Source: an uncultured Bacteroides sp.
GTDB lineage: Bacteria > Bacteroidota > Bacteroidia > Bacteroidales > Bacteroidaceae
NCBI RefSeq assembly: GCF_963677945.1
Contig: NZ_OY782578.1
Span: forward strand, 62,001-126,000
Reading direction: 5' to 3'
Length of the DNA stretch: 64,000 nt
A program made the translations under genes and the position numbers. The notes below the pieces were generated by a model. It was not told where the DNA came from, made no database searches, and worked only from the letters and a program-made list of their open reading frames with translations. Below are positions 1 to 64,000 of this stretch, one piece after another (position 1 is the first letter of the stretch; the number at the start of each line of letters is the position of its first letter).

Positions 1-766
1 AATTTTTCCAATTATAACGAGTATCAATATCAGTACCTTCAACAATACATCCACCTGGGAAGCGGAACACACCCGGTTTCAAATCGGCAAGAGCCTGCAC
101 AAGGTCTTTGCGCAAACCACCTTCACGACCTTTCCATGTATCAACCGGGAAAAGAGAAACGTGATCCATATCAATATCTCCTTTTGATGTAAGGAAGATT
201 CTGACCAAAGCTTTTGCATCGGTTTCCGGTGAAGTAAGAACTACTTCGTATTTCTTCCAGTCGGCAGAAGTTACATTCAATGTTTGTTTTGCAACCGGAT
301 TATTATTTGAGTTTACAAGTTCTATTCTAAAACTTTGAGATTCACCACCCTGAGGAAGGCGAGCCCATACACTAAAACGATATTGAGCATCTTTCTTAAT
401 ACCTACACCAAAGAAACCTTCGTTTTCAAGTCCTGTTTGTTTATCAGGGTGTCCCGGATTTGAAAGGCGCACATAGTGTGGATTCTTATCAAAAGCTGGA
501 TTATCAGTACGAACTTCAACATTACCGAATGATTTCCAACCCAGCAAATTCTGAGTAAACTCAAAGGAACGGTTCTTTATCAGTTCAGCATATAAGCCAC
601 CATCGGCGCCGAAATTGATATCTTCAAAGAAGAGTCCATACATTGTTGATTGTATTTCCGCCCCGGGCTTACTGGTTTTTACAACCATCTCATGCTCGGT
701 TTGTGCATTTAATGACATCCCCATGCAAAGGACTAAAGCAGATAATAATGATCTGTGCATTCTCAT
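1..766 (-). CDS. Alpha-L-arabinofuranosidase, GH51 family (3' end outside window)
   Basis: Only the N-terminal 255 residues are present; the gene runs off the left edge. It starts MRMHRSLLSALVLCMGMS with a signal peptide ending LNAQ, so it is exported, probably to the periplasm. The segment YGLFFEDINFGADGGLYAEL, the following LIKNRSFEF and a later RFPGGCIVEGTD are typical of GH51 enzymes, which release terminal arabinofuranose from arabinan side chains. A carbohydrate-binding-like beta domain lies between these segments. The catalytic glutamates would be beyond the edge. It starts 28 nt after the stop of the GH43 gene on the same strand and is probably co-transcribed with it, giving an endo-acting plus debranching enzyme pair. 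Assignment from sequence pattern only. Confidence 0.88.
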   Translation of the reverse strand, partial: MRMHRSLLSALVLCMGMSLNAQTEHEMVVKTSKPGAEIQSTMYGLFFEDINFGADGGLYAELIKNRSFEFTQNLLGWKSFGNVEVRTDNPAFDKNPHYVRLSNPGHPDKQTGLENEGFFGVGIKKDAQYRFSVWARLPQGGESQSFRIELVNSNNNPVAKQTLNVTSADWKKYEVVLTSPETDAKALVRIFLTSKGDIDMDHVSLFPVDTWKGREGGLRKDLVQALADLKPGVFRFPGGCIVEGTDIDTRYNWKN

Positions 767-794
767 AATTAATATATTAGTTTTTAGTTTGTAT

Positions 795-2303
795 TCATTT
801 TATATGTTTCCCCCAGACTGACCGACCATGACTATCCAATCCTGTAAAGAGAATTGTCTCCGTCTGGTTTTCCCAATCGTGTCCGGCAAAAGTAACCAAA
901 TTATTTATTTCCTCACCATTCAAAACCAGTTTAGTTAATGATTTAGATGAATCAAAAGACCAGGAACTATTAGCACGATCTTTTATACTATTGTCTTCTT
1001 GCAACACTATATGCAAAGAATAATTCTGCTCTGTTTTATTAAGTCGTCCTTCTCCCCAAAGAATCTGTCCGGCTTCTAACTTTTTGTCATGTTTTGGCTC
1101 ATTTATGCGAATCACTTCCCATTCGCCAAGCAGATCTTTATCTTTAATCTTTATCGAACTACTTCCAGCATATCTTTCAGGAGAAACAACCGGCCATCCA
1201 TCGGGATTAAAGAACATTTCTCTAGTGTGCAGCACCATTAACATATTATCCGGTGAAAGGCGACCTTGATGAAACATGAAATATTTACCTTTTTCATCGG
1301 TAGTTACTCCGCAATGAGCAGTTCCAGCCCACCCCACATGATTATTAAAACAATACGGAGCAGTAAGTATTGGAAATATATCCGTTGTATCAGACATTGC
1401 CTTACCAAAGAAATCGGTAAAAGGTCCTTCCGGCTTATCAGCTCTTCCTACCCTGACATTATAAGTGGTCATCAATGGATCATAGGATACAAACAGATAA
1501 TACTTTTTAAACTGAGGATTATATACAATTTCGGGAGCTTCCATATTATCAACTTTATAATTGGCTCTGCGCGCAACCAAATGTCCTAAATCTGCGTTTT
1601 TCATTGCTAATCCTGTTTCCGGATTTAGCTGAACACAATAAAGACCTCCAAAGAATGAGCCGTAATGCATCCACATTTTTCCATTGGAGGGATCAACGAT
1701 AACAGTTGGGTCAATGGCGTTCATGGGCGTTTCTTTATTTGTACGGACTACACATCCTTTCTGAATCCAAGGCCCTTCTGGTGAAGACGACTCGGCTAAG
1801 CCTATATATGAATTCTTCTGCCCGAAAGCAGATACACAATAATAAAGTCTGTAACTCTTTCCATGCTTAATGATATAAGGTGCCCAAATATTAGTAGCCC
1901 CTTTTCCTTCAGAATTACTTCTCACCCACTCCACCGCTTCACGAGGAATTTCGGGGAAAGCCCATCCTTCAAATTCCCAATGAACCAAATCTCTGGATTT
2001 ACGCACCTGTATATATCCTAATGGAACATTATGTTTTTTTGCTTCATCCTTATTTTCACCATAAATTGCATCTGTTGAATACATGTAATAAGTATCACCA
2101 AACTTCTTACAAGCAGGATCGTGAACGTTGTAGGTTCCCCACTTCTTATAGTTTTCCATACCCGACAAAAAGAGATAATTGTCAGGCCAGGGATTTGAAG
2201 CTGGAATAATTTTCAGATCGGACGATGATTTGCAGGAGAGCATTACAGTCACTACAATTAATGTAAAGAATACTCTGAGATGTAAATCCTGATGTTTTTT
2301 CAT
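795..2303 (-). CDS. GH43 endo-arabinanase lipoprotein
   Basis: This 502-residue protein is a lipoprotein: MKKHQDLHLRVFFTLIVVTVMLSC with Cys24 in the lipobox. The five-bladed GH43 propeller carries the expected acids: Asp62 in NVHDP, Asp198 in AIDPT and Glu258 in MEAPEI. The C-terminal ~100 residues, ending GRSVWGKHIK, match the small beta domain found on Bacteroides extracellular endo-alpha-1,5-arabinanases (GH43_C2 type). It should cut arabinan internally at the cell envelope. A start 17 codons upstream (2354) is possible, but it would lie upstream of the predicted transcription start (TAnnTTTG box at 2346-2339), so I chose 2303. It is the first gene of the unit with the GH51 enzyme and is divergent from the HTCS regulator. 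Confidence 0.92.
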   Translation of the reverse strand: MKKHQDLHLRVFFTLIVVTVMLSCKSSSDLKIIPASNPWPDNYLFLSGMENYKKWGTYNVHDPACKKFGDTYYMYSTDAIYGENKDEAKKHNVPLGYIQVRKSRDLVHWEFEGWAFPEIPREAVEWVRSNSEGKGATNIWAPYIIKHGKSYRLYYCVSAFGQKNSYIGLAESSSPEGPWIQKGCVVRTNKETPMNAIDPTVIVDPSNGKMWMHYGSFFGGLYCVQLNPETGLAMKNADLGHLVARRANYKVDNMEAPEIVYNPQFKKYYLFVSYDPLMTTYNVRVGRADKPEGPFTDFFGKAMSDTTDIFPILTAPYCFNNHVGWAGTAHCGVTTDEKGKYFMFHQGRLSPDNMLMVLHTREMFFNPDGWPVVSPERYAGSSSIKIKDKDLLGEWEVIRINEPKHDKKLEAGQILWGEGRLNKTEQNYSLHIVLQEDNSIKDRANSSWSFDSSKSLTKLVLNGEEINNLVTFAGHDWENQTETILFTGLDSHGRSVWGKHIK

Positions 2304-2338
2304 ATAGCAGTATAAAATCCTTTTATTAAAACTATCTA

Positions 2339-2398
2339 CAAAAATAGACGACAAGCGAACAGCTTAAGGTGGACATCTGTCTCTTTTAAGTGGACAAA
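2339..2398 (-). promoter_or_regulatory. Predicted HTCS operator and promoter of the GH43-GH51 unit
   Basis: Read on the minus strand, TTTGTCCAC (2398-2390) is followed exactly 21 bp later by GATGTCCACCTT (2377-2366). After 19 bp comes TATTTTTG (2346-2339), a match to the Bacteroides -7 consensus TAnnTTTG. The same layout recurs at 7166-7224 and 9280-9338 in front of the other genes of this locus. The inference is a direct-repeat activator site overlapping the -33 region, bound by the AraC-type domain of the adjacent HTCS. Confidence 0.65.
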
Positions 2399-2455
2399 CC
2401 ATTAAACACGACATAAAAACAAAGATATCTGCACATGAAAGAAAAAGAGTTTAAT

Positions 2456-2463
2456 TATATTTG
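2456..2463 (+). promoter_or_regulatory. Predicted -7 box of the HTCS regulator gene
   Basis: TATATTTG matches TAnnTTTG. It places the transcription start near 2469, only about 14 nt before the ATG at 2483, and downstream of the alternative ATG at 2435. No good -33 TTTG is visible. Confidence 0.45.
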
Positions 2464-2482
2464 CCTCGTTAATCGGTTAAAT

Positions 2483-5400
2483 ATGAGAAATAGAATTTCA
2501 CTCTGCACCTTATTTTCACTTGTTGTCTTTTTATCTTCTTTCAAAGCGTTAGCATTACCAAAGAGCCTGACAACCAGATATAATTTCAGCTGCATCACTA
2601 TGAATGACGGGCTGTTGCATAACTTTATAGACGATATATATAAAGACAAACAAGGTTTTCTTTGGATTTCTACTGCGGGAGGAGGACTATCCAGATATGA
2701 TGGTTATGAGTTTACTCATTATAATATAAACACATGGCCTATTTCCCTGAAAAGTAATTTTATCCACAAAGTTTGCGAGGATAACTTTAAGCGTTTATGG
2801 ATAATATCCGAAAAAGGGACAGACATATTAAATCTCTCATCGCTAAAAATTAATCAACTGACTTATAAGGATAAAACCTTAGATCAGATACTGAACAAAT
2901 CGGCAAATACAATATTGAAAGATAGCAGAGGAAATATCTGGTTATCTGTGAAAGACGCATTATATAAAATAGAATTTACTCCGGATGGTGCTATTGCTCA
3001 TATCTATTCTCTGATACTGAAATTGCCATCTTCAAACAACCAAATCGTTGCAATAAATGAAATAAACGGAGAAATATGGGTTGGGCATAATAGCACTATA
3101 TTTAAGGTGTTGACCAATAAATCCGGAAAGCTTGTATTTTCAACTATTTCTGATAAGCTGAAATTAGTAAAAGGCAGCTACATAAACGTAATCTTTGAAA
3201 AAGAAAATGAAGTGTGGATTGGAAGTGATCGCGGACTATTCAGATACAACAAAACAAATGAATCTATAAAACACTATGTGCATAATGAAAGTGTGCAAGG
3301 TTCTATTTCACAGAACCAGATTACTGACCTCGCTGAAACAAATGATAAGCAATTAATTGTAGCAACTTTAAAAGGACTCAACTTCTATGATCCTATAAAC
3401 GACAATTTTATGCATATCAATCGTGATGAGAAGGACGACTGTTATAGCATAAACTGCGATTTCATTAATTGCTTGCTTGTTGATAGGAATCTTATCTGGG
3501 TGGGTACCGAAGCAGGAGGTTTGAACAAGATTGCCCCAAAAAAGCTTTCAATACACAATTATATATATAATGAAAACGATCCGGGATCCATTTCCAGAAA
3601 TCCGGTCAATGCTATTTATGAAGATAAAACAGGAAATCTATGGATAGGAACAGTAGAGGGTGGACTTAATCTGAAAAGAAAAGATAGTGATAAGTTTATT
3701 CATATTACATCGGGTAACAGTTCTCTTAGTCATAATTCTGTAAGTGCTATAACTGCTGATGAATATAACCATCTTTGGATAGGGACCTGGGGAGGAGGCA
3801 TAAATATACTCGACATGAGCAACATTTCTCATCCTGCATTTGAGCACATAACTTCCGGCACTCACCCCGAATTCACTATCGATTTCGTTGGAGCTCTATG
3901 CTATGATCCTATTAATAAGGGTATTTGGATTGGATCGAACAGAGGTATTTATTTCTATGATATAAAAATAAAAAAACTCATTTCTCCTTTTCCTTTTAGT
4001 GTAACAAAGAATATTCTGGGTACAATAGGCTCACTAATCGATAAGAAAAACAAGTTGTGGATAGGAACCTCGGACGGAGCAATGATCATCGACTTAAAAT
4101 CATTTGCCAGAAATCATTCACACTTTTCATATAAGTATTTAAAATATAAAAGTAACAAGCCCGATTCTCATTGTGTTGACAAAATAAACTGTCTTTACGA
4201 ATCATCCAACGGAACAATCTGGCTGGGAAGTAATGGATATGGTTTATACAAACTATTATCACGAGATAATGAGAACTATCAGTTTCAATCGTTCACAACG
4301 GCACAAGGACTAGCCAATAATTGTGTTCTGGGTATTCTGGAAGATCAGAGAGGCCGTCTTTGGTTAAGTACGTGCAACGGAGTTTCCTGCTATAATCCCA
4401 GCACAAATAAATTTATTAATTACACCAAAGAAGATGGATTAATAAGTAACCAATTTTACTGGAATGCATATTGCAAATCAAACATTAATCAGAATCTTTA
4501 TTTTGGTAATATTGGGGGATTAATAGCGATTGACGGGAATAAAATACAGTCAAAACCATTAAATGAAAAGGTTCTTTTCACCAGACTTAGTGTTCTAAAT
4601 GAGAATATCTATCCTGGCAAGGGGAACTATATTGATGTAGATATATCACAGGCAAAATGTTTAAAATTGCATGAAAAAGATAAATCTTTCTCCATTGAAT
4701 TCTCTGCAATGGATTATGAGATATCAAATACAGCAACCTATTCATACAGGTTACTCGGATTTGACGATAACTGGGTAAAGGTTCCTTCGAGCAGGCGTAT
4801 AGCAAGTTATACCAACTTACGCCCAGGAACTTATACTTTACAGGTGAAATGTGATGCTGAATCAGAGATACAGTCAGGTAACATAACTGAACTAAAAATT
4901 GTTGTTTCTCCATTCTTTTATAAAACAACATGGTTTATTTGTCTGATACTGATTATCCTTTCTTTCACAATTTACAGACTGTATAAGTGGCGTATTGATT
5001 CATTGAAGAATCAGAAAGAACAGCTTCGCATAAAAGTAGAAGAACGTACTCATGAACTGGAAGAGCAAAAGCATATACTTGAAGAACAAACAAAAGAACT
5101 TTCGCGCCAGAACGAAATTCTTACACAGCAAAACGAAAAAATAACCCGACAGAAAGGGCAGTTAATCAAGATGTCGAAGAAGGTTCAGGAACTAACAATT
5201 GACAAGCTGACTTTCTTTACCAATATCACTCATGAATTCAGGACTCCTATCACCCTGATTATGGGGCCTATTGAGAGAGCTCTTAAGTTAAGCTACAATC
5301 CTCAGGTTATAGAGCAATTACATTTCGTTGAAAGAAACTCCAGACATTTACTTTCACTCGTAAATCAATTGATGGATTTCCGCAAAGTTGAATCTGGTAA

Positions 5401-6757
5401 AATAGAGATTGTAAAGGTTCCGGGCAATTTCAAAAAATTTATTGACGATATAATCGAGCCTTTTGAGGCCTTCGCCCGCGAAAGAAACATCAATATCGAA
5501 AAGGTATTCCGTCTTAGTTCTCCGGTTATTCTGTTTGATGAAGATGCAATGGATAAAGTAATAACCAATCTTTTGTCGAATGCAATAAAATATACTCCCA
5601 ATAACGGAATCGTTTCTATTTACATTTCTTCTTTAATAGACAGGGAAACATTGAAGGAGAAACTGTATATTTCAATAAAAGATAGCGGTGCCGGTATTGT
5701 TGAAGAGGATATTTCCAAGATATTCAACAGGTTCTATCAATCCAAAGGAAGTGTAAAATACCCAGTATACGGGCAAAGTAGCACGGGTATAGGTCTGTAT
5801 CTGTGTAAACAGATTGTGCATCTTCAGGGAGGAACTATTCAGGCAAAGAATAACCGTACCGGAGGTGCTGCTTTCAGAGTTGTTCTTCCTTTGTTACGTG
5901 AAGAGCATCCTAAGAAAGAGACAAATGTTGCCAATCAGCTTCAAGCAGCAAATGAGATTAAGGATAATAAACTGCTTATTTCAGGAGGACGTCTTAACAT
6001 GTTAATTGTTGAAGATAATAAAGACATGCGTAGTTATATCCGTTCAATATTGATAGATAAGTTTAATGTTACTGAAGCCGAAAACGGTGAACAAGCACTG
6101 GCTATATTAAATCATCAGAGTATTGATTTTATCATAAGTGACCTGATGATGCCTGTAATGGACGGACTGGAATTATCCAGAAAAGTAAAAGAGAACTTTT
6201 CTATATCTCATATTCCATTCCTGATGCTTACTGCAAAGACCTCAATTGAAACCCGTATTGAAAGCTATAAAATTGGAGTAGACGAATATTTACTCAAACC
6301 GTTTGATGAAGATTTGCTATTGGCTCGTATAAACAACATTCTAGAAAATCGTAAACGCTATCAGAAGCAATTCAGTTTTAAAATGGACGTTGATATTCTT
6401 AATGTAGAAGAGGAATCTTGTGATAAGAAGTTCATGGATAAAGCAATTAGTGTTATTAAGGAAAACTATAAGAATTCTTATTTCGAGGTAAGTGACTTTA
6501 TTGAATCAATGGGGGTTAGTAAAAGTATACTTAACAGAAAGATGCAGAATCTTGCCGGACAATCTGCCGGACAGTTTATCAGGAACTACAGGCTGAACAT
6601 TGCCAGGGAACTAATTTTAAAGAACCGTACTACCAGAAATATGAATATATCTGAGATAGCTTATGAAGTAGGATTCAATGATCCTAAATACTTCACCCGG
6701 TGCTTTACCAAACATTTTGCAGTTACACCTAGTTCTTTAATGGAGTCTGATAAATAA
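2483..6757 (+). CDS. Hybrid two-component system sensor/regulator (HTCS)
   Basis: This 1424-residue protein joins all parts of a two-component pathway. A signal peptide (MRNRISLCTLFSLVVFLSSFKALA) leads into a periplasmic region of about 790 residues. That region is built from repeated LWIGT-type propeller repeats and a Y_Y_Y domain (about 740-805). One membrane helix (about 816-838) is followed by a Gln/Glu-rich coiled coil, a histidine kinase (phospho-acceptor His917 in NITHEFRTP; N box NLLSNAIKYTP; DSGAGI; STGIGLYL), a receiver domain (Asp1220 in ISDLMMP) and a C-terminal AraC-type double helix-turn-helix. Family members sense oligosaccharides released from the target glycan and activate their locus; here that would be arabino-oligosaccharides. 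All catalytic residues look intact. Position 2435 is an alternative start. Confidence 0.95.
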   Translation: MRNRISLCTLFSLVVFLSSFKALALPKSLTTRYNFSCITMNDGLLHNFIDDIYKDKQGFLWISTAGGGLSRYDGYEFTHYNINTWPISLKSNFIHKVCEDNFKRLWIISEKGTDILNLSSLKINQLTYKDKTLDQILNKSANTILKDSRGNIWLSVKDALYKIEFTPDGAIAHIYSLILKLPSSNNQIVAINEINGEIWVGHNSTIFKVLTNKSGKLVFSTISDKLKLVKGSYINVIFEKENEVWIGSDRGLFRYNKTNESIKHYVHNESVQGSISQNQITDLAETNDKQLIVATLKGLNFYDPINDNFMHINRDEKDDCYSINCDFINCLLVDRNLIWVGTEAGGLNKIAPKKLSIHNYIYNENDPGSISRNPVNAIYEDKTGNLWIGTVEGGLNLKRKDSDKFIHITSGNSSLSHNSVSAITADEYNHLWIGTWGGGINILDMSNISHPAFEHITSGTHPEFTIDFVGALCYDPINKGIWIGSNRGIYFYDIKIKKLISPFPFSVTKNILGTIGSLIDKKNKLWIGTSDGAMIIDLKSFARNHSHFSYKYLKYKSNKPDSHCVDKINCLYESSNGTIWLGSNGYGLYKLLSRDNENYQFQSFTTAQGLANNCVLGILEDQRGRLWLSTCNGVSCYNPSTNKFINYTKEDGLISNQFYWNAYCKSNINQNLYFGNIGGLIAIDGNKIQSKPLNEKVLFTRLSVLNENIYPGKGNYIDVDISQAKCLKLHEKDKSFSIEFSAMDYEISNTATYSYRLLGFDDNWVKVPSSRRIASYTNLRPGTYTLQVKCDAESEIQSGNITELKIVVSPFFYKTTWFICLILIILSFTIYRLYKWRIDSLKNQKEQLRIKVEERTHELEEQKHILEEQTKELSRQNEILTQQNEKITRQKGQLIKMSKKVQELTIDKLTFFTNITHEFRTPITLIMGPIERALKLSYNPQVIEQLHFVERNSRHLLSLVNQLMDFRKVESGKIEIVKVPGNFKKFIDDIIEPFEAFARERNINIEKVFRLSSPVILFDEDAMDKVITNLLSNAIKYTPNNGIVSIYISSLIDRETLKEKLYISIKDSGAGIVEEDISKIFNRFYQSKGSVKYPVYGQSSTGIGLYLCKQIVHLQGGTIQAKNNRTGGAAFRVVLPLLREEHPKKETNVANQLQAANEIKDNKLLISGGRLNMLIVEDNKDMRSYIRSILIDKFNVTEAENGEQALAILNHQSIDFIISDLMMPVMDGLELSRKVKENFSISHIPFLMLTAKTSIETRIESYKIGVDEYLLKPFDEDLLLARINNILENRKRYQKQFSFKMDVDILNVEEESCDKKFMDKAISVIKENYKNSYFEVSDFIESMGVSKSILNRKMQNLAGQSAGQFIRNYRLNIARELILKNRTTRNMNISEIAYEVGFNDPKYFTRCFTKHFAVTPSSLMESDK

Positions 6758-6836
6758 TTTAATGTATAGATACTTTACGCAGTGGTGACAAACTTTGAAT
6801 AAAACTTCTTTTATATGTCTTGGGATAAAATTTAGC

Positions 6837-6857
6837 ACCCCCATCACCACGGGGTTT
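6837..6857 (+). terminator. Possible terminator of the HTCS gene
   Basis: ACCCC and GGGGT pair around a 10-nt loop, followed by a short TTT, 80 nt after the HTCS stop. A second weak hairpin (AGGAGGTA/TACCCCT) follows at about 6861-6885. The T-tract is poor, so the call is tentative. Confidence 0.3.
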
Positions 6858-7038
6858 CAGAAGGAGGTACCCTGTTACCCCTCGAAAACAACCTTTATAA
6901 ATTTGTTTTTTCGGAATAAAACTGTGCAAAAATTAGTTAACGCATAATAAGCTGTCTATAAACACATTAACCATAAAAGACAGATATTATGTTCTCCTTT
7001 TGTAGAATTAATAAGGTTCAACTATGTATGCAATTTTT

Positions 7039-7116
7039 ATTCGCCAATAATTTTAGTTTATTCCTCAATAAATAGATAACCTTTGCCCAATAAATAAAAT
7101 CTATTCACCAATGGAT
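7039..7116. repeat. Cluster of four AATAAAT-type intergenic words
   Basis: Four related words lie in 78 bp: ATTCGCCAATAA (7039), TTTATTCCTCAATAAAT (7057), TTGCCCAATAAAT (7083) and ATTCACCAATGGAT (7103). The 16-mer TTTATTCCTCAATAAA recurs inverted at 41428-41444, and the inverse of ATTCACCAATG recurs at 63425. The remainder of the 693-bp spacer 6758-7450, apart from the operator and promoter at 7166-7224, shows no coding signal. Confidence 0.5.
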
Positions 7117-7165
7117 TTTATAGCAAAAGAATGGCATAATACCCGTTTTTACCTTAAAAGAAGCA

Positions 7166-7224
7166 TTTATCCACCCCTAAAATTCTTTTGTCCACCTTGA
7201 TAGAGTTATTCACTAATACATTTG
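7166..7224 (+). promoter_or_regulatory. Predicted HTCS operator and promoter of the second GH43 gene
   Basis: TTTATCCAC (7166-7174) and TTTGTCCACCTT (7187-7198) are 21 bp apart. TACATTTG (7217-7224), a TAnnTTTG box, follows after 18 bp. This predicts an untranslated leader of more than 200 nt before the GH43 gene, in contrast to the short leaders at the other two sites. Confidence 0.65.
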
Positions 7225-7486
7225 TGAGCAAACAAAACAGGAATTATGTCCCTATTCAACATTCAGATTTAGGTACATGATAACAATAGTTTGAATACCT
7301 TTTTAACAGAATAATAAGGATTAAGAATGGGAATTACCTATTCTCATAAATGGAAAGTTGCCTATGAAATAAAAACATATTTATCTTTCTCTTTTTGTAT
7401 AACCCTTACATTAATTTTCAAATTTACTATTAAATAACAATCTTAATTTTATGAATTTAAAACTGCGAAAAACTAAAGCTAAAGAT

Positions 7487-9079
7487 ATGATTAGATTCAA
7501 AAAAATATGGCCTATTGGATTCTTTTTCCTTATCTCAGCATGTGGGTCGGACGATAATCCTGCTTCAGAAGACCCAACTATTCCACCAACTACGGAGACT
7601 TACACTGCACCTACTTATAAAGACGATTATAGCAGCATTGCCTCATGGGAAAACCGTAGTAACTGGAATCTGGCCAATGTGCACGACCCCACAGTAGCCA
7701 AATGTGGCGATTACTATTATATGTATTCAACCGACGCTTCTTATGGAAATGCTCACGACGGACACGGACACTTCCTTTACAGACGATCAAAAGACTTAGT
7801 AAACTGGGAGTTCAAAGGAATGGCCATGAGTGAAACACCTGCATGGGTAAAAGACACGCTCAACAATATGCGCCAAAGAGAAGGACTGCCAGCAATTGCC
7901 TCTCCCTCTTATGGCTGCTGGGCTCCGGTTGTGCGCAAAGTGGGAAGCAAATATAGAATGTATTACAGCATTGTTGTTGATAATTATATTAAGACCGGAG
8001 CACAAAACACCGCAGCCAACTTTGATAATTCATGGACAGAAAATGCTTTTATTGGTTTAATGGAAACTGACGATCTGGCTTCTAATATTTGGTTAGACAA
8101 GGGAATGGTTGTTTGTTCCTCTACAGATAGAGGAAACAACTGGTATAGAGCTAGTTTAACTGACTGGAGCGGATATTTTAAATGGAATGCCATTGACCCT
8201 TCATTTATTGCAACTCCAAACAATGAGCAATGGCTTATTTACGGTTCCTGGCATTCTGGTATAGTGGCCGTTAAGCTAGACCCGAATACAGGAAAGCCTT
8301 ATCAACTAAATTCATTGGCCGATTATGGAACCTGCATTGCAACCCGAACTACGGGAAACAGATGGCAGGGATCAGAGGCTCCTGAAATTATTTATAATGA
8401 AAGTACTGGCTATTATTATCTGTTCTTAGCATACGATGAATTATCTGTTGCTTACAACACCCGTGTATGCCGTTCAAAAAACATAACTGGTCCTTTTGTG
8501 GGTATTGATGGCAAAGATATTACTCAGGGAGGAGAATGTTGGCCTATGCTTACACATCCTTATAAGTTTAGCAATCACTCTGGTTGGGTAGGTATATCTC
8601 ACTGTTGTATTTTCCAGAATCCTGATACTAAAGAATGGTATTACGGTTCGCAAGGACGTCTTCCGGCCAATACAAATGGAAATGCTTACAGCAATGCCAT
8701 TATGATGGGGCAAGTCAGATCTGTAGAATGGACAGAAGATGGATGGCCGGTTGTTATGCCAGAGAGATATGCCGCAGTTCCACAAAGTGCAATATCTGAA
8801 AGTGACTTGATAGGAAATTGGGAACACGTCACTTTATCTTATCAATATCAAACACAGCAAGTATCAAAAAGTATAGTCCTTTCAGCAAATAAAACTGTAA
8901 GCGGTGCTATTACCGGGAGCTGGTCTTATGATGCAAGCAAGAAGATTCTGACTATAGGTACATATAAAGTAAAAGTTCAGAGGGGACTGGATTGGGAAGC
9001 TACTCCACGTACAACAACTATCATTTACTCGGGACTTACAGACAAAGGTATTTCACTTTGGGGTAAAAAAGTAAAATAA
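7487..9079 (+). CDS. GH43 endo-arabinanase lipoprotein (second copy)
   Basis: This 530-residue lipoprotein starts MIRFKKIWPIGFFFLISAC, with Cys19 lipidated and followed by an acidic Ser/Asp stretch (GSDDNPASEDP) and a Pro/Thr-rich linker, suggesting surface exposure. GH43 active-site acids are Asp67 (NVHDP), Asp237 (AIDPS) and Glu300 (SEAPEI). The C-terminal domain ends GISLWGKKVK, as in family arabinanases. It is clearly paralogous to the protein at 795-2303 but has longer insertions. A start 12 codons upstream (7451) is possible; I preferred 7487 because it gives a normal lipoprotein signal peptide. The predicted operator upstream and a strong hairpin downstream suggest a single-gene transcript. 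Expected role: first cut of arabinan at the cell surface. Confidence 0.92.
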   Translation: MIRFKKIWPIGFFFLISACGSDDNPASEDPTIPPTTETYTAPTYKDDYSSIASWENRSNWNLANVHDPTVAKCGDYYYMYSTDASYGNAHDGHGHFLYRRSKDLVNWEFKGMAMSETPAWVKDTLNNMRQREGLPAIASPSYGCWAPVVRKVGSKYRMYYSIVVDNYIKTGAQNTAANFDNSWTENAFIGLMETDDLASNIWLDKGMVVCSSTDRGNNWYRASLTDWSGYFKWNAIDPSFIATPNNEQWLIYGSWHSGIVAVKLDPNTGKPYQLNSLADYGTCIATRTTGNRWQGSEAPEIIYNESTGYYYLFLAYDELSVAYNTRVCRSKNITGPFVGIDGKDITQGGECWPMLTHPYKFSNHSGWVGISHCCIFQNPDTKEWYYGSQGRLPANTNGNAYSNAIMMGQVRSVEWTEDGWPVVMPERYAAVPQSAISESDLIGNWEHVTLSYQYQTQQVSKSIVLSANKTVSGAITGSWSYDASKKILTIGTYKVKVQRGLDWEATPRTTTIIYSGLTDKGISLWGKKVK

Positions 9080-9157
9080 TTATTCCAGATCTGAATTCTA
9101 TTCAGCGGATAACGGATATAGATAAACTATATATTACTTTTCAATAGGGTGAACTAT

Positions 9158-9190
9158 AAAGGGGGAACTAAATAATTTGTCCCCCCTTTT
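9158..9190 (+). terminator. Terminator after the second GH43 gene
   Basis: AAAGGGGG and CCCCCCTTTT form a GC-rich stem with a loop of about 15 nt, ending in T residues, 80 nt after the stop codon. It separates the GH43 transcript from the LamG-SusCD operon. Confidence 0.75.
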
Positions 9191-9279
9191 ACTTCCAAAA
9201 GACAAGTAAATAATACAACTTAAAAGCAGCATGCACTGGGAGTTTTATTATTGGATTTATTAATTGTAAAAAATACACT

Positions 9280-9338
9280 TTTATCCACTAAGAAAACACA
9301 TTTGTCCACCTTGTACTATTGGTGGTCATTTATATTTG
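9280..9338 (+). promoter_or_regulatory. Predicted HTCS operator and promoter of the LamG-SusCD operon
   Basis: TTTATCCAC (9280-9288) and TTTGTCCACCTT (9301-9312) are 21 bp apart. TATATTTG (9331-9338) follows after 18 bp. The predicted transcription start near 9344 leaves a leader of about 35 nt before the ATG at 9380. The layout is nearly identical to 7166-7224. Confidence 0.68.
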
Positions 9339-9379
9339 CCATAATTATAAAAGCACAATTAACCTTTAATATTAATATT

Positions 9380-11563
9380 ATGAAGAAAAGAAAATGGCCG
9401 TCATTTCTGTTGGCGGTATTTGCAGTTCTTTCGTTAGGTGCCTGTGATGAGTGGGGATTAATGGACCCTCCTGCAGGAAATCAAATTTATCCTAAACTAG
9501 AACTAAAAGGAGAATATAAGTTTGAAGAAGAACTTTCTCCTGAAGAATTTACTCTATCCGCCTATGACGGAGGAGAAGTTCCCCGAATTGTTACTGACGA
9601 ATTCAAAGGGAAAGTACTCAATCTTAATGGAGGGTATACTCGCCTGAACAATCCTTTGTATAATGTAAAGGTGCAGACGGGAATATCTATCACCATGTGG
9701 ATAAAAACAGCGGCGGACAATTTACAAGGTGCCATATTTTCATTTGCCAATGAGGATAATTCGGAGCGTATCTTTTTTACACCTAATGCCTGGTTGCACC
9801 GCGACAGTTTGAGTGTTGCCAGCGAGGTTAACAAGCCTACAAGCGTTTCAACTGCACCATTCACTGCCGATAAATGGCACTACATGGCACTTATCATCAC
9901 CACTGAAGGTTACACCTTATATATAGATGGTGAAAAGAGTAGTGAAGAACTTACTTCCACCCAGGCAGGTTCTTTTGACTATCCAAATCTTGTGCAGGCA
10001 TTTCCACGCCTGCCGTACCTGTATTTTGGTTACGGCTCATCCGTACAGCCTAAGGCTATGCGTATTGATGACGTGAAAATATATCGGAACGTGATTACCT
10101 CTAAGGAGATTGCTGTACCGACAGTAACCGGAGGAGAAGAATATCGCTTCCCGCCAAGAGGAACTGTTGGGTATTACACTCTTGACAAGACATTCGCAAA
10201 TAGTCTTAATACATCACAAAGCGGTGAATTAATCACTGTTGAAACTCAAGCTACCCCATCTGCATTCGAACAAGATACTGACAGAGGTATGGTATGGCAC
10301 CAGCAAGAAGGTTGGACAGGCAATGCCAATGGTTGGGCATATTCTCGCTTCGACAATCCTTTGAAGGGTAAGACTTTAGAAGATGGTCTTAGTGTTTGTA
10401 TGTGGATTAATCCACCAACACTGAACTGGTGGGATCAGATTTTTGTAATGAACGATGGAACAAACAAATTCTGGTTCAATGCCATTGGTTACCTTGGCTA
10501 TAATGGAGCAGGGGGCTGGTTTGATTGTCAGAATAACAATGCAGATAACGCACTAACTCCAGGTAAATGGACTTTTGTTACTATAAACATTTCTACCGAT
10601 GGGTTTGCAGTTTACTACGACGGAAAACTGAAGTTTGACAAAGACAATAACGGGGCGTTTGCTTCGGGCGACTTTAAAGGCTACACCAACGTATTGAACA
10701 TGTTTACTTCCGCTAATAACTTCTACCTGGGTTACGAAACATGGTGGAAAGCGGCGCCTGCATTGATAGATGATATGTTCTTTGTAACAAGACCTTTGAC
10801 GGAAAAGGAAATACAAAATCTCTATGCTGACACCAAGAAAGCATCAGGAGGAGTTCCGGTTAGTCCTGCATATGCACCTTCATTGGTAGGCTATTATCCG
10901 TTAAATAACTCTTTTGCAAATGCAGTCAATGCAGCACAGGGAGGCGAACTTATTACCGTAGAGACTCAGGCTACTCCATCAGCCTTCGAACAAGATGCAA
11001 CCAGAGGTTCTATCTGGCATCAACAAGAAGGATGGACCGGAAATGCCAATGGCTGGGCATATACACGTTTCGATAATCCGCTGAAAGGTAAGAATATAAC
11101 AGAAGGTCTAAGTGTTAGTATGTGGCTCAATCCGCCCACATTAAACTGGTGGGATCAAATCTTCGTTCTAAACGACGGCACAAGTAAACTCTGGTTTAAC
11201 GCCATTGGTTATCTGGGCTACAATGGAGCAGGCGGATGGTTCGACTGCCAGAATAATAATGCGAGCAATGCACTAACGGCAGGTGTATGGACATTAGTTA
11301 CCATCAACTTTACGCCTGATAAATTTGAAGTTTATTATAATGGAGTACTTAAGTTTAACAATGAAAATAATGCAGCATTTGGTTCAGGTGACTTTACCGG
11401 ATACAACAATATTCTGAACATGTTTAAAACAGCTAATAACTTCTACTTCGGTTACGAAACCTGGTGGAAAGCTGCCCCGGCATTGATTGACGATGTGTAT
11501 TTCTGCGCCAGTCCGTTGTCGGCTTTACAAGCTGCAGCTTTATATAATGCGACGAAAAAATAG
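9380..11563 (+). CDS. Surface lipoprotein with three LamG-like domains
   Basis: This 727-residue lipoprotein starts MKKRKWPSFLLAVFAVLSLGAC. It contains three concanavalin/LamG-like jelly-roll units: one divergent (about 45-245) and two very similar ones (about 260-480 and 500-725). The last two share long identical stretches such as NWWDQIF, AIGYLGYNGAGGWFDCQNNN and YETWWKAAPALIDD. It has no recognisable catalytic site. As first gene of the SusCD operon it is probably a surface glycan-binding protein that captures arabinan; the many exposed aromatic residues fit this. An upstream start at 9251 is excluded because the operator and -7 box would then be coding. The gap to the susC gene is only 29 nt. 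Confidence 0.85.
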   Translation: MKKRKWPSFLLAVFAVLSLGACDEWGLMDPPAGNQIYPKLELKGEYKFEEELSPEEFTLSAYDGGEVPRIVTDEFKGKVLNLNGGYTRLNNPLYNVKVQTGISITMWIKTAADNLQGAIFSFANEDNSERIFFTPNAWLHRDSLSVASEVNKPTSVSTAPFTADKWHYMALIITTEGYTLYIDGEKSSEELTSTQAGSFDYPNLVQAFPRLPYLYFGYGSSVQPKAMRIDDVKIYRNVITSKEIAVPTVTGGEEYRFPPRGTVGYYTLDKTFANSLNTSQSGELITVETQATPSAFEQDTDRGMVWHQQEGWTGNANGWAYSRFDNPLKGKTLEDGLSVCMWINPPTLNWWDQIFVMNDGTNKFWFNAIGYLGYNGAGGWFDCQNNNADNALTPGKWTFVTINISTDGFAVYYDGKLKFDKDNNGAFASGDFKGYTNVLNMFTSANNFYLGYETWWKAAPALIDDMFFVTRPLTEKEIQNLYADTKKASGGVPVSPAYAPSLVGYYPLNNSFANAVNAAQGGELITVETQATPSAFEQDATRGSIWHQQEGWTGNANGWAYTRFDNPLKGKNITEGLSVSMWLNPPTLNWWDQIFVLNDGTSKLWFNAIGYLGYNGAGGWFDCQNNNASNALTAGVWTLVTINFTPDKFEVYYNGVLKFNNENNAAFGSGDFTGYNNILNMFKTANNFYFGYETWWKAAPALIDDVYFCASPLSALQAAALYNATKK

Positions 11564-11592
11564 CCTTGTTATTTCCATAAAATAAAGAAAAT

Positions 11593-14500
11593 ATGAAAGA
11601 TAAACAAATGAACACCAAATCATCCAGGAGCACATTTCAGCTCCTGAGATGGTTGTCGGTATTCCTGATGCTGCTGATCGGGCAAACTTTGTCGGCACAA
11701 CAGCGGCAAGTGACGGGTATAGTGAAAGATTTGGTTGGTGAACCTATCATAGGTGCCAGTGTATTAGAGAAAGGCACAACAAACGGTGCAATTACTGACT
11801 TGGACGGAAACTTCAAACTGACAGTAAGCAACGTAGAGAAGGCTGTTCTGCAAATCTCTTATGTTGGCTATCAGACACAACAAATACCTGTAAACGGGAA
11901 AACATTATTGAATGTAATCCTGAAAGAAAATACAAAATTATTGGATGAAGTAGTGGTCGTTGGTTACGGTGCCCAAAAGAAAGAAAGTGTGGTTGGAGCT
12001 ATTTCTCAAGTTTCCAGTAAGGAACTGCTTGCTTCTCCCGCTGCCAATATTTCTCAGGCAATAGCCGGAAAGATCCCAGGTGTAATTACTACGCAAACAT
12101 CCGGTGCTCCGGGACAGGACGATACGAAGATTAATATCCGCGGACGGGCTACCTTTGCAGGCGATGGCTCACCACTTATTCTGGTTGATGGTGTAGAACG
12201 TGAGTTTTCACAGATTGCTCCTGATGATATAGAAACTATTTCTGTTTTGAAAGATGCCTCTGCCACTGCTGTTTATGGTGTACGTGGTGCTAACGGTGTA
12301 ATGCTTATTACTACCAAACGTGGTCGTGATCAGAAACCAGAAGTGAGCTTGACGGCAAACATGCAAATTCAGAGTCCTACACGTAGCGACACATATCTTG
12401 ATTCTTATCAGTCGGTGACGTTGTTAGAAGAAGCTTTGAAAAACGATGGATTGCCTTCTCAATTCTCGGCTAACGATATAGAAATGTATCGTAAGTCGTC
12501 CACCGGACAGTTAAGTGGTTTAGATGCCATGCTTTATCCCAACGTGAATTGGTACAACGAAGTTTTGAAAAGTTCAGCTCCTGCACAACGTTACAACGCT
12601 AGCGTTCGAGGAGGAACTAAGCGCATGCGATACTACGCTTCTGCCGAACTATACGATCAGAAAAGTTTAATCAGAGAACTTAGCCAGGATACGTATGGAA
12701 ACTCTTCCAGCCCCAGTTATCGCCGGTATGCTTTCCGCGCTAACATGGACTTGTTCCTGACACAAGACTTGACATTCTCCGTAAACTTTGGAACTCGTTT
12801 CGAGGAACGTCGCGGATCTAATACTAACGAAAGCAGTACATACAGTCAAACTTTCTACGAACTGAACCATACACCAGGTTGGCTCTTCCCTGTATCATAT
12901 CAGGTACAGAATGGAGAAAGCACAAAAACCTTGTACGGGGGTAGCTCACAGTATCAAAGCAATATTGTTGCAGCATTAGCCAAAGGTGGTTACTATCGTG
13001 CTACCAATACCATAAATGAAACCAACTTTATTTTGGATTATAAAATGGATTGGCTAACCAAAGGATTGAGTGCCAAAGGTATGGCATCATTCGACTATGA
13101 TTCTTATTATAAGAAGATGTTCAAGGCCGACTTTGCTACGTATGAACTAAATGACCGCAATAATTACGAATCAATTGATGCTTACAACCAGTTTAATTCG
13201 GATGGAGAACTAGGCTATAGTAAGGATAACAGTACCACTTACAAACTTTACATGGAAGCCCAGATTAACTATGCACGTCAGTTTGGAAAGCATGATGTAA
13301 CAGCTATGGTACTTTATAATCAGAATGATTACCGCTATAACTCTGAGCTGGCTAAACGTTACCAAGGATTGGTAGGCCGTGTAACTTATGGCTACGATGA
13401 CCGGTATCTTGCTGAGTTTAATGCAGGTTATAACGGTTCTGAAAACTTCCTCAAAGGCAAGCGCTTCGGTTTTTTCCCTGCTGTTTCAGTAGGATGGCGC
13501 ATAAGCAAAGAAGAATTTATGGCCAGCACACAAGAATGGCTGAACAACCTGAAAGTTCGTGCTAGCTACGGTGAAGTGGGAAATGACATTTATACAGTAA
13601 ACGGAACCAGTCAACGGTTTTTGTATCAAGAAAAATGGTCTCAAATCGGTAATGACTATTATTTTGGCAGCTCCGGTAAAACAGGTATTTATGAAACACA
13701 ATATCCTAACCTCGGAGTAACATGGGAACGTGCCCACAAGTACAACCTCGGTCTTGAGTTTGGTTTATGGAATGGATTGTTGAATGGTAATATTGATGTC
13801 TTTTACGAAAAACGCAACGATATCCTGACTGCATACCTTACTCGTCCACAGTGGGTGGGTGTGGCTCTGGCAGCTGGTAACTTAGGTGAAACTAAAAACA
13901 GCGGTTACGAACTTGAGTTGAAGCACAACAAACGCATTAATAAGGATCTAAGCTACAACGTAGGACTAACTTATTCACATGCACGTAACGAGATTATAAG
14001 TATGGATGAACCGGAACAGAAGACTGCTTACCGCAAACGCGAGGGTAATCCTATCAATCAGTATTTTGGTTTGATTGCCGAGGGCTTTGTAACACAGGCA
14101 GATCTGAATAATCAAGACTTTCCGGTATCTACGTTTGGTACGGTGAAGGTGGGTGACCTAAAATATAAGGATGTAAACGGTGACGGTTTCATTGACGATC
14201 GCGACGAAAGTCGTATTGGAAATAGTGACATCCCAGAAAACACTTACGCATTATCTCTGGGTCTTAATTACAAAGGATGGGGATTTAGCATTATGTTCCA
14301 AGGGGTAGATCACGTGAGTCGTTACTATGATGCTGAATCGATGTATGCTTTCGTTAGCGGTGGCAAGGTGAAAGAGCATCATTTGGGACGCTGGAATCCA
14401 GAGGAGAGCGAAGCTTACAATCTGCAACATGCCACTTATCCTTTGTTGCACTATGACAATTACGGTGACCACAATCAGCGCACCAATTCTTTCTTCTTGA

Positions 14501-14721
14501 AGAACGGATCGTTTGTTCGTCTGAAAAACATTGAGTTGAGTTATACACTGCCTCAAAACTGGTCTAAGTTGGCAGGTATGAGCGACTGTCGCCTTTACAT
14601 GAATGCCAACAACTTGATTACCTGGGATCATTTGGACGGCTTGACCGATCCTGAAAGTAATGGATCTAACCGCTACCCTATTATGAAAACAGTGAACTTT
14701 GGTGTAAACATTAAATTCTGA
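11593..14721 (+). CDS. SusC-like TonB-dependent transporter (pair 1)
   Basis: This 1042-residue outer-membrane transporter begins with a signal peptide ending LSAQ. It continues with a carboxypeptidase-regulatory-like domain (about 38-112), the TonB-box/plug junction LLDEVVVVGYGAQKK, a plug with VKDASATAVYG-type spacing and LITTKRG, and a long barrel ending in the aromatic-rich VNFGVNIKF. It should import arabino-oligosaccharides with TonB energy, capped by the SusD lipoprotein encoded 5 nt downstream. ATG 11608 is an alternative start. Confidence 0.95.
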   Translation: MKDKQMNTKSSRSTFQLLRWLSVFLMLLIGQTLSAQQRQVTGIVKDLVGEPIIGASVLEKGTTNGAITDLDGNFKLTVSNVEKAVLQISYVGYQTQQIPVNGKTLLNVILKENTKLLDEVVVVGYGAQKKESVVGAISQVSSKELLASPAANISQAIAGKIPGVITTQTSGAPGQDDTKINIRGRATFAGDGSPLILVDGVEREFSQIAPDDIETISVLKDASATAVYGVRGANGVMLITTKRGRDQKPEVSLTANMQIQSPTRSDTYLDSYQSVTLLEEALKNDGLPSQFSANDIEMYRKSSTGQLSGLDAMLYPNVNWYNEVLKSSAPAQRYNASVRGGTKRMRYYASAELYDQKSLIRELSQDTYGNSSSPSYRRYAFRANMDLFLTQDLTFSVNFGTRFEERRGSNTNESSTYSQTFYELNHTPGWLFPVSYQVQNGESTKTLYGGSSQYQSNIVAALAKGGYYRATNTINETNFILDYKMDWLTKGLSAKGMASFDYDSYYKKMFKADFATYELNDRNNYESIDAYNQFNSDGELGYSKDNSTTYKLYMEAQINYARQFGKHDVTAMVLYNQNDYRYNSELAKRYQGLVGRVTYGYDDRYLAEFNAGYNGSENFLKGKRFGFFPAVSVGWRISKEEFMASTQEWLNNLKVRASYGEVGNDIYTVNGTSQRFLYQEKWSQIGNDYYFGSSGKTGIYETQYPNLGVTWERAHKYNLGLEFGLWNGLLNGNIDVFYEKRNDILTAYLTRPQWVGVALAAGNLGETKNSGYELELKHNKRINKDLSYNVGLTYSHARNEIISMDEPEQKTAYRKREGNPINQYFGLIAEGFVTQADLNNQDFPVSTFGTVKVGDLKYKDVNGDGFIDDRDESRIGNSDIPENTYALSLGLNYKGWGFSIMFQGVDHVSRYYDAESMYAFVSGGKVKEHHLGRWNPEESEAYNLQHATYPLLHYDNYGDHNQRTNSFFLKNGSFVRLKNIELSYTLPQNWSKLAGMSDCRLYMNANNLITWDHLDGLTDPESNGSNRYPIMKTVNFGVNIKF

Positions 14722-14726
14722 CACAC

Positions 14727-16496
14727 ATGAAGAAAACAATATTATACAGTTTGCTAGCGCTATCGATATCTGCAAGTGTTCTCACTTCGTGCGAAGATGC
14801 ATTCGGTAGTTTTTTAGACAAGCAACCCAGTAACGAATTAACAGAAGAACAAGTGTTCGGAGACTGGAGTTTGATGGAGCAATATCACTTTGATACTTAT
14901 AACTTCCTACGCCACGGAGCATGCCGCATTAAGGATTCCTGGCTAGATGCTGCAACTGATCTGGCGGAAACCAGTTATGCAACAGGCGGTGTACGTACTA
15001 CTTTTAATATCGGTAATTATTATGGATCTGACGGAGCTGCAGAACTCTCTGACACTTGGGAACATTATTATCGTGGCATCCGCAAATGCAACATGATTAT
15101 TAATCGCATTGATAGTGTACCTAAAAGCCCTGATCTTAGCAATGATAAGTATTTGCAGGACAAAACAAACTATACTTCCGAAGCTCGCTTTTTGCGTGTA
15201 TGGTTTTACTGGGAATTGTTTTTACGTTACGGACCGGTGCCCATCGTTACAGAAGTGCTTGATCCTGATGGAGACTTGCTGACCGGATATACTGATAGAC
15301 CAACAGTAAAAGAGTTTGCAGTAGATTTCTTACTGAAAGAGTTGAGTGAATGTGAAAGCGGCTTGCTTACCTATGATGATGCATGGAACGCTACCTATGC
15401 CGGTCGTATCGGACAGCCTATGGCACGCGCGCTTGCTTCACGTATTAAACTGTACATGGCAAGTCCTCGATACAGTGCCGAAAGTGGTGTTACCTGGCAG
15501 GAAGCTTCCGATGCCGCAAAGAGCTTTATACAAACCTATGGCTCTAAGTTTGCACTCTTTACAGAGGAAACAACAGACGGTATATTACCATACAATAATG
15601 CTTTACTTCGTACTACTTATCTGGACAAAAACAAAGAAATAATCTTTTTCCGAAACGATGTAGCAGTGGGTTGGAGTGCAATACAAAATGACACACCAGT
15701 TGGTGAAGGAGGAAAAGGAGGTCTTTGTCCCTCACAAAACTTGGTAGATATGTATGACATGATTGACGGCTCTTCACCCTTCAGTACTTATGATACAACG
15801 GGTGCACCAGTATACAATAGTAACGGGCAACCCACTGTTAATGCAGCTAGTGGTTATAACGACGCTACTATGTGGACAGGACGCGACAAACGATTGGAAG
15901 CTACCGTACTTTATCAAGGTACCAAGTGGGGTAACGGAACTATTAATGTTATCAAAGGACAACGAGACAATCCAGTGGGTAATGCTAATGCCACTCCAAC
16001 AGGATATTATGTACGCAAATATATTCCAGAAGCTATTTTAAGTTCTGTACATACAGGCACCTCACGTCGTTTATGGACATTTATTCGTTATGCAGAAATT
16101 ATGCTGAACTATGCAGAAGCATTGAACGAAGTACAAGGCCCTTCCACAGAGGTTTACAATATGCTCGATCAGATTCGCCATCGTTCCGGTATTACCGGTT
16201 CAGTAGCTAATCGTAGCGACCTTACAAGTTCAAAAGAAGCCATGCGAAACTTCATTCACAAGGAACGTACGATAGAGCTGGCTTTCGAGGAACATAGAGC
16301 TTGGGATGTACGTCGCTGGAATGTGGCAGTTGAAGCTCTCTCTCGTCCAATTTATGGCATTGATGTAGCAACCAATGGAACTATCAGCCGCAAAACAGCA
16401 CAGAAACGTATATTCGAGAAAAAGATGTACCTCTATCCAATACCTGAAGGTGAAGTCTGGAAGACCAATATTGAGAACAACCCGGATTGGAAATAA
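14727..16496 (+). CDS. SusD-like oligosaccharide-binding lipoprotein (pair 1)
   Basis: This 589-residue surface lipoprotein (MKKTILYSLLALSISASVLTSC) has SusD/RagB features: N-terminal FLDKQPSNELTEEQVFGDW, helical TPR-like pairs such as EARFLRVWFYWELFLRYGPVP, and the C-terminal signature FIHKERTIELAFEEHRAWDVRRW near residue 520. It binds the glycan and forms the lid of the upstream SusC. The spacing of 5 nt after susC and 18 nt before the next susC shows one operon. Confidence 0.95.
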   Translation: MKKTILYSLLALSISASVLTSCEDAFGSFLDKQPSNELTEEQVFGDWSLMEQYHFDTYNFLRHGACRIKDSWLDAATDLAETSYATGGVRTTFNIGNYYGSDGAAELSDTWEHYYRGIRKCNMIINRIDSVPKSPDLSNDKYLQDKTNYTSEARFLRVWFYWELFLRYGPVPIVTEVLDPDGDLLTGYTDRPTVKEFAVDFLLKELSECESGLLTYDDAWNATYAGRIGQPMARALASRIKLYMASPRYSAESGVTWQEASDAAKSFIQTYGSKFALFTEETTDGILPYNNALLRTTYLDKNKEIIFFRNDVAVGWSAIQNDTPVGEGGKGGLCPSQNLVDMYDMIDGSSPFSTYDTTGAPVYNSNGQPTVNAASGYNDATMWTGRDKRLEATVLYQGTKWGNGTINVIKGQRDNPVGNANATPTGYYVRKYIPEAILSSVHTGTSRRLWTFIRYAEIMLNYAEALNEVQGPSTEVYNMLDQIRHRSGITGSVANRSDLTSSKEAMRNFIHKERTIELAFEEHRAWDVRRWNVAVEALSRPIYGIDVATNGTISRKTAQKRIFEKKMYLYPIPEGEVWKTNIENNPDWK

Positions 16497-16514
16497 TTCT
16501 TAAATTGAATAAAT

Positions 16515-19500
16515 ATGAGTAACATAAAATATATTATAAGAAAATGCACAGCAACGGGCAGATATCTGTTGCTGCTAAGCTTTCTCTGGATGCAAACAAA
16601 CGTCCTTGCACAGAACGAGCAAATATTGAAAGGCCGGATTGTGGACAGTAAAGGTAATCCCGTGGCTGGAGCTGTAATCAATATAGCCGAACAAAGCAGC
16701 ATTGCTCTGTCGGACAAAGATGGATACTTTAGTCTCAATAATGTGAAATCTCAGGATGAGCTTTGTGTAAGTAGCATCGGTTATTTAAACACTACCGCAC
16801 AAGTCAACTTCAAGGAGGGTTTTCAGATTGTATTATCGGAAGACTTGGATGAATACCTGCACACCATGCCTGTTCCTTTCGGGCGTAAAGCAAAGAAACT
16901 AATGACAGAAGCAACTTCCGTGGTAACAGGAGAAGAGTTGCAAAAACACCCGATTACTATCTTGCAAAATGCTTTTACTGCCACCGTTAACGGTATGGAA
17001 ACTTACGAATGGAGTAGTGAACCGGGATGGAGTGAAACGGCTATGTACATTCGCGGTATACGTACCATGAATCAAAATGCACGTGCTCCACTTGTTATTG
17101 TAGATAATGTGGAGCGAGATCTCTCTTTTCTTGATGCTTTTCCTATAGAAAATATCACAGTACTAAAGGATGCTGCAGCTACTGCTATCTACGGAATGAG
17201 GGGGGCAAATGGTGTAATACTTGTAACTACTAAGCGTGGACAAGCAGGTAAAACCAACATTAACTTTACTCAGGAAGTAGGTTATCAGATGCTGAGCAAC
17301 AAAATGGAATTGCAAAATTCCTATAATATGGCATTGACCCGTAACCAGGTTCGCTATTTGAGTGGAAGTGATCCAATGTATACAGACGAGCAGGTTGAAA
17401 AATATCGTCGTGTAAGCAATGGTGAAACATTAGAGGGAATTGACCGCTATAGATATTTCGACACAAATTGGTTTGAACAATTGTATCGGGATGCTGCTCC
17501 CATGTACAAAACCAACATGCAGATAAGCGGTGGAAACAATCGCGCCCGTTACTACGTATCTTTCTCTTATCTTCGTCAGGAAGGTATGTGGAACGAGAAA
17601 GGAACCAACTGGAATGAGAACTTCAATACTCAACACATGTTAAACAGATGGAACCTGCGATCTAATATAGATATTGATGTGACAAAGTTTCTAAACGTAT
17701 CATTAGATCTTGGTGGTCGTATCGATAATATTAACCAACCTACTGAAGGGGTGTTTGCCCTAACTACATTTGGAGCGGTAGAGGCTAATCCTATGGAACC
17801 AGTATACTGTCCTAACGGTGAACTTTATGCTAGCAGTACAGCCAACAATCCTCTACGTTATCTGGCTGCCAGTGGTCAGGAAAAGAACCGTCGTCGTAAT
17901 CTGTATAGTACATTGAGTGTAAATGGTGATCTGAGCAGTCTGTTGAAAGGTTTAAAAGTGAATACCACTGTGAGTTTCGATTCCTATGAGACATTTGAAT
18001 CTACTCAGCGAAATGCTATTAATACGTATAACTACGACTACACTAACGCGGCTGTTAATGATCCGTCAGCATTTACTTATACTAAATATACTTCGTACTC
18101 TGCACTGACAAACCCATCTGCTAATCAACGTGAATATTACTATCACCTGAACTTCAATGCAGGGCTGAATTATAGCAATAATTTTGGTAAGCATGCAGTA
18201 GATGCACGTGCTTTTGTCCGTACTTACCAGAATGTAGTAAGCGGTAGCACATCGTCAGAACGTACGTTGTCATTCAACGGTCAAGCTACGTATGCTTATG
18301 ATAATCGTTATATTTTGTCAGGCAATATTAGTCGAATGGCAAGCGATAACTTTGCTCCTGAAGAACGTTGGGGTACTTTTTACGGTACATCAGTGGGATG
18401 GGTAGCATCAGAAGAATCATGGTTGAAAAACAAAAACATTGATTTATTAAAACTACGTGCTTCTTATGGACGTGCCGGACAGTCGAACACCGGTACCGGA
18501 CGTTATCCGTATCAGGGAACTTACTCTAGTGGTACAGGTTATAGTTTTGGTTATTCTCAGAGTAATATCGGAGGATACTATGAGAGCAAAGCTGGTAATA
18601 GCAACAACAAGTGGGAAGTATCCGACATGTTAAATATCGGTCTTGATTTTGATTTCTGGGGAGAGAAACTGTATGGTGCAGTGGATGTGTTCAAAGAATG
18701 GCGTTCGGGTATTTTGGTAACACGTTCTACCATTCCTTCGATTATCGGAGTATCTGTAAGTTCGGATTCTTACGGAAAAGCAGAAAGTAAAGGACTTGAA
18801 GTTACTTTAGGCCATCGCGGCAAAATAGGTAAGGTAAATTATTATCTGGAAGGTTTGTTAACCTGGAACACAAATAAGGTTACAGAGATGGATGAAACGG
18901 AACCAAACGTGGAATGGCAACGTAAAACGGGTCGTCGGATTTATGATGGTACGGAAGTTGCTGCCTTGTATGAAAGTTCATTTAATAACACTGTGGGTGG
19001 ATGGAATATTTACAAATTCGAACAGTGGGCGAATGATCCAGACAAAGTTGCTACTAGCCAGCAAGATGCAATTGAAAATCCGGGAAAATATCCGTATCAC
19101 TCGGCATCCAATGGCAAACAGACTTTAGGTACGGCTGTCTTCAAAGATTTGAACGGAGACCGACAAATTGATTCTAACGACATGACGCCCGATACCTATA
19201 CAATTATTCCTGAATTGATACCGGCATTGAATATTGGTTTGGAATGGAATGGCTTTGATGTACGCGCTGTATTTAATGCTTATCTCAACCGTAGTGTATT
19301 TCTTTCACCTGCCATCAGTTTTAGTGGTTGGAGTAACATGGGTACACACGAAGTGACGAAGGCATGGGGGTACTATAACGACAACCCTAGTGACCCACGC
19401 AATATTAATGCGGCCTATCCACGTCCGCTTTACGGAGGTTTTAATGCCATTGACTCTGATCGCTCTACAGGTACATACAAGAATGATATCTGGGTAAAAA

Positions 19501-19724
19501 ACGGTAATTACATATCACTGCGTAATGTCGAGATTGGTTATTCGCTTCCAAAAGAACTTATTGCCAAAATTAACATGACAAAATGCCGATTTTACTTTAG
19601 CGGATACAACCTATATAACTGGAGTGATCTTCCAAATAACGTAGATCCGGAAAAACCTATGAGTTATTGCTGGTGGTATCCAAAGACCCGTTCGTTTACA
19701 TTCGGTGTAAATATCGGATTTTAA
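16515..19724 (+). CDS. SusC-like TonB-dependent transporter (pair 2)
   Basis: This 1069-residue transporter has a signal peptide ending VLAQ, a carboxypeptidase-regulatory-like domain (about 38-110), a plug with VLKDAAATAIYGMRGANGV, and a barrel ending TFGVNIGF. Unlike pair 1, the usual DEVVVVGYG segment before the plug is replaced by LDEYLHTMPVPFGRKAKK, so its TonB-box region is non-canonical. Two SusCD pairs in one locus are also found in the B. thetaiotaomicron arabinan locus, where they are thought to handle chains of different type or size; the same is inferred here. Confidence 0.93.
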   Translation: MSNIKYIIRKCTATGRYLLLLSFLWMQTNVLAQNEQILKGRIVDSKGNPVAGAVINIAEQSSIALSDKDGYFSLNNVKSQDELCVSSIGYLNTTAQVNFKEGFQIVLSEDLDEYLHTMPVPFGRKAKKLMTEATSVVTGEELQKHPITILQNAFTATVNGMETYEWSSEPGWSETAMYIRGIRTMNQNARAPLVIVDNVERDLSFLDAFPIENITVLKDAAATAIYGMRGANGVILVTTKRGQAGKTNINFTQEVGYQMLSNKMELQNSYNMALTRNQVRYLSGSDPMYTDEQVEKYRRVSNGETLEGIDRYRYFDTNWFEQLYRDAAPMYKTNMQISGGNNRARYYVSFSYLRQEGMWNEKGTNWNENFNTQHMLNRWNLRSNIDIDVTKFLNVSLDLGGRIDNINQPTEGVFALTTFGAVEANPMEPVYCPNGELYASSTANNPLRYLAASGQEKNRRRNLYSTLSVNGDLSSLLKGLKVNTTVSFDSYETFESTQRNAINTYNYDYTNAAVNDPSAFTYTKYTSYSALTNPSANQREYYYHLNFNAGLNYSNNFGKHAVDARAFVRTYQNVVSGSTSSERTLSFNGQATYAYDNRYILSGNISRMASDNFAPEERWGTFYGTSVGWVASEESWLKNKNIDLLKLRASYGRAGQSNTGTGRYPYQGTYSSGTGYSFGYSQSNIGGYYESKAGNSNNKWEVSDMLNIGLDFDFWGEKLYGAVDVFKEWRSGILVTRSTIPSIIGVSVSSDSYGKAESKGLEVTLGHRGKIGKVNYYLEGLLTWNTNKVTEMDETEPNVEWQRKTGRRIYDGTEVAALYESSFNNTVGGWNIYKFEQWANDPDKVATSQQDAIENPGKYPYHSASNGKQTLGTAVFKDLNGDRQIDSNDMTPDTYTIIPELIPALNIGLEWNGFDVRAVFNAYLNRSVFLSPAISFSGWSNMGTHEVTKAWGYYNDNPSDPRNINAAYPRPLYGGFNAIDSDRSTGTYKNDIWVKNGNYISLRNVEIGYSLPKELIAKINMTKCRFYFSGYNLYNWSDLPNNVDPEKPMSYCWWYPKTRSFTFGVNIGF

Positions 19725-19748
19725 TGTTGTACTTTAAACTTTGAAATA

Positions 19749-21548
19749 ATGAAAAAGATATTGACATATATCACAGCCGGATTGCTGGCCATAGCTTCCA
19801 GCTCCTGTAGCGATTATTTAGATAAGGAAGTAGACCTAACCTTATCCGAGGAACAAATATTCAGTAAGTACGAGAATACTCGTGGTTTCCTGGCCAATGT
19901 TTACACGTACCTTCCTGATGCCTTTGCCGGATATAGTAACGGACAGTTTCTTGCAGCCTCACGCGACTGTATGACGGATAATTCACTTTCATTCTGGAAT
20001 GTACACTATTATCACAGCGTGCTGACTGATGCTTATTCTGCAACCAATCACCCTTTTGCTGAAAGTTTTTGGACTAACGATTTGAAGGGAATTAGAGCTG
20101 CTAACCAATTTATGAAGAATTCCCGCGAAAGTGTTATCGGTAATGCTGAGAAAACAGGTGATGATAATCACTTATATGACCGTAATATAGCAGAAGCCCG
20201 ATTGCTGCGTGCTATATTACACTTTGATCTTGCAGGCTGGTTCGGCGATATACCGGTGATTGGTAATGATGAAAACGGTATTCCAATCGTTTTTGAACCA
20301 GGAAACGCTTCTGCCATGAATATGTCACGTACAGCTTGTAGCGATGCCTTGAAATGGATTGCTGATGAATGTGACGCGGTGAAAGATATACTTCCTTTCC
20401 GCTACAGTAATGAAAATGAAAATTGGGGACGTATGAACGGTGCCGCTGCCTATGCACTTAAATCAAGAGCACTTCTTTACAGAGCTTCTGTATTGAACAA
20501 TCCTGATGGTAATGCTTCATGGTGGCAGGAAGCCGCACAAGCAGCAAAGGATTTTATCACAAAGAATAATGCACAGGCACATCCATACCAACTGTTTACA
20601 ACAGACGATAATGACCCGAAAGAAAACTATTATCAATGTTTTGTTTCTACGCCTCACCTGAACAACGAATACATTCTGAGTCGTTCCGAATGGAATACTC
20701 GTGAAATTGAGTTATTCTTAGCACCTTGCGGATTTTCCGGCAATGTGAATTCAACGGGACGTACCAATCCTACACAAAACCTGGTGGATTCTTATGAAAT
20801 GAAGAATGGCAAACCTATTGATGATCCAGCCTCTGGCTACAATGATCAGAATCCTTATGCTAACCGTGATCCACGTTTGGAGCAAACTATTCTGCATCAT
20901 GGCTCAATTTGGGGAGATAAAGTACAAGAAGAGGAACGTGCTGTTGATGTTTCATATCCAGACGGAAAGGATTACCAAGATTTGCATGGTGGAACAACGA
21001 CTGGTTATTATACCAAGAAATTCTTGAATAACATGTCTTTCAAGAGTCCTACTACATACGTTCATGCTTGTCCTATTTTCCGTTATGCGGAGATTCTATT
21101 GAATGCAGCAGAAGCAATCAATGAATCTGAAGGACCAACCAATGCTTACCAGTATGTAAATCAAGTACGTGCACGCGTAGGTATGCCTGCCTATAGCGGG
21201 ATGACGAAAGAACAGCTTCGTGAGCGTATCCGTAACGAACGTCGCATTGAACTTTGTTTTGAAGATCATCGTTTCTTTGATGAACGCCGCTGGAAACTGT
21301 TTGAAGGTAAGAGTGCCGCTAGCGAGAAAAATCTGCCTCGCTATCAACAGGTTTATAATATTTATAGTGTGGTAGTTACTCCCGGAGCATCTTCTGTTTA
21401 TAATTATGAAGCGGATGGTACACATCCTTCCAGAGCATTCAATAGTCCGAAGAATTACCGATTCCCTATACCGGATTCAGAAGTGAAAAAAGCACCGCTA
21501 TTGAAGCAAAATCCTGGATGGGAACTTACTTCTGCCACAGCAGAGTAA
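19749..21548 (+). CDS. SusD-like oligosaccharide-binding lipoprotein (pair 2)
   Basis: This 599-residue lipoprotein (MKKILTYITAGLLAIASSSC) has SusD/RagB features: DYLDKEVDLTLSEEQIF at the N-terminus, AEARLLRAILHFDLAGWFGDIP in the helical region, and RIRNERRIELCFEDHRFFDERRW near the C-terminus. It is the last gene of the operon that begins at 9380, 24 nt after its susC. It probably binds a different portion of the arabinan substrate than the pair-1 protein. Confidence 0.95.
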   Translation: MKKILTYITAGLLAIASSSCSDYLDKEVDLTLSEEQIFSKYENTRGFLANVYTYLPDAFAGYSNGQFLAASRDCMTDNSLSFWNVHYYHSVLTDAYSATNHPFAESFWTNDLKGIRAANQFMKNSRESVIGNAEKTGDDNHLYDRNIAEARLLRAILHFDLAGWFGDIPVIGNDENGIPIVFEPGNASAMNMSRTACSDALKWIADECDAVKDILPFRYSNENENWGRMNGAAAYALKSRALLYRASVLNNPDGNASWWQEAAQAAKDFITKNNAQAHPYQLFTTDDNDPKENYYQCFVSTPHLNNEYILSRSEWNTREIELFLAPCGFSGNVNSTGRTNPTQNLVDSYEMKNGKPIDDPASGYNDQNPYANRDPRLEQTILHHGSIWGDKVQEEERAVDVSYPDGKDYQDLHGGTTTGYYTKKFLNNMSFKSPTTYVHACPIFRYAEILLNAAEAINESEGPTNAYQYVNQVRARVGMPAYSGMTKEQLRERIRNERRIELCFEDHRFFDERRWKLFEGKSAASEKNLPRYQQVYNIYSVVVTPGASSVYNYEADGTHPSRAFNSPKNYRFPIPDSEVKKAPLLKQNPGWELTSATAE

Positions 21549-21609
21549 TATTTATATTCAGTATGTTATTAACTGGTAAATAGATTTTTAGTATTTAAAC
21601 ATTTATTTA

Positions 21610-21656
21610 TTTTCATTGCTCTGCACGCTAATTTTGGCGTGCAGCAGCAATGAAAA
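21610..21656 (+). terminator. Strong hairpin ending the LamG-SusCD operon
   Basis: TTTTCATTGCT plus TGCACGC pairs with GCGTGCA plus AGCAATGAAAA, around a 7-nt loop (TAATTTT) and with small internal bulges, about 60 nt after the last susD stop. There is no T-run beyond the stem itself, but the stem 3' arm ends in A residues, so termination on the minus strand is also possible. Confidence 0.6.
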
Positions 21657-21871
21657 ACTTCTCCTATCAAAAAGAACACCTTTGTAAAATCCGGTATTTA
21701 CGAATCTAACCGTTTCCTCTGCCGATTTGAGCACAGTAATATCCGGCTCACAAACAGATGTATAGATACTAATTGAAAACTGGCACTTTATTCAATTCAT
21801 ATTAACAATACAAGCAGACTAAAATCGCCCATTCGATTGAGATACTTGAAAACAACATCAATACAAATACC

Positions 21872-21994
21872 CGCTTTAACTATCTGTTAATTGACAGCTT
21901 GTTTATCCCTGATTTAATACAACTCATAGCCTCGCATCATATCAAATGCCATCTTCTTGGAATGGTAAAGATTGAGAAAACCAACCATGCATAG
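21872..21994 (+). pseudogene. Transposase remnant (about 40 codons)
   Basis: This frame reads RFNYLLIDSLFIPDLIQLIA, then SHHIKCHLLGMVKIEK and a stop. The pattern of an Asp-containing strand (YLLIDS) followed by a helix and H-x-K-C-x-LLGM-K resembles the DDE core of IS4/IS1380-type transposases common in Bacteroides. Upstream frames are full of stops, so this is a decayed fragment. It lies in the 623-bp spacer between the PUL and the permease; the rest of the spacer holds only the hairpin at 21610 and the permease promoter. Confidence 0.4.
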
Positions 21995-22110
21995 ACTATC
22001 CAATAAGAGAACTCAATCTAAAAATAGAAGTCTAACAAAGTTTTCATTCTGAAATAATATTCTCAAGATATCGAGTCATTTGTTAGCATAAAGCATAATT
22101 AAATATTATA

Positions 22111-22143
22111 TTGACATATTAATACGAATATATTATATCTTTG
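22111..22143 (+). promoter_or_regulatory. Predicted promoter of the amino-acid permease
   Basis: TATCTTTG (22136-22143) matches the -7 consensus. TTGA (22111-22114), a near-match to the -33 TTTG, lies 21 bp before it. The leader would be about 22 nt. Confidence 0.5.
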
Positions 22144-22171
22144 CAAAATAATTATAAGAGGATATATACGC

Positions 22172-23908
22172 ATGGATTTATTTGCTAAAAAATCGATAGA
22201 AGGTTTGCTAAAGGAGTCTAATGAGACTAGCAGCAATTCATTAAAAAAGACATTAGGACCTGGAAAGTTAGTTGCATTGGGAGTTGGAGCAATCATTGGA
22301 GCCGGATTATTTTCCATAACCGGTGGTGCAGCTGCAGAATTGGCCGGACCAGCAATTACCATTTCTTTTTTAATCGCAGCTATTGGCTGTTGCTTTGCAG
22401 GATTATGTTATGCTGAATTTGCTTCAATGATTCCTGTTGCAGGAAGTGCATATACCTATTCGTATGCAACTATGGGCGAATTTATTGCCTGGATTATTGG
22501 TTGGGATCTGGTTCTGGAATATGCCGTTGCTGCTGCAACAGTAAGTATTAGCTGGAGCCGGTATTTAATAAAATTCCTCGATGGATTTGGAGTTCATCTG
22601 CCTTCGAGCCTTACAGCATGTCCATGGGAAGGAGGAGTAGTCAATTTGCCTGCTGTATTTATTGTAATTCTGATGAGTTTACTTTTAATGAGAGGAACAG
22701 AAGGTAGCACAAGATTTAATAGCTTTATTGTAGCATTAAAAATTGGAGTAGTTCTTATCTTTATTTTCCTTGGATGGCAATATATTAATCTGGATAATTA
22801 CACTCCCTATATTCCTGAGAATACAGGAAAGTTTGGTGCATACGGTTGGACGGGGATTCTACGTGCAGCAGCTGTAGTTTTCTTTGCGTTTATTGGATTT
22901 GATGCAGTAAGTACTGCTGCTCAGGAAGCAAAGAATCCAAAGCGGAACATGCCTATTGGTATTCTTGCCTCACTAGTAATTTGTACCGTTTTGTATTTCC
23001 TGTTTGCTCATGTAATGACTGGCGTTGCAAATTACACAGAATTTAAAGGTCATGATGGTATTGCTCCTGTAGCAATAGCAATTGAACATATGGGACATGC
23101 TGACGCAAGCGGACTGATTCACCCGGATTATCCATGGCTGAACCGTGCAATTATATTGGCTATCCTTGCCGGATATTCTTCTGTAATAATGGTTATGCTT
23201 TTAGGACAGAGCCGTGTATTCTATAGTATGAGTAAAGATGGTCTGTTGCCGAAGTTATTCTCGGAAATTCACCCTAAGTTCCGTACTCCGGCAAAGAGTA
23301 ATTTACTATTCTTACTGCTTGTCAGCGTATTTGCTGCTTTCGTACCTTCGAATATTGCAGGTGAAATGACCAGCATCGGTACTCTTCTTGCCTTCATACT
23401 GGTATGTATTGGAATCATTGTTTTAAGGAAAAAAATGCCAAATGCTCCAAGAGCATTTAAAACACCTTTTGTTCCCTTTGTTCCTATTTGCGGAGTACTA
23501 ACTTGTTTGTCGTTGATGATTTTTCTTCCTGCAGATACCTGGATCCGATTATTAGTATGGATGTTAATTGGCCTTGATATTTATGCTGCATACGGAATGA
23601 AAAACAGTAAGATAGCAGTTTGGGATGGAAAAGAAAGATCCGGGCAATCAGTATTAAATATCACCGGAGTTTCACTATCCGTTATTCTTATCTTTGTAGC
23701 TTTCGCTCATCAAATAACAGCTGGATGGGAAAGCAACAAGATTTTATTAATAACCGCTCTGGTTCTTTCTGTATTCCATATCTTTATTTTCGGAATACGA
23801 TTAATAAATCAATCTTCGATACCAGCAATTGGTAGAATGAAATTTGCATGTCTGAGAGTAGTCAATAAAAACTCTTTTATAAAAGAACAGGAAAACAAAG
23901 AAGATTGA
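22172..23908 (+). CDS. APC-family cationic amino-acid permease
   Basis: This 578-residue integral membrane protein has 12 or more hydrophobic helices. Helix 1 contains the APC signature GVGAIIGAGLFSITGGAA; helix 3 has YSYATMGEFIAWIIGWDLVLEY; helix 6 has VVFFAFIGFDAVSTAAQEAKNPKRNMP, a hallmark of the CAT subgroup (YfnA/YhdG-like). The likely role is uptake or exchange of amino acids across the inner membrane; the substrate cannot be read from sequence. It is monocistronic, with its own promoter and terminator. Confidence 0.9.
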   Translation: MDLFAKKSIEGLLKESNETSSNSLKKTLGPGKLVALGVGAIIGAGLFSITGGAAAELAGPAITISFLIAAIGCCFAGLCYAEFASMIPVAGSAYTYSYATMGEFIAWIIGWDLVLEYAVAAATVSISWSRYLIKFLDGFGVHLPSSLTACPWEGGVVNLPAVFIVILMSLLLMRGTEGSTRFNSFIVALKIGVVLIFIFLGWQYINLDNYTPYIPENTGKFGAYGWTGILRAAAVVFFAFIGFDAVSTAAQEAKNPKRNMPIGILASLVICTVLYFLFAHVMTGVANYTEFKGHDGIAPVAIAIEHMGHADASGLIHPDYPWLNRAIILAILAGYSSVIMVMLLGQSRVFYSMSKDGLLPKLFSEIHPKFRTPAKSNLLFLLLVSVFAAFVPSNIAGEMTSIGTLLAFILVCIGIIVLRKKMPNAPRAFKTPFVPFVPICGVLTCLSLMIFLPADTWIRLLVWMLIGLDIYAAYGMKNSKIAVWDGKERSGQSVLNITGVSLSVILIFVAFAHQITAGWESNKILLITALVLSVFHIFIFGIRLINQSSIPAIGRMKFACLRVVNKNSFIKEQENKED

Positions 23909-23938
23909 GAATAAAATAGAATATTAAATATCTATAGC

Positions 23939-23977
23939 GGGGCTATTTCTGAACTAATTCAGATATAGCCCTTTTCT
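23939..23977 (+). terminator. Terminator of the permease gene
   Basis: GGGCTATt-TCTGAA-ctaa-TTCAGA-tATAGCCC is a long nested stem followed by TTTTCT, 30 nt after the stop codon. Confidence 0.85.
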
Positions 23978-24109
23978 ATTACTTAACCTGTTCATAATGA
24001 ATAATAAGTTATCCAAAATGGAAAACTTTTAGATTTCAATATCAAAAAAAGTTTTCCAAAACTTTCTAAATTAACATAGTTAAGCGAAACAACATATTGT
24101 TATATCTAC

Positions 24110-24117
24110 TATCTTTG
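24110..24117 (+). promoter_or_regulatory. Predicted -7 box of the riboswitch-nrdDG transcript
   Basis: TATCTTTG matches TAnnTTTG and lies just before the riboswitch, giving a leader of about 345 nt. No clear -33 box is seen. Confidence 0.5.
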
Positions 24118-24124
24118 TTTCGGT

Positions 24125-24281
24125 TTTGGTAACAAAGTTTATGCTTTAGGAAAAAAGGGAATACCGTGAAATCCGGTAACAGTACCCGCTGCTGTGATTC
24201 TCGAAGAACGTGAGTAACAAGCCACTGCATTTATTTGTGGGAAGGCACTTTAAGGGAGAGATAAGTCAGAAGACCTGCCAG
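24125..24281 (+). promoter_or_regulatory. Cobalamin (B12) riboswitch upstream of nrdDG
   Basis: The aptamer landmarks appear in order: GGGAAtaCCGTGAAATCCGG, then CAGTaCCCGCTGCTGTGA, GCCACTG near 24220, TGGGAAGGCa, and the B12 box AAGTCAGAAGACCTGCC at 24263-24279. These are the conserved elements of the AdoCbl riboswitch class. It should sense adenosylcobalamin and normally turn the downstream gene off. The gene 188 nt downstream is the class III ribonucleotide reductase nrdD. Confidence 0.93.
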
Positions 24282-24325
24282 AACTTACACATATAGATTA
24301 TCTTATGCTTTCGGGAGTTAAAGCA

Positions 24326-24392
24326 AGAGAAAATAGGAATTCGCCAAGATAGGGATATCTTTCGGCGCTAATCTCTTACCGACCTATTCTCT
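24326..24392 (+). other. Hairpin in the riboswitch expression platform
   Basis: An outer stem (AGAG..AATAGG with CCTATTCTCT) encloses a strong hairpin CGCC-AAGATA-ggga-TATCTT-tc-GGCG (24342-24367). The outer stem is followed by a pyrimidine-rich stretch (TTCCTCTTCCTT). It could be the terminator or anti-terminator half of the switch, or a translational element. Which one is not decidable by eye. Confidence 0.45.
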
Positions 24393-24466
24393 TTCCTCTT
24401 CCTTATGCAAAGTTTCTAAATGTGACAACTTATTTGGATTAAAAGTTTCACAAAAAGAATAAGAAT

Positions 24467-26854
24467 ATGAACTACGCTGAGATTTGTATTATCAAAAGAG
24501 ATGGGAAAAAGGAAGATTTCTCTATCAGTAAAATAAAGAATGCTGTAACAAAAGCATTTGATGCAACAGGTATCACGAACGAAGATAAGTTGATAGCTGA
24601 TATTACAATGCGTGTAATCAGTAACTTTACCACCCCTACTATCTCGGTGGAACAAATTCAGGACCTGGTTGAAAAGGAAATAATGAAAGTTCAACCTGAG
24701 GTGGCTAAGAAATATATCATCTATCGTGAATGGAGAAATACCGAACGTGAAAAGAAGAGTCAGATTAAGCAAATCATGGACGGTATTGTTGCTATTGATA
24801 AGAACGATGTAAATCTCAGCAATGCAAATATGTCAAGCCATACTCCGGCAGGACAGATGATGACTTTCGCATCGGAAGTCACAAAAAACTACACCTATAG
24901 ATATTTGCTTCCAAAGAAATTTGCCACTGCTCACCAGTTGGGAGATATCCACATACACGATCTGGATTATTACCCTACTAAAACGACCACCTGTATACAG
25001 TATGATATGGATGATCTCTTCGAGCGTGGATTCCGCACCAAGAATGGTAGTATCCGCACTCCCCAATCCATACAGAGTTATGCTACGCTGGCAACTATTA
25101 TCTTCCAGACAAACCAGAATGAACAACATGGGGGACAATCAATTCCGGCGTTTGATTTCTTTATGGCAAAGGGTGTTTTGAAATCGTTCAGAAAACACCT
25201 GACTTCCCTTCTTGGATTCTATACATCTATTGAAGGAGCAAGTGCTGACGAAAAATCAATAAAAACCATTGTAAACGAACAAGTATCTTCGGTAAAAACG
25301 AGCGAACAGGAAAAAGAGGCTTTACGAATGGCTCTGACTGCCATTGGCATTAACATCGAAAAAGAGGTAGTAAACAAGATTATTGAGAAAGCTTACGCTT
25401 CTACAAGGAAAGATACTCATCAGGCAATGGAAGGATTTATCCACAACCTGAATACCATGCATTCCAGAGGAGGTAACCAGGTAGTTTTCAGTTCAATAAA
25501 CTACGGAACTGATACTTCGGCAGAAGGAAGACTGGTGATTGAGGAATTGCTGACTACTACTATGGAAGGCTTGGGAGGCCGTGGAGAGGTTCCGGTATTC
25601 CCTATCCAGATATTTAAAATAAAGAACGGTGTTTCTTATTCTGAGGAAGATTATCAGAAAGCAATGGAAGATTTTGATGCTGCTATGGATGGAAAAGTAA
25701 AATTCAGCACTCCTAACTTTGATCTTTTCCTTAAAGCATGCCGCACTACAGCTAAGGCGCTCTTCCCAAACTTTATGTTTCTGGATACTCCTTATAATAC
25801 AAACGAACTTTGGAGAGCTGATGATCCGAAACGTTACAGATATGAACTGGCTACAATGGGATGTCGTACTCGTGTTTACGAGAATGTAGCCGGAGAAAAA
25901 AGTTCTCTTGGACGAGGTAACTTGTCTTTCACAACAATAAATGTGCCTCGCCTTGCGATTGAAGCTCACAGAAAAGCTAAAAAATTAGTGGGAACATCTG
26001 ATAAGGAAGCTTTTGAAACGAAGGAAAAAGAACTTTTCCTTAAATCAGTACGCAGTATGGCCGAACTGGTAGCCGAACAGCTTTATGCTCGTTATGAGTA
26101 TCAGCGCACAGCACTAGCACGTCAGTTCCCATTTATGATGGGTAATGATGTTTGGAAAGGCGGCGGTAATCTTGATCCGAATCAGGAAGTGGGCGATGTT
26201 CTTCGCAGCGGAACGCTGGGTATTGGCTTTATTGGCGGTCATAATGCAATGATGGCTCTTTACGGAGAAGGTCATGGTCACAGTGAGAAAGCTTGGAATA
26301 CACTATATGAAACCATACAAGAAATGAACAAGGTGGTGGAAGAATATAAGATCAGGTATAACCTGAACTATTCCATCCTTGCCACTCCGGCCGAAGGATT
26401 ATCGGGACGATTTACAAAGATGGACCGTAAAAAATATGGTAAGATTGCCGGAGTAACCGACAATGATTATTATGTAAACTCCTTCCATGTAGATGTTAAG
26501 GAACAAATCAGCATTGTTGATAAGATTAAGTGCGAGGCTCCTTTCCATGCCATCACCCGCGGCGGACACATTACTTATGTTGAGCTGGATGGTGAAGCAC
26601 AAAAGAATGTAAAGGCAATTACCAAGATTGTGAAAGTAATGCACGATGAAGGTATTGGTTACGGTTCAATCAATCACCCGGTAGATACCTGCAACTCTTG
26701 CGGATACAAGGGAGTAGTTTATGATAAATGTCCGGTATGTGGAAGCGAAAATATCATGAGAATGAGAAGAATCACCGGATATCTTACCGGAGATCTTAGC
26801 ACATGGAATTCATCTAAACGTGCAGAAGAACGCGACCGTGTAAAACATCACTAA
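24467..26854 (+). CDS. nrdD: Anaerobic (class III) ribonucleoside-triphosphate reductase
   Basis: This 795-residue enzyme reduces NTPs to dNTPs with a glycyl radical. It has an N-terminal ATP-cone (about 3-95, EICIIKRDGKKEDFSISKIK), the glycyl-radical barrel (HIHDLDYYPTKTTTC, GFIGGHNAM), a C-terminal zinc site made of two CxxC pairs (CNSCG and CPVCG), and the radical glycine Gly771 in RRITGYL. It needs the activase NrdG, encoded 153 nt downstream. It is controlled by the cobalamin riboswitch, which implies that a B12-dependent class II reductase exists elsewhere in the genome. Confidence 0.96.
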   Translation: MNYAEICIIKRDGKKEDFSISKIKNAVTKAFDATGITNEDKLIADITMRVISNFTTPTISVEQIQDLVEKEIMKVQPEVAKKYIIYREWRNTEREKKSQIKQIMDGIVAIDKNDVNLSNANMSSHTPAGQMMTFASEVTKNYTYRYLLPKKFATAHQLGDIHIHDLDYYPTKTTTCIQYDMDDLFERGFRTKNGSIRTPQSIQSYATLATIIFQTNQNEQHGGQSIPAFDFFMAKGVLKSFRKHLTSLLGFYTSIEGASADEKSIKTIVNEQVSSVKTSEQEKEALRMALTAIGINIEKEVVNKIIEKAYASTRKDTHQAMEGFIHNLNTMHSRGGNQVVFSSINYGTDTSAEGRLVIEELLTTTMEGLGGRGEVPVFPIQIFKIKNGVSYSEEDYQKAMEDFDAAMDGKVKFSTPNFDLFLKACRTTAKALFPNFMFLDTPYNTNELWRADDPKRYRYELATMGCRTRVYENVAGEKSSLGRGNLSFTTINVPRLAIEAHRKAKKLVGTSDKEAFETKEKELFLKSVRSMAELVAEQLYARYEYQRTALARQFPFMMGNDVWKGGGNLDPNQEVGDVLRSGTLGIGFIGGHNAMMALYGEGHGHSEKAWNTLYETIQEMNKVVEEYKIRYNLNYSILATPAEGLSGRFTKMDRKKYGKIAGVTDNDYYVNSFHVDVKEQISIVDKIKCEAPFHAITRGGHITYVELDGEAQKNVKAITKIVKVMHDEGIGYGSINHPVDTCNSCGYKGVVYDKCPVCGSENIMRMRRITGYLTGDLSTWNSSKRAEERDRVKHH

Positions 26855-26870
26855 TCTCTTTTTTAATAAA

Positions 26871-26908
26871 AAGAACAAACAGCTAAAGACTGTTTATGAT
26901 CTGTTCTT
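26871..26908 (+). terminator. Hairpin after nrdD (possible attenuator)
   Basis: AAGAAC and AAACAG pair with CTGTTT and GTTCTT around a short loop, 17 nt after the nrdD stop. No T-tract follows, so it may be a processing or partial termination site within the operon rather than a full terminator. Confidence 0.4.
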
Positions 26909-26949
26909 GCAAATTCAATTATTGAATTTCAGTTTCCAATAAAATATAA

Positions 26950-26990
26950 ATAAATGGAGTGAGCCTGACTTTTTGCTTCTCTCCATTTAT
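26950..26990 (+). other. Inverted repeat just before nrdG
   Basis: ATAAATGGAG and CTCCATTTAT are a perfect 10-bp inverted repeat around 21 nt, ending 17 nt before the nrdG ATG. On RNA it would sit next to the ribosome-loading region and could influence the NrdD:NrdG ratio. Confidence 0.5.
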
Positions 26991-27007
26991 GAAAACAAGA
27001 AATAAAA

Positions 27008-27541
27008 ATGGCTAAACCTCTTTATATGCTTTTCACCTATCCCGAAACAATTGTCGACGGAGATGGTATACGCTATTCCATTTATCTGGCAGGCTGCCGG
27101 CATCATTGCCCGGGGTGTCAGAATCCCAGCACATGGAATCCGGTGCAAGGTACGCTTTTAACCGAGGAGGTAATCAGCAATATAATCCGGGAGATTAATG
27201 CCAATCCATTATTGGATGGCGTAACTTTCTCGGGTGGTGATCCTTTTTACAATCCGGAAGCTTTCCTTCCATTTATAAAAAGAATAAAGGAGGAAACAAA
27301 ACAAAACGTGTGGTGCTACACCGGCTATACTTATGAAGAGTTGCTGGCTGATCCTAAATTAAATGCCGTTCTTCCTTATATTGACACGTTGGTTGACGGA
27401 CGATTCGTGCAAGCTGAATATTCTCCTTACCTGGAATTCCGGGGAAGTGCCAATCAGCGGATTATTCATCTGAAGAAGATGAATAGAAACAAGCTTGTTC
27501 ATAAGGTACTTATGCCGGGAATGCTATATCAAACAGTATAA
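27008..27541 (+). CDS. nrdG: Anaerobic ribonucleotide reductase-activating protein
   Basis: This 177-residue radical-SAM activase carries the CxxxCxxC cluster (CRHHCPGC) near residue 31, preceded by [23 protein letters not shown] provides the SAM-binding GGD motif, and [11 protein letters not shown] lies near the end. It puts the glycyl radical on NrdD. The last ~18 residues after HLKK are a little longer than is usual for the family. A 16-bp copy of its 3' end is repeated 66 bp downstream. Confidence 0.95.
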
Positions 27542-27601
27542 GATAAAGTCAAATTGAAGTTGGACAAATGACAACTTTCTTTCGAAATGCTATATCAAAC
27601 A
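27520..27601 (+). repeat. Direct repeat at the nrdG 3' end
   Basis: AATGCTATATCAAACA occurs at 27520-27535, covering the last codons of nrdG, and again at 27586-27601. It may mark a small duplication or insertion at the gene end. Confidence 0.6.
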
Positions 27602-27637
27602 ACATAAGGTTTAGCCAGCTACACAAATAAAACAAAA

Positions 27638-27684
27638 AGAAGCCGCGCAAAGAATAATCTACTTTCTTTGCGCGGCTTCTTTTT
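27638..27684. terminator. Bidirectional terminator between nrdG and rseP
   Basis: AGAAGCCGCGCAAAGA and TCTTTGCGCGGCTTCT form a perfect 16-bp stem with an 11-nt loop. It is followed by TTTTTG on the plus strand and preceded by AAAAA, so it serves both convergent transcripts. Confidence 0.92.
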
Positions 27685-27703
27685 GTTATTGTTCAGCAGG
27701 GTT

Positions 27704-29056
27704 CTACTTAAAGAAATACCTGATTATATCATTAAAGTTTGCCCATATCAGTAAGCCAAACAACAGGAACATACCAACCATCTGTGCGTATTCCATAAAT
27801 TTCTCGCTCGGTTTGCGGCGCGCTATTATTTCATAAACAATAAATATAGCATGTCCACCATCCAATGCCGGAATAGGCAGAATATTCATAAAGGCAAGAA
27901 TGATAGAAAGGAAGGCTGTCATTTCCCAGAAGCGTTGCCAATCCCATTGAGCAGGGAAAATACTACCAATAGTTCCAAATCCACCTAAGCTGTTTGCTCC
28001 TTCTTTGGTGAATACGTACTTCATATCGCTGATATATCCTTTAAGTGTATTTACTCCAAGAGTAATACCTGCAGGGAAAGATTCAAAGAATCCATATTCC
28101 TTATTCACAACCTTAAAGAAGTGATCTGGACGATAGGCAAAAGCTCCGCCTTTATAAAGAGAATCCAACTGTACTTTCACTGTATCAGTTACACCGGCTC
28201 TGACGTATGCAATGGTTACATTTCTTGATGCACCCTTAACACTATCCTTTGGAGCAGCAGTTTTAAGCTTATCAACCACTTCCATATAGTCATTAAATGC
28301 AGGAGTAGAAATTCCGTTAATAGCAATAATACTATCTCCTCTTTGCATTCCCGCTTTTGCATATCCATTATTTGGAATTATGCTATCAATAACATACGGG
28401 TAACGGCAATCGGACAAATATGTATTGGCAGCCATCAGCTGATTCATAAAATCTTTAGGAATCTGCACTTTTGCTTCTGTTCCATGACGTAGCACAGTAA
28501 CTTCTTTAGCGTTATAAATCTGGCGATGCGCTTTCGGGAAACGAACAAATTCTTCGCCATCGGCAGAAAGAAGAATATCTCCGTTTTGGAAACCAACCTT
28601 CTGAGCTACTTGGCTGAACTGCATACCCATCTTCATATCTTTTGGAAGCATATAAGATTCGCCCCAGGTGAAAAGAATCATGGAATAGATAAACAATGCA
28701 AGCAAGAAGTTAAATATTACCCCGGCAACAATAATCAAAAATCGTTGTCCGGCCGGTTTAGAACGAAACTCCCATGATTTTGGAGGTTCTTTCATTTGCT
28801 CTTTATCCATTGATTCGTCAATCATTCCGGATATTTTGCAATAGCCGCCCAAAGGCAACCAACCTATACCATATTCTGTATCGCTATTCTTTGGTTTAAA
28901 TTTAAAAAGTGAGAATCCCCAGTCGAAAAACATATAGAATTTCTCTACCCTAACCTTAAAAAGACGAGCAAAAAGGAAATGCCCACCTTCATGTATCAGA
29001 ATTAATAATGATAAACTCATTATTAATTGCAGGGCACGGATCAAAAATGTTTCCAT
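27704..29056 (-). CDS. rseP: Site-2 intramembrane zinc metalloprotease RseP
   Basis: This 450-residue inner-membrane protease has the zinc motif HEGGH at residues 22-26 in the first helix, PDZ-like regions in the middle, and the second motif NILPIPALDGGH in a C-terminal helix. The family cleaves transmembrane substrates such as anti-sigma factors after a site-1 cut. ATG 29056 is used; the preceding codon is TTG. The gene starts 13 nt after the dxr stop, so the two are co-transcribed, as in many Bacteroidetes. Confidence 0.95.
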   Translation of the reverse strand: METFLIRALQLIMSLSLLILIHEGGHFLFARLFKVRVEKFYMFFDWGFSLFKFKPKNSDTEYGIGWLPLGGYCKISGMIDESMDKEQMKEPPKSWEFRSKPAGQRFLIIVAGVIFNFLLALFIYSMILFTWGESYMLPKDMKMGMQFSQVAQKVGFQNGDILLSADGEEFVRFPKAHRQIYNAKEVTVLRHGTEAKVQIPKDFMNQLMAANTYLSDCRYPYVIDSIIPNNGYAKAGMQRGDSIIAINGISTPAFNDYMEVVDKLKTAAPKDSVKGASRNVTIAYVRAGVTDTVKVQLDSLYKGGAFAYRPDHFFKVVNKEYGFFESFPAGITLGVNTLKGYISDMKYVFTKEGANSLGGFGTIGSIFPAQWDWQRFWEMTAFLSIILAFMNILPIPALDGGHAIFIVYEIIARRKPSEKFMEYAQMVGMFLLFGLLIWANFNDIIRYFFK

Positions 29057-29069
29057 CAATAATTATCTA

Positions 29070-30230
29070 TTAAATATTAAAATTCATTATTTCTTTTGCA
29101 ACTCTACGTGCTTCCGCATCGGTTGCCACATAATCATCATACATTGGTGCCTTTATATAGCTCACTGTTTGCATAACTTTTTCTATAACATCACTCATTC
29201 CCAGGAAGCTAACCCTGTTACGCAGGAAAGCAGCCACGGCAATTTCATTGGCAGCGTTCACAATACAAGGCATGTTTCCTGCCTGGTGCAATGCTTCGTA
29301 AGCCAATGCCAGATTTCTGAAACGGGTGGTATCCGGTTTCTCGAAAGTAAGATTGCCACAAGTTGAGAAGTCCAGGCGGTCGAACGAAGAATGAAGGCGA
29401 TCGGGATACGAGAAAGCATACTGTATTGGCACACGCATATCCGGCACACCCAGTTGCGCTTTTACTGCTCCGTCTTCAAACTGCACCATTGAGTGAATAA
29501 TTGACTGTGGATGAACCACTACATCAATTTGCTCCGGTTTCAATCCGAATAACCATTTAGCTTCAATAACCTCGAAACCTTTATTCATCATGGAAGCAGA
29601 GTCGATGGTTATTTTGGCACCCATATCCCAGTTGGGATGTTTCAGCGCCTGAACTTTGGTTACAGTCTTTAGCTGAGATAAGTTGTAAGTACGGAACGGC
29701 CCTCCGGAAGCGGTAAGTATAATTTTCTCTACGTTATTTCCTACCTCTCCTACCAGACACTGAAAAATAGCCGAATGTTCTGAATCCACCGGCAATATTG
29801 CTGAGCCAAACTGTTGTGTAAGGTCATTGATCAGTTCACCTGCCACAACGAGTGTTTCCTTGTTTGCAAGAGCAATTTTCTTCTTTGCTCGAATAGCGTT
29901 GATAGTGGGTTTAAGTCCGGCAAAACCAACCATAGCTGCAAGAACGATATCAATCGGAGCAGCTTCCACTACTTGTGCTAAAGCATCATCACCGGCATAA
30001 ACCTTAATCGGTAAATCGTTCAATGCTTCTTTTAATTGAATATATTTTGCTTCGTTAGCAATGACAACAACCTCGGGCATAAATTTCCGGGCCTGTTCAA
30101 TAAGCAGCTCCACCTGATTATTGGCTGTCAGTGCATATACTTCATATAAATCAGAATGTTCGGCTATCACCTGCAAAGCCTGTGTGCCTATACTTCCTGT
30201 TGATCCTAATATTGCTATTTGTTTTTTCAT
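29070..30230 (-). CDS. dxr: 1-deoxy-D-xylulose 5-phosphate reductoisomerase
   Basis: This 386-residue enzyme converts DXP to MEP in the non-mevalonate isoprenoid pathway using NADPH. The N-terminal ILGSTGSIGTQAL is the nucleotide-binding loop. LPVDSEHSAIFQ and TASGGPF are the metal and substrate segments, HPNWDMGAKITIDSASMMNKG follows, and the length is normal. It forms an operon with rseP. A long spacer of about 590 nt separates it from the upstream ABC gene. Confidence 0.96.
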   Translation of the reverse strand: MKKQIAILGSTGSIGTQALQVIAEHSDLYEVYALTANNQVELLIEQARKFMPEVVVIANEAKYIQLKEALNDLPIKVYAGDDALAQVVEAAPIDIVLAAMVGFAGLKPTINAIRAKKKIALANKETLVVAGELINDLTQQFGSAILPVDSEHSAIFQCLVGEVGNNVEKIILTASGGPFRTYNLSQLKTVTKVQALKHPNWDMGAKITIDSASMMNKGFEVIEAKWLFGLKPEQIDVVVHPQSIIHSMVQFEDGAVKAQLGVPDMRVPIQYAFSYPDRLHSSFDRLDFSTCGNLTFEKPDTTRFRNLALAYEALHQAGNMPCIVNAANEIAVAAFLRNRVSFLGMSDVIEKVMQTVSYIKAPMYDDYVATDAEARRVAKEIMNFNI

Positions 30231-30468
30231 TATTGTTGTTAAAAGACAATCTGTTTTTCACCTAAATAAAAGGTCGGTGGCAGTTCTTAATATTCATTAT
30301 CAACACATTACTGATAAAAAAGAAGGAATTGTCAGCCCGTTTCCTGAATGTTAGTTTCGTTTGCTTAAGAAGGCATTCACCATGCACAATCCGCTAACTA
30401 TTTACTAACTATTTTTCAAAAAGGCTATGTTCAATTTCTCCTACGCCACATTATTGTTTTAAAAGACA

Positions 30469-30476
30469 CAAATGTA
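30469..30476 (-). promoter_or_regulatory. Possible -7 box for dxr-rseP
   Basis: TACATTTG on the minus strand matches TAnnTTTG but would give a leader of about 230 nt, and no -33 box fits. Apart from this and the inverted repeat at 30595-30640, the 591-bp spacer 30231-30821 shows nothing I can identify. Confidence 0.3.
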
Positions 30477-30594
30477 AGCAATTAACCCAATGTTACATAG
30501 CTTTCTTTATTCATTTTAACGAAAAAACAAGAAATAAAAAGAATCTACCGGTCAAAGATTAGGAAACTTCCCATCAATAGTTCTTAAAAAGCAG

Positions 30595-30640
30595 TAGATT
30601 TAAAAATAAAAAGCCCTAGACCTTTTGTATTTTAAATCTA
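30595..30640. terminator. Inverted repeat, likely terminator of the ABC gene
   Basis: TAGATTTAAAA (30595-30605) and TTTTAAATCTA (30630-30640) are a perfect 11-bp AT-rich inverted repeat with T-rich flanks on both strands. It lies 180 nt beyond the ABC gene stop on the minus strand. Confidence 0.45.
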
Positions 30641-30821
30641 GACTATTTTTAATAAAAGAGTAGGTCTTTATTCAAATTATTGATGAATAATGAATTAAAC
30701 TATAACCGGAAAACTACTTAAGATGGGAAATATTGCAGACAAATTGCGGGATTGGTTTATATCAGAATTTTACAGAAAGGAGAATTATGGAATCAGGCAG
30801 GTAGAAGTTTCTGGAATAAGA

Positions 30822-31826
30822 TTAATTTAATTCCATTTGAGCCAGAAGTTCCTGAAGGGAAGAGCAGACATACTCTTTGCCATCTTTAGAAAAGAGCCAG
30901 GAATCAGTAGCTTCATCTACCGTTACAAAATCTGTTGCCTCAGGAGATATTTTATAACCATTTCTCACCAACGCACGTTCCGTCCAGTATGCACGATAGC
31001 CTGTTCCTATGACTTTCAGCGATACCACACGGGGAGTTTCTGCGTGTTTCACCATAAAGTTACCGGTTGATGGGTCGAAGCGATAAGAGTTGTTGGCAAA
31101 TACTTTCTGAAAACGATTGGTAAGAATCAGATCTTCGGGCGTACCTACGGCAATTCCATGTTTTGGAGTCATAAGCCAAAGCTTGTCCGCTGTTTGCAAA
31201 GCAAGATCGAGCTCGTGAGTAGAGAGCACAATTGCTTTATTTGTCTGCCTTGCAAGTTCATGAAGAAGCATCATCACCTCTACCCTGTTGTTAATATCCA
31301 GGTGAGCAGTGGGTTCATCAAGCAAAATAACCGGAGTATCCTGCACCAGGGCTTTAGCTATCATCGCTCGTTGACGCTCTCCATCAGAGAGTTCATTGAT
31401 AAAGTGATCGGCATATCCTTCGAGGTGTACCTGAGAAAGAGCTGTATTTACCAGTTCCTTGTCGTGATCGGTTAATTTCCCAAGCCAGTCGGTATAAGGA
31501 TTCCTGCCCATTGCCACCAGGTTGAAAACTGTGAGGTTGCTCACTTCCACCCTATCGGTAAGTACAAGCGATAGCAAACGTGCTTTATCTGAAATAGATT
31601 GTTTCCCTAATGGAAGGTTATCAATACGGACTTCTCCACGCAATGGAGGCTGAAGTCCGGCTATTGTACGCAAAAGAGTTGATTTTCCACATCCGTTGGG
31701 ACCAATCAGGCAAACCATTTCTCCTTGAAAAACCTCGAGAGAAAGACGTATCTGCACCGGATAGGTGCCCTTTCGGGTTACATATCCGATAGTTAAGTCG
31801 TGGGTTTGTATAATTGCATCGGGCAT
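30822..31826 (-). CDS. ABC transporter ATP-binding protein (FecE/BtuD type)
   Basis: This 334-residue ATPase has Walker A GPNGCGKST, signature LSDGERQR, Walker B VILLDEPT and H-loop STHELD. The pattern, including the VFNLVAMGRNPYTDW segment, is that of importers for iron-siderophore or cobalamin (FecE, FhuC, BtuD). An extra C-terminal ~80 residues (after VKHAETP) are of unknown function. No permease or binding protein is adjacent, so the substrate is open. It is 20 nt from rimM on the same strand. Confidence 0.88.
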   Translation of the reverse strand: MPDAIIQTHDLTIGYVTRKGTYPVQIRLSLEVFQGEMVCLIGPNGCGKSTLLRTIAGLQPPLRGEVRIDNLPLGKQSISDKARLLSLVLTDRVEVSNLTVFNLVAMGRNPYTDWLGKLTDHDKELVNTALSQVHLEGYADHFINELSDGERQRAMIAKALVQDTPVILLDEPTAHLDINNRVEVMMLLHELARQTNKAIVLSTHELDLALQTADKLWLMTPKHGIAVGTPEDLILTNRFQKVFANNSYRFDPSTGNFMVKHAETPRVVSLKVIGTGYRAYWTERALVRNGYKISPEATDFVTVDEATDSWLFSKDGKEYVCSSLQELLAQMELN

Positions 31827-31846
31827 GATTCTACGAGGAAGATCTA

Positions 31847-32386
31847 TCAGTCGAGTGTCTCCACATCTTCCAGCGATAATAATCCTTCGGGAAGATCAAC
31901 AGTCATTTGTTTTTTCTTGTGATCCATATCCAGAATAAACTCTTCCTGAGCAGGGATAAGGAGTTCTTCACCGTCTTTATCGAGTACGAAGAGCGTATTA
32001 ATGGTGGACTCATCCACTTCAACCACCGTACCTATGTCGCCGTGACGTTTATCTATAACCCGGAAACCTACAAAGTAGTCCCAGGCAAGCTCATCTACTG
32101 AAGACTCTTCGGCAAACTTCACTGGGAAATAGACTTCAACGTTGGTAAACATACGTCCTTTTTCGGCTGTATCTATCCCTTCGAGCTTAACCAAAGCGGT
32201 AGAATCCGACCGAAAGCGGTATTCTTCAATAAAAAACGGAACAAAGATGCCATCTAGCAAGCAGATGAAATAATCGCAGTCTACCCTATCAAACACATCG
32301 TCTGTAAAGGAGAACGACAACTCGCCATGAATGCCGTGAGGCTTATTAAAGAGACCTATCTTATATACTTCTTCCCGTTTTATCAT
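31847..32386 (-). CDS. rimM: Ribosome maturation factor RimM
   Basis: This 179-residue protein assists 30S subunit maturation. It starts [23 protein letters not shown], the typical RimM N-domain, and carries the PRC-barrel C-domain with [19 protein letters not shown]. Its ATG overlaps the murA stop by four bases (ATGA), implying translational coupling to murA. Confidence 0.95.
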
Positions 32387-33693
32387 TCTTGTATACGTGT
32401 AATGCGTGCACCAAGAGCATTTAGTCGTCTTTCGATATCCTGGTAACCACGGTCAATCTGTTCTATGTTATTAATACGGCTTATACCCGATGCACTCATA
32501 GCTGCAATAAGCAAAGCAATTCCGGCACGGATATCAGGAGAGGTCATATTTCCGCCACGCAACGTTAACTGGTGATCATGACCGATGACAACTGCACGGT
32601 GAGGGTCGCATAAAATAATCTGTGCGCCCATGTCTATCAGTTTATCCACGAAGAACAGGCGGCTTTCAAACATTTTCTGGTGAATAAGTACACTTCCTTT
32701 TGCCTGAGTAGCTACCACAAGAAGCACACTTAAAAGGTCTGGAGTAAGTCCCGGCCATGGAGCATCGGCAATAGTCATAATAGAACCATCCATGAACGAC
32801 TCAATCTCGTAACTTTCCTGAGAAGGAATATAAATATCATCACCGCGTTGTTCAAGCTTGATACCTAAACGACGAAAACTTTCAGGAATAATTCCCAGAT
32901 TCTCGTAAGATACATTCTTAATGGTTAGTTCACTGCGAGTCATTGCAGCCATACCAATAAAGCTTCCTACTTCAATCATATCTGGAAGAACGGTATGAGT
33001 AGTTCCTCCAAGGCTTTCAACTCCCTCAATTATCAGGAGGTTTGAAGCTATTCCACTAATCTTCGCCCCCATTCTGTTCAACATCTTGCAAAGTTGTTGC
33101 AGATAAGGTTCGCAGGCAGCGTTATAAATAGTTGTTGTTCCTTTAGCCAATACAGCAGCCATCACAATATTTGCAGTACCGGTTACGGAAGCCTCATCAA
33201 GTAAAAGGTAAGTACCTTTAAGTTGATCGGCTTTTATTTCGAAAACACCTCTATCATCAATATAATTAAATTCGGCACCTAACTTCTGTATACCCAGGAA
33301 ATGAGTATCCAAACGGCGGCGACCAATTTTGTCTCCTCCGGGTTTTGAGATCAGTGCCTTACCAAAACGGGCAATCATTGGGCCAATAAGCATTACCGAT
33401 CCACGAAGGCTGGAGCACTTTTTCAGGAACTCATCACTTTCCAGATAAGCAAGATCCACATTCTCTGCTTTGAACGAATAGGTATCAACACCTGTCTTGG
33501 CGACTGTTACACCCATGTTTCTCATTAACTGGATAAGATTATTCACATCCAAGATATCGGGAATGTTACTCACAATAACCTCTTCAGAAGTTAGTAATGT
33601 TGCACAAATAATCTGCAGTACTTCGTTCTTTGCTCCTTGTGGGATAATCTCTCCACAAAGCTTGTGTCCTCCTTCTATTACAAATGAAGCCAT
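32383..33693 (-). CDS. murA: UDP-N-acetylglucosamine 1-carboxyvinyltransferase (Asp variant)
   Basis: This 436-residue enzyme performs the first committed step of peptidoglycan synthesis, transfer of enolpyruvate to UDP-GlcNAc. The N-terminal [20 protein letters not shown] and the two-domain EPT fold are normal. At the position of the catalytic Cys115 of E. coli, this protein has Asp121 ([14 protein letters not shown]; codon GAC). This Cys-to-Asp change is known from fosfomycin-insensitive MurA enzymes (for example in Mycobacterium and Chlamydia). It lies in the order DUF4290-murA-rimM on the minus strand. Confidence 0.96.
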
Positions 33694-33711
33694 AGTTTGG
33701 TGTTTTAATTA

Positions 33712-34311
33712 TTATTTAGAGTAGCGGCGTGTGTTATTGGTTGGCTTAGTCTTACGGAAAAGAATAGCTTTTGTTTCCATAAGCTTAATTGTATCTGCAT
33801 CCAGTGATATCTTACCGTTTGTATATTCAATTAAATCCTCAAATATTTTACGATCGTCAACATTATCCTTATTCCAGTTCATAAAACTCTTTTTCATATG
33901 GTTAGCTACTAAAGTAACCAATTGTTTCTTCTCTTCACCTTCAGGATAATCGGCAGCAAGCTTAATCATCTTTTCCAAAGTACGGCCGTAATGACGATAA
34001 CGAATCTTTGAGCTTGGATAAGGAATCACATCTGGTTTAGTAATCAGATTATCTTTCTCAATAATCTCATACGGAAAATCAATATCCAGCTTAAAATCAG
34101 ACATAATTGCCAGGTGATCCCAAAGCTTGTGCTTAAAGTCGGGCACATCACGCAAATGCGGGAACATATTCCCCATGATATTGATAATAGTATTTGCACA
34201 ACGTTGTCTTTCAGCTCTGTCCTCAAGAGTCAGGCAATGATCAACCATGTTCTGAATGCTTCGTCCGTATTCGGGAAGCGGTAATACTCGTTGTTGAGTG
34301 TTATATTCCAT
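33712..34311 (-). CDS. DUF4290 family protein
   Basis: This 199-residue soluble protein starts MEYNTQQRVLPLPEYGRSIQ and contains a helical region with ADYPEGEEKKQLVTLVANHMKKSF. It belongs to a Bacteroidetes-specific family of unknown function (DUF4290) usually found next to murA, as here (18 nt upstream of it). No signal peptide or catalytic motif is visible. Confidence 0.85.
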   Translation of the reverse strand: MEYNTQQRVLPLPEYGRSIQNMVDHCLTLEDRAERQRCANTIINIMGNMFPHLRDVPDFKHKLWDHLAIMSDFKLDIDFPYEIIEKDNLITKPDVIPYPSSKIRYRHYGRTLEKMIKLAADYPEGEEKKQLVTLVANHMKKSFMNWNKDNVDDRKIFEDLIEYTNGKISLDADTIKLMETKAILFRKTKPTNNTRRYSK

Positions 34312-34337
34312 TTATTGAAATTTGTTTTTATCGTTTA

Positions 34338-35027
34338 TTACAGCAAATTCTTAGGCTTGGTAGCCACAAATTCTTTCAGGTAGAAAGGTTCGAAGTAGGC
34401 AACATCTTTGAAATCACTCTTAGCGTAAGCTTTCTCCGCCAATGGGAACATAAGCTTGGCAACCGGAGAGATATCATCAATGAAGTGTGCATTTGGATGA
34501 GTAATCTTTTCTCTGCACTTAGCGGCTCCGTTTCCAAAGAAATAAACAGGATGTTCATTGAGGAACTCAAGATAAGAATTTTCATCCACAATATCTGCGG
34601 AGATCACACGCTTCACATTAAGCGCACGATCGTAAACAGCTGCATAAACTTCCATTCGTCGTGCATCAATCATTGGACAAAGCAAAGCTTCTTCGGGCAA
34701 ATCATGATATAACAGAACTGGAACAGTGAGCACTTCCAGGGTGGGAATGCCTATTAACGGAATATTTCGTCCGTAACAAACGCCTTTTGCCATTGAAACA
34801 CCTATTCGTAGTCCGGTATATGAGCCGGGGCCGCAGCTTACAGCCACAGCATCAAGCATAATTGCCCGACTATCTGCAAATGAAAGTGCTTCATCAACAA
34901 AAACGCCTAAAGATACAGCATGAGACGGGCCATTAAAATCTTCTTTATTGAAGATTGCCAGGCCGTCCTCGCTGATAGCAACCGAACAAACGGTTGTAGA
35001 GGTTTCAATATGTAAAATACAAGGCAT
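34338..35027 (-). CDS. tsaB: tRNA threonylcarbamoyladenosine biosynthesis protein TsaB
   Basis: This 229-residue protein is the inactive-kinase partner of TsaD in t6A37 tRNA modification. It has the ASKHA start CILHIETSTTVCSVAIS and the signature VSCGPGSYTGLRIGVSMAKG. It is first in a minus-strand unit running into DUF4290, murA and rimM, with gaps of 26 and 18 nt and an overlap. A TATTTTTG box lies 22 nt upstream of its ATG. Confidence 0.94.
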   Translation of the reverse strand: MPCILHIETSTTVCSVAISEDGLAIFNKEDFNGPSHAVSLGVFVDEALSFADSRAIMLDAVAVSCGPGSYTGLRIGVSMAKGVCYGRNIPLIGIPTLEVLTVPVLLYHDLPEEALLCPMIDARRMEVYAAVYDRALNVKRVISADIVDENSYLEFLNEHPVYFFGNGAAKCREKITHPNAHFIDDISPVAKLMFPLAEKAYAKSDFKDVAYFEPFYLKEFVATKPKNLL

Positions 35028-35048
35028 AAATTTTCTTCTTTAATGATG

Positions 35049-35056
35049 CAAAAATA
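35049..35056 (-). promoter_or_regulatory. Predicted -7 box of the tsaB-murA-rimM unit
   Basis: TATTTTTG on the minus strand, with the predicted transcription start about 15 nt before the tsaB ATG. Confidence 0.5.
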
Positions 35057-35067
35057 CACTTTTTACA

Positions 35068-35089
35068 TATAAAAACCCCTATTTTTATA
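35068..35089 (-). terminator. Weak hairpin after the carboxylase operon
   Basis: TATAAAAA and TTTTTATA form an 8-bp AT-only stem around CCCCTA, 10 nt beyond the stop of the last carboxylase gene. It is a possible weak terminator; read-through into tsaB cannot be excluded. Confidence 0.35.
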
Positions 35090-35098
35090 GAAAATAAA

Positions 35099-36631
35099 TT
35101 ATAACGGCATGTTTCCGTGTTTCTTTGGCGGATTGGTTTGCATTTTGTTATGTGCCATATCCAATGCCTGAATTAACTTGAAACGAGTCTGCTTTGGAAG
35201 GATTATTTCATCAATATATCCCAATTCAGCTGCCTGATAAGGATTAGCAAAGTTTTCTTTGTAGTCCTCAATTGCTTGTTTCTTAGTTTCCTCGTCGGCC
35301 TTGCGATACAGAATATTAACAGCACCTTCTGCTCCCATCACTGCAATTTCTGCATTTGGATAAGCAAGATTCACATCAGAGCCGGTTTGCTTGCTGCCCA
35401 TAACGATATATGCACCACCGTAAGCCTTACGGGTAATCAAAGTAACCTTTGGCACTGTAGCCTCAGCGTAAGCATAAACAATCTTTGCACCGTGACGGAT
35501 AATACCATTGTGTTCTTGCGTGCATCCTGGAAGGAATCCCGGAACATCTTCGAATGTAATCAATGGAATATTAAAGCAGTCGCAGAAACGGATAAAGCGT
35601 GAAATCTTATCAGATGCATCAATATCAAGAACACCTGCAAGGTAAGCTGGCTGATTGGCAACGATACCTACTGATTTTCCACCCAGACGAGCAAAACCAA
35701 TAACCGCATTCTTAGCAAAATGAGGCATTACTTCAAAGAAGTAGTGATCATCTACTACCGGTTCAATAATATCCTTGATATCATAAGGAATATTAGGATC
35801 TGCAGGAACAACAGTATTTAATGATTCTTCTTCACGATGAATATCATCTGTACTTGTAGTAGCAGGAGCATCTTCCATATTGTTTGAAGGAAGGAAGCTC
35901 AATAGCTCACGGATTCCCATCAAAACTTCTTCTTCTGAATTACTGAGGAAATGAGTTACACCACTCTTGCTGCTGTGAGTATAAGCTCCGCCCAGTTCTT
36001 CTTTGCTCACATCTTCGTGAGTAACAGTCTTAACTACATCAGGACCGGTTACAAACATGTGGCTCTTTTCCTTAACCATGAAGATAAAGTCGGTCAAAGC
36101 AGGAGAATAGCAAGCACCTCCGGCACATGGACCAAGAATTGCTGATATCTGAGGAATTACACCCGAAGCGATTGTATTCTGGTAGAAAATAGAAGCATAA
36201 CCAGTAAGACTTTCTACACCTTCCTGAATACGTGCACCACCTGAATCATTCAAAGCAATAACCGGAGCACCGTTTTTCAGTGCCAGTTCCTGCACCTTTA
36301 CAATCTTCTTTGAGTTTGTTGCACTAAGAGTTCCACCATAAACAGTGAAATCATAAGCATAAACAAAAACAAGACGTCCGTCAATCTTTCCGTAACCGGA
36401 AACTACTCCATCTCCAGGTATTTTATTCTTGTCCATACCGAAGTTTGAACAACGGTGAACCATTAATTTATCTAGTTCTACAAATGTACCTTTATCAAGA
36501 AGCGTATCAATACGTTCGCGTGCAGTCATCTTACCAGATTCGTGCTGTTTTTCTATCTTGCTTACTCCGCCACCAAGTTCGGCATTTTTGTTTCTTTCAA
36601 CAAAGCGGCTATATAAATCTTCTTTTTCCAT
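35099..36631 (-). CDS. Acyl-CoA carboxylase carboxyltransferase (propionyl-CoA carboxylase beta / methylmalonyl-CoA decarboxylase alpha)
   Basis: This 510-residue protein has two crotonase-fold halves. Typical segments are KMTARERIDTLLDKGTFVE, ALNDSGGARIQEGVESLTGY, FVTGPDVVKTVTHEDVS, GFLPGCTQEHNGIIRHGAK and AVMGAEGAVNILYRKADEE. It transfers carboxylate between biotin and an acyl-CoA; the family covers propionyl-CoA carboxylase and methylmalonyl-CoA decarboxylase. It is third in the operon, 2 nt after the biotin carrier gene. With a cobalamin riboswitch at the operon head, a C3/C4 (propionyl/methylmalonyl) role linked to the B12-dependent mutase is more likely than acetyl-CoA carboxylation. 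Confidence 0.92.
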   Translation of the reverse strand: MEKEDLYSRFVERNKNAELGGGVSKIEKQHESGKMTARERIDTLLDKGTFVELDKLMVHRCSNFGMDKNKIPGDGVVSGYGKIDGRLVFVYAYDFTVYGGTLSATNSKKIVKVQELALKNGAPVIALNDSGGARIQEGVESLTGYASIFYQNTIASGVIPQISAILGPCAGGACYSPALTDFIFMVKEKSHMFVTGPDVVKTVTHEDVSKEELGGAYTHSSKSGVTHFLSNSEEEVLMGIRELLSFLPSNNMEDAPATTSTDDIHREEESLNTVVPADPNIPYDIKDIIEPVVDDHYFFEVMPHFAKNAVIGFARLGGKSVGIVANQPAYLAGVLDIDASDKISRFIRFCDCFNIPLITFEDVPGFLPGCTQEHNGIIRHGAKIVYAYAEATVPKVTLITRKAYGGAYIVMGSKQTGSDVNLAYPNAEIAVMGAEGAVNILYRKADEETKKQAIEDYKENFANPYQAAELGYIDEIILPKQTRFKLIQALDMAHNKMQTNPPKKHGNMPL

Positions 36632-36633
36632 AA

Positions 36634-37152
36634 CTATGCATTAACAACGTTTAAATCCAGTAAGATCAATTGTTGGTCACTATTCACGGAGTCACCTTCA
36701 TTTACCAGAATATCTTTAATATAACAATCAGATGTTACCTTGTAATTACTTTGCATTTTCATTGCTTCAATTACAGCAACAGTATCTCCAGCAGAAACGA
36801 AATCACCAACTTTTACTGGTATTTTTACGATTTTACCTGGCATTGGAGACACTATTTTATCTTCTTGTCTTTCGTCTTCTTTCTTTCTCAAACGAAGATA
36901 TTTTGCCTTAGTGTCAACAATATCAACATTGTATGAAGAAAAAAGAGTATTTACTTTGTAATTCTTACTATTATCAGAACGGATTAATTCTGCATTATAT
37001 GATTTGCCATCGTGAAGAATAGAGCAAGCTCCGTTCTCGGCCATGGTAACATCAACTTCATACTCAATTCCGTCAATTGTCAGACGAACATTATTGCCAT
37101 CTTTTTCAAGAAGTTCAATCTCTGCGATTCTGTTTCCAATACGTACTTCCAT
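36634..37152 (-). CDS. Biotin carboxyl carrier protein of acyl-CoA carboxylase
   Basis: This 172-residue protein has a C-terminal biotinyl domain with Lys132 in EAMKM preceded by VSPMPGKIVKIPVKVGDFV. The N-terminal ~90 residues form a beta-rich scaffold (EVRIGNRIAEIELLEKDG). It carries CO2 between the biotin carboxylase (12 nt upstream on the same strand) and the carboxyltransferase (2 nt downstream). Confidence 0.94.
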   Translation of the reverse strand: MEVRIGNRIAEIELLEKDGNNVRLTIDGIEYEVDVTMAENGACSILHDGKSYNAELIRSDNSKNYKVNTLFSSYNVDIVDTKAKYLRLRKKEDERQEDKIVSPMPGKIVKIPVKVGDFVSAGDTVAVIEAMKMQSNYKVTSDCYIKDILVNEGDSVNSDQQLILLDLNVVNA

Positions 37153-37163
37153 GTGTGCTTGTT

Positions 37164-38681
37164 TTAAATCCTCAATACTCCTTTATGCAAACCAAATTCT
37201 CTCCAGCGGCTGATAGGACGATTGTCTGTTCCTTGATTTGAACTATTTTCTTCAAGATTCATCAGATAATCAATATATGCAGCAATCATTGCTACATTTT
37301 CAGTCTCTGTTCCGTCATCAGTAGAAAGACCTTTCTGAAGTCTTTCAGCATTCTTCTGGATAAAACCAGTATCATACTTCCCGTTTACAAAATCGGGAGT
37401 ATCCATAATGCTTCTTAAATAACTGATATTAGTTTTAATGCCGGTTATTTTATACTCGTGAAGAACACGACGCATACGTTCAATAGCATAAGTACGATTA
37501 ACAGCCCATACTATCAGCTTACCAATCATAGGGTCATAATGGATTGGAATCTCATATCCCTCATAAACATAGCTATCTATACGAACACCTATTCCGTTAG
37601 GTTCTGTAATCTGACGAATCACACCCGGACAAGGCATGAAGTTAAATTCAGCATCCTCGGCACAGATACGGCATTCAATAGCATGTCCTCTTTGCTGTAT
37701 ATCTGCTTGTTTTAGTCTCAATGGAACTCCATTGGCTACGTGAATCTGCTCTTTTACCAAATCTACACCGAGAACCTCCTCAGTAATAGGGTGCTCTACC
37801 TGTAAACGGGTATTCATTTCAAGGAAATAGAAGTTGCGATTCTTATCAACAAGAAATTCAATAGTTCCTGCTCCTATATAATTCACAGCTTTAGCAGCAG
37901 CAACCGCTGCATTTCCCATTTTTTCTCTTAATTCCGGAGTAACAAAAGGAGATGGACTCTCTTCAACAATCTTTTGATTGCGTCGTTGAACAGAACATTC
38001 CCTTTCACATAAATGAATTACGTTACCGTAATTATCACCTAGAATCTGGAATTCTATGTGATGAGGTTCTTCTACAAACTTTTCCAGATAAACAGTGTCG
38101 TCTCCAAAAGAAGAAAGAGCTTCTGATTTAGCAGTTGTATATGCTTCTTCCACTTCGCTTTCTCTGTGAATAAGACGCATACCTTTACCACCGCCTCCCA
38201 TAGAAGCCTTCAACATAACAGGATAACCAATTTGGTTGCAAACGTCGATTGCTTCGTTTACATCTTTCAGGCTTTGTTCTGTTCCCGGTACTACAGGAAC
38301 ATTTGCCTTAATCATCTGTTTACGTGCAGAGATTTTGTCTCCCATCAAATCCATAGTCTCAGCATTGGGACCAATAAAGATGATGCCTTCCTCTTTACAT
38401 CGACTTGCAAACGAAGAATTTTCAGATAAAAAGCCATAACCCGGATGGATAGCATCCACTTGATGAGCCTTGGCCACTTCGATTATTTTTTCGATATTAA
38501 GATAACTGTCTTTTGATGCAGCTCCACCTACACAGTAAGCTTCGTCAGCATATAAGACATGTTTAGCCGTTCTATCCGCTTCCGAAAATATAGCAATGGA
38601 TTCAATTTCCATTTCTCTGCAAGAGCGCATTACTCTCACTGCAATTTCACCACGGTTAGCAACTAAGATTCTTTTAATCAT
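37164..38681 (-). CDS. Biotin carboxylase subunit of acyl-CoA carboxylase
   Basis: This 505-residue ATP-grasp enzyme carboxylates biotin. It begins MIKRILVANRGEIAVRVMRS, has the glycine loop MLKASMGGGGKGMRLI, ERECSVQRRNQKIVEE and EMNTRLQVEHPITEEVLGVD. A C-terminal extension (about 450-505) is longer than in AccC and is typical of Bacteroides propionyl-CoA carboxylases. Upstream ATGs at 38690 and 38714 are possible; 38681 fits the family start. It is the first gene of the riboswitch-controlled operon, with a leader of about 300 nt. Confidence 0.93.
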   Translation of the reverse strand: MIKRILVANRGEIAVRVMRSCREMEIESIAIFSEADRTAKHVLYADEAYCVGGAASKDSYLNIEKIIEVAKAHQVDAIHPGYGFLSENSSFASRCKEEGIIFIGPNAETMDLMGDKISARKQMIKANVPVVPGTEQSLKDVNEAIDVCNQIGYPVMLKASMGGGGKGMRLIHRESEVEEAYTTAKSEALSSFGDDTVYLEKFVEEPHHIEFQILGDNYGNVIHLCERECSVQRRNQKIVEESPSPFVTPELREKMGNAAVAAAKAVNYIGAGTIEFLVDKNRNFYFLEMNTRLQVEHPITEEVLGVDLVKEQIHVANGVPLRLKQADIQQRGHAIECRICAEDAEFNFMPCPGVIRQITEPNGIGVRIDSYVYEGYEIPIHYDPMIGKLIVWAVNRTYAIERMRRVLHEYKITGIKTNISYLRSIMDTPDFVNGKYDTGFIQKNAERLQKGLSTDDGTETENVAMIAAYIDYLMNLEENSSNQGTDNRPISRWREFGLHKGVLRI

Positions 38682-38807
38682 ATTTTCCATATTTGGTACA
38701 ACAATTTGCTCCACCCAAAAGAGTAGAACAATTCCAGTATAGTTTTCAAAAATTAGATTTAATAACGTCTATTTTATTCCTAACCCACGAGGATATAAAC
38801 TTTTAAC

Positions 38808-38975
38808 GAATGGCAGGTCTTCTGACTTACTCTCCTCTTGAATGCCTTCCCGACAAAAGCCAGTGGCAAAAGTGTTTTTCAAGATTCTTAAACAGAGTTT
38901 CACAGCAGCGGGACTGTCCAGGATTTACACCTGATTCCCTTTTAATCGCAATCATAGTTGAACAATTGCAAACCA
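38808..38975 (-). promoter_or_regulatory. Cobalamin (B12) riboswitch upstream of the carboxylase operon
   Basis: On the minus strand the landmarks run GGGAATCAGGTGTAAATCC, CAGTCCCGCTGCTGTGA, GCCACTGGC, TCGGGAAGGC and the B12 box AAGTCAGAAGACCTGCC (38828-38812). About 130 nt separate the box from the biotin carboxylase ATG, with no convincing terminator hairpin, so translational control is more likely. The aptamer matches closely the one at 24125-24281. Confidence 0.94.
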
Positions 38976-38984
38976 ATTCGGGGG

Positions 38985-39014
38985 CAAAGATAACAATTAT
39001 GAATAATTTTGAAA
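38985..39014 (-). promoter_or_regulatory. Predicted promoter of the riboswitch-carboxylase transcript
   Basis: On the minus strand TTTC (39014-39011), a near-match to the -33 TTTG, is followed after 18 bp by TATCTTTG (38992-38985). This puts the transcription start just before the aptamer. Confidence 0.55.
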
Positions 39015-39034
39015 CATATTTAAAGAGAAAACAT

Positions 39035-39042
39035 TATTTTTG
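39035..39042 (+). promoter_or_regulatory. Predicted -7 box of yicC-gmk-nadD
   Basis: TATTTTTG lies 17 nt before the yicC ATG at 39059; TTTG at 39008-39011 is a possible but distant -33 element. It is back-to-back with the riboswitch promoter. Confidence 0.5.
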
Positions 39043-39058
39043 CAAAAAACATACTCAT

Positions 39059-39934
39059 ATGATACAATCAATGACCGGATATGGGAAAGCTACTTTAACC
39101 CTGTCTGACAAGAAGATTAACGTTGAAATTAAATCACTAAATAGCAAGGCCTTAGACTTATCTACCCGTATAGCTCCTGCTTACCGTGAGAAGGAAATGG
39201 AAATTCGCAATGAACTTGCAAAAGTTCTGGAACGTGGAAAAGTCGATTTCAGCCTTTGGATAGATAAAGGAGAGGCAGATATTGTAACTCCAATAAACGC
39301 AGCAGTTGTTGAAGGATACTACAAACAAATCAAACAACTGTCTGATTCACTTGATATTCCTATGCCTTCCGACTGGTTTAAAGTATTGCTTCGCATGCCG
39401 GATGTAATGACAAAGAATGATGTTCAGGAACTTTCTGAAGAAGAATGGGCAGAAGCACATCAGGCTATAGAGGAAGCAATTGATCATCTGGTTGCTTTTC
39501 GTAAACAGGAAGGGGAAGCTTTAGCGAAAAAGTTCAGCGAAAAGATAGCAAATATCCGAGCTTTACTTGACTCTGTAGCGCCTCACGAAGCAGAACGAAT
39601 TGAAAAGATTAAAACACGTATTACTGATGCGCTAGAAAAGACTGTCAGTGTTGATTATGACAAAAACCGTTTAGAGCAGGAACTCATTTATTATATTGAG
39701 AAACTTGACATAAACGAAGAGAAACAACGTCTGGCTAATCATCTTACATATTTTATAAACACTATGCAAGATGGCAGCGGTCAGGGAAAGAAACTTGGAT
39801 TCATTGCTCAGGAAATGGGACGTGAAATCAACACATTGGGAAGTAAATCTAATAATGCAGAACTGCAAAAAATTGTGGTTCAGATGAAAGATGAATTGGA
39901 ACAAATCAAAGAGCAAGTTTTAAACGTAATGTAA
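39059..39934 (+). CDS. yicC: YicC family endoribonuclease
   Basis: This 291-residue protein starts MIQSMTGYGKATLTL, the invariant YicC N-terminus. It contains LPSDWFKVLLRMPDVM-like central sequence and the conserved C-terminal EEKQRLANHLTYFINTMQ, GQGKKLGFIAQEMGREINTLGSK and VVQMKDELEQIKEQVLNV. E. coli YicC is an RNase implicated in small-RNA decay. An in-frame extension back to 38810 is not real because it would cross the riboswitch on the other strand and the yicC promoter. The gene is followed 2 nt later by gmk. Confidence 0.93.
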   Translation: MIQSMTGYGKATLTLSDKKINVEIKSLNSKALDLSTRIAPAYREKEMEIRNELAKVLERGKVDFSLWIDKGEADIVTPINAAVVEGYYKQIKQLSDSLDIPMPSDWFKVLLRMPDVMTKNDVQELSEEEWAEAHQAIEEAIDHLVAFRKQEGEALAKKFSEKIANIRALLDSVAPHEAERIEKIKTRITDALEKTVSVDYDKNRLEQELIYYIEKLDINEEKQRLANHLTYFINTMQDGSGQGKKLGFIAQEMGREINTLGSKSNNAELQKIVVQMKDELEQIKEQVLNVM

Positions 39935-39936
39935 TT

Positions 39937-40503
39937 ATGAGCGGAAAATTAATTATATTCTCAGCACCATCAGGCTCTGGTAAGTCAACAATGATAAATT
40001 ATTTGTTAAAGCAGGGCCTTCGCCTTGCTTTTTCTATTTCAGCTACCAGCCGCCCACCAAGAGGAACCGAACAACATGGAATAGAATACTTTTTCCTTTC
40101 TCCGGAAGAGTTTCGTAAACGTATAGAAAATGATGAGTTCCTGGAATATGAAGAAGTATACAAAGACAGATTCTACGGAACTTTGAAGGCACAAGTTGAA
40201 AAACAACTGGCAGCAGGAGAAAATGTAATTTTCGATGTTGATGTTGTAGGCGGATGCAATATTAAGAAATTCTACGGCGACCGTGCACTCTCTGTATTTA
40301 TTCAGCCACCTTCAATGGAAGAACTTCGTAAGCGACTGGAAGGAAGGGGCACGGACGAACCTACAGTTATTGAAAGCCGACTGGCAAAAGCTGAGTTCGA
40401 ATTGGGATTTGCAAACAAATTCGACGTTGTGATTATTAACGATGTAATTGAAGAGGCACGCGCCAAAGCTCTGAAAGTAATTAAAGAGTTTCTGGATAAA
40501 TAA
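39937..40503 (+). CDS. gmk: Guanylate kinase
   Basis: This 188-residue enzyme phosphorylates GMP to GDP. The P-loop APSGSGKST is at about 9-17, SATSRPPRGTEQHGIEYFF binds GMP, and EYEEVYKDRFYGT is conserved. The length is normal. It lies 2 nt downstream of yicC in one operon with nadD. Confidence 0.97.
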   Translation: MSGKLIIFSAPSGSGKSTMINYLLKQGLRLAFSISATSRPPRGTEQHGIEYFFLSPEEFRKRIENDEFLEYEEVYKDRFYGTLKAQVEKQLAAGENVIFDVDVVGGCNIKKFYGDRALSVFIQPPSMEELRKRLEGRGTDEPTVIESRLAKAEFELGFANKFDVVIINDVIEEARAKALKVIKEFLDK

Positions 40504-40536
40504 TTCTTTTACTTATTCTGAGATGAATATTTTATA

Positions 40537-41115
40537 ATGAAAATTAAAACTGGTATTTTCGGGGGAACCTTTAATCCAATTCATATTGGGCACCTGGCAC
40601 TGGCAAACTATATTTGCGAGTTCGAGGAGCTTGATGAACTGTGGTTTTTGGTTACTCCACAGAATCCTTTGCGCAAGGGAGCTGATTTTCTTGATGACAA
40701 CAAGCGGTTAGAACTTGTAAAACTTGCGACAGAAGGTTATTCCAAGTTTGTTGCTTCCGACTTTGAATTGCATTTGCCTAAACCATCTTATACATGCAAT
40801 ACGCTCGATGAACTAAAGAAAGCTTATCCTGAAAGGGAGTTTGTACTTATTATCGGCGCTGATAACTGGCTGATATTCGATAAGTGGAAAGATTATCAAC
40901 GAATTATAGATGAGAATGAGATTTGGATATACCCTCGTCCGGGATCTTTTGTAGATAAGTCAACTCTTCCTACATCAGTAAAGCTTACTAATGTGCCGGA
41001 AATTGATATTTGCTCAACATTTATCAGAGACGGGCTTAAAAACGGAAAAGACATAAGATACTTTATGCATCCTGCCGTTTATAATAAGATTAAGGAAGAA
41101 GGTTATTTCTTGTAA
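40537..41115 (+). CDS. nadD: Nicotinate-nucleotide adenylyltransferase
   Basis: This 192-residue enzyme makes deamido-NAD from NaMN and [23 protein letters not shown] holds the nucleotidyltransferase HxGH motif, and [19 protein letters not shown] is the C-terminal STxIR motif. It is the last gene of yicC-gmk-nadD, 33 nt after gmk. Confidence 0.96.
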
Positions 41116-41389
41116 GTACTCTATTTCGCCAATTATCCTCTTTTATCATTGCAATTATTCCCTTTTGCACTTCAGAAATAAAAAAAATGCAAAATCATCT
41201 GTCCTATCTGCCACTAAATCCCTAAAAGCACTTGCTATAAAGCCTTTCAGGTAGTGGAAGATGATTTTCTATCTGCCACTAAGTTTTAGTTATCTGCCAC
41301 TAAAATAGTATGCTGAAACCAATATTTTGTTTGAGAATATCCGTATGGTTACGTTTTTTCAAAATTATTCAACATTTCTTGTTAGACTA

Positions 41390-41418
41390 TACTCCAATAA
41401 TTTTTATTTATTGGAGTA
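41390..41418. repeat. Hairpin inside the fold-back element
   Basis: TACTCCAATAA (41390-41400) and TTATTGGAGTA (41408-41418) are a perfect 11-bp inverted repeat. Ten bases further on lies TTTATTGAGGAATAAAT (41428-41444), the inverse of the word found at 7057-7073. Confidence 0.7.
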
Positions 41419-41518
41419 TGAATTTTATTTATTGAGGAATAAATCTAGTATACACTTGGCGAGGTTTTTAAAATCCCTCTCGGGATGTTTTATTTTTCAG
41501 GAATAACATTTGTGTAAT

Positions 41519-41595
41519 CTTGTACAAAACATTTTTTTTCTTCTGTACAAAATAACCAATTGTTTTGTACAGAAGAATGCATTCTTTTGTACAAG
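41519..41595. repeat. Nested TGTACA palindromes inside the fold-back element
   Basis: An inner pair TTCTTCTGTACAAAA (41538-41552) and TTTTGTACAGAAGAA (41563-41577) is perfect over 15 bp. An outer pair CTTGTACAAAA (41519-41529) and TTTTGTACAAG (41585-41595) is perfect over 11 bp. The core TGTACA therefore occurs four times in alternating orientation. Confidence 0.75.
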
Positions 41596-41939
41596 GATGC
41601 ACAAACTTGTTTAGTGGTTTTATAAAAAGTAAACCGGAGTTTTGCATTACTCCGAAGTGATATTTTAATAGTTTCCAACGTATTAGGAGTTGTACGTAGT
41701 ACCATAATATCTATCTCGCAAAATATTTTAGGGGCTTCCACTAACGTGTCTTCCATGCGAAGATTACGGGATTTGTTTTCAGCATATATTTTAGTAGCAG
41801 ATGATTTGATTTAGTGGCAGATGATTTTTTATCTGCCACTAGCTGGAAGGCTTTATTGCAAGCACTTTTAGTGAATTTAGTGGAAGATAGGCAGATGATA
41901 TTGTGTTTTTGTTGTATGGATTAACAATTGCATTACACG

Positions 41940-42767
41940 TCATTTGCAATGCAACTCAATCACCACAATCTCACTCGGTGCAAACATTCGTAGTTTCTTT
42001 GATGAAGTACCTATCCCATTGGTAATAATTACCGGAATGCCGGCCGATGATTTCTTCTCCCCTTTCAAAAACCTCCGTCCATAATGCGATGGCACTACCG
42101 GTGCATAAAGTCCCATAAGCGTAACTTGCCCGCCATGCGTATGTCCTGCTAAGGCAAGATCGGTATTAGATACGTCCACATCTTCCACATAATCGGGAGT
42201 ATGGGTTAACAAAATGACAAAGTCTTCGGGCTTAAGAGTAAGAGATGGCGAAATACCATTGTGTTTCAAGTCAAAAGGATTACGCACTCCTGCAATTATA
42301 ATCTGTTGCCTGTCTTTTATTATTGTATCACAAGTATGTTCAAGTACACGCATCCCATGCTTCCGCATTTCTGCCACAATTTCCTCGTGACAACGCTCAT
42401 AATCATTATTACCCATTACTCCGGCAATACCATACTTTGGCTGAACTTCCGCTAACCGATCAAATAGTTCAGTTACATATTGGCAACCTTCCTGATAATC
42501 TCCTCCCATAAGCATCAAATCGGGATTGATTGTTTGCAGTTGTCGAACCAATTGTATTAATCCCTTCTCCTGAAGAGCACTTTTGTAATGCAGATCGGAA
42601 ATGAAAGCAATCCTAAACCCATCGAATGCTTCTGGAATATCTTTGTGATAGAAGTCGTATTTATTCACATGCTGCGCACCCCGTCTGGAAAGGTTTTTAG
42701 TGGTGGAACAAGATACAAGGAATATCTCACAAATAAGAAGGCAAAATAAGAGGTGTTTAATTCTCAT
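41940..42767 (-). CDS. Metallophosphoesterase lipoprotein (YkuE-like)
   Basis: This 275-residue protein has a lipoprotein signal (MRIKHLLFCLLICEIFLVSC) followed by a calcineurin-like phosphoesterase domain. The metal motifs are ISDLHY (about 55), MGGDYQ (about 87), MGNNDYERC (about 118), LTHTPDY (about 187) and LAGHTHGGQ (about 208). The fold and motif set match YkuE-type enzymes, which act on lipid-linked or envelope substrates. The actual substrate is unknown. It is probably anchored in the envelope and is monocistronic. Confidence 0.9.
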   Translation of the reverse strand: MRIKHLLFCLLICEIFLVSCSTTKNLSRRGAQHVNKYDFYHKDIPEAFDGFRIAFISDLHYKSALQEKGLIQLVRQLQTINPDLMLMGGDYQEGCQYVTELFDRLAEVQPKYGIAGVMGNNDYERCHEEIVAEMRKHGMRVLEHTCDTIIKDRQQIIIAGVRNPFDLKHNGISPSLTLKPEDFVILLTHTPDYVEDVDVSNTDLALAGHTHGGQVTLMGLYAPVVPSHYGRRFLKGEKKSSAGIPVIITNGIGTSSKKLRMFAPSEIVVIELHCK

Positions 42768-42968
42768 TTCATGATTTATATATTCAACAATAGAAACGAT
42801 CTGCTACAAAAATACACTATATAAATCAAGAATCATCAGGTTGAAAAACTTTTTTGGGGAAAGAGTCTTTGTTTATTTGAAGAAAGAATCAATCGTTCAT
42901 CATCCATTCATCTTAAACTATTGATAAATATTTTCTATCAAATTGATTAACTAACAACTAAAAATTTA

Positions 42969-42976
42969 TAAGTTTG
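42969..42976 (+). promoter_or_regulatory. Predicted -7 box of the DUF4468 fusion gene
   Basis: TAAGTTTG matches TAnnTTTG and predicts a leader of about 50 nt before the ATG at 43032. Confidence 0.45.
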
Positions 42977-43031
42977 CAGGATATAAAATATTGCAAATTA
43001 TAGTATTCCGTTTTCTAAATATAAAACCATT

Positions 43032-44222
43032 ATGAAAAAATCAGCATTCCTTTTAGTCTTGTTTATTTTCTGTTTACCTGTAATGATACAGGCTCAGGAG
43101 GACGAAAGTGAGAATAGTAAGAATTATCTGGTAGGCGCAGTTCCGGAAATAGACGGAAAAGTAGTGTTTTCCAAAGAATTTAACTTGCCTAATTATTCTA
43201 AAGACCAAGCTTTCGACAAGGTAATGAGCTGGATGGAGAAACGACTAAAAAAAAATAACAATACAAGCAGAGTGGTTTATTCTGATAAAGAAAAAGGAAT
43301 AATAGTAGGATCCGGCGAAGAATATCTGGTCTTTAAATCAAGTTCTCTATCATTAGACCGGGCAGTGATTAAATATCAGATGATTGCTACATGCATGCCC
43401 GGGAAATGTACTATGAGCATTGAAAGGATATTCTACGATTATGAAAATGATAAAAAAATACCGGCTGAACTTCAAATAAGTGATAAAGAAGTATTGAATA
43501 AAGAGAAAACTAAAATATTACGAGGTTACGCCAAGTTTCGTATAAAGACAGTTGATTTTGTCGATGATACATTTGCTCATTTACAAACAGCAATTGGAGC
43601 AAAACCTATTGCAGTTCAATTAGCAGAAGCAGCTCCTTCTGTTGCAGCGAAACCCGATGTAAGTTCTATCCCTGCCATCTCTACAAGTGTCGAAACACCT
43701 TCTGCTACCAATGAAATGGCCGGATACAAAAAGATAGCACCGGATAAGATTCCGGGAAACATTATCAAGATGCTTTCTGAAGACTGGATGCTGATAACAG
43801 CCGGCGACAAAGATAAATTCAATATGATGACTGCCAGTTGGGGCGGATTAGGCTTTCTGTACGAAAAGCCTGTTGCTTTCTGCTTTATCAACCCAACCCG
43901 CTACACTTATCAGTTAATGGAAAATAAAGATACTTATACTCTGACATTCTATACTGAAGCTTACCGTGATGCACTGAAATATTGCGGTAGCAAATCGGGC
44001 AAAGACACTGATAAAGTAAAAGGTTCAGGACTAACTCCAATCACTACTCCTGATGGTAGCAAAGCATTCTCTCAGGCATGGCTTATCATTGAATGCCGAA
44101 AAATGGTTGCACAGTCTTTGCAAGCAGAATCTATTTCAGATAAAAGCTTAAAAGAAAACTGGACCGGCAAGCAAATGCATAAAATGTATATAGGTGAAAT
44201 AATTAATGTTTGGGTTAAGTAA
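43032..44222 (+). CDS. Exported DUF4468 protein fused to a flavin-reductase-like domain
   Basis: This 396-residue protein has a signal peptide (MKKSAFLLVLFIFCLPVMIQAQ). The N-terminal half (about 25-180) matches the DUF4468 pattern common in Bacteroides exported proteins. A Pro/Ala/Ser linker (about 195-230) leads to a C-terminal half (about 235-396) resembling an FMN-binding split barrel of the flavin reductase type: WMLITAGDKDKFNMMTASWG, then PVAFCFINPTRYTYQLME. If the signal peptide works, this would be a periplasmic flavoprotein. The catalytic role is unknown. It is monocistronic with a strong terminator. Confidence 0.78.
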   Translation: MKKSAFLLVLFIFCLPVMIQAQEDESENSKNYLVGAVPEIDGKVVFSKEFNLPNYSKDQAFDKVMSWMEKRLKKNNNTSRVVYSDKEKGIIVGSGEEYLVFKSSSLSLDRAVIKYQMIATCMPGKCTMSIERIFYDYENDKKIPAELQISDKEVLNKEKTKILRGYAKFRIKTVDFVDDTFAHLQTAIGAKPIAVQLAEAAPSVAAKPDVSSIPAISTSVETPSATNEMAGYKKIAPDKIPGNIIKMLSEDWMLITAGDKDKFNMMTASWGGLGFLYEKPVAFCFINPTRYTYQLMENKDTYTLTFYTEAYRDALKYCGSKSGKDTDKVKGSGLTPITTPDGSKAFSQAWLIIECRKMVAQSLQAESISDKSLKENWTGKQMHKMYIGEIINVWVK

Positions 44223-44316
44223 GGCACTTTAGATAAAATCAAGGTTGATAATTGTTTTTGATGGACAAATTTTATCAGCCTTGCTGAAGAGTGTTCTTTA
44301 TAATAAAATCTAAAAC

Positions 44317-44360
44317 AAAAATATTCTGGAAACCGTCAAATGTTTCCAGAATATTTTTTT
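44317..44360 (+). terminator. Strong terminator after the DUF4468 fusion gene
   Basis: AAAATATTCTGGAAAC and GTTTCCAGAATATTTT form a perfect 16-bp stem followed by further T residues. Confidence 0.92.
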
Positions 44361-44459
44361 ATGGTAAAGGTTATACTTATTCAAAGGATGTGAGTCTCAC
44401 TTCTAACGGTTTTTATAATAAAGCAGAAAGAGAAAGATGATTTTAAAAATTCCAGGTCG

Positions 44460-44921
44460 TTATTTTGTGTATCCCTTTTCTTTCATCCTTGCTTGAATCT
44501 TAGTAACGATAGAGGCACCCCAATTCTGTCCTACTTGAATAGCCTCTGTAGTTATTTTAGGAGTTACATCACTAATCTTTTTTCCGGCAGGAGATTCATA
44601 AAAAGCCAAAACATCTTCCAGTTCCTTTTGTGTCAAATACTTCTGATAGATAGGAGTAAGCATTTCCGTCATCTGGTTTACAACATCATTTAGAAACTCC
44701 TCATTAATAGAATCCCAGAATTCTTTAGGTACATTCGGTGACTGGGCTTGAAATGGCTTAAGCATTTGAGGAACCATAGCCTGCATATTTTTCAGAGTAT
44801 TAGTAGCTATCAGATATTTCTTCATAACCTGTGAATAAGAATCTACAGATTGTGCCATTGTAGTAACTGAGATAAATGCAAAAACAACAAACAGGATTGT
44901 TTTCATTGACGAATGTTTCAT
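44460..44921 (-). CDS. Exported DUF2059 family protein
   Basis: This 153-residue protein has a signal peptide ending TMAQ (ATG 44906, MKTILFVVFAFIS, is an equally good start). The helical DUF2059 domain ends with PIYQKYLTQKELEDVLAFYE and SPAGKKISDVTPKI. Members are periplasmic and of unknown function. A TATCTTTG box at 44999-44992 on the minus strand may be its promoter. Confidence 0.85.
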   Translation of the reverse strand: MKHSSMKTILFVVFAFISVTTMAQSVDSYSQVMKKYLIATNTLKNMQAMVPQMLKPFQAQSPNVPKEFWDSINEEFLNDVVNQMTEMLTPIYQKYLTQKELEDVLAFYESPAGKKISDVTPKITTEAIQVGQNWGASIVTKIQARMKEKGYTK

Positions 44922-45193
44922 AGTAGTAATTTAAATTTTAAAAGAAGTTTATTAAAAAGAACTGTTATTATACTTAATTTCAGGACTTGACAAAGATACT
45001 TATTTATCCGAATAAATTACATCTTATATTTGCTTTCCTCTAAACAAAGAACACAAATCTTATTTCTCAACACATCCTCCTTCGTTTTCTTCAAATACTT
45101 CCACACTTAATACTCGCATACCATTTGTAAACAGGCAATACCACATTGCATACTGTCGCGTTGTTTGGATAAAGGGAAGCTTTCATAATTGGG

Positions 45194-47512
45194 CTACAAT
45201 CTATTTATTTCACTTGAACCAGCTCCCGTACCTTTGTATTTACTACGGGTGACATTGAATTTATATCTTAATGTCAGGTAGACTTCTCTACTATCATATT
45301 GGCTAATCTGCAAAGCAGCCATTTGATTGTTTTGCAGCAAATCACCTATTTTCTTTCCATGAAAAATATCCAGACAACCCAGTTTTATAATAAATCTGTC
45401 ATGGCAGAATGTCTTTATGACTCCTGCATTCATATAGAAAACATCCTTTGTTTGTGAACAGTTGGCCATATCTCCCTTACTCGTATAATTCATTTCCACA
45501 GTGAAAGTCCAATTATGAGATAAATCAAACACATTGTACAAGCTACTGGAGAATATAGGATCATTCAGTTTATAAGTGCCTCTTTTAGTTTCCAGATTCA
45601 GCCATTGCTTGTTCACTCCCATATAGAATTCAGGCGACCATAAACCAATTTTAGGCGATAAGGAAATACTTGCCATAGCACTTTTTAAGCTATTCAGATT
45701 TTTAAAAGAGATACGGGTTACAGATGGATTCTCATCCATTTGCTCTGCCCAATAAATAATTGCGTTTTTACGATCATTGTAGCTTAAGCTGAAGTTGATA
45801 AATTTCCATATGCCCATGAAGGATAAATCATGAATTATTTCGTGCTTTAACAAAGGATTACCCGACTGTAAAGTGAATCTGTTGCCGTAAGCTATGTTAT
45901 TGCTCAGTTGTTCGTAGGACGGACGTTGAGTCTTTGCTGAATAACTAAATTGCATTTGCATTTTACCCAGTTCACTACTCCAGGAAATGCTGGGGAACAG
46001 GTTGGAGAAGTTTCGGCTTTGCTCATCGATATGTTTGCCATCTTCACTATAATCAAAATTTACGTGTTCATAACGCAGGCCAGCCGATAATGATCCAAGT
46101 TTAGAAGATAGACTATACTCAATAAAAGGACTGATATTTTGTTCCTCAAGCAGACTGAAAGCAGGGGGAACAACACCCTCATTGTTAATATAATCGTCAT
46201 TGCGTTTTGTACGTGTATATTCAGCACCAGCATTAAACATACCTCCAAACAGAGGATATCCGAGGATTAGCTTGGATGCAAACATCTGATTACGTTCAAA
46301 GCTGGAAGAGGTTACTACTCGACTATCCTTATTGTGGCTAATTTCATTAAAATTGGCTTTATTACCATACTTATTGAATAGATAGTCACTGTTAAAATCA
46401 ACCTCGGTTTTCCCAATAGCACCATGATAATAGGCACTAACCAAATGATCTGGCTGATAGCTGGAAACAGCCATAATATCATTTTCCAGCTTGTCATAAT
46501 ACTTTCCATTGGCTGTGAGATTCGTATTAAATATGGTATGAGCATGTTCGTCCGGTTTTAGCTTCAGTGTATAGGTAGCACCTATAGAATTATTTTCATC
46601 AATAGAGTAGTTAAGACCTATTTTATTTGAGAATGTCTGATATTTTTTTTTGTAGAGCTGATAGTTATCCTGATGCCACAAGGTATCTACATAAACATCC
46701 TGTGTCAGCCAACTCTCGTTTCGCCCTTCATCCTTTGAATAATAGAGCGTGCCAAACAAATCTAATTTCCGGTGACGATAGTTCCAATTCATCTGATCAC
46801 GTAGATCTAGGTTTTCAGACTGATAATAACAGGAACTAAGCTCAAAACCCAACCCCTCACCAACTTTGGCTTTCGTCTTGATCTTAATCACAGCTCTGAC
46901 CGAAGCATCGTACTTGGCTCCCGGATTTGTGATCAATTCTACATTCTTAATATTTTCGGATTTCAGTTGGTCCAATTCTGAATCGTCACGCAGAAGTCTC
47001 CCATCAATGTAGATAACCGGAGAACCTTTGCCAAAAACCTCATAGCCATGACTTTTTTTTTGGAGCCCCGGAATAAAGCTCAATACATTCTCGGCTGTAC
47101 CCAATTTACTGAGGACAGTTCCCTGTACATTGGTCTGTAAGCCCTCAGCAGTAAGCGTATAGGTAGGACGATGTGCCTTAATCGTAACTTCCCCCAACAT
47201 TTGACTACGCTCTTTCATCACTATCGTACCCACATTACATATTGTGCAGGTCCTGTAACATGTTTCAAACTCTATGGATGACACCTTTAATAGAACTTGC
47301 TTTGTATCCGCAATCCCGAGTTCAAAACTGCCATTATCTTTAGTTATCGTACCTTGAAGAAAAGTTGAATCAGTGACTGACAATACAACTACATTTGCAT
47401 AAGCAATCGGAGTATTTTTTTCATCTACTATACTACCAGTAATTTTCTGTGCATTAAGCTGCATGGCGTTTCCGAATGCCAAAAGCATTATTACTTGAAA
47501 TAATAGTTTCAT
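45194..47512 (-). CDS. Outer-membrane beta-barrel protein (TonB-receptor-like, OMP_b-brl_3 type)
   Basis: This 772-residue protein has a signal peptide ending LNAQ, a carboxypeptidase-regulatory-like domain (about 23-95, GSIVDEKNTPIAYANVVVL), and a short plug with VLSFIPGLQKKSHGYEVFGK and VIYIDGRLL. A barrel with many aromatic-ended strands follows. It is smaller than SusC transporters and belongs to the family of outer-membrane barrels often paired with regulators or peptide-like genes in Bacteroides. It follows two small ORFs, a DUF3244 gene and a TPR/HTH regulator on the same strand. The substrate or partner is unknown. Confidence 0.88.
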   Translation of the reverse strand: MKLLFQVIMLLAFGNAMQLNAQKITGSIVDEKNTPIAYANVVVLSVTDSTFLQGTITKDNGSFELGIADTKQVLLKVSSIEFETCYRTCTICNVGTIVMKERSQMLGEVTIKAHRPTYTLTAEGLQTNVQGTVLSKLGTAENVLSFIPGLQKKSHGYEVFGKGSPVIYIDGRLLRDDSELDQLKSENIKNVELITNPGAKYDASVRAVIKIKTKAKVGEGLGFELSSCYYQSENLDLRDQMNWNYRHRKLDLFGTLYYSKDEGRNESWLTQDVYVDTLWHQDNYQLYKKKYQTFSNKIGLNYSIDENNSIGATYTLKLKPDEHAHTIFNTNLTANGKYYDKLENDIMAVSSYQPDHLVSAYYHGAIGKTEVDFNSDYLFNKYGNKANFNEISHNKDSRVVTSSSFERNQMFASKLILGYPLFGGMFNAGAEYTRTKRNDDYINNEGVVPPAFSLLEEQNISPFIEYSLSSKLGSLSAGLRYEHVNFDYSEDGKHIDEQSRNFSNLFPSISWSSELGKMQMQFSYSAKTQRPSYEQLSNNIAYGNRFTLQSGNPLLKHEIIHDLSFMGIWKFINFSLSYNDRKNAIIYWAEQMDENPSVTRISFKNLNSLKSAMASISLSPKIGLWSPEFYMGVNKQWLNLETKRGTYKLNDPIFSSSLYNVFDLSHNWTFTVEMNYTSKGDMANCSQTKDVFYMNAGVIKTFCHDRFIIKLGCLDIFHGKKIGDLLQNNQMAALQISQYDSREVYLTLRYKFNVTRSKYKGTGAGSSEINRL

Positions 47513-47557
47513 ATAATTTCTTGTTTTCCGACTTTTCTCACAATTTTCGCAAGTGAG

Positions 47558-47767
47558 TCAATTAGAATATTTTCTAGAACATGAAAAATCGTTGTATTGA
47601 CTACAGAGATTGAATTTCCCATCCTCAACTGACATTAATGAAGCGTACAATCGCATTAAAAGCAATAGAGGATAGATCTTTTTATATTTTTCAAACTGCA
47701 ATAATTGGTTTTTATAAGTCAGCTTAACAATTTTAGTTTGTGAAAAACTCAAAAATAATTTCGACAC
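47558..47767 (-). CDS. Small ORF of unknown function (69 codons, GTG start)
   Basis: The product would start at a GTG and read (M)SKLFLSFSQTKIVKLTYKNQ, ending with a Cys-containing tail FNLCSQYNDFSCSRKYSN. It overlaps the end of the small ORF at 47749-47865 in another frame and ends 45 nt before the barrel gene. I recognise no family. It may be the frameshifted remainder of a single small exported protein, or not coding. Confidence 0.25.
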   Translation of the reverse strand: MSKLFLSFSQTKIVKLTYKNQLLQFEKYKKIYPLLLLMRLYASLMSVEDGKFNLCSQYNDFSCSRKYSN

Positions 47768-47865
47768 AAAATATTCCTAACCAGTTCTTTGTGTTGTATA
47801 TTAATCTGCATAGCTAACACGACAAATATTAAAAGCAAAAGCATAACAAGATTAATGCTTTTCAT
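47749..47865 (-). CDS. Small exported peptide (38 residues)
   Basis: ATG at 47865 opens a 38-residue product beginning MKSINLVMLLLLIFVVLAMQ, a clean signal-peptide or single-helix sequence, and ending HKELVRNILCRNYF. It lies between the DUF3244 gene and the outer-membrane barrel gene on the same strand. It could be a small secreted or membrane peptide of this locus. The 477-bp spacer it sits in has no other clear content. Confidence 0.35.
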   Translation of the reverse strand: MKSINLVMLLLLIFVVLAMQINIQHKELVRNILCRNYF

Positions 47866-47989
47866 TGCAAATTTTAACCTATAATAGCGAATCTACCCTC
47901 TCTTTTTTTTAGTTTAATCATTTACTAAAAAATATTACTTTATCAAACAATTATTCCATAAATGCTATATACAAAAACAATCGGTATAT

Positions 47990-48382
47990 TTATTCTAAAT
48001 AGAATTTTCCTATAAGAACCACGTCGCTATACCGGATTTCAATATTATACTCACCAATATTATTTCCAGTCAGCGATATTGGCAATACTGTTATTTCGTC
48101 AATATAAGAACTATTGCTATATACCACCTGCCCTAATTTATTAGTAATAGTAACAGTTAGGCTTTCAATTGTAAGTTGAGAGTATACTTCTACTAGTGAG
48201 CCATCAATTGTTGCAGCAATTGGTTCACTCAATAATTCATTCAAAGATACAACAGGAGGTTGAATATTTCCTTGAGTCTTTTTTAGATAAATATCTTTTG
48301 CTTCTCTAGGAAGTTCGGTACTATGTATTTTCATCGCGCTCAGACTAAACAAAATCAATGTAAACAAAACCAGTTTTTTCAT
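47990..48382 (-). CDS. Exported DUF3244-type small beta protein
   Basis: This 130-residue product starts MKKLVLFTLILFSLSAMKIHS and is followed by a beta-rich domain with TVTITNKLGQVVYSNSS and NIGEYNIEIRYSDVVLIGKFYLE. This layout matches small DUF3244 proteins of Bacteroides, found in the periplasm or outside. An upstream ATG at 48409 is possible. It follows the TPR/HTH regulator gene by almost 300 nt and has its own predicted promoter. Confidence 0.72.
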   Translation of the reverse strand: MKKLVLFTLILFSLSAMKIHSTELPREAKDIYLKKTQGNIQPPVVSLNELLSEPIAATIDGSLVEVYSQLTIESLTVTITNKLGQVVYSNSSYIDEITVLPISLTGNNIGEYNIEIRYSDVVLIGKFYLE

Positions 48383-48424
48383 CCCCGTGTTTATTTTCCA
48401 GTTAGACATTTAACTTTATGAAGG

Positions 48425-48470
48425 CAAAAGTATGTGTTATTTCCTGGAATAAAAAGAAAATAAGGGGGAC
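48425..48470 (-). promoter_or_regulatory. Predicted promoter and upstream GTCCCCC site of the DUF3244 gene
   Basis: TACTTTTG (48432-48425) matches the -7 consensus. ATTTGTCCCCCTTA lies 29 bp upstream (around 48475-48461), and a second copy AAATGTCCCCCCTA lies 80 bp further (around 48555-48541). The paired word suggests a regulator site. Confidence 0.4.
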
Positions 48471-48674
48471 AAATCAGGGATAGTCAAAACAAGCGCAAAC
48501 CGCTTTACAATAGCTATTTAACAAGAAAAGCAGTTACAAATAGGGGGGACATTTTTAAAGTTCACAATAAAAAAGAAGCTCCATCTGAGAAATAAAACAT
48601 CTAATATTTCTTATTATCACATTTTCAAGGAAGAAATAATCTGTAAAAAAACAAGGGTAAACTCCTGAATAATT

Positions 48675-50342
48675 TTAAAAATCACGAAGCGTTTCATCCA
48701 ACGTTTTGTCTCCATCCAGACACATTTTATCTTTACGGATACGCATCTTTCGTTTTTTCACTGAATCTTTTTCAACATTGAATATTTCTGCAATATCAGC
48801 TTGTTTTAGTTGCATCTTCACCAGACAGCAGAGTTGAATGTCAGCATCGCTCAGCTTGGGGAAGGAATTCTTAAGGCGCCCGATGAAGCCATTGAACGTT
48901 GTATCGGTATTTTCGATGATATGCACCCAATCATCTTCCGTTAACCGTATATGTTCATTCACCTCTCTTTTTCTTTTTTCTGAAATGCCTCGTAGTTCCG
49001 GAACCGAAACAAAATTGAGCTGCCGGTAAAAGGTTTCACGCAATTCAACCTCTTTGAGTTCTTGCTGAGCTATTCTTTTATCGCTCTGAAGTTTTTCTAT
49101 TTCTTGCAGGCGTATCTGTTCTTTATTGAACCGGATCTGTTCTTCCTGTTCTCTAATCAACTTTTGCTTTCTATTGGAAACAAGGAAATAAGCAACACCT
49201 GAAAGAGACAAAAGCAAGGTGGAAAGAAAACAGATGAGATAGATCCATTTCTTTTTCTGAAGATCAGTTTCTTTAAGCAGGGCATTCTCTTCCTGCAGCT
49301 TTCCGTGCTTGTAAAGTGTCTGCATCTGAATAACTGCCGCACTGCGAGTCTGCTTATCAATGGTATCGCGGTAATTATTGAACTGTTCCATGTAATAAAG
49401 TGCCTTATCTGGATTATTTTTGCCTTTGTAAACCTGTGACAGCTCAGAACAAACAGAAGCTTTGGTATAGATAAGATCGTCCTGAAAACTTTTATTTAGA
49501 TAATACACTGCAGAATCGTACTGATGCAGATCATTAAAAATTTCCCCTTTAAAACAGTAAAATGAATAAAGAGGTTCACTATCCTGAAGAGAGACGAGCG
49601 CTTCATTACAATATTTCAAGGCGATATCATATCGTTTGATTTGCTGATAGGCATAGATTATCTGCTTCAATATAGTGCTTACATTCTCTTTGGAATATTT
49701 ACTAGCAACTTTCAATGCCTGTAAGTTATAAACCAGGGCACTGTCGTTGCGTTCCAATCCGGAAAATCCATAACCAATCTTGGCCAAAGCAAAAGTCCGG
49801 TAGGCATTATTGTTCTGCCGGTTTGCGATACGTAAAGCCTCGCGATAGACTGCCAGCCCATCTTTATAAAGTAACTGGTCATAATATAATGCTCCCAGAT
49901 AATAATTTATCAGAAATTTATATCTATAGTCTGAGCCGTTTTTTGCCCAATCGTTTGCTTTTAAATAATACCGGGTGGCCTGCTCCGCATTCTTCATCCC
50001 GTCGTTTACCTTGCCTGCGTAATACAATGCCCTGACAGCATGAAGGGAATCGTTGGCATTGCAGAAATATTGTACAGCATCATCCAGAAAAGCGTTGTCG
50101 GTTATTTCAAGTTGATTTTTATCCATTGCCTGAGCCATGAGTAGCGTATATAGGGCATGATTGTATTTGCTTAATTTATTCGGATTCTTGATGCCCTGCA
50201 AAAGAGTTAATGCACTGTCGGGATGGCTTTTCATGATTGCTTCCGCTCTCTGCAATAAATTTTGGGAACGATCGCACGAAGATAATCCCAGGATTATACA
50301 CAAAGCAAGAAGTAAAAGTGAGTTATCAATATATTTATTCAT
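48675..50342 (-). CDS. TPR-membrane-HTH regulatory lipoprotein
   Basis: This 555-residue protein has a lipoprotein-like N-terminus (MNKYIDNSLLLLALCIILGLSSC) and about eight tetratricopeptide repeats (about 30-330). A membrane helix (about 345-367, WIYLICFLSTLLLSLSGVAYF), a charged coiled coil, and a C-terminal LuxR-like helix-turn-helix (SDADIQLCCLVKMQLKQADI, then AEIFNVEKDSVKKRKMRIRK) follow. This TPR-TM-HTH layout is a one-component, membrane-tethered regulator type of Bacteroidetes. It probably senses something in the periplasm and controls neighbouring genes (DUF3244 protein, barrel). The lipobox and inner TM helix together are unusual; the signal could also be an uncleaved anchor. Confidence 0.8.
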   Translation of the reverse strand: MNKYIDNSLLLLALCIILGLSSCDRSQNLLQRAEAIMKSHPDSALTLLQGIKNPNKLSKYNHALYTLLMAQAMDKNQLEITDNAFLDDAVQYFCNANDSLHAVRALYYAGKVNDGMKNAEQATRYYLKANDWAKNGSDYRYKFLINYYLGALYYDQLLYKDGLAVYREALRIANRQNNNAYRTFALAKIGYGFSGLERNDSALVYNLQALKVASKYSKENVSTILKQIIYAYQQIKRYDIALKYCNEALVSLQDSEPLYSFYCFKGEIFNDLHQYDSAVYYLNKSFQDDLIYTKASVCSELSQVYKGKNNPDKALYYMEQFNNYRDTIDKQTRSAAVIQMQTLYKHGKLQEENALLKETDLQKKKWIYLICFLSTLLLSLSGVAYFLVSNRKQKLIREQEEQIRFNKEQIRLQEIEKLQSDKRIAQQELKEVELRETFYRQLNFVSVPELRGISEKRKREVNEHIRLTEDDWVHIIENTDTTFNGFIGRLKNSFPKLSDADIQLCCLVKMQLKQADIAEIFNVEKDSVKKRKMRIRKDKMCLDGDKTLDETLRDF

Positions 50343-50658
50343 CGTATTAAATTTTGATATATAAATAGTAACAATACCTCGCTAGATAAATAATCAAATC
50401 ATATCTAAATTATGAATCATGTTATAAAAACAATTGGTTAGGTCGCTAATCTTTAATATTTTCATAGTATTCTACGCTATAGAAAATATAATAAAAAAGC
50501 ATACTTAACCAACACATGGATATCCGCTAAGATATTCTTTCTGATATGGAAACAAAGTTAAACAAAAGTTTCATAGAAAGAAAAGAAATGTATTATTATG
50601 ATACATATCGCATATTTTTCAGAATGATTGTATCTTTGTTCTGTTAAATACGAGAAAG
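50343..50658. other. Divergent spacer between TPR regulator and menA
   Basis: The spacer holds an imperfect inverted repeat (TATTTTC at 50457, GAAAATA at 50482, with CATAG/CTAT inside) and the menA -7 box TATCTTTG at 50631-50638. Nothing else is recognisable. Confidence 0.4.
50631..50638 (+). promoter_or_regulatory. Predicted -7 box of menA
   Basis: TATCTTTG, 20 nt before the menA ATG; no clear -33 box. Confidence 0.5.
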
Positions 50659-51564
50659 ATGAAAGATATAAAAGGTATAGTAGAAAAGAATTCTGTCAAA
50701 GCATGGCTGCTTGCTGCCCGCCCAAAAACATTGACCGGAGCAGTGGTGCCGATATTAATAGGAACGGGACTTGCAATTGCCGATGGAAAGTTTAATTGGC
50801 TTCCGGCAATGATTTGCTGCATGTTTGCTTTCCTTATGCAGATTGCATCCAACCTTATAAATGACTTATTCGACTTCCTGAAAGGAACCGACCGCGAAGA
50901 TCGTCTTGGCCCTGAACGGGCTTGCGCTCAGGGATGGATTTCTCCTTCTGCTATGAAGATAGGAATTATTATTGTGGTATCTCTGGCATGTGCTTTAGGC
51001 AGTACACTTCTACTTTATGGCGGTTGGTGGCTGATCATTGTAGGCATAGTCTGCGTTATATTCGCTTTTCTATATACCACAGGGCCGTATCCTCTTTCTT
51101 ATCACGGATGGGGAGATATTTTGGTTTTGCTATTTTTTGGATTTGTTCCTGTATGCGGAACTTATTATGTACAGGCTTTGACCATTACTCCCAGTGTGAT
51201 TGTTGGCTCACTCATCAGCGGACTAGCCATTGACACTTTGCTTGTGGTAAATAACTATAGAGATAGGGAAGCTGATGCCTTGAGCGGAAAAAAAACAGTT
51301 ATAGTTCGTTTCGGAGAACCTTTCGGACGCTATCTTTATTTATTCTTAGGTATGTTTGCCTGCTGGCTTTGCCTTTATTTTGTATTTGAAGGTCATTTAT
51401 GGGCAGCCTTACTCCCACAGTTTTATCTGGCGCCTCACTTCAAGACTTGGCAAAAAATGGTTAGAATTCACAAAGGAAAAGAACTAAATGCTATACTAGG
51501 AGAAACATCAAGGAATATGCTTATTCTGGCATTGCTTCTTTCTATGGGATTGATTATGGGATAA
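50659..51564 (+). CDS. menA: 1,4-dihydroxy-2-naphthoate polyprenyltransferase
   Basis: This 301-residue membrane enzyme joins DHNA to a polyprenyl chain in menaquinone synthesis. It has eight or nine hydrophobic helices, starts with AWLLAARPKTLTGAVVPILIG, and has the two Asp-rich prenyl-diphosphate sites NDLFDFLKGTDREDR and NNYRDREADALSGKKT. It is probably monocistronic, with a 110-nt gap to the next gene. Confidence 0.95.
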   Translation: MKDIKGIVEKNSVKAWLLAARPKTLTGAVVPILIGTGLAIADGKFNWLPAMICCMFAFLMQIASNLINDLFDFLKGTDREDRLGPERACAQGWISPSAMKIGIIIVVSLACALGSTLLLYGGWWLIIVGIVCVIFAFLYTTGPYPLSYHGWGDILVLLFFGFVPVCGTYYVQALTITPSVIVGSLISGLAIDTLLVVNNYRDREADALSGKKTVIVRFGEPFGRYLYLFLGMFACWLCLYFVFEGHLWAALLPQFYLAPHFKTWQKMVRIHKGKELNAILGETSRNMLILALLLSMGLIMG

Positions 51565-51674
51565 ATTTTATTTTTTGAGTAGAATAGCAGGTCTTCTGAT
51601 ATTGATTTGCTTACTGTTGCATTATAAACCATGAAAAAGAATCGTTGAACCTCTATACTTAAATCAAAAATACT

Positions 51675-53306
51675 ATGAAAAATTGGAATCAGAATTTGTT
51701 ATATACAATTTTGTTGCTGTTCTCTTTTCTGTTACCTGAAAGTTTATCTGCTCAAAAAAAAGTTCCTCAATGGGGATGTTTTGAGACTTCTTTCACCTGC
51801 AAAACAAAAGGTAACCCTTTTACTGAGGTCGATTTAAATGCTACATTTATCAATAACGAAGCTCATGACACGGTAAGAGTATCTGGCTTTTATGACGGAA
51901 ATGATATATTCAAAGTTCGTTTTATGCCTTTAAAGCAAGGACTATGGACTTATGAAATAAAGTCTTCTGAATCAAAATTGAATGGACTTAAAGGCTCACT
52001 TTTATGCATTAAGCCAGAAACCGGCAATCATGGCATGGTTCAAGTGGGAAAATCATGCAATTTTACTTTTTCAGATGGTGATTCTTACTCCCCATTCGGA
52101 ACAACTGCTTATGCATGGATTCACATGGATAATGGAATTCAGAATCTAACATTGAAATCTCTGGCACAATCAGGTTTTAATAAGGTAAGGATGTGCATTT
52201 TTCCTAAATACTATGCGTTAGTAAAAGAAGAACCAGCAAGTTATCCTTATGAGATTAAAAGTGTTACAACCGATTCTAAGGGTCAGAAACATTATGAATG
52301 GGATTTCAATCGTTTCAATCCGCAATTCTTTCAGCATCTTGAAAGATGTGTATCACAGTTAGATTCTTTAGGAATTCAGGCTGATTTAATATTATTCCAT
52401 CCTTACGACAAGGTACATTGGGGTTTTGATGCAATGCCTATGGATGCAAATATTAAATACATTAAATACGTTGTCAGTCGGTTAGCTCCATACCGGAATG
52501 TATGGTGGTCTCTTGCAAATGAGTTTGATTATGTAAAATCTAAAACTGTTGATAACTGGATCACTCTTTCCCGCACAGTTACTACGGTCGATCCTTACAA
52601 ACATCTTTGCTCCATCCATGGAAGTACGGCATGCTATTTTGATTATTCATTGCCATTCTTTACTCATACCAGCATTCAGGATCAGGCTCCAGTCAGTGAC
52701 TTTGGCAGAGCTGCAACAGTACGTAATATTTTTAAGAAACCTGTAATCTTTGATGAAGTGTGCTACGAAGGAAATCTCCCAAGCCGTTGGGGACAGCTAT
52801 CCGGTGAAGAAATGCTTTATCGCATTTGGCAGGGATTAATTGCCGGTACTTATGTTACCCATGGAGAGTGCTTCAATTTTTCAAACGAAAACGATACAAT
52901 TTTCTGGGCAAAAGGAGGACCGCTACGTGGAGAAAGCTGGAAACGAATTGCATTTACCCGCAAATTGATAGAGAGCCTTCCAAATTCTTTGCAGTTGGCA
53001 GACATGAGTTGGGACAATATAACCTCAACAGCAGGACCAGGTTATTACTTTATCTATTTAGGAAAAGAGACTCCTGGCTCCTGGACATTCAATTTACCGG
53101 CTAAGAATGCCAACTATCCTAAACTCACTGCCGGCGAAAAGTTTAAGGTTGAGGTTATCGATACCTGGAACATGACGACCGAAATCTATCCCGGCATCTT
53201 TGAAACCACAGTACAAGGCAATTATCGTTTTGTTGATAAGGAGGGCAAAAAAGTTTCTTTACCCCAAAAACCTTATCTGCTATTACGAATTACCCATGCA
53301 CTCTAA
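51675..53306 (+). CDS. Exported glycoside hydrolase-like protein (DUF5060/DUF4038 type)
   Basis: This 543-residue protein has a signal peptide ending LSAQ. An N-terminal beta-sandwich (about 28-115) contains VPQWGCFETSFTCKTKGNPF and matches DUF5060. A TIM-barrel domain (about 125-440) follows, with putative catalytic acids Glu in WWSLANEFD and Glu in PVIFDEVCYEG. A C-terminal beta domain (DUF5605-like) ends PYLLLRITHAL. Related proteins act on plant or host glycans (the apiosidase family GH140 is a distant relative). The substrate is unknown, and no SusCD pair is nearby. Confidence 0.8.
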   Translation: MKNWNQNLLYTILLLFSFLLPESLSAQKKVPQWGCFETSFTCKTKGNPFTEVDLNATFINNEAHDTVRVSGFYDGNDIFKVRFMPLKQGLWTYEIKSSESKLNGLKGSLLCIKPETGNHGMVQVGKSCNFTFSDGDSYSPFGTTAYAWIHMDNGIQNLTLKSLAQSGFNKVRMCIFPKYYALVKEEPASYPYEIKSVTTDSKGQKHYEWDFNRFNPQFFQHLERCVSQLDSLGIQADLILFHPYDKVHWGFDAMPMDANIKYIKYVVSRLAPYRNVWWSLANEFDYVKSKTVDNWITLSRTVTTVDPYKHLCSIHGSTACYFDYSLPFFTHTSIQDQAPVSDFGRAATVRNIFKKPVIFDEVCYEGNLPSRWGQLSGEEMLYRIWQGLIAGTYVTHGECFNFSNENDTIFWAKGGPLRGESWKRIAFTRKLIESLPNSLQLADMSWDNITSTAGPGYYFIYLGKETPGSWTFNLPAKNANYPKLTAGEKFKVEVIDTWNMTTEIYPGIFETTVQGNYRFVDKEGKKVSLPQKPYLLLRITHAL

Positions 53307-53340
53307 TTACTTTTTCCAATTTGACTAATCATAATTTATG

Positions 53341-53425
53341 TTTGATGTACATCTAACACATATTATGATATACATCAAACAATAGCGATGATGTACATCA
53401 AAAGAATGCTTTGATGTACATCAAA
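53341..53425. repeat. Four GATGTACATC palindromes
   Basis: TTTGATGTACATC (53341), GATATACATCAAA (53367), GATGTACATCAAA (53390) and the perfect 16-bp palindrome TTTGATGTACATCAAA (53410-53425) lie within 85 bp between convergent genes. The core TGTACA is also the core of the palindromes at 41519-41595. Confidence 0.75.
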
Positions 53426-53481
53426 ATAAAAATATGACTTTGAATTTAAAAAAAGACTTATCGGGTTATTTTATAAAACAA

Positions 53482-53505
53482 ATGGGGTACCTTAAAGCAC
53501 CCCAT
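53482..53505. terminator. Terminator between convergent genes
   Basis: ATGGGGT and ACCCCAT form a 7-bp stem with a 10-nt loop, in the gap between the glycoside hydrolase gene and the minus-strand acetyltransferase gene. Confidence 0.65.
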
Positions 53506-53530
53506 CATTATAATATCATGAAACCTGTAT

Positions 53531-54121
53531 TTAGATGAAAGCCGGAAATAATTTTCCCTCTTTTAACTGGTAATGCTGACCTGTTTCCGGACAAGTTGCT
53601 TCACCGTTTTCATCAAACAAAAGCCTGTGTCCGTATTCGCTCACCCAACCTGTTTGATGTGCCGGGTTTCCTGTTACCAATGCATAAGGCAAAACATCTT
53701 TGGTTACTACTGCACCGGCACCAATCATGGCATATTCGCCGATTGTGTTTCCGCAGACAATAGTAGCATTGGCACCAATAGTTGCCCCGTGTTTTACAAG
53801 TGTGGTGCGGAACTCTTCTTTCCGTTCAATAAAGCTGCGGGGATTAATTACATTAGTAAATACACATGATGGTCCGAGAAAAACATCATCCTCGCAAATT
53901 ACACCGGTATAAACAGATACATTATTCTGAACCTTTACATTGTTCCCCAGAATCACTTCTGGTGAAATTACTACGTTCTGCCCGATATTGCATTTATTGC
54001 CCAGCTCACAACCTGTCATCAGATGTGAGAAATGCCAGATCTTTGTCCCTTCACCTATCTGGCAATCGGGGTCGATCACTGCAGTTTCGTGAACAAAATA
54101 GTTATTCTCCTTGCTCTGCAT
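53531..54121 (-). CDS. Left-handed beta-helix sugar N-acetyltransferase (WbpD/FdtC type)
   Basis: This 196-residue protein is made of hexapeptide repeats: [36 protein letters not shown] and [21 protein letters not shown], ending GNPAHQTGW. This group acetylates 3-amino sugars on nucleotide carriers (UDP-GlcNAc3NA in WbpD; dTDP-Fuc3N or Qui3N in FdtC/QdtC). It overlaps the aminotransferase gene by 20 nt and is the last gene of the operon. Confidence 0.88.
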
Positions 54122-55250
54122 ATTCGCGTATCTTTTCTATAATAAAGTTTTGCACTTCTTCGGTCATTTCTGTATGAATGGGCAATGAAAGTACTTGCTG
54201 GCAAAGTAACTCAGAGTTTGGCAGTTGTTCACCCTCTCGCACAATATCAATGAAAGCTTCCTGCTCCTGCAGTGGAAGCGGATAATACACCATACTTGAA
54301 ATTCCATGGGCGGCAAGGAATTTCTTCAGTTCATCTCGTCTGCCATCAGTAACTTTTATAGTAAACTGATGAAAAGTATGAGATGTATATGGCATCTTCC
54401 GAGGAAGGACAATTGAATTCAAATCTGAAAGTCCTTCATAATAGCGTTTTGCTACCAATTGTCTTTCTTCAATATAGTCGTTCAGATGATGAAGTTTCAC
54501 ACTCAGAATAGCAGCCTGAATGGTATCAAGACGGGAATTACAACCTATTACATCGTGAACATATTTTTTGGACTGCCCATGACTGGCAATCATTTTAGCA
54601 CGGAAAGCCAGATCGTCGTCATTCGTCATCAGTGCACCACCGTCTCCCATACAACCTAAATTCTTGGTAGGGAAAAAGGATGTGCATCCAAAGTGGCCCA
54701 TTGTTCCGGCTTGCTGTTCTTTTCCTTCGGAGAAAGAATAAACAGAACCAAGGGACTGAGCATTATCTTCAATAACAAACAGATCATTAGCCTCAGCCAA
54801 TTGAAGAATCTCTTCCATCGGACAACTTTGTCCAAACAAGTGGACCGGGATAATAGCCTTTGTTTTTGGAGTAATAGCCTTTTGAATATGAGCAGCCGTT
54901 ACATTAAACGATTCATAGTCCACATCCACCATCACCGGAACCAGTCCCAGCAAAGCAACCACCTCGGCTGATGCAATGTAAGTAAAGGCAGGAACAATAA
55001 CCTCATCTCCGGGTTGGAGTTTGAGCGCCATTAATGCTATCAGTAGAGCATCAGTACCATTGGCCACGGGAATAACATGCCGTACTCCCGTATAACTTTC
55101 TAAATCAGTTGCAAATTCCCCAACCTGCAGACCATTTATAAATGAGCTGGAATCAATCACGCTCTGAATAGCATTATCAATTTCCGGCTTAATTCTCAGA
55201 TACTGACCTTTAAGGTCTACCATGGGGATTTGCGAGTCGGGGTCTATCAT
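54102..55250 (-). CDS. PLP-dependent sugar aminotransferase (DegT/DnrJ/EryC1)
   Basis: This 382-residue enzyme has the DegT fold: [38 protein letters not shown] (PLP phosphate loop), [12 protein letters not shown] (PLP-binding Asp) and [18 protein letters not shown] with the Schiff-base Lys. It installs an amino group on a keto-sugar nucleotide; the neighbouring acetyltransferase points to the C3 position. The start at 55250 forms an ATGA overlap with the rmlB stop. A longer version (55334) would lie inside rmlB. Confidence 0.92.
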
Positions 55251-56386
55251 TTGTTTCCGTACATTTTTTCGTAGTACTTCTGATAATCTCCGCTGGTAAC
55301 TTCTTCTACCCAGCTTTGATTTTCCAGATACCACTTAATTGTTTTCACAATTCCAACCTCGAACTTAGTTTCGGGATACCAGCCAAGTTCATTGGTTATC
55401 TTAGTAGGATCAATGGCATATCGCTGATCATGACCAAGACGGTCTTTCACAAATGTAATCAGTGATTCATTAATCCAATCGATAGAGAGTTCACCTTTTT
55501 CGTTATATTCCTTTTTCTTAAGCACCTCGCGATAAGCCGCATTCTCTGTCATCATCTGGTGAATAGTAGCAATAGTCAGCTTCACAATTTCAATATTTTG
55601 CTTTTCATTGTGTCCGCCTACATTGTAAACCTCTCCCACTCTGCCTTCACGAACTACCAAATCGATTGCTTTGCAATGGTCTTCAACATACAACCAGTCG
55701 CGCACATTCTTGCCATCTCCATAAACAGGAAGATTCTTTCCTTCGAGAATATTCTTTATAATAAGTGGAATTAGTTTTTCGGGGAAATGGTAAGGACCGT
55801 AGTTATTTGAACAACGGGTGATGCTTACCGGCATTTTATAGGTATCGAAGTAAGCCATTACAAACATATCGGCACTAGTCTTTGAAGCGCTGTAAGGGCT
55901 ATGAGGACAAAGAGGAGTAGTTTCGTGGAAATATCCTTCTGCTCCAAGGCTACCGTAAACTTCATCAGTAGAAACCTGATGGAAACGTACTCCTTCGCGC
56001 CAGGTTGGATAGCCTTGTTCGTCTTTACCAGTCACCCAACAACGACGAGCCGCATCCAGTAGATTCTGTGTTCCAAGGATATTAGTCATCAGGAACAACT
56101 GAGGGTTTTCAATACTTCTGTCCACGTGACTTTCTGCAGCAAAGTTTACTACATAGTCGAACTGATATTGAGCAAATAGTTTATCAACAAGCTCGCAGTC
56201 ACAAATATCACCCTTTACAAATTCGCAACGAGTGTTATCTATATCTCCGGCAATAGTACCCAGGTTACCCGCATAAGTCAGCAAGTCAAGTACTACAACT
56301 TTTATATCATTATGTTTTGCAAGAATATATTTCAGATAGTTAGCCCCGATAAATCCGGCAGCTCCTGTCACCAAATAAGTTTTCAT
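55247..56386 (-). CDS. rmlB: dTDP-glucose 4,6-dehydratase
   Basis: This 379-residue short-chain dehydrogenase-type enzyme makes dTDP-4-keto-6-deoxyglucose. It has NAD loop VTGAAGFIGANYLKYIL, the TDEVYGSLG segment, the catalytic YSASKTSADMF and ITRCSNNYGPYHFPEKLIPL. It starts 6 nt after the rmlA stop on the minus strand and overlaps the aminotransferase start. Confidence 0.96.
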   Translation of the reverse strand: MKTYLVTGAAGFIGANYLKYILAKHNDIKVVVLDLLTYAGNLGTIAGDIDNTRCEFVKGDICDCELVDKLFAQYQFDYVVNFAAESHVDRSIENPQLFLMTNILGTQNLLDAARRCWVTGKDEQGYPTWREGVRFHQVSTDEVYGSLGAEGYFHETTPLCPHSPYSASKTSADMFVMAYFDTYKMPVSITRCSNNYGPYHFPEKLIPLIIKNILEGKNLPVYGDGKNVRDWLYVEDHCKAIDLVVREGRVGEVYNVGGHNEKQNIEIVKLTIATIHQMMTENAAYREVLKKKEYNEKGELSIDWINESLITFVKDRLGHDQRYAIDPTKITNELGWYPETKFEVGIVKTIKWYLENQSWVEEVTSGDYQKYYEKMYGNK

Positions 56387-56392
56387 ATATAA

Positions 56393-57262
56393 TTATTTTG
56401 TTTTTGCTAATTCTATGAGGTATTTACCATACTCAGTTTTTGATAAATGCTGTCCAAGCTTGTTCAACTGCTCAGTTGAAATCCAGCCATTACGCCATGC
56501 AATTTCTTCAATGCAGCTCACATAAAATCCCTGACGGTTCTGAATGGTTGCCACAAAGTTTGAAGCTTCGAGCAAGCTGTCGCAATTTCCTGTATCAAGC
56601 CATGCAAATCCACGACCAAAAAGTTCTACTTTTAAAGTCCTCTCTTCCAGATATAATTTATTTAAGTCGGTAATTTCATATTCACCACGGGCAGAAGGTT
56701 GCAGACCAGCAGCTTTCTCTGTTACGGTTGAGTCGTAAAAATAAAGACCAGGAACCGCATAATTGCTCTTTGGATTTTCCGGCTTCTCTTCCAGAGAGAT
56801 AACTTTTCCGGTTTCATCAAACTCAGCCACTCCATAAGCACGAGGATCTTTTACATAATAGCCAAAGATACATGCACCTTTATTAATGCTTGCCGCACGA
56901 TGAAGCATAGATGAAAAACCTTGTCCGTAGAACATATTATCACCCAAAATCAAACATCCCGGTTCGCCATTCAGAAATTCGGCACCAAGAACAAAAGCCT
57001 GTGCCAGTCCGTTTGGTTTTTCCTGAATTTTATATTCAAATTTCATACCAAGTTCTTCACCTGTTCCCAGCAAGTCTCTAAACATAGGAAGATCGCGAGG
57101 AGTAGAAATAACCAAGACTTCACGGATTCCAGCCAGCATCAATGTAGACAACGGGTAATAAATCATTGGCTTATCATACACCGGCATGATTTGTTTTGAT
57201 ATAGCTTTGGAAAGCGGATAAAGACGTGTTGCACTTCCTCCGGCAAGAATTATTCCTTTCAT
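56393..57262 (-). CDS. rmlA: Glucose-1-phosphate thymidylyltransferase
   Basis: This 289-residue enzyme makes dTDP-glucose. GIILAGGSATRLYPLSKAIS is the nucleotide-binding loop, followed by KQIMPVYDKPMIYYPLSTLM. LILGDNMFYGQGF and FAWLDTGNCDSLLEASNFV are family signatures, and the length is normal. It is the first gene of rmlA-rmlB-aminotransferase-acetyltransferase; rmlC and rmlD are not in the cluster. Confidence 0.97.
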   Translation of the reverse strand: MKGIILAGGSATRLYPLSKAISKQIMPVYDKPMIYYPLSTLMLAGIREVLVISTPRDLPMFRDLLGTGEELGMKFEYKIQEKPNGLAQAFVLGAEFLNGEPGCLILGDNMFYGQGFSSMLHRAASINKGACIFGYYVKDPRAYGVAEFDETGKVISLEEKPENPKSNYAVPGLYFYDSTVTEKAAGLQPSARGEYEITDLNKLYLEERTLKVELFGRGFAWLDTGNCDSLLEASNFVATIQNRQGFYVSCIEEIAWRNGWISTEQLNKLGQHLSKTEYGKYLIELAKTK

Positions 57263-57378
57263 AGATTGTTCTTTTTGTTATTATTGCAAATTACGGAAAG
57301 ATATTTGATATTGCAAAATAATTTAACGATAGATAAAGCAGTTTCTACTAGAATCTCACGTTTGTAGAAATAAAAGGA

Positions 57379-57386
57379 TATATTTG
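57379..57386 (+). promoter_or_regulatory. Predicted -7 box upstream of the 57408 gene
   Basis: TATATTTG matches TAnnTTTG, with a leader of about 15 nt. TTTG at 57361 is too close for a standard -33 box. Confidence 0.45.
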
Positions 57387-57407
57387 TACATTGCAAAATC
57401 TTAAACT

Positions 57408-57953
57408 ATGAAATATTTATTACGTACAATGCTTGTCTTAGCTGTCTTCCTTGGCATGGGATTTGATTGCCAAGGTTATTGGGATGAAGAACCCGAATAC
57501 AAAAGTTGCAAGCTGACCGATTTCCAGCTTCATCATATGAATAATGAGGGCAAACAATCCGTTGAGGCCACCTCGGACGGAATAAAGAAAGAGGCTTATA
57601 TATTGCGAATAGATCTGATTACAGATTCATTAATAAGCAATTATAATTATTCCTTTTACAAATTAGAGGATGGAATTATCAAACTAGACATTAACACTAT
57701 AAATACTTTTAATCAAGATTATCCTGCCGGAGCAGATATAAGAACTTGCTTCACAAATTACCCAGGAACGGTAGAACAAGGTATTGCGGATTATACTCAA
57801 AAAGGATACACCATCGATATAATGACAGGCTCTAAAATTTATCTGGCTTTACGAACCATCCCTCAAGTCGGTTTACACTCCTTTAAGGTTACACTAACCT
57901 TGGCTAGCGGAAAAAAGATAGAAAAAGAAACAACTCCAATTGCTTTATACTAA
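57408..57953 (+). CDS. Exported protein of unknown function
   Basis: This 181-residue product has a hydrophobic N-terminus (MKYLLRTMLVLAVFLGMGFDC). The Cys is preceded by Asp, so the lipobox is poor and lipidation uncertain. The rest is beta-rich (CKLTDFQLHHMN, YSFYKLEDGIIKLDI, LHSFKVTLTLASGKKIEKET) and resembles small Bacteroides exported proteins of the DUF5034 kind, but I cannot confirm the family. It ends 10 nt before a barrel gene and is probably co-transcribed with it. Confidence 0.7.
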   Translation: MKYLLRTMLVLAVFLGMGFDCQGYWDEEPEYKSCKLTDFQLHHMNNEGKQSVEATSDGIKKEAYILRIDLITDSLISNYNYSFYKLEDGIIKLDINTINTFNQDYPAGADIRTCFTNYPGTVEQGIADYTQKGYTIDIMTGSKIYLALRTIPQVGLHSFKVTLTLASGKKIEKETTPIALY

Positions 57954-57963
57954 TTTAATCATA

Positions 57964-58704
57964 ATGAGAAAAATAATTATATTGATTCTTTTCTTTTTAC
58001 CGGCTATACTGCAAGCACAAACAGAAAGATCCGAACGCATGATAATAGATATGACAACCGGTATCAATGTAAATTTGTTTGAGCCAGAGTTTGGCAATGC
58101 TTCAGATTGTCTGTTAAGTACCAAAACAATATCTCCTTTCATTAAAGGTAGGTTTAGTTATTTCTTTAGTTCTGGATAGGGAGCATTCGTCGATTTTAAA
58201 TTAGCTTCTGCAACCTATTCGGGAAAAGATTATTCAAACATTATACCAAACCTTTATTATAATTTGGGAGATGATTTCAATGAAAAGAATAGTACAATTC
58301 TTCATGACGGAAGTATTGGAGGAACATACCGCATTGAAAATAAAAATTGGTCTATCCGTACAAGATTGGGGATAGGTATAGGAGAAATGCTCGCCAAGAA
58401 TCCGAACTTCACTATAAAAGAAAAAGGAAACAACAATCTTTATTATATAATATATGTAGCAGGCGACAGATATATGGAAGTCGATGAACTTCCTTTCTTA
58501 AATCCAGGCATTAGCCTGAGTTATAAGTATGATGATATTCTTTTCAATGTGGATATTAATTACACCCAATTCATACAAAAGACCAGTTATACTTATGTAC
58601 TTACTGACGCTTACACCCAAAAAGTTATTGAGAAAAGAAAGTTCGCTCCCAAAAACCTTTCCGGTAATCTTGAGATTGGTTTAGGAGTCAGTTTTAGCTT
58701 TTAA
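57964..58704 (+). pseudogene. Outer-membrane barrel gene interrupted by an in-frame amber codon
   Basis: One frame runs from ATG 57964 (signal peptide MRKIIILILFFLPAILQAQ) to TAA 58704, broken only by TAG at 58177-58179. Before it the frame reads SYFFSSG; after it the frame continues GAFVDFKLASATYSGKDYSN and on to a C-terminal barrel strand GNLEIGLGVSFSF. The two parts are in the same frame, with barrel-like alternation on both sides. This is a single nonsense change, a sequencing error, or a read-through codon. The intact product would be about 245 residues. Confidence 0.8.
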
Positions 58705-59196
58705 TTATCCAGCCAGTTCTATAACTTCAAGATCTTTAAATTCTCCATTATCTATAACAAAACGAACCATGGTACGTACTTTGTGAAAACCATAGATACC
58801 GGCTGCACCCGGATTAATGTGAAGCATGCCAAGAGTTTTGTCATACTTTACTTTCAATATATGTGAATGCCCGCTGATAAATAATTTTGGAGGACGAACC
58901 AGAATACTTCCACGAATTGATGGATCATAATTCCCCGGATAACCACCAATGTGTTTCATTAAAACTTCGGCGCCTTCAATGGTAAAACGGTTTATCTGTG
59001 GATAAGTCTTGCGAATATCCTGTCCGTCAATGTTCCCATACACAGCCCTTAAGGGGCGAAAAGCTGCTAGTTTCTCTGCAACGTCCATAGATCCTATATC
59101 TCCTACATGCCAAATTTCATCACAATTTTCAAAATATTTCAGGTATTTTTCATCCCAGTAACCGTGAGTGTCTGACAATAAACCAATTCTTACCAT
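58705..59196 (-). CDS. YfcE/MJ0936-family metallophosphodiesterase
   Basis: This 163-residue cytoplasmic protein has the calcineurin-like motifs of the YfcE family: GLLSDTHGYWD, WHVGDIGS, YGNIDGQD, FISGHSHILK and INPGAAG. Members hydrolyse phosphodiesters in vitro; the natural substrate is unknown. Its stop codon directly abuts the stop of the convergent gene at 58704. Confidence 0.92.
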   Translation of the reverse strand: MVRIGLLSDTHGYWDEKYLKYFENCDEIWHVGDIGSMDVAEKLAAFRPLRAVYGNIDGQDIRKTYPQINRFTIEGAEVLMKHIGGYPGNYDPSIRGSILVRPPKLFISGHSHILKVKYDKTLGMLHINPGAAGIYGFHKVRTMVRFVIDNGEFKDLEVIELAG

Positions 59197-59208
59197 TTTT
59201 TTGCAATT

Positions 59209-59216
59209 TATGTTTG
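59209..59216 (+). promoter_or_regulatory. Predicted -7 box of ppk1
   Basis: TATGTTTG matches TAnnTTTG. It overlaps the upstream ATG at 59214, which therefore cannot be the start codon of this transcript. Confidence 0.5.
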
Positions 59217-59249
59217 CAAATATACTATATTTACGGCAAAATCGCTGCT

Positions 59250-61331
59250 ATGGAACATTCTTATCAATATTTTAAACGCGATATTAGTTGGCTATCGTTT
59301 AATTATCGTGTGCTACTGGAAGCTAATGATGACAAGCTTCCACTCTATGAACGTATTAATTTCATTGCTATTTATTCTTCTAACCTGGAAGAATTCTATA
59401 AAATACGTGTAGCAGACCATAAAGCGAATGTTTCTGGAGCCCGGACCGATGAAGAATCTATACAGGTTTCTCAGCAAATATTAGAAGATATAAACGTAGA
59501 GGTAAATAAGCAGCTGGAAGAAAGGGTACGTATTTATGAACAAAAAATACTTCCCGAGCTACGAAGAAACAATGTTATCTTCTATCAAAGTAAAGATGTG
59601 GAATCTTTCCACCAAGAGTTTGTTCGTAATTTCTTTAACGAAGAAGTGTTCCCGTTTTTGCAACCGGTTTTAATATCAAAAGGCGAAATAATATCTTTCC
59701 TGAGAGATAACAGATTGTATCTCGCTGTACGTTTATATAAAAAGAACTGCGCAATTGATGATCCTTCACGCGAGCAACATTTTGTTCTTAAAATGCCTTA
59801 TAGTAAAGTCTCCCGCTTTATTGAACTGCCTCAGCATGATGGGAATTATTACATAATGTATATTGAAGATATTATCAAAGCCAATATAGGAAGTATTTTC
59901 CCAGGATATGAAGTAGACAACTGTTACTGTGTCAAGATATCCCGAGACGCTGATATTCTTATTGACGATACTATAAGCGGAAGCATTGTGGAGCAAGTAA
60001 AAAAGAAGGTAAAGAAACGCAAAATTGGAGCAGTATGCCGTTTTGTTTACGATCGCTCTATGCCTGATGACTTTCTTGAATTTCTGATAGATGCCTTCCA
60101 TATAAACAGAAACGAATTGATTTTAGGAGATAGTCATTTAAATCTTGAAGATTTAATTAAGCTACCAAATCCAAACAAGCTTTTGCAAATAAATGAGAAG
60201 CCTCAACCAATGAGGCTTAATTGTCTGAACAAGCATTCTTCCATCTTCCAATACGTGAAGAAGAAAGATCTGCTGGTTAATTTTCCATATCACTCTTTCG
60301 AACATTTTATCCATTTTCTTTATGAGGCTACACATGATCCTCTGACTAAAGAAATAATGGTTACTCAATATAGAGTAGCCGAGAACTCTGCTGTAATAAA
60401 CACATTGATCAGTGCTGCCCAGAACGGAAAAAAGGTAACTGTATTTGTGGAACTGAAAGCTCGTTTTGATGAAGAGAATAATCTGGAAACAGCTGAAATG
60501 ATGCAAAATGCTGGTATTAATATTATTTATAGCATTCCGGGATTAAAGGTACACGCCAAGGTGGCGTTGGTGCTGAGACATAGTGATAAACAAGAGAATG
60601 TACCTAGTTATGCTTATGTAAGCACCGGTAACTTTAATGAAAAAACAGCAAAGGTTTATTCTGATATCGGCATTTTTACATCTAATAGTGAGATTGTGGA
60701 AGACTTGCATACTTTATTTCTTATTCTGGAAAGAAAGGTGGAACATCCACAATTTAAACAGCTTTTGGTTGCCCGGTTTAACCTTATTCCGGAGCTCACT
60801 AAACTAATAAACCATGAAATAGAATTGGCCGAGCAAGGCAGAGGAGGCAAAATAATTCTTAAGATGAATGCCTTGCAAGATCAGATTATGATTGATGAAC
60901 TTTACCGTGCATCGGAACATGGTGTGGAAATAGAACTCATAATACGTGGAATTTGTTGTCTGATTCCAGGTCAGCCATACAGCAAAAACATTCGCATAAC
61001 CCGTATCGTGGATAGTTTCCTTGAACATGCCCGGATATGGTACTTCCATAACGGAGGAGATCCGAAAGTGTTTATTGGTTCTCCCGACTGGATGAAGCGA
61101 AATCTCTACCACAGAATAGAAGCAGTTACTCCGATTCTGGATAAAAATTTAAAAAGAGATATCATTGATATTCTGACTATTCAGTTAAAAGACAATCAGA
61201 AAGCTTGTTTTGTAGATGCCGACCTGCAAAACAAATTTAAATATAACCCATCAGAACCACCAATTAGGTCACAATATGCGATTTACAATTTTCTGAAAGA
61301 CAAAAATTCACTACCTTTGCGCCCTAATTAG
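59250..61331 (+). CDS. ppk1: Polyphosphate kinase 1
   Basis: This 693-residue enzyme makes polyphosphate from ATP. It starts MEHSYQYFKRDISWLSFNYRVL, a typical PPK1 N-domain. FPYHSFEHFIHFLYEATHDP, KVTVFVELKARFDEENN, LKVHAKVALVLR (catalytic His), STGNFNEKTAKVYSDIG and EHARIWYFHNGG (second conserved His) cover the phospholipase-D-like catalytic domains. The start at 59250 is set by the promoter box at 59209. Confidence 0.95.
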   Translation: MEHSYQYFKRDISWLSFNYRVLLEANDDKLPLYERINFIAIYSSNLEEFYKIRVADHKANVSGARTDEESIQVSQQILEDINVEVNKQLEERVRIYEQKILPELRRNNVIFYQSKDVESFHQEFVRNFFNEEVFPFLQPVLISKGEIISFLRDNRLYLAVRLYKKNCAIDDPSREQHFVLKMPYSKVSRFIELPQHDGNYYIMYIEDIIKANIGSIFPGYEVDNCYCVKISRDADILIDDTISGSIVEQVKKKVKKRKIGAVCRFVYDRSMPDDFLEFLIDAFHINRNELILGDSHLNLEDLIKLPNPNKLLQINEKPQPMRLNCLNKHSSIFQYVKKKDLLVNFPYHSFEHFIHFLYEATHDPLTKEIMVTQYRVAENSAVINTLISAAQNGKKVTVFVELKARFDEENNLETAEMMQNAGINIIYSIPGLKVHAKVALVLRHSDKQENVPSYAYVSTGNFNEKTAKVYSDIGIFTSNSEIVEDLHTLFLILERKVEHPQFKQLLVARFNLIPELTKLINHEIELAEQGRGGKIILKMNALQDQIMIDELYRASEHGVEIELIIRGICCLIPGQPYSKNIRITRIVDSFLEHARIWYFHNGGDPKVFIGSPDWMKRNLYHRIEAVTPILDKNLKRDIIDILTIQLKDNQKACFVDADLQNKFKYNPSEPPIRSQYAIYNFLKDKNSLPLRPN
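61312..61319 (+). promoter_or_regulatory. Predicted -7 box of the ABC-F gene inside the end of ppk1
   Basis: TACCTTTG matches TAnnTTTG, with the predicted start of transcription about 18 nt before the ABC-F ATG. The ABC-F gene may be transcribed from here as well as from ppk1. Confidence 0.45.
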
Positions 61332-61342
61332 CAAAAATAAGA

Positions 61343-62980
61343 ATGATTTCAGTAGACGGATTAACAGTAGAGTTCGGGGGAACCACCCTTTTCAGTGATG
61401 TTTCTTTTGTGATTAATGAAAAAGACCGTATTGCCTTAATGGGTAAGAATGGTGCAGGAAAGAGTACTTTATTAAAGATTCTTGCCGGTGTACGTCTGCC
61501 CAGCCGGGGAAAGATTTCCGCTCCGAAAGATAGCGTGATTGCTTATCTGCCTCAGCACTTGATGACGGAAGACGGACGAACTGTTTTTGAAGAGACAGCG
61601 CAGGCCTTTTCTCACCTTCATGAAATGGAAGCTGAAATTGAAAGACTGAACAAGGAACTTGAAACAAGGACCGACTACGAAAGTGACAGTTACATGGAAC
61701 TTATTGAAAACGTATCTGCTTTAAGCGAGAAGTTCTATGCCATTGACGCCACTAACTACGAAGCGGATGTGGAGAAAGCTCTTTTAGGACTGGGGTTCAT
61801 GCGTGAAGACTTCAACCGACAGACAAGCGATTTCAGCGGTGGATGGAGAATGCGTATTGAACTAGCCAAACTCTTATTGCAAAATCCCGATGTTCTTTTA
61901 CTGGATGAACCTACTAATCACCTCGACATTGAATCCATTCAATGGCTGGAAGATTTTCTTATTAACAGCGCCAAAGCTGTAATCCTTATCAGCCACGACC
62001 GTAAATTTGTTGATAACATTACCACACGTACCATTGAAGTAACCATGGGACGTATATACGACTATAAAGTTAATTACTCCAAATATTTGCAGCTTCGTGC
62101 TGAAAGACGCGAGCAACAGCAAAAAGCCTTTGAAGATCAGCAGAAAATGATTGCTGAAAATCAGGAATTCATAGAACGTTTCAAAGGTACTTATTCAAAA
62201 ACCAACCAGGTACAAAGTAGGGTTAAGATGCTGGAAAAGCTTGAAATACTTGAAGTAGACGAGGAAGATTCTTCCGCTCTACGTTTAAAGTTCCCTCCTT
62301 CTCCACGTTCTGGTAATTATCCAGTAACGATGGACAGTGTGGGCAAGACTTATGGTGAAAAGCTGATATTCAGCAATGCCAATCTAACTATAGAACGTGG
62401 CGATAAAGTAGCTTTTGTAGGTAAGAATGGTGAAGGTAAATCTACTTTAGTGAAGTGTATCATGAAGGAGATTGAGCATACCGGAACACTAACTTTAGGA
62501 CACAATGTACAAATTGGTTATTTCGCACAGAATCAAGCATCGTTGTTGGATGAGAATCTAACCGTCTTCCAAACCATTGACGATGTTGCTGTAGGAGATA
62601 TCCGAAATAAAATACGCGATTTGCTGGGAGCATTTATGTTTGGTGGTGAAGAATCAACGAAAAAAGTAAAGGTGTTATCTGGAGGAGAGCGTACTCGTTT
62701 AGCTATGATCAAGTTATTGCTTGAACCGGTTAATTTACTTATTCTCGATGAGCCAACCAACCACCTCGACTTGAAAACAAAAGATATCCTAAAAGCTGCT
62801 TTGAAGGATTTCGATGGAACGCTTATTGTTGTATCTCACGACCGTGATTTCCTTGACGGACTGGTAACTAAGGTTTATGAATTCGGCAACAAGAAAGTTA
62901 CTGAGCATCTATGCGGCATTTATGAATTCCTTGAAAAGAAGAAAATGGATTCATTAAATGAGCTTGAGAGAAACAAATAA
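61343..62980 (+). CDS. ABC-F family ATPase (translation factor type)
   Basis: This 545-residue soluble protein has two ABC domains and no membrane segments. Walker A sites are GKNGAGKST (about 34-42) and GKNGEGKST; signatures are SGGWRMR and SGGERTR; Walker B sites are VLLLDEPTNHLD and LLILDEPTNHLD. The linker with the Gln/Glu-rich helix pair is typical of ABC-F factors (YbiT/Uup-like) that act on the ribosome. It is not obviously an antibiotic-resistance type. Confidence 0.93.
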   Translation: MISVDGLTVEFGGTTLFSDVSFVINEKDRIALMGKNGAGKSTLLKILAGVRLPSRGKISAPKDSVIAYLPQHLMTEDGRTVFEETAQAFSHLHEMEAEIERLNKELETRTDYESDSYMELIENVSALSEKFYAIDATNYEADVEKALLGLGFMREDFNRQTSDFSGGWRMRIELAKLLLQNPDVLLLDEPTNHLDIESIQWLEDFLINSAKAVILISHDRKFVDNITTRTIEVTMGRIYDYKVNYSKYLQLRAERREQQQKAFEDQQKMIAENQEFIERFKGTYSKTNQVQSRVKMLEKLEILEVDEEDSSALRLKFPPSPRSGNYPVTMDSVGKTYGEKLIFSNANLTIERGDKVAFVGKNGEGKSTLVKCIMKEIEHTGTLTLGHNVQIGYFAQNQASLLDENLTVFQTIDDVAVGDIRNKIRDLLGAFMFGGEESTKKVKVLSGGERTRLAMIKLLLEPVNLLILDEPTNHLDLKTKDILKAALKDFDGTLIVVSHDRDFLDGLVTKVYEFGNKKVTEHLCGIYEFLEKKKMDSLNELERNK

Positions 62981-62992
62981 AAAGAAATAATT

Positions 62993-63403
62993 ATGGTCGC
63001 TCAAACAGAATTCTCACTAAAAGCCAGACAAAGAGGTTTTCATCTGGTTACTCAGGAGATTATAAAAAATCTGCCTGAACTGCCAAAAACGGGATTACTT
63101 CATTTGTTTATCAAGCACACTTCTGCAGCTTTGAGCATTAATGAAAATGCCGATCCTGATGTGCGAACAGATTTGGAATCCACATTCAATCGCTTGGTTA
63201 AAGAACGCGAACCTTATTACGAACATGTACTTGAAGGCGATGACGATATGCCTGCTCATACAAAATCAACAATAGTTGGTTCAAGCATTACAATTCCTAT
63301 AACCAACGGTCGGTTAAATCTGGGAACCTGGCAAGGTATCTATCTTTGTGAATTCCGGAATTATGGCGGAGAAAGAAGGATTGTTGCCACAGTTATGGGA
63401 TAA
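62993..63403 (+). CDS. YjbQ family protein (UPF0047)
   Basis: This 136-residue protein matches YjbQ/UPF0047: GFHLVTQEIIKNLPEL, LLHLFIKHTSAALSINENAD, DDMPAHTKSTIVGSSITIPI, and GTWQGIYLCEFRNYGGERRI near the C-terminus. Members are annotated as secondary thiamine-phosphate synthases, but the physiological role is uncertain. It lies 12 nt after the ABC-F gene. Confidence 0.93.
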   Translation: MVAQTEFSLKARQRGFHLVTQEIIKNLPELPKTGLLHLFIKHTSAALSINENADPDVRTDLESTFNRLVKEREPYYEHVLEGDDDMPAHTKSTIVGSSITIPITNGRLNLGTWQGIYLCEFRNYGGERRIVATVMG

Positions 63404-63459
63404 TTGGTGAATGCCGATAAAATCATTGGTGAATGGATTTAATTTATTGACCAATGATT
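63403..63459. repeat. ATTGGTGAAT words
   Basis: ATTGGTGAAT occurs at 63403 and in CATTGGTGAATGGATTT at 63424-63440, and a related inverse TTTATTGACCAATGATT lies at 63443-63459. CATTGGTGAAT is the inverse of ATTCACCAATG at 7103. Confidence 0.5.
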
Positions 63460-63484
63460 AAAAATTATTGATTAATAATATTTC

Positions 63485-63521
63485 AAGCTCCCGCCGACTT
63501 TTTGAAAGCCAGCGGGAGCTT
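63485..63521 (+). terminator. Terminator after yjbQ
   Basis: AAGCTCCCGC and GCGGGAGCTT form a perfect 10-bp GC-rich stem followed by TTCCATTTTT. Confidence 0.85.
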
Positions 63522-63570
63522 TCCATTTTTGCAAAACTCAGTTTATGGATCGTCAATTTAAGAATATAAG

Positions 63571-63700
63571 AAGCGAATTAGTGAGGGATCACAGCAAAAG
63601 TGAGGGATAAGTGATGGATCTTTTTCATCCCTCACTTTTACAGGAGTCTTATTTTCAGATAATTAAATTCAAAAAGTGAGAGGTGAGGGATGAAAAATCT
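63571..63700. repeat. GTGAGGGAT words in both orientations
   Basis: GTGAGGGAT occurs three times on the plus strand (about 63580, 63600 and 63682), a variant GTGATGGAT once (about 63611), and the inverse ATCCCTCAC once in TTTTTCATCCCTCACTTTT (about 63625-63641). Together with AAAAGTGAGGGAT they form imperfect palindromes. The rest of the spacer up to 63734 has nothing recognisable. Confidence 0.6.
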
Positions 63701-63734
63701 TTTTTTATTTGGAGAGGAGGATTTAGATATCCTA

Positions 63735-64000
63735 TTACACATAAATCATCTTCTTCGTCATACCTCCATCAATTACCATATTCTGGCCATTGATAAAGTT
63801 ATTATCCGGATCACACAAAAAGAGACATGCCCTGGCAATATCTTGAGGAGTTCCTACCCTTCCCGATAGATGTTGTTCATGATCGGCCACTGTTAGCGAA
63901 TCATAATCCTTAGTTTCAATCCATCCGGGGCTAATACAATTAACCGTTATATGATACTTCGATAACGAAACAGCCAAAGCATGAGTCAACGATACAATTC
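63735..64000 (-). CDS. Short-chain dehydrogenase/reductase, C-terminal part
   Basis: Only the C-terminal 88 residues lie in the window; the gene continues past the right edge. The frame reads IVSLTHALAVSLSKYHITVN, then CISPGWIETKD, RVGTPQDIARACLFLCDPDN and FINGQNMVIDGGM, the typical last third of an SDR enzyme with the PGW(I)xT loop and the final IDGG. The catalytic Tyr-x3-Lys would be just beyond the edge. The substrate is unknown. Confidence 0.9.
   Translation of the reverse strand, partial: IVSLTHALAVSLSKYHITVNCISPGWIETKDYDSLTVADHEQHLSGRVGTPQDIARACLFLCDPDNNFINGQNMVIDGGMTKKMIYV

Follow-up and report, generated by a model that had tools for sequence, protein, structure and literature searches.

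The window, i.e. the complete stretch of 64,000 nucleotides that was analysed, corresponds to G000:C1:62001-126000 of a single-contig genome of 4,565,850 bp and carries an arabinan-type gene cluster at its left end. The genes of this cluster are given below, together with the source of each assignment.

2..766, minus strand: CBM_4_9 / alpha-L-arabinofuranosidase N-terminal part (GH51 type), gene cut by the window edge (Pfam)
795..2303, minus strand: GH43A, family 43 glycoside hydrolase of 502 aa, ATG at 2303, leading the leftward unit (Pfam on ORF 795-2354)
2483..6757, plus strand: HTCS regulator, probably from ATG 2483 onwards, with propeller sensor, Y_Y_Y, HisKA, HATPase, receiver and AraC-type HTH (Pfam, translation)
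7451..9079, plus strand: GH43B, family 43 glycoside hydrolase, single-gene unit (Pfam)
9380..11563, plus strand: protein with three Laminin_G_3 (LamG) stretches, leading the rightward unit (Pfam)
11593..16496, plus strand: SusC-like (11593-14721) and SusD-like (14727-16496) pair (Pfam)
16515..21548, plus strand: second pair, SusC-like (16515-19724) and SusD-like (19749-21548) (domain match)

The score of the GH51-type arabinofuranosidase (21.1 bits) is slightly below the Pfam cut-off of 22.2. The HTCS has a complete domain set (Reg_prop, Y_Y_Y, HisKA, HATPase_c, Response_reg and HTH_18, all over their Pfam cut-offs), and its translation contains the phospho-acceptor His and Asp as well as the S/CHIP motif (THEFRTP, ISDLMMP and SHIP, respectively), the latter as defined in the accessible text of PMC11253607. 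The second SusC/SusD pair is close-packed behind the first and is probably transcribed together with it.

The original prediction held that three intergenic regions of this cluster share a composite of two TCCAC half-sites exactly 21 bp apart, the second one extended and followed, after 18-19 bp, by a TAnnTTTG box. The elements that were recovered, and the predicted -7 box of the regulator gene, are the following.

2366..2394, minus strand: operator 1, TCCAC (2394-2390), N16, TCCACCTT (2373-2366) (direct reading, pattern search)
2339..2346, minus strand: predicted -7 box TATTTTTG of GH43A-GH51, 22 bp past the proximal TCCAC (pattern)
7170..7198, plus strand: operator 2, ahead of GH43B, TCCAC (7170-7174), N16, TCCACCTT (7191-7198) (direct reading, pattern search)
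7217..7224, plus strand: predicted -7 box TACATTTG of GH43B, 21 bp past the proximal TCCAC (pattern)
9284..9312, plus strand: operator 3, ahead of LamG-SusC-SusD, TCCAC (9284-9288), N16, TCCACCTT (9305-9312) (direct reading, pattern search)
9331..9338, plus strand: predicted -7 box TATATTTG of LamG-SusCD, 21 bp past the proximal TCCAC (pattern)
2456..2463, plus strand: TATATTTG, predicted as -7 box for the HTCS gene, with operator 1 having its distal half-site 61 bp away (pattern, related loci)

Direct reading and pattern search thus place all three composites at the positions that had been claimed, with a half-site period of exactly 21 in three out of three and a gap between TCCACCTT and the TA of the box of 19, 18 and 18 bp for operators 1, 2 and 3, respectively. 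The CTT that had been read as an extension of the second half-site is not conserved (position 28 is a T in 0.51 of 72 sites). The three units do not account for all promoters of the locus, since a separate -7 box is predicted for the HTCS gene, which would be a fourth promoter. Operator 1 faces two ways, with GH43A-GH51 to its left and the HTCS gene to its right.

The three composites are the only copies of the repeat pair without mismatch in the 64-kb window. A search of the whole genome with TCCAC-N16-TCCACCTT bore out this specificity, as it yielded only four strict matches (the three operators and one other) and none for the reversed control; the fourth match lies antisense within a glutamate dehydrogenase-like gene (named by eye) and was rejected as a regulon member. 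With one mismatch allowed the number rose to 21, of which 4 are the strict matches, and the reversed control reached 11, so that such weak copies are mostly noise and little informative. The full composite including the -7 box was present in 16 of 198 genomes (21 matches, of which 3 in the own genome; reversed control 0), and the counts for the own genome and the relatives together rule out a chance composite. Occurrence ahead of many unrelated genes, which the original prediction had named as the outcome that would speak against it, was seen neither in the own genome nor in the 15 other composite-bearing genomes, where an HTCS gene adjoins the composite in 15 of 15 cases. A looser form, lacking the CTT, was found in 19 of 393 genomes of the order, with 31 matches against 5 for the control, and some of these 31 are therefore due to chance. 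HTCS relatives were searched in 16 of these 19 genomes and 9 have one at E ≤ 1e-150; the looser composite adjoins an HTCS relative in G438 and G181 and lies about 9-13 kb from one, on the same contig, in G173 and G343.

The HTCS of the window is 98% identical to one in Bacteroides luti DSM 26991. The 15 loci of relatives that were selected by the composite all contain an HTCS relative (54-63% identical in the best ORF), and 14 of them contain GH43A- and GH51-like genes, the remaining locus (L086) having a GH43A-like gene. Because this first set was selected by the composite itself, 40 further loci were picked by the HTCS protein alone: out of 54 HTCS matches, 2 were from the own genome and 11 were already in the composite set, and 40 of the other 41 were used (G079:C28 was left out). 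Locus L229 (G137) was left out of the analysis. At least one operator with a -7 box at 21 or 22 bp was recovered in 27 of the 40 protein-selected loci and in 43 of the 56 loci in total (window included), the half-site being common to these 43. The operators are located on both sides of the HTCS gene in 29 loci, on the divergent side only in 10 and downstream only in 4, where it should be taken into account that some of the stretches end early. Ten of the 13 loci without a site (L137-L143, L145-L147) encode sister HTCSs that are 39-50% identical and have a DNA-binding domain that differs in the alignment (judged by eye). L127 has a one-mismatch copy only (TCCAC/TCTAC, at the same spacing), and no operator was found in L111, with an HTCS that is 72% identical and has a similar DNA-binding domain, or in L130 (52%). 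As far as it can be read from the DNA, the regulatory architecture is real and well conserved.

The spacings within the operators appeared very strict. The 56 loci contain 78 non-identical repeat pairs of period 21, with a half-site consensus of about CRTTTGTCCACCT in both copies and information that falls off after CCACC. When the region 5-60 bp past the proximal TCCAC was searched, a TAnnTTTG box was found at exactly 21 (44 pairs) or 22 bp (27 pairs) in 71 of the 78 cases, and the sole other offset was that of one box at 42 bp, which belongs to the outer pair of a triple site. Of the 6 pairs without such a box, 3 lie within genes, 1 lies by masked bases and 2 have TATATTCG at the same distance. 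An earlier, filtered count, in which only pairs with TA..(T/C)TTG within 18-28 bp were considered, gave 70 out of 70 at 21 or 22 bp, compared to the 71 out of 78 of the unfiltered recount; the totals of 70, 72 and 71 that are used in this text differ slightly since duplicates were removed on different flank lengths. The sequence of the spacer between operator and -7 box is near random (median identity 0.28 and 0.32), which implies that its length is kept and not its sequence. It is hardly credible that the fixed spacings reflect shared descent only, in the absence of any functional constraint: the loci are indeed related and the rows not independent, but the median identity of the spacers is as low as 0.28-0.37, their lengths vary by 1-2 bp and the next ATG follows the -7 box at a roughly measured distance of 16 to 238. 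Extra half-sites were observed as well: L084 contains a third unit exactly 21 bp upstream, and a further TCCAC occurs inside the spacer to the -7 box in five sites, in L079, L086, L110, L116 and L134.

To characterise the position where a -33 element should be, we compiled 278 control -7 boxes. Apart from 7 that lie towards the right of the window, these were taken from the 101 regions described below, mostly around HTCS genes, with the SusC genes excluded. In 43 of these, TTG starts at -23 to -21 from the TA (19, 13 and 11 at the three offsets, against a mean of 6.6 per offset), compared to 11-28 for the other three-offset blocks. This peak agrees with the -33 element as described in the accessible text of PMC7366714. 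In the operator promoters a TTG was found at this place in only 1 of 72 and the place is occupied by the end of the half-site, CACC(T). The repeats, their spacings, the conservation of both and the near-absence of TTG at the -33 place are direct observations. The latter, together with the position of the half-site end, makes a regulator that stands in for the -33 element, as had been predicted, the best reading, although it should be kept in mind that the control signal is weak (43 of 278), that the controls come mostly from around HTCS genes and that 'replacement' is therefore deduced from the lack of an element that is often weak anyway. The arrangement would be that of AraC-type class II activation, in which the proximal half-site overlaps the -35/-33 element at a fixed spacing to the -10/-7 box. 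One could also imagine that the HTCS binds the repeats as an ordinary upstream (class I) site and that the overlap is incidental, with the polymerase using a weak -33 element, and the general weakness of the -33 element in Bacteroides promoters (TTG in 43 of 278 controls) is in line with that. Class I sites, however, often tolerate shifts by whole helical turns, whereas the spacing was 21 or 22 bp in 71 of the 78 pairs, with 42 bp (the triple site) as the only other value between 5 and 60 bp and not a single box about 10 bp closer or further away. We therefore consider a class I site improbable.

The shared operator showed a second fixed distance, which the original prediction had missed. In 37 of 39 loci, window included, the -7 box of the HTCS gene and the distal half-site of the divergent operator are separated by 59, 60 or 61 bp. 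The two exceptions are L086, with an imperfect box, and L084, where the distance is 80 bp and where a third half-site, 21 bp further out, lies at 59 bp from the HTCS -7 box (80 = 59 + 21). The divergent spacer has a near-random sequence (median identity 0.37, from 36 sites where the locus count has 37, on account of slightly different filters), and its length thus looks constrained. The HTCS promoter has a T-rich stretch at -24 to -21. We also noted an A-tract at -41 to -38 from the TA that is conserved in the divergent HTCS promoters (A 0.81-0.92, 37 loci); it is positioned between the operator and the HTCS -33 and resembles an UP element or a bend. The HTCS gene itself probably starts at ATG 2483 and not at 2435, as the latter would place the promoter within the gene; ATG 2483 is located 88 bp from the operator, and among the 35 relatives that were measured, 21 have their mechanical ORF start at 87-89 bp from it.

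The kind of operator described here was known already, which the original prediction had overlooked: direct-repeat HTCS motifs with a mean spacing of 21 bp have been in print since 2013, predicted for 16 of the 36 HTCSs of B. thetaiotaomicron (Ravcheev et al. 2013, accessible part of PMC3878776), and the operators of the window are likewise direct repeats with a 21-bp period upstream of PUL operons beside an HTCS gene. New in the present data are the precise spacings and the sharing of one operator between divergent genes. In the accessible part of Ravcheev et al. we found no mention of a fixed distance to the -7 box, of a lost -33 element or of a lock to the promoter of the HTCS gene, and neither a fixed operator to -7 distance nor -33 replacement was found stated for HTCSs in the open texts (without supplements) of PMC12125979, PMC10766802, PMC4666351, PMC7366714, PMC10994844 and PMC12596196. 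According to the legend of Figure S3 in PMC5061871, the sequence is shown with a frame around the BT0366 sites and bold type for the -7 boxes, both as predicted, so that their closeness should be visible there. Binding of DNA by HTCS receiver-DBDs has been reported (Gao et al. 2024, PMC11253607, accessible text), and a solved receiver-DBD chain exists (12aw).

The best comparison is with BT0366 of B. thetaiotaomicron, named HTCS_Ara-1 in the accessible part of PMC3878776, where joint control of BT0365-60 with AraR is described. Considering gene order and length, BT0366 is likely the orthologue of the window HTCS; a protein search for the orthologue returned no informative locus name among the best 120 of 4195 relatives. 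In the BT0366 regulon (BT0360-BT0369) the HTCS gene lies between two PUL units, and in the window an operator precedes both arms; unlike that regulon, the window has a further operator ahead of an extra GH43 gene (GH43B) that adjoins the HTCS gene. The available part of PMC5061871 (Schwalm et al. 2016) describes an increase on arabinan of more than 1,500-fold for BT0364 and BT0367 and of 15-fold for BT0366, an induction that depends on BT0366, a need for this regulator in the case of both PUL units, and binding of its receiver-DBD fragment to the BT0365 promoter and the BT0366-BT0367 region in EMSA. Binding of BT0366 at the PUL was also found by ChIP-seq (Lynch and Sonnenburg 2012, accessible part of PMC3404733), and as ChIP with a BT0366 chimera in the same study found loci that it represses, BT0366 may bind other sequences too.

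Two other explanations can be weighed against these data. The first is that operator 1 represses the HTCS gene, with a loop or a road-block as the purpose of the 59-61 bp lock; for the loci studied here the geometry alone is known, and a fixed distance would be expected with either sign. Repression is nevertheless unlikely, given that after the switch the mRNA of BT0366 was raised 15-fold and the tagged protein increased, on the basis of which positive autoregulation was suggested (PMC5061871, available part); the position of operator 1 fits with that suggestion. The second is that a regulator other than the adjoining HTCS, namely AraR, the Crp-like BT4338 or a sister HTCS, has its site in the repeats. 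This is very unlikely in view of several observations: the motif described for AraR is semipalindromic and 21 bp long (PMC4666351, open text), whereas the repeats in the window are direct; the Crp-like palindrome was not found in window positions 1-27590 even when 3 mismatches were allowed; sister HTCSs with other DNA-binding domains have other half-sites at the same place; and in B. thetaiotaomicron a BT0366 fragment causes a shift of the corresponding DNA (PMC5061871, available part). The published Crp-like palindrome was rejected as an element of the locus, its 11 matches with up to 3 mismatches all starting at 27591 or beyond and 29 of 100 shuffles reaching the same number.

Taken together, we consider the three composites to be operator-promoters that are likely bound by the HTCS encoded at the locus, with the proximal half-site at the -33 place, 21 or 22 bp before the -7 box, and we assign this reading a probability of roughly 0.8. 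Binding in this species, the start sites and the contact with the polymerase we infer from the arrangement of the sites. A periplasmic arabinan oligosaccharide would activate the HTCS, of which the phosphorylated AraC-type domains would bind the two direct half-sites, 21 bp apart, on the same face of the DNA. The proximal domain would then abut RNA polymerase where the -33 contact is missing, and the bound HTCS would switch on GH43A-GH51, GH43B and LamG-SusCD. On the other side of the shared operator 1, the HTCS bound upstream would boost its own gene, whose T-rich -33 persists. The arrangement resembles that of E. coli AraC at araI1-I2 (pBAD), where two direct half-sites are 21 bp apart centre to centre, the proximal one overlaps the place of the -35 element and activation is of class II; the window operators have direct half-sites of period 21, of which the proximal one is at the -33 place. 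Unlike AraC, which is a soluble arabinose-binding protein, the HTCS is a membrane-bound phosphorelay sensor, and unlike pBAD the promoters are of the Bacteroides -7/-33 type, with one operator that in addition points towards the divergently oriented regulator gene, at 59-61 bp.

In a wider proposal, whose chances we rate as even, the 26-bp operator would act as a two-way switch with two hard distances, 21-22 bp between the proximal half-site and the -7 box of the degradation genes and 59-61 bp between the distal half-site and that of the HTCS gene. The degradation genes, lacking a -33 element, would then be silent without the HTCS, whereas the HTCS gene with its own T-rich -33 would have a basal activity that is then boosted. 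The sequence alone would in that case explain why BT0364 and BT0367 respond more than 1,500-fold and BT0366 only 15-fold. A fixed -7 geometry without a -33 element would provide a testable promoter model for tight, sugar-specific control, and the locked divergent promoter a physical basis for the positive feedback that has been suggested for BT0366.

The same proposal would make this geometry general for the HTCSs of the Bacteroidota. The general geometry would consist of a repeat of 21-22 bp that ends about 20 bp before TAnnTTTG, with half-site letters that change with the DNA-binding domain, and the operators of uncharacterised HTCSs would then be findable from spacing alone. Bacteroides genomes contain dozens of HTCS-like regulators: we counted 47 and 58 Y_Y_Y matches in two genomes. 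Among the sister HTCSs, the second one of the own genome (L065 4981-12361; C1:4410698-4414918) is 48-49% identical to the arabinan one, and ahead of SusC in L065 and L140-L143 a TTTTCATCC-like half-site is repeated at 21 bp. A -7-like box that differs from TAnnTTTG at one position follows at 49-50 bp from the start of the distal half-site. L145 and L146 have a CTATnTTC half-site that is repeated at 21 bp, with TAnnTTTG at 53 bp from the start of the distal half-site, i.e. 21 bp past the proximal one, and in L138 and L139 the pair is weaker and is accompanied by TATTTTTG at 49 bp. The half-sites of all these sister loci were picked by eye.

A motif-blind scan of three genomes covered 344 -7 boxes in 101 regions, 22 from the own genome, 37 from G085 and 42 from G072. 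Some few of these regions surround shorter Y_Y_Y regulators, and the arabinan locus of each genome was deliberately excluded. Close upstream repeats were found most often at lag 21 (7) and lag 22 (8), compared to 34 for the other 29 lags together. The general form is hence a minority signal (15 of the 344 -7 boxes), and most promoters in the scanned regions do not have it. The mean identity at lag 21 was the highest for the 32 SusC -7 boxes (0.36; lags 20 and 23 also raised) and was not raised for the 251 others, and CC is present within -25 to -22 in 5 of the 7 lag-21 cases (printed list). These results hint at a general spacing rule for HTCSs. The detection of repeats promoter by promoter in the own genome was too noisy, and the pooled counts alone were kept. 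The 59-61 bp lock was not borne out as a general rule: among 47 other HTCS promoters, none had a repeat of lag 21 and a single one had a repeat of lag 22 in the region -75 to -55; the mean identity in HTCS promoters was nonetheless highest at -60, lag 21. The scan also recovered a TGCA(A/C/T)GATTT repeat of lag 22 just upstream of TAnnTTTG (L070, L159 and L201), ahead of genes of 478-503 aa. This repeat is present in all three genomes scanned and is perhaps the operator of another HTCS group.

Some further features of the window were observed. The leader of GH43B is long, with about 226 nt between the -7 box and the ATG (7225-7450), compared to about 228 nt in B. luti (L029/L108) and about 108 nt in L109. 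No Rfam match was found in this leader (7225-7450), and in the region 6700-7500 we found 0 intrinsic terminators and 3 sigma-70 promoter-like sites, against a shuffle mean of 4.6, and both kinds of signal were rejected there. Elsewhere in the window there are two cobalamin riboswitches (Rfam RF00174), at 24110-24296 on the plus strand (E 7e-25) and at 38795-38993 on the minus strand (E 2e-23), the first of which precedes an anaerobic ribonucleotide reductase gene (24467-26854).
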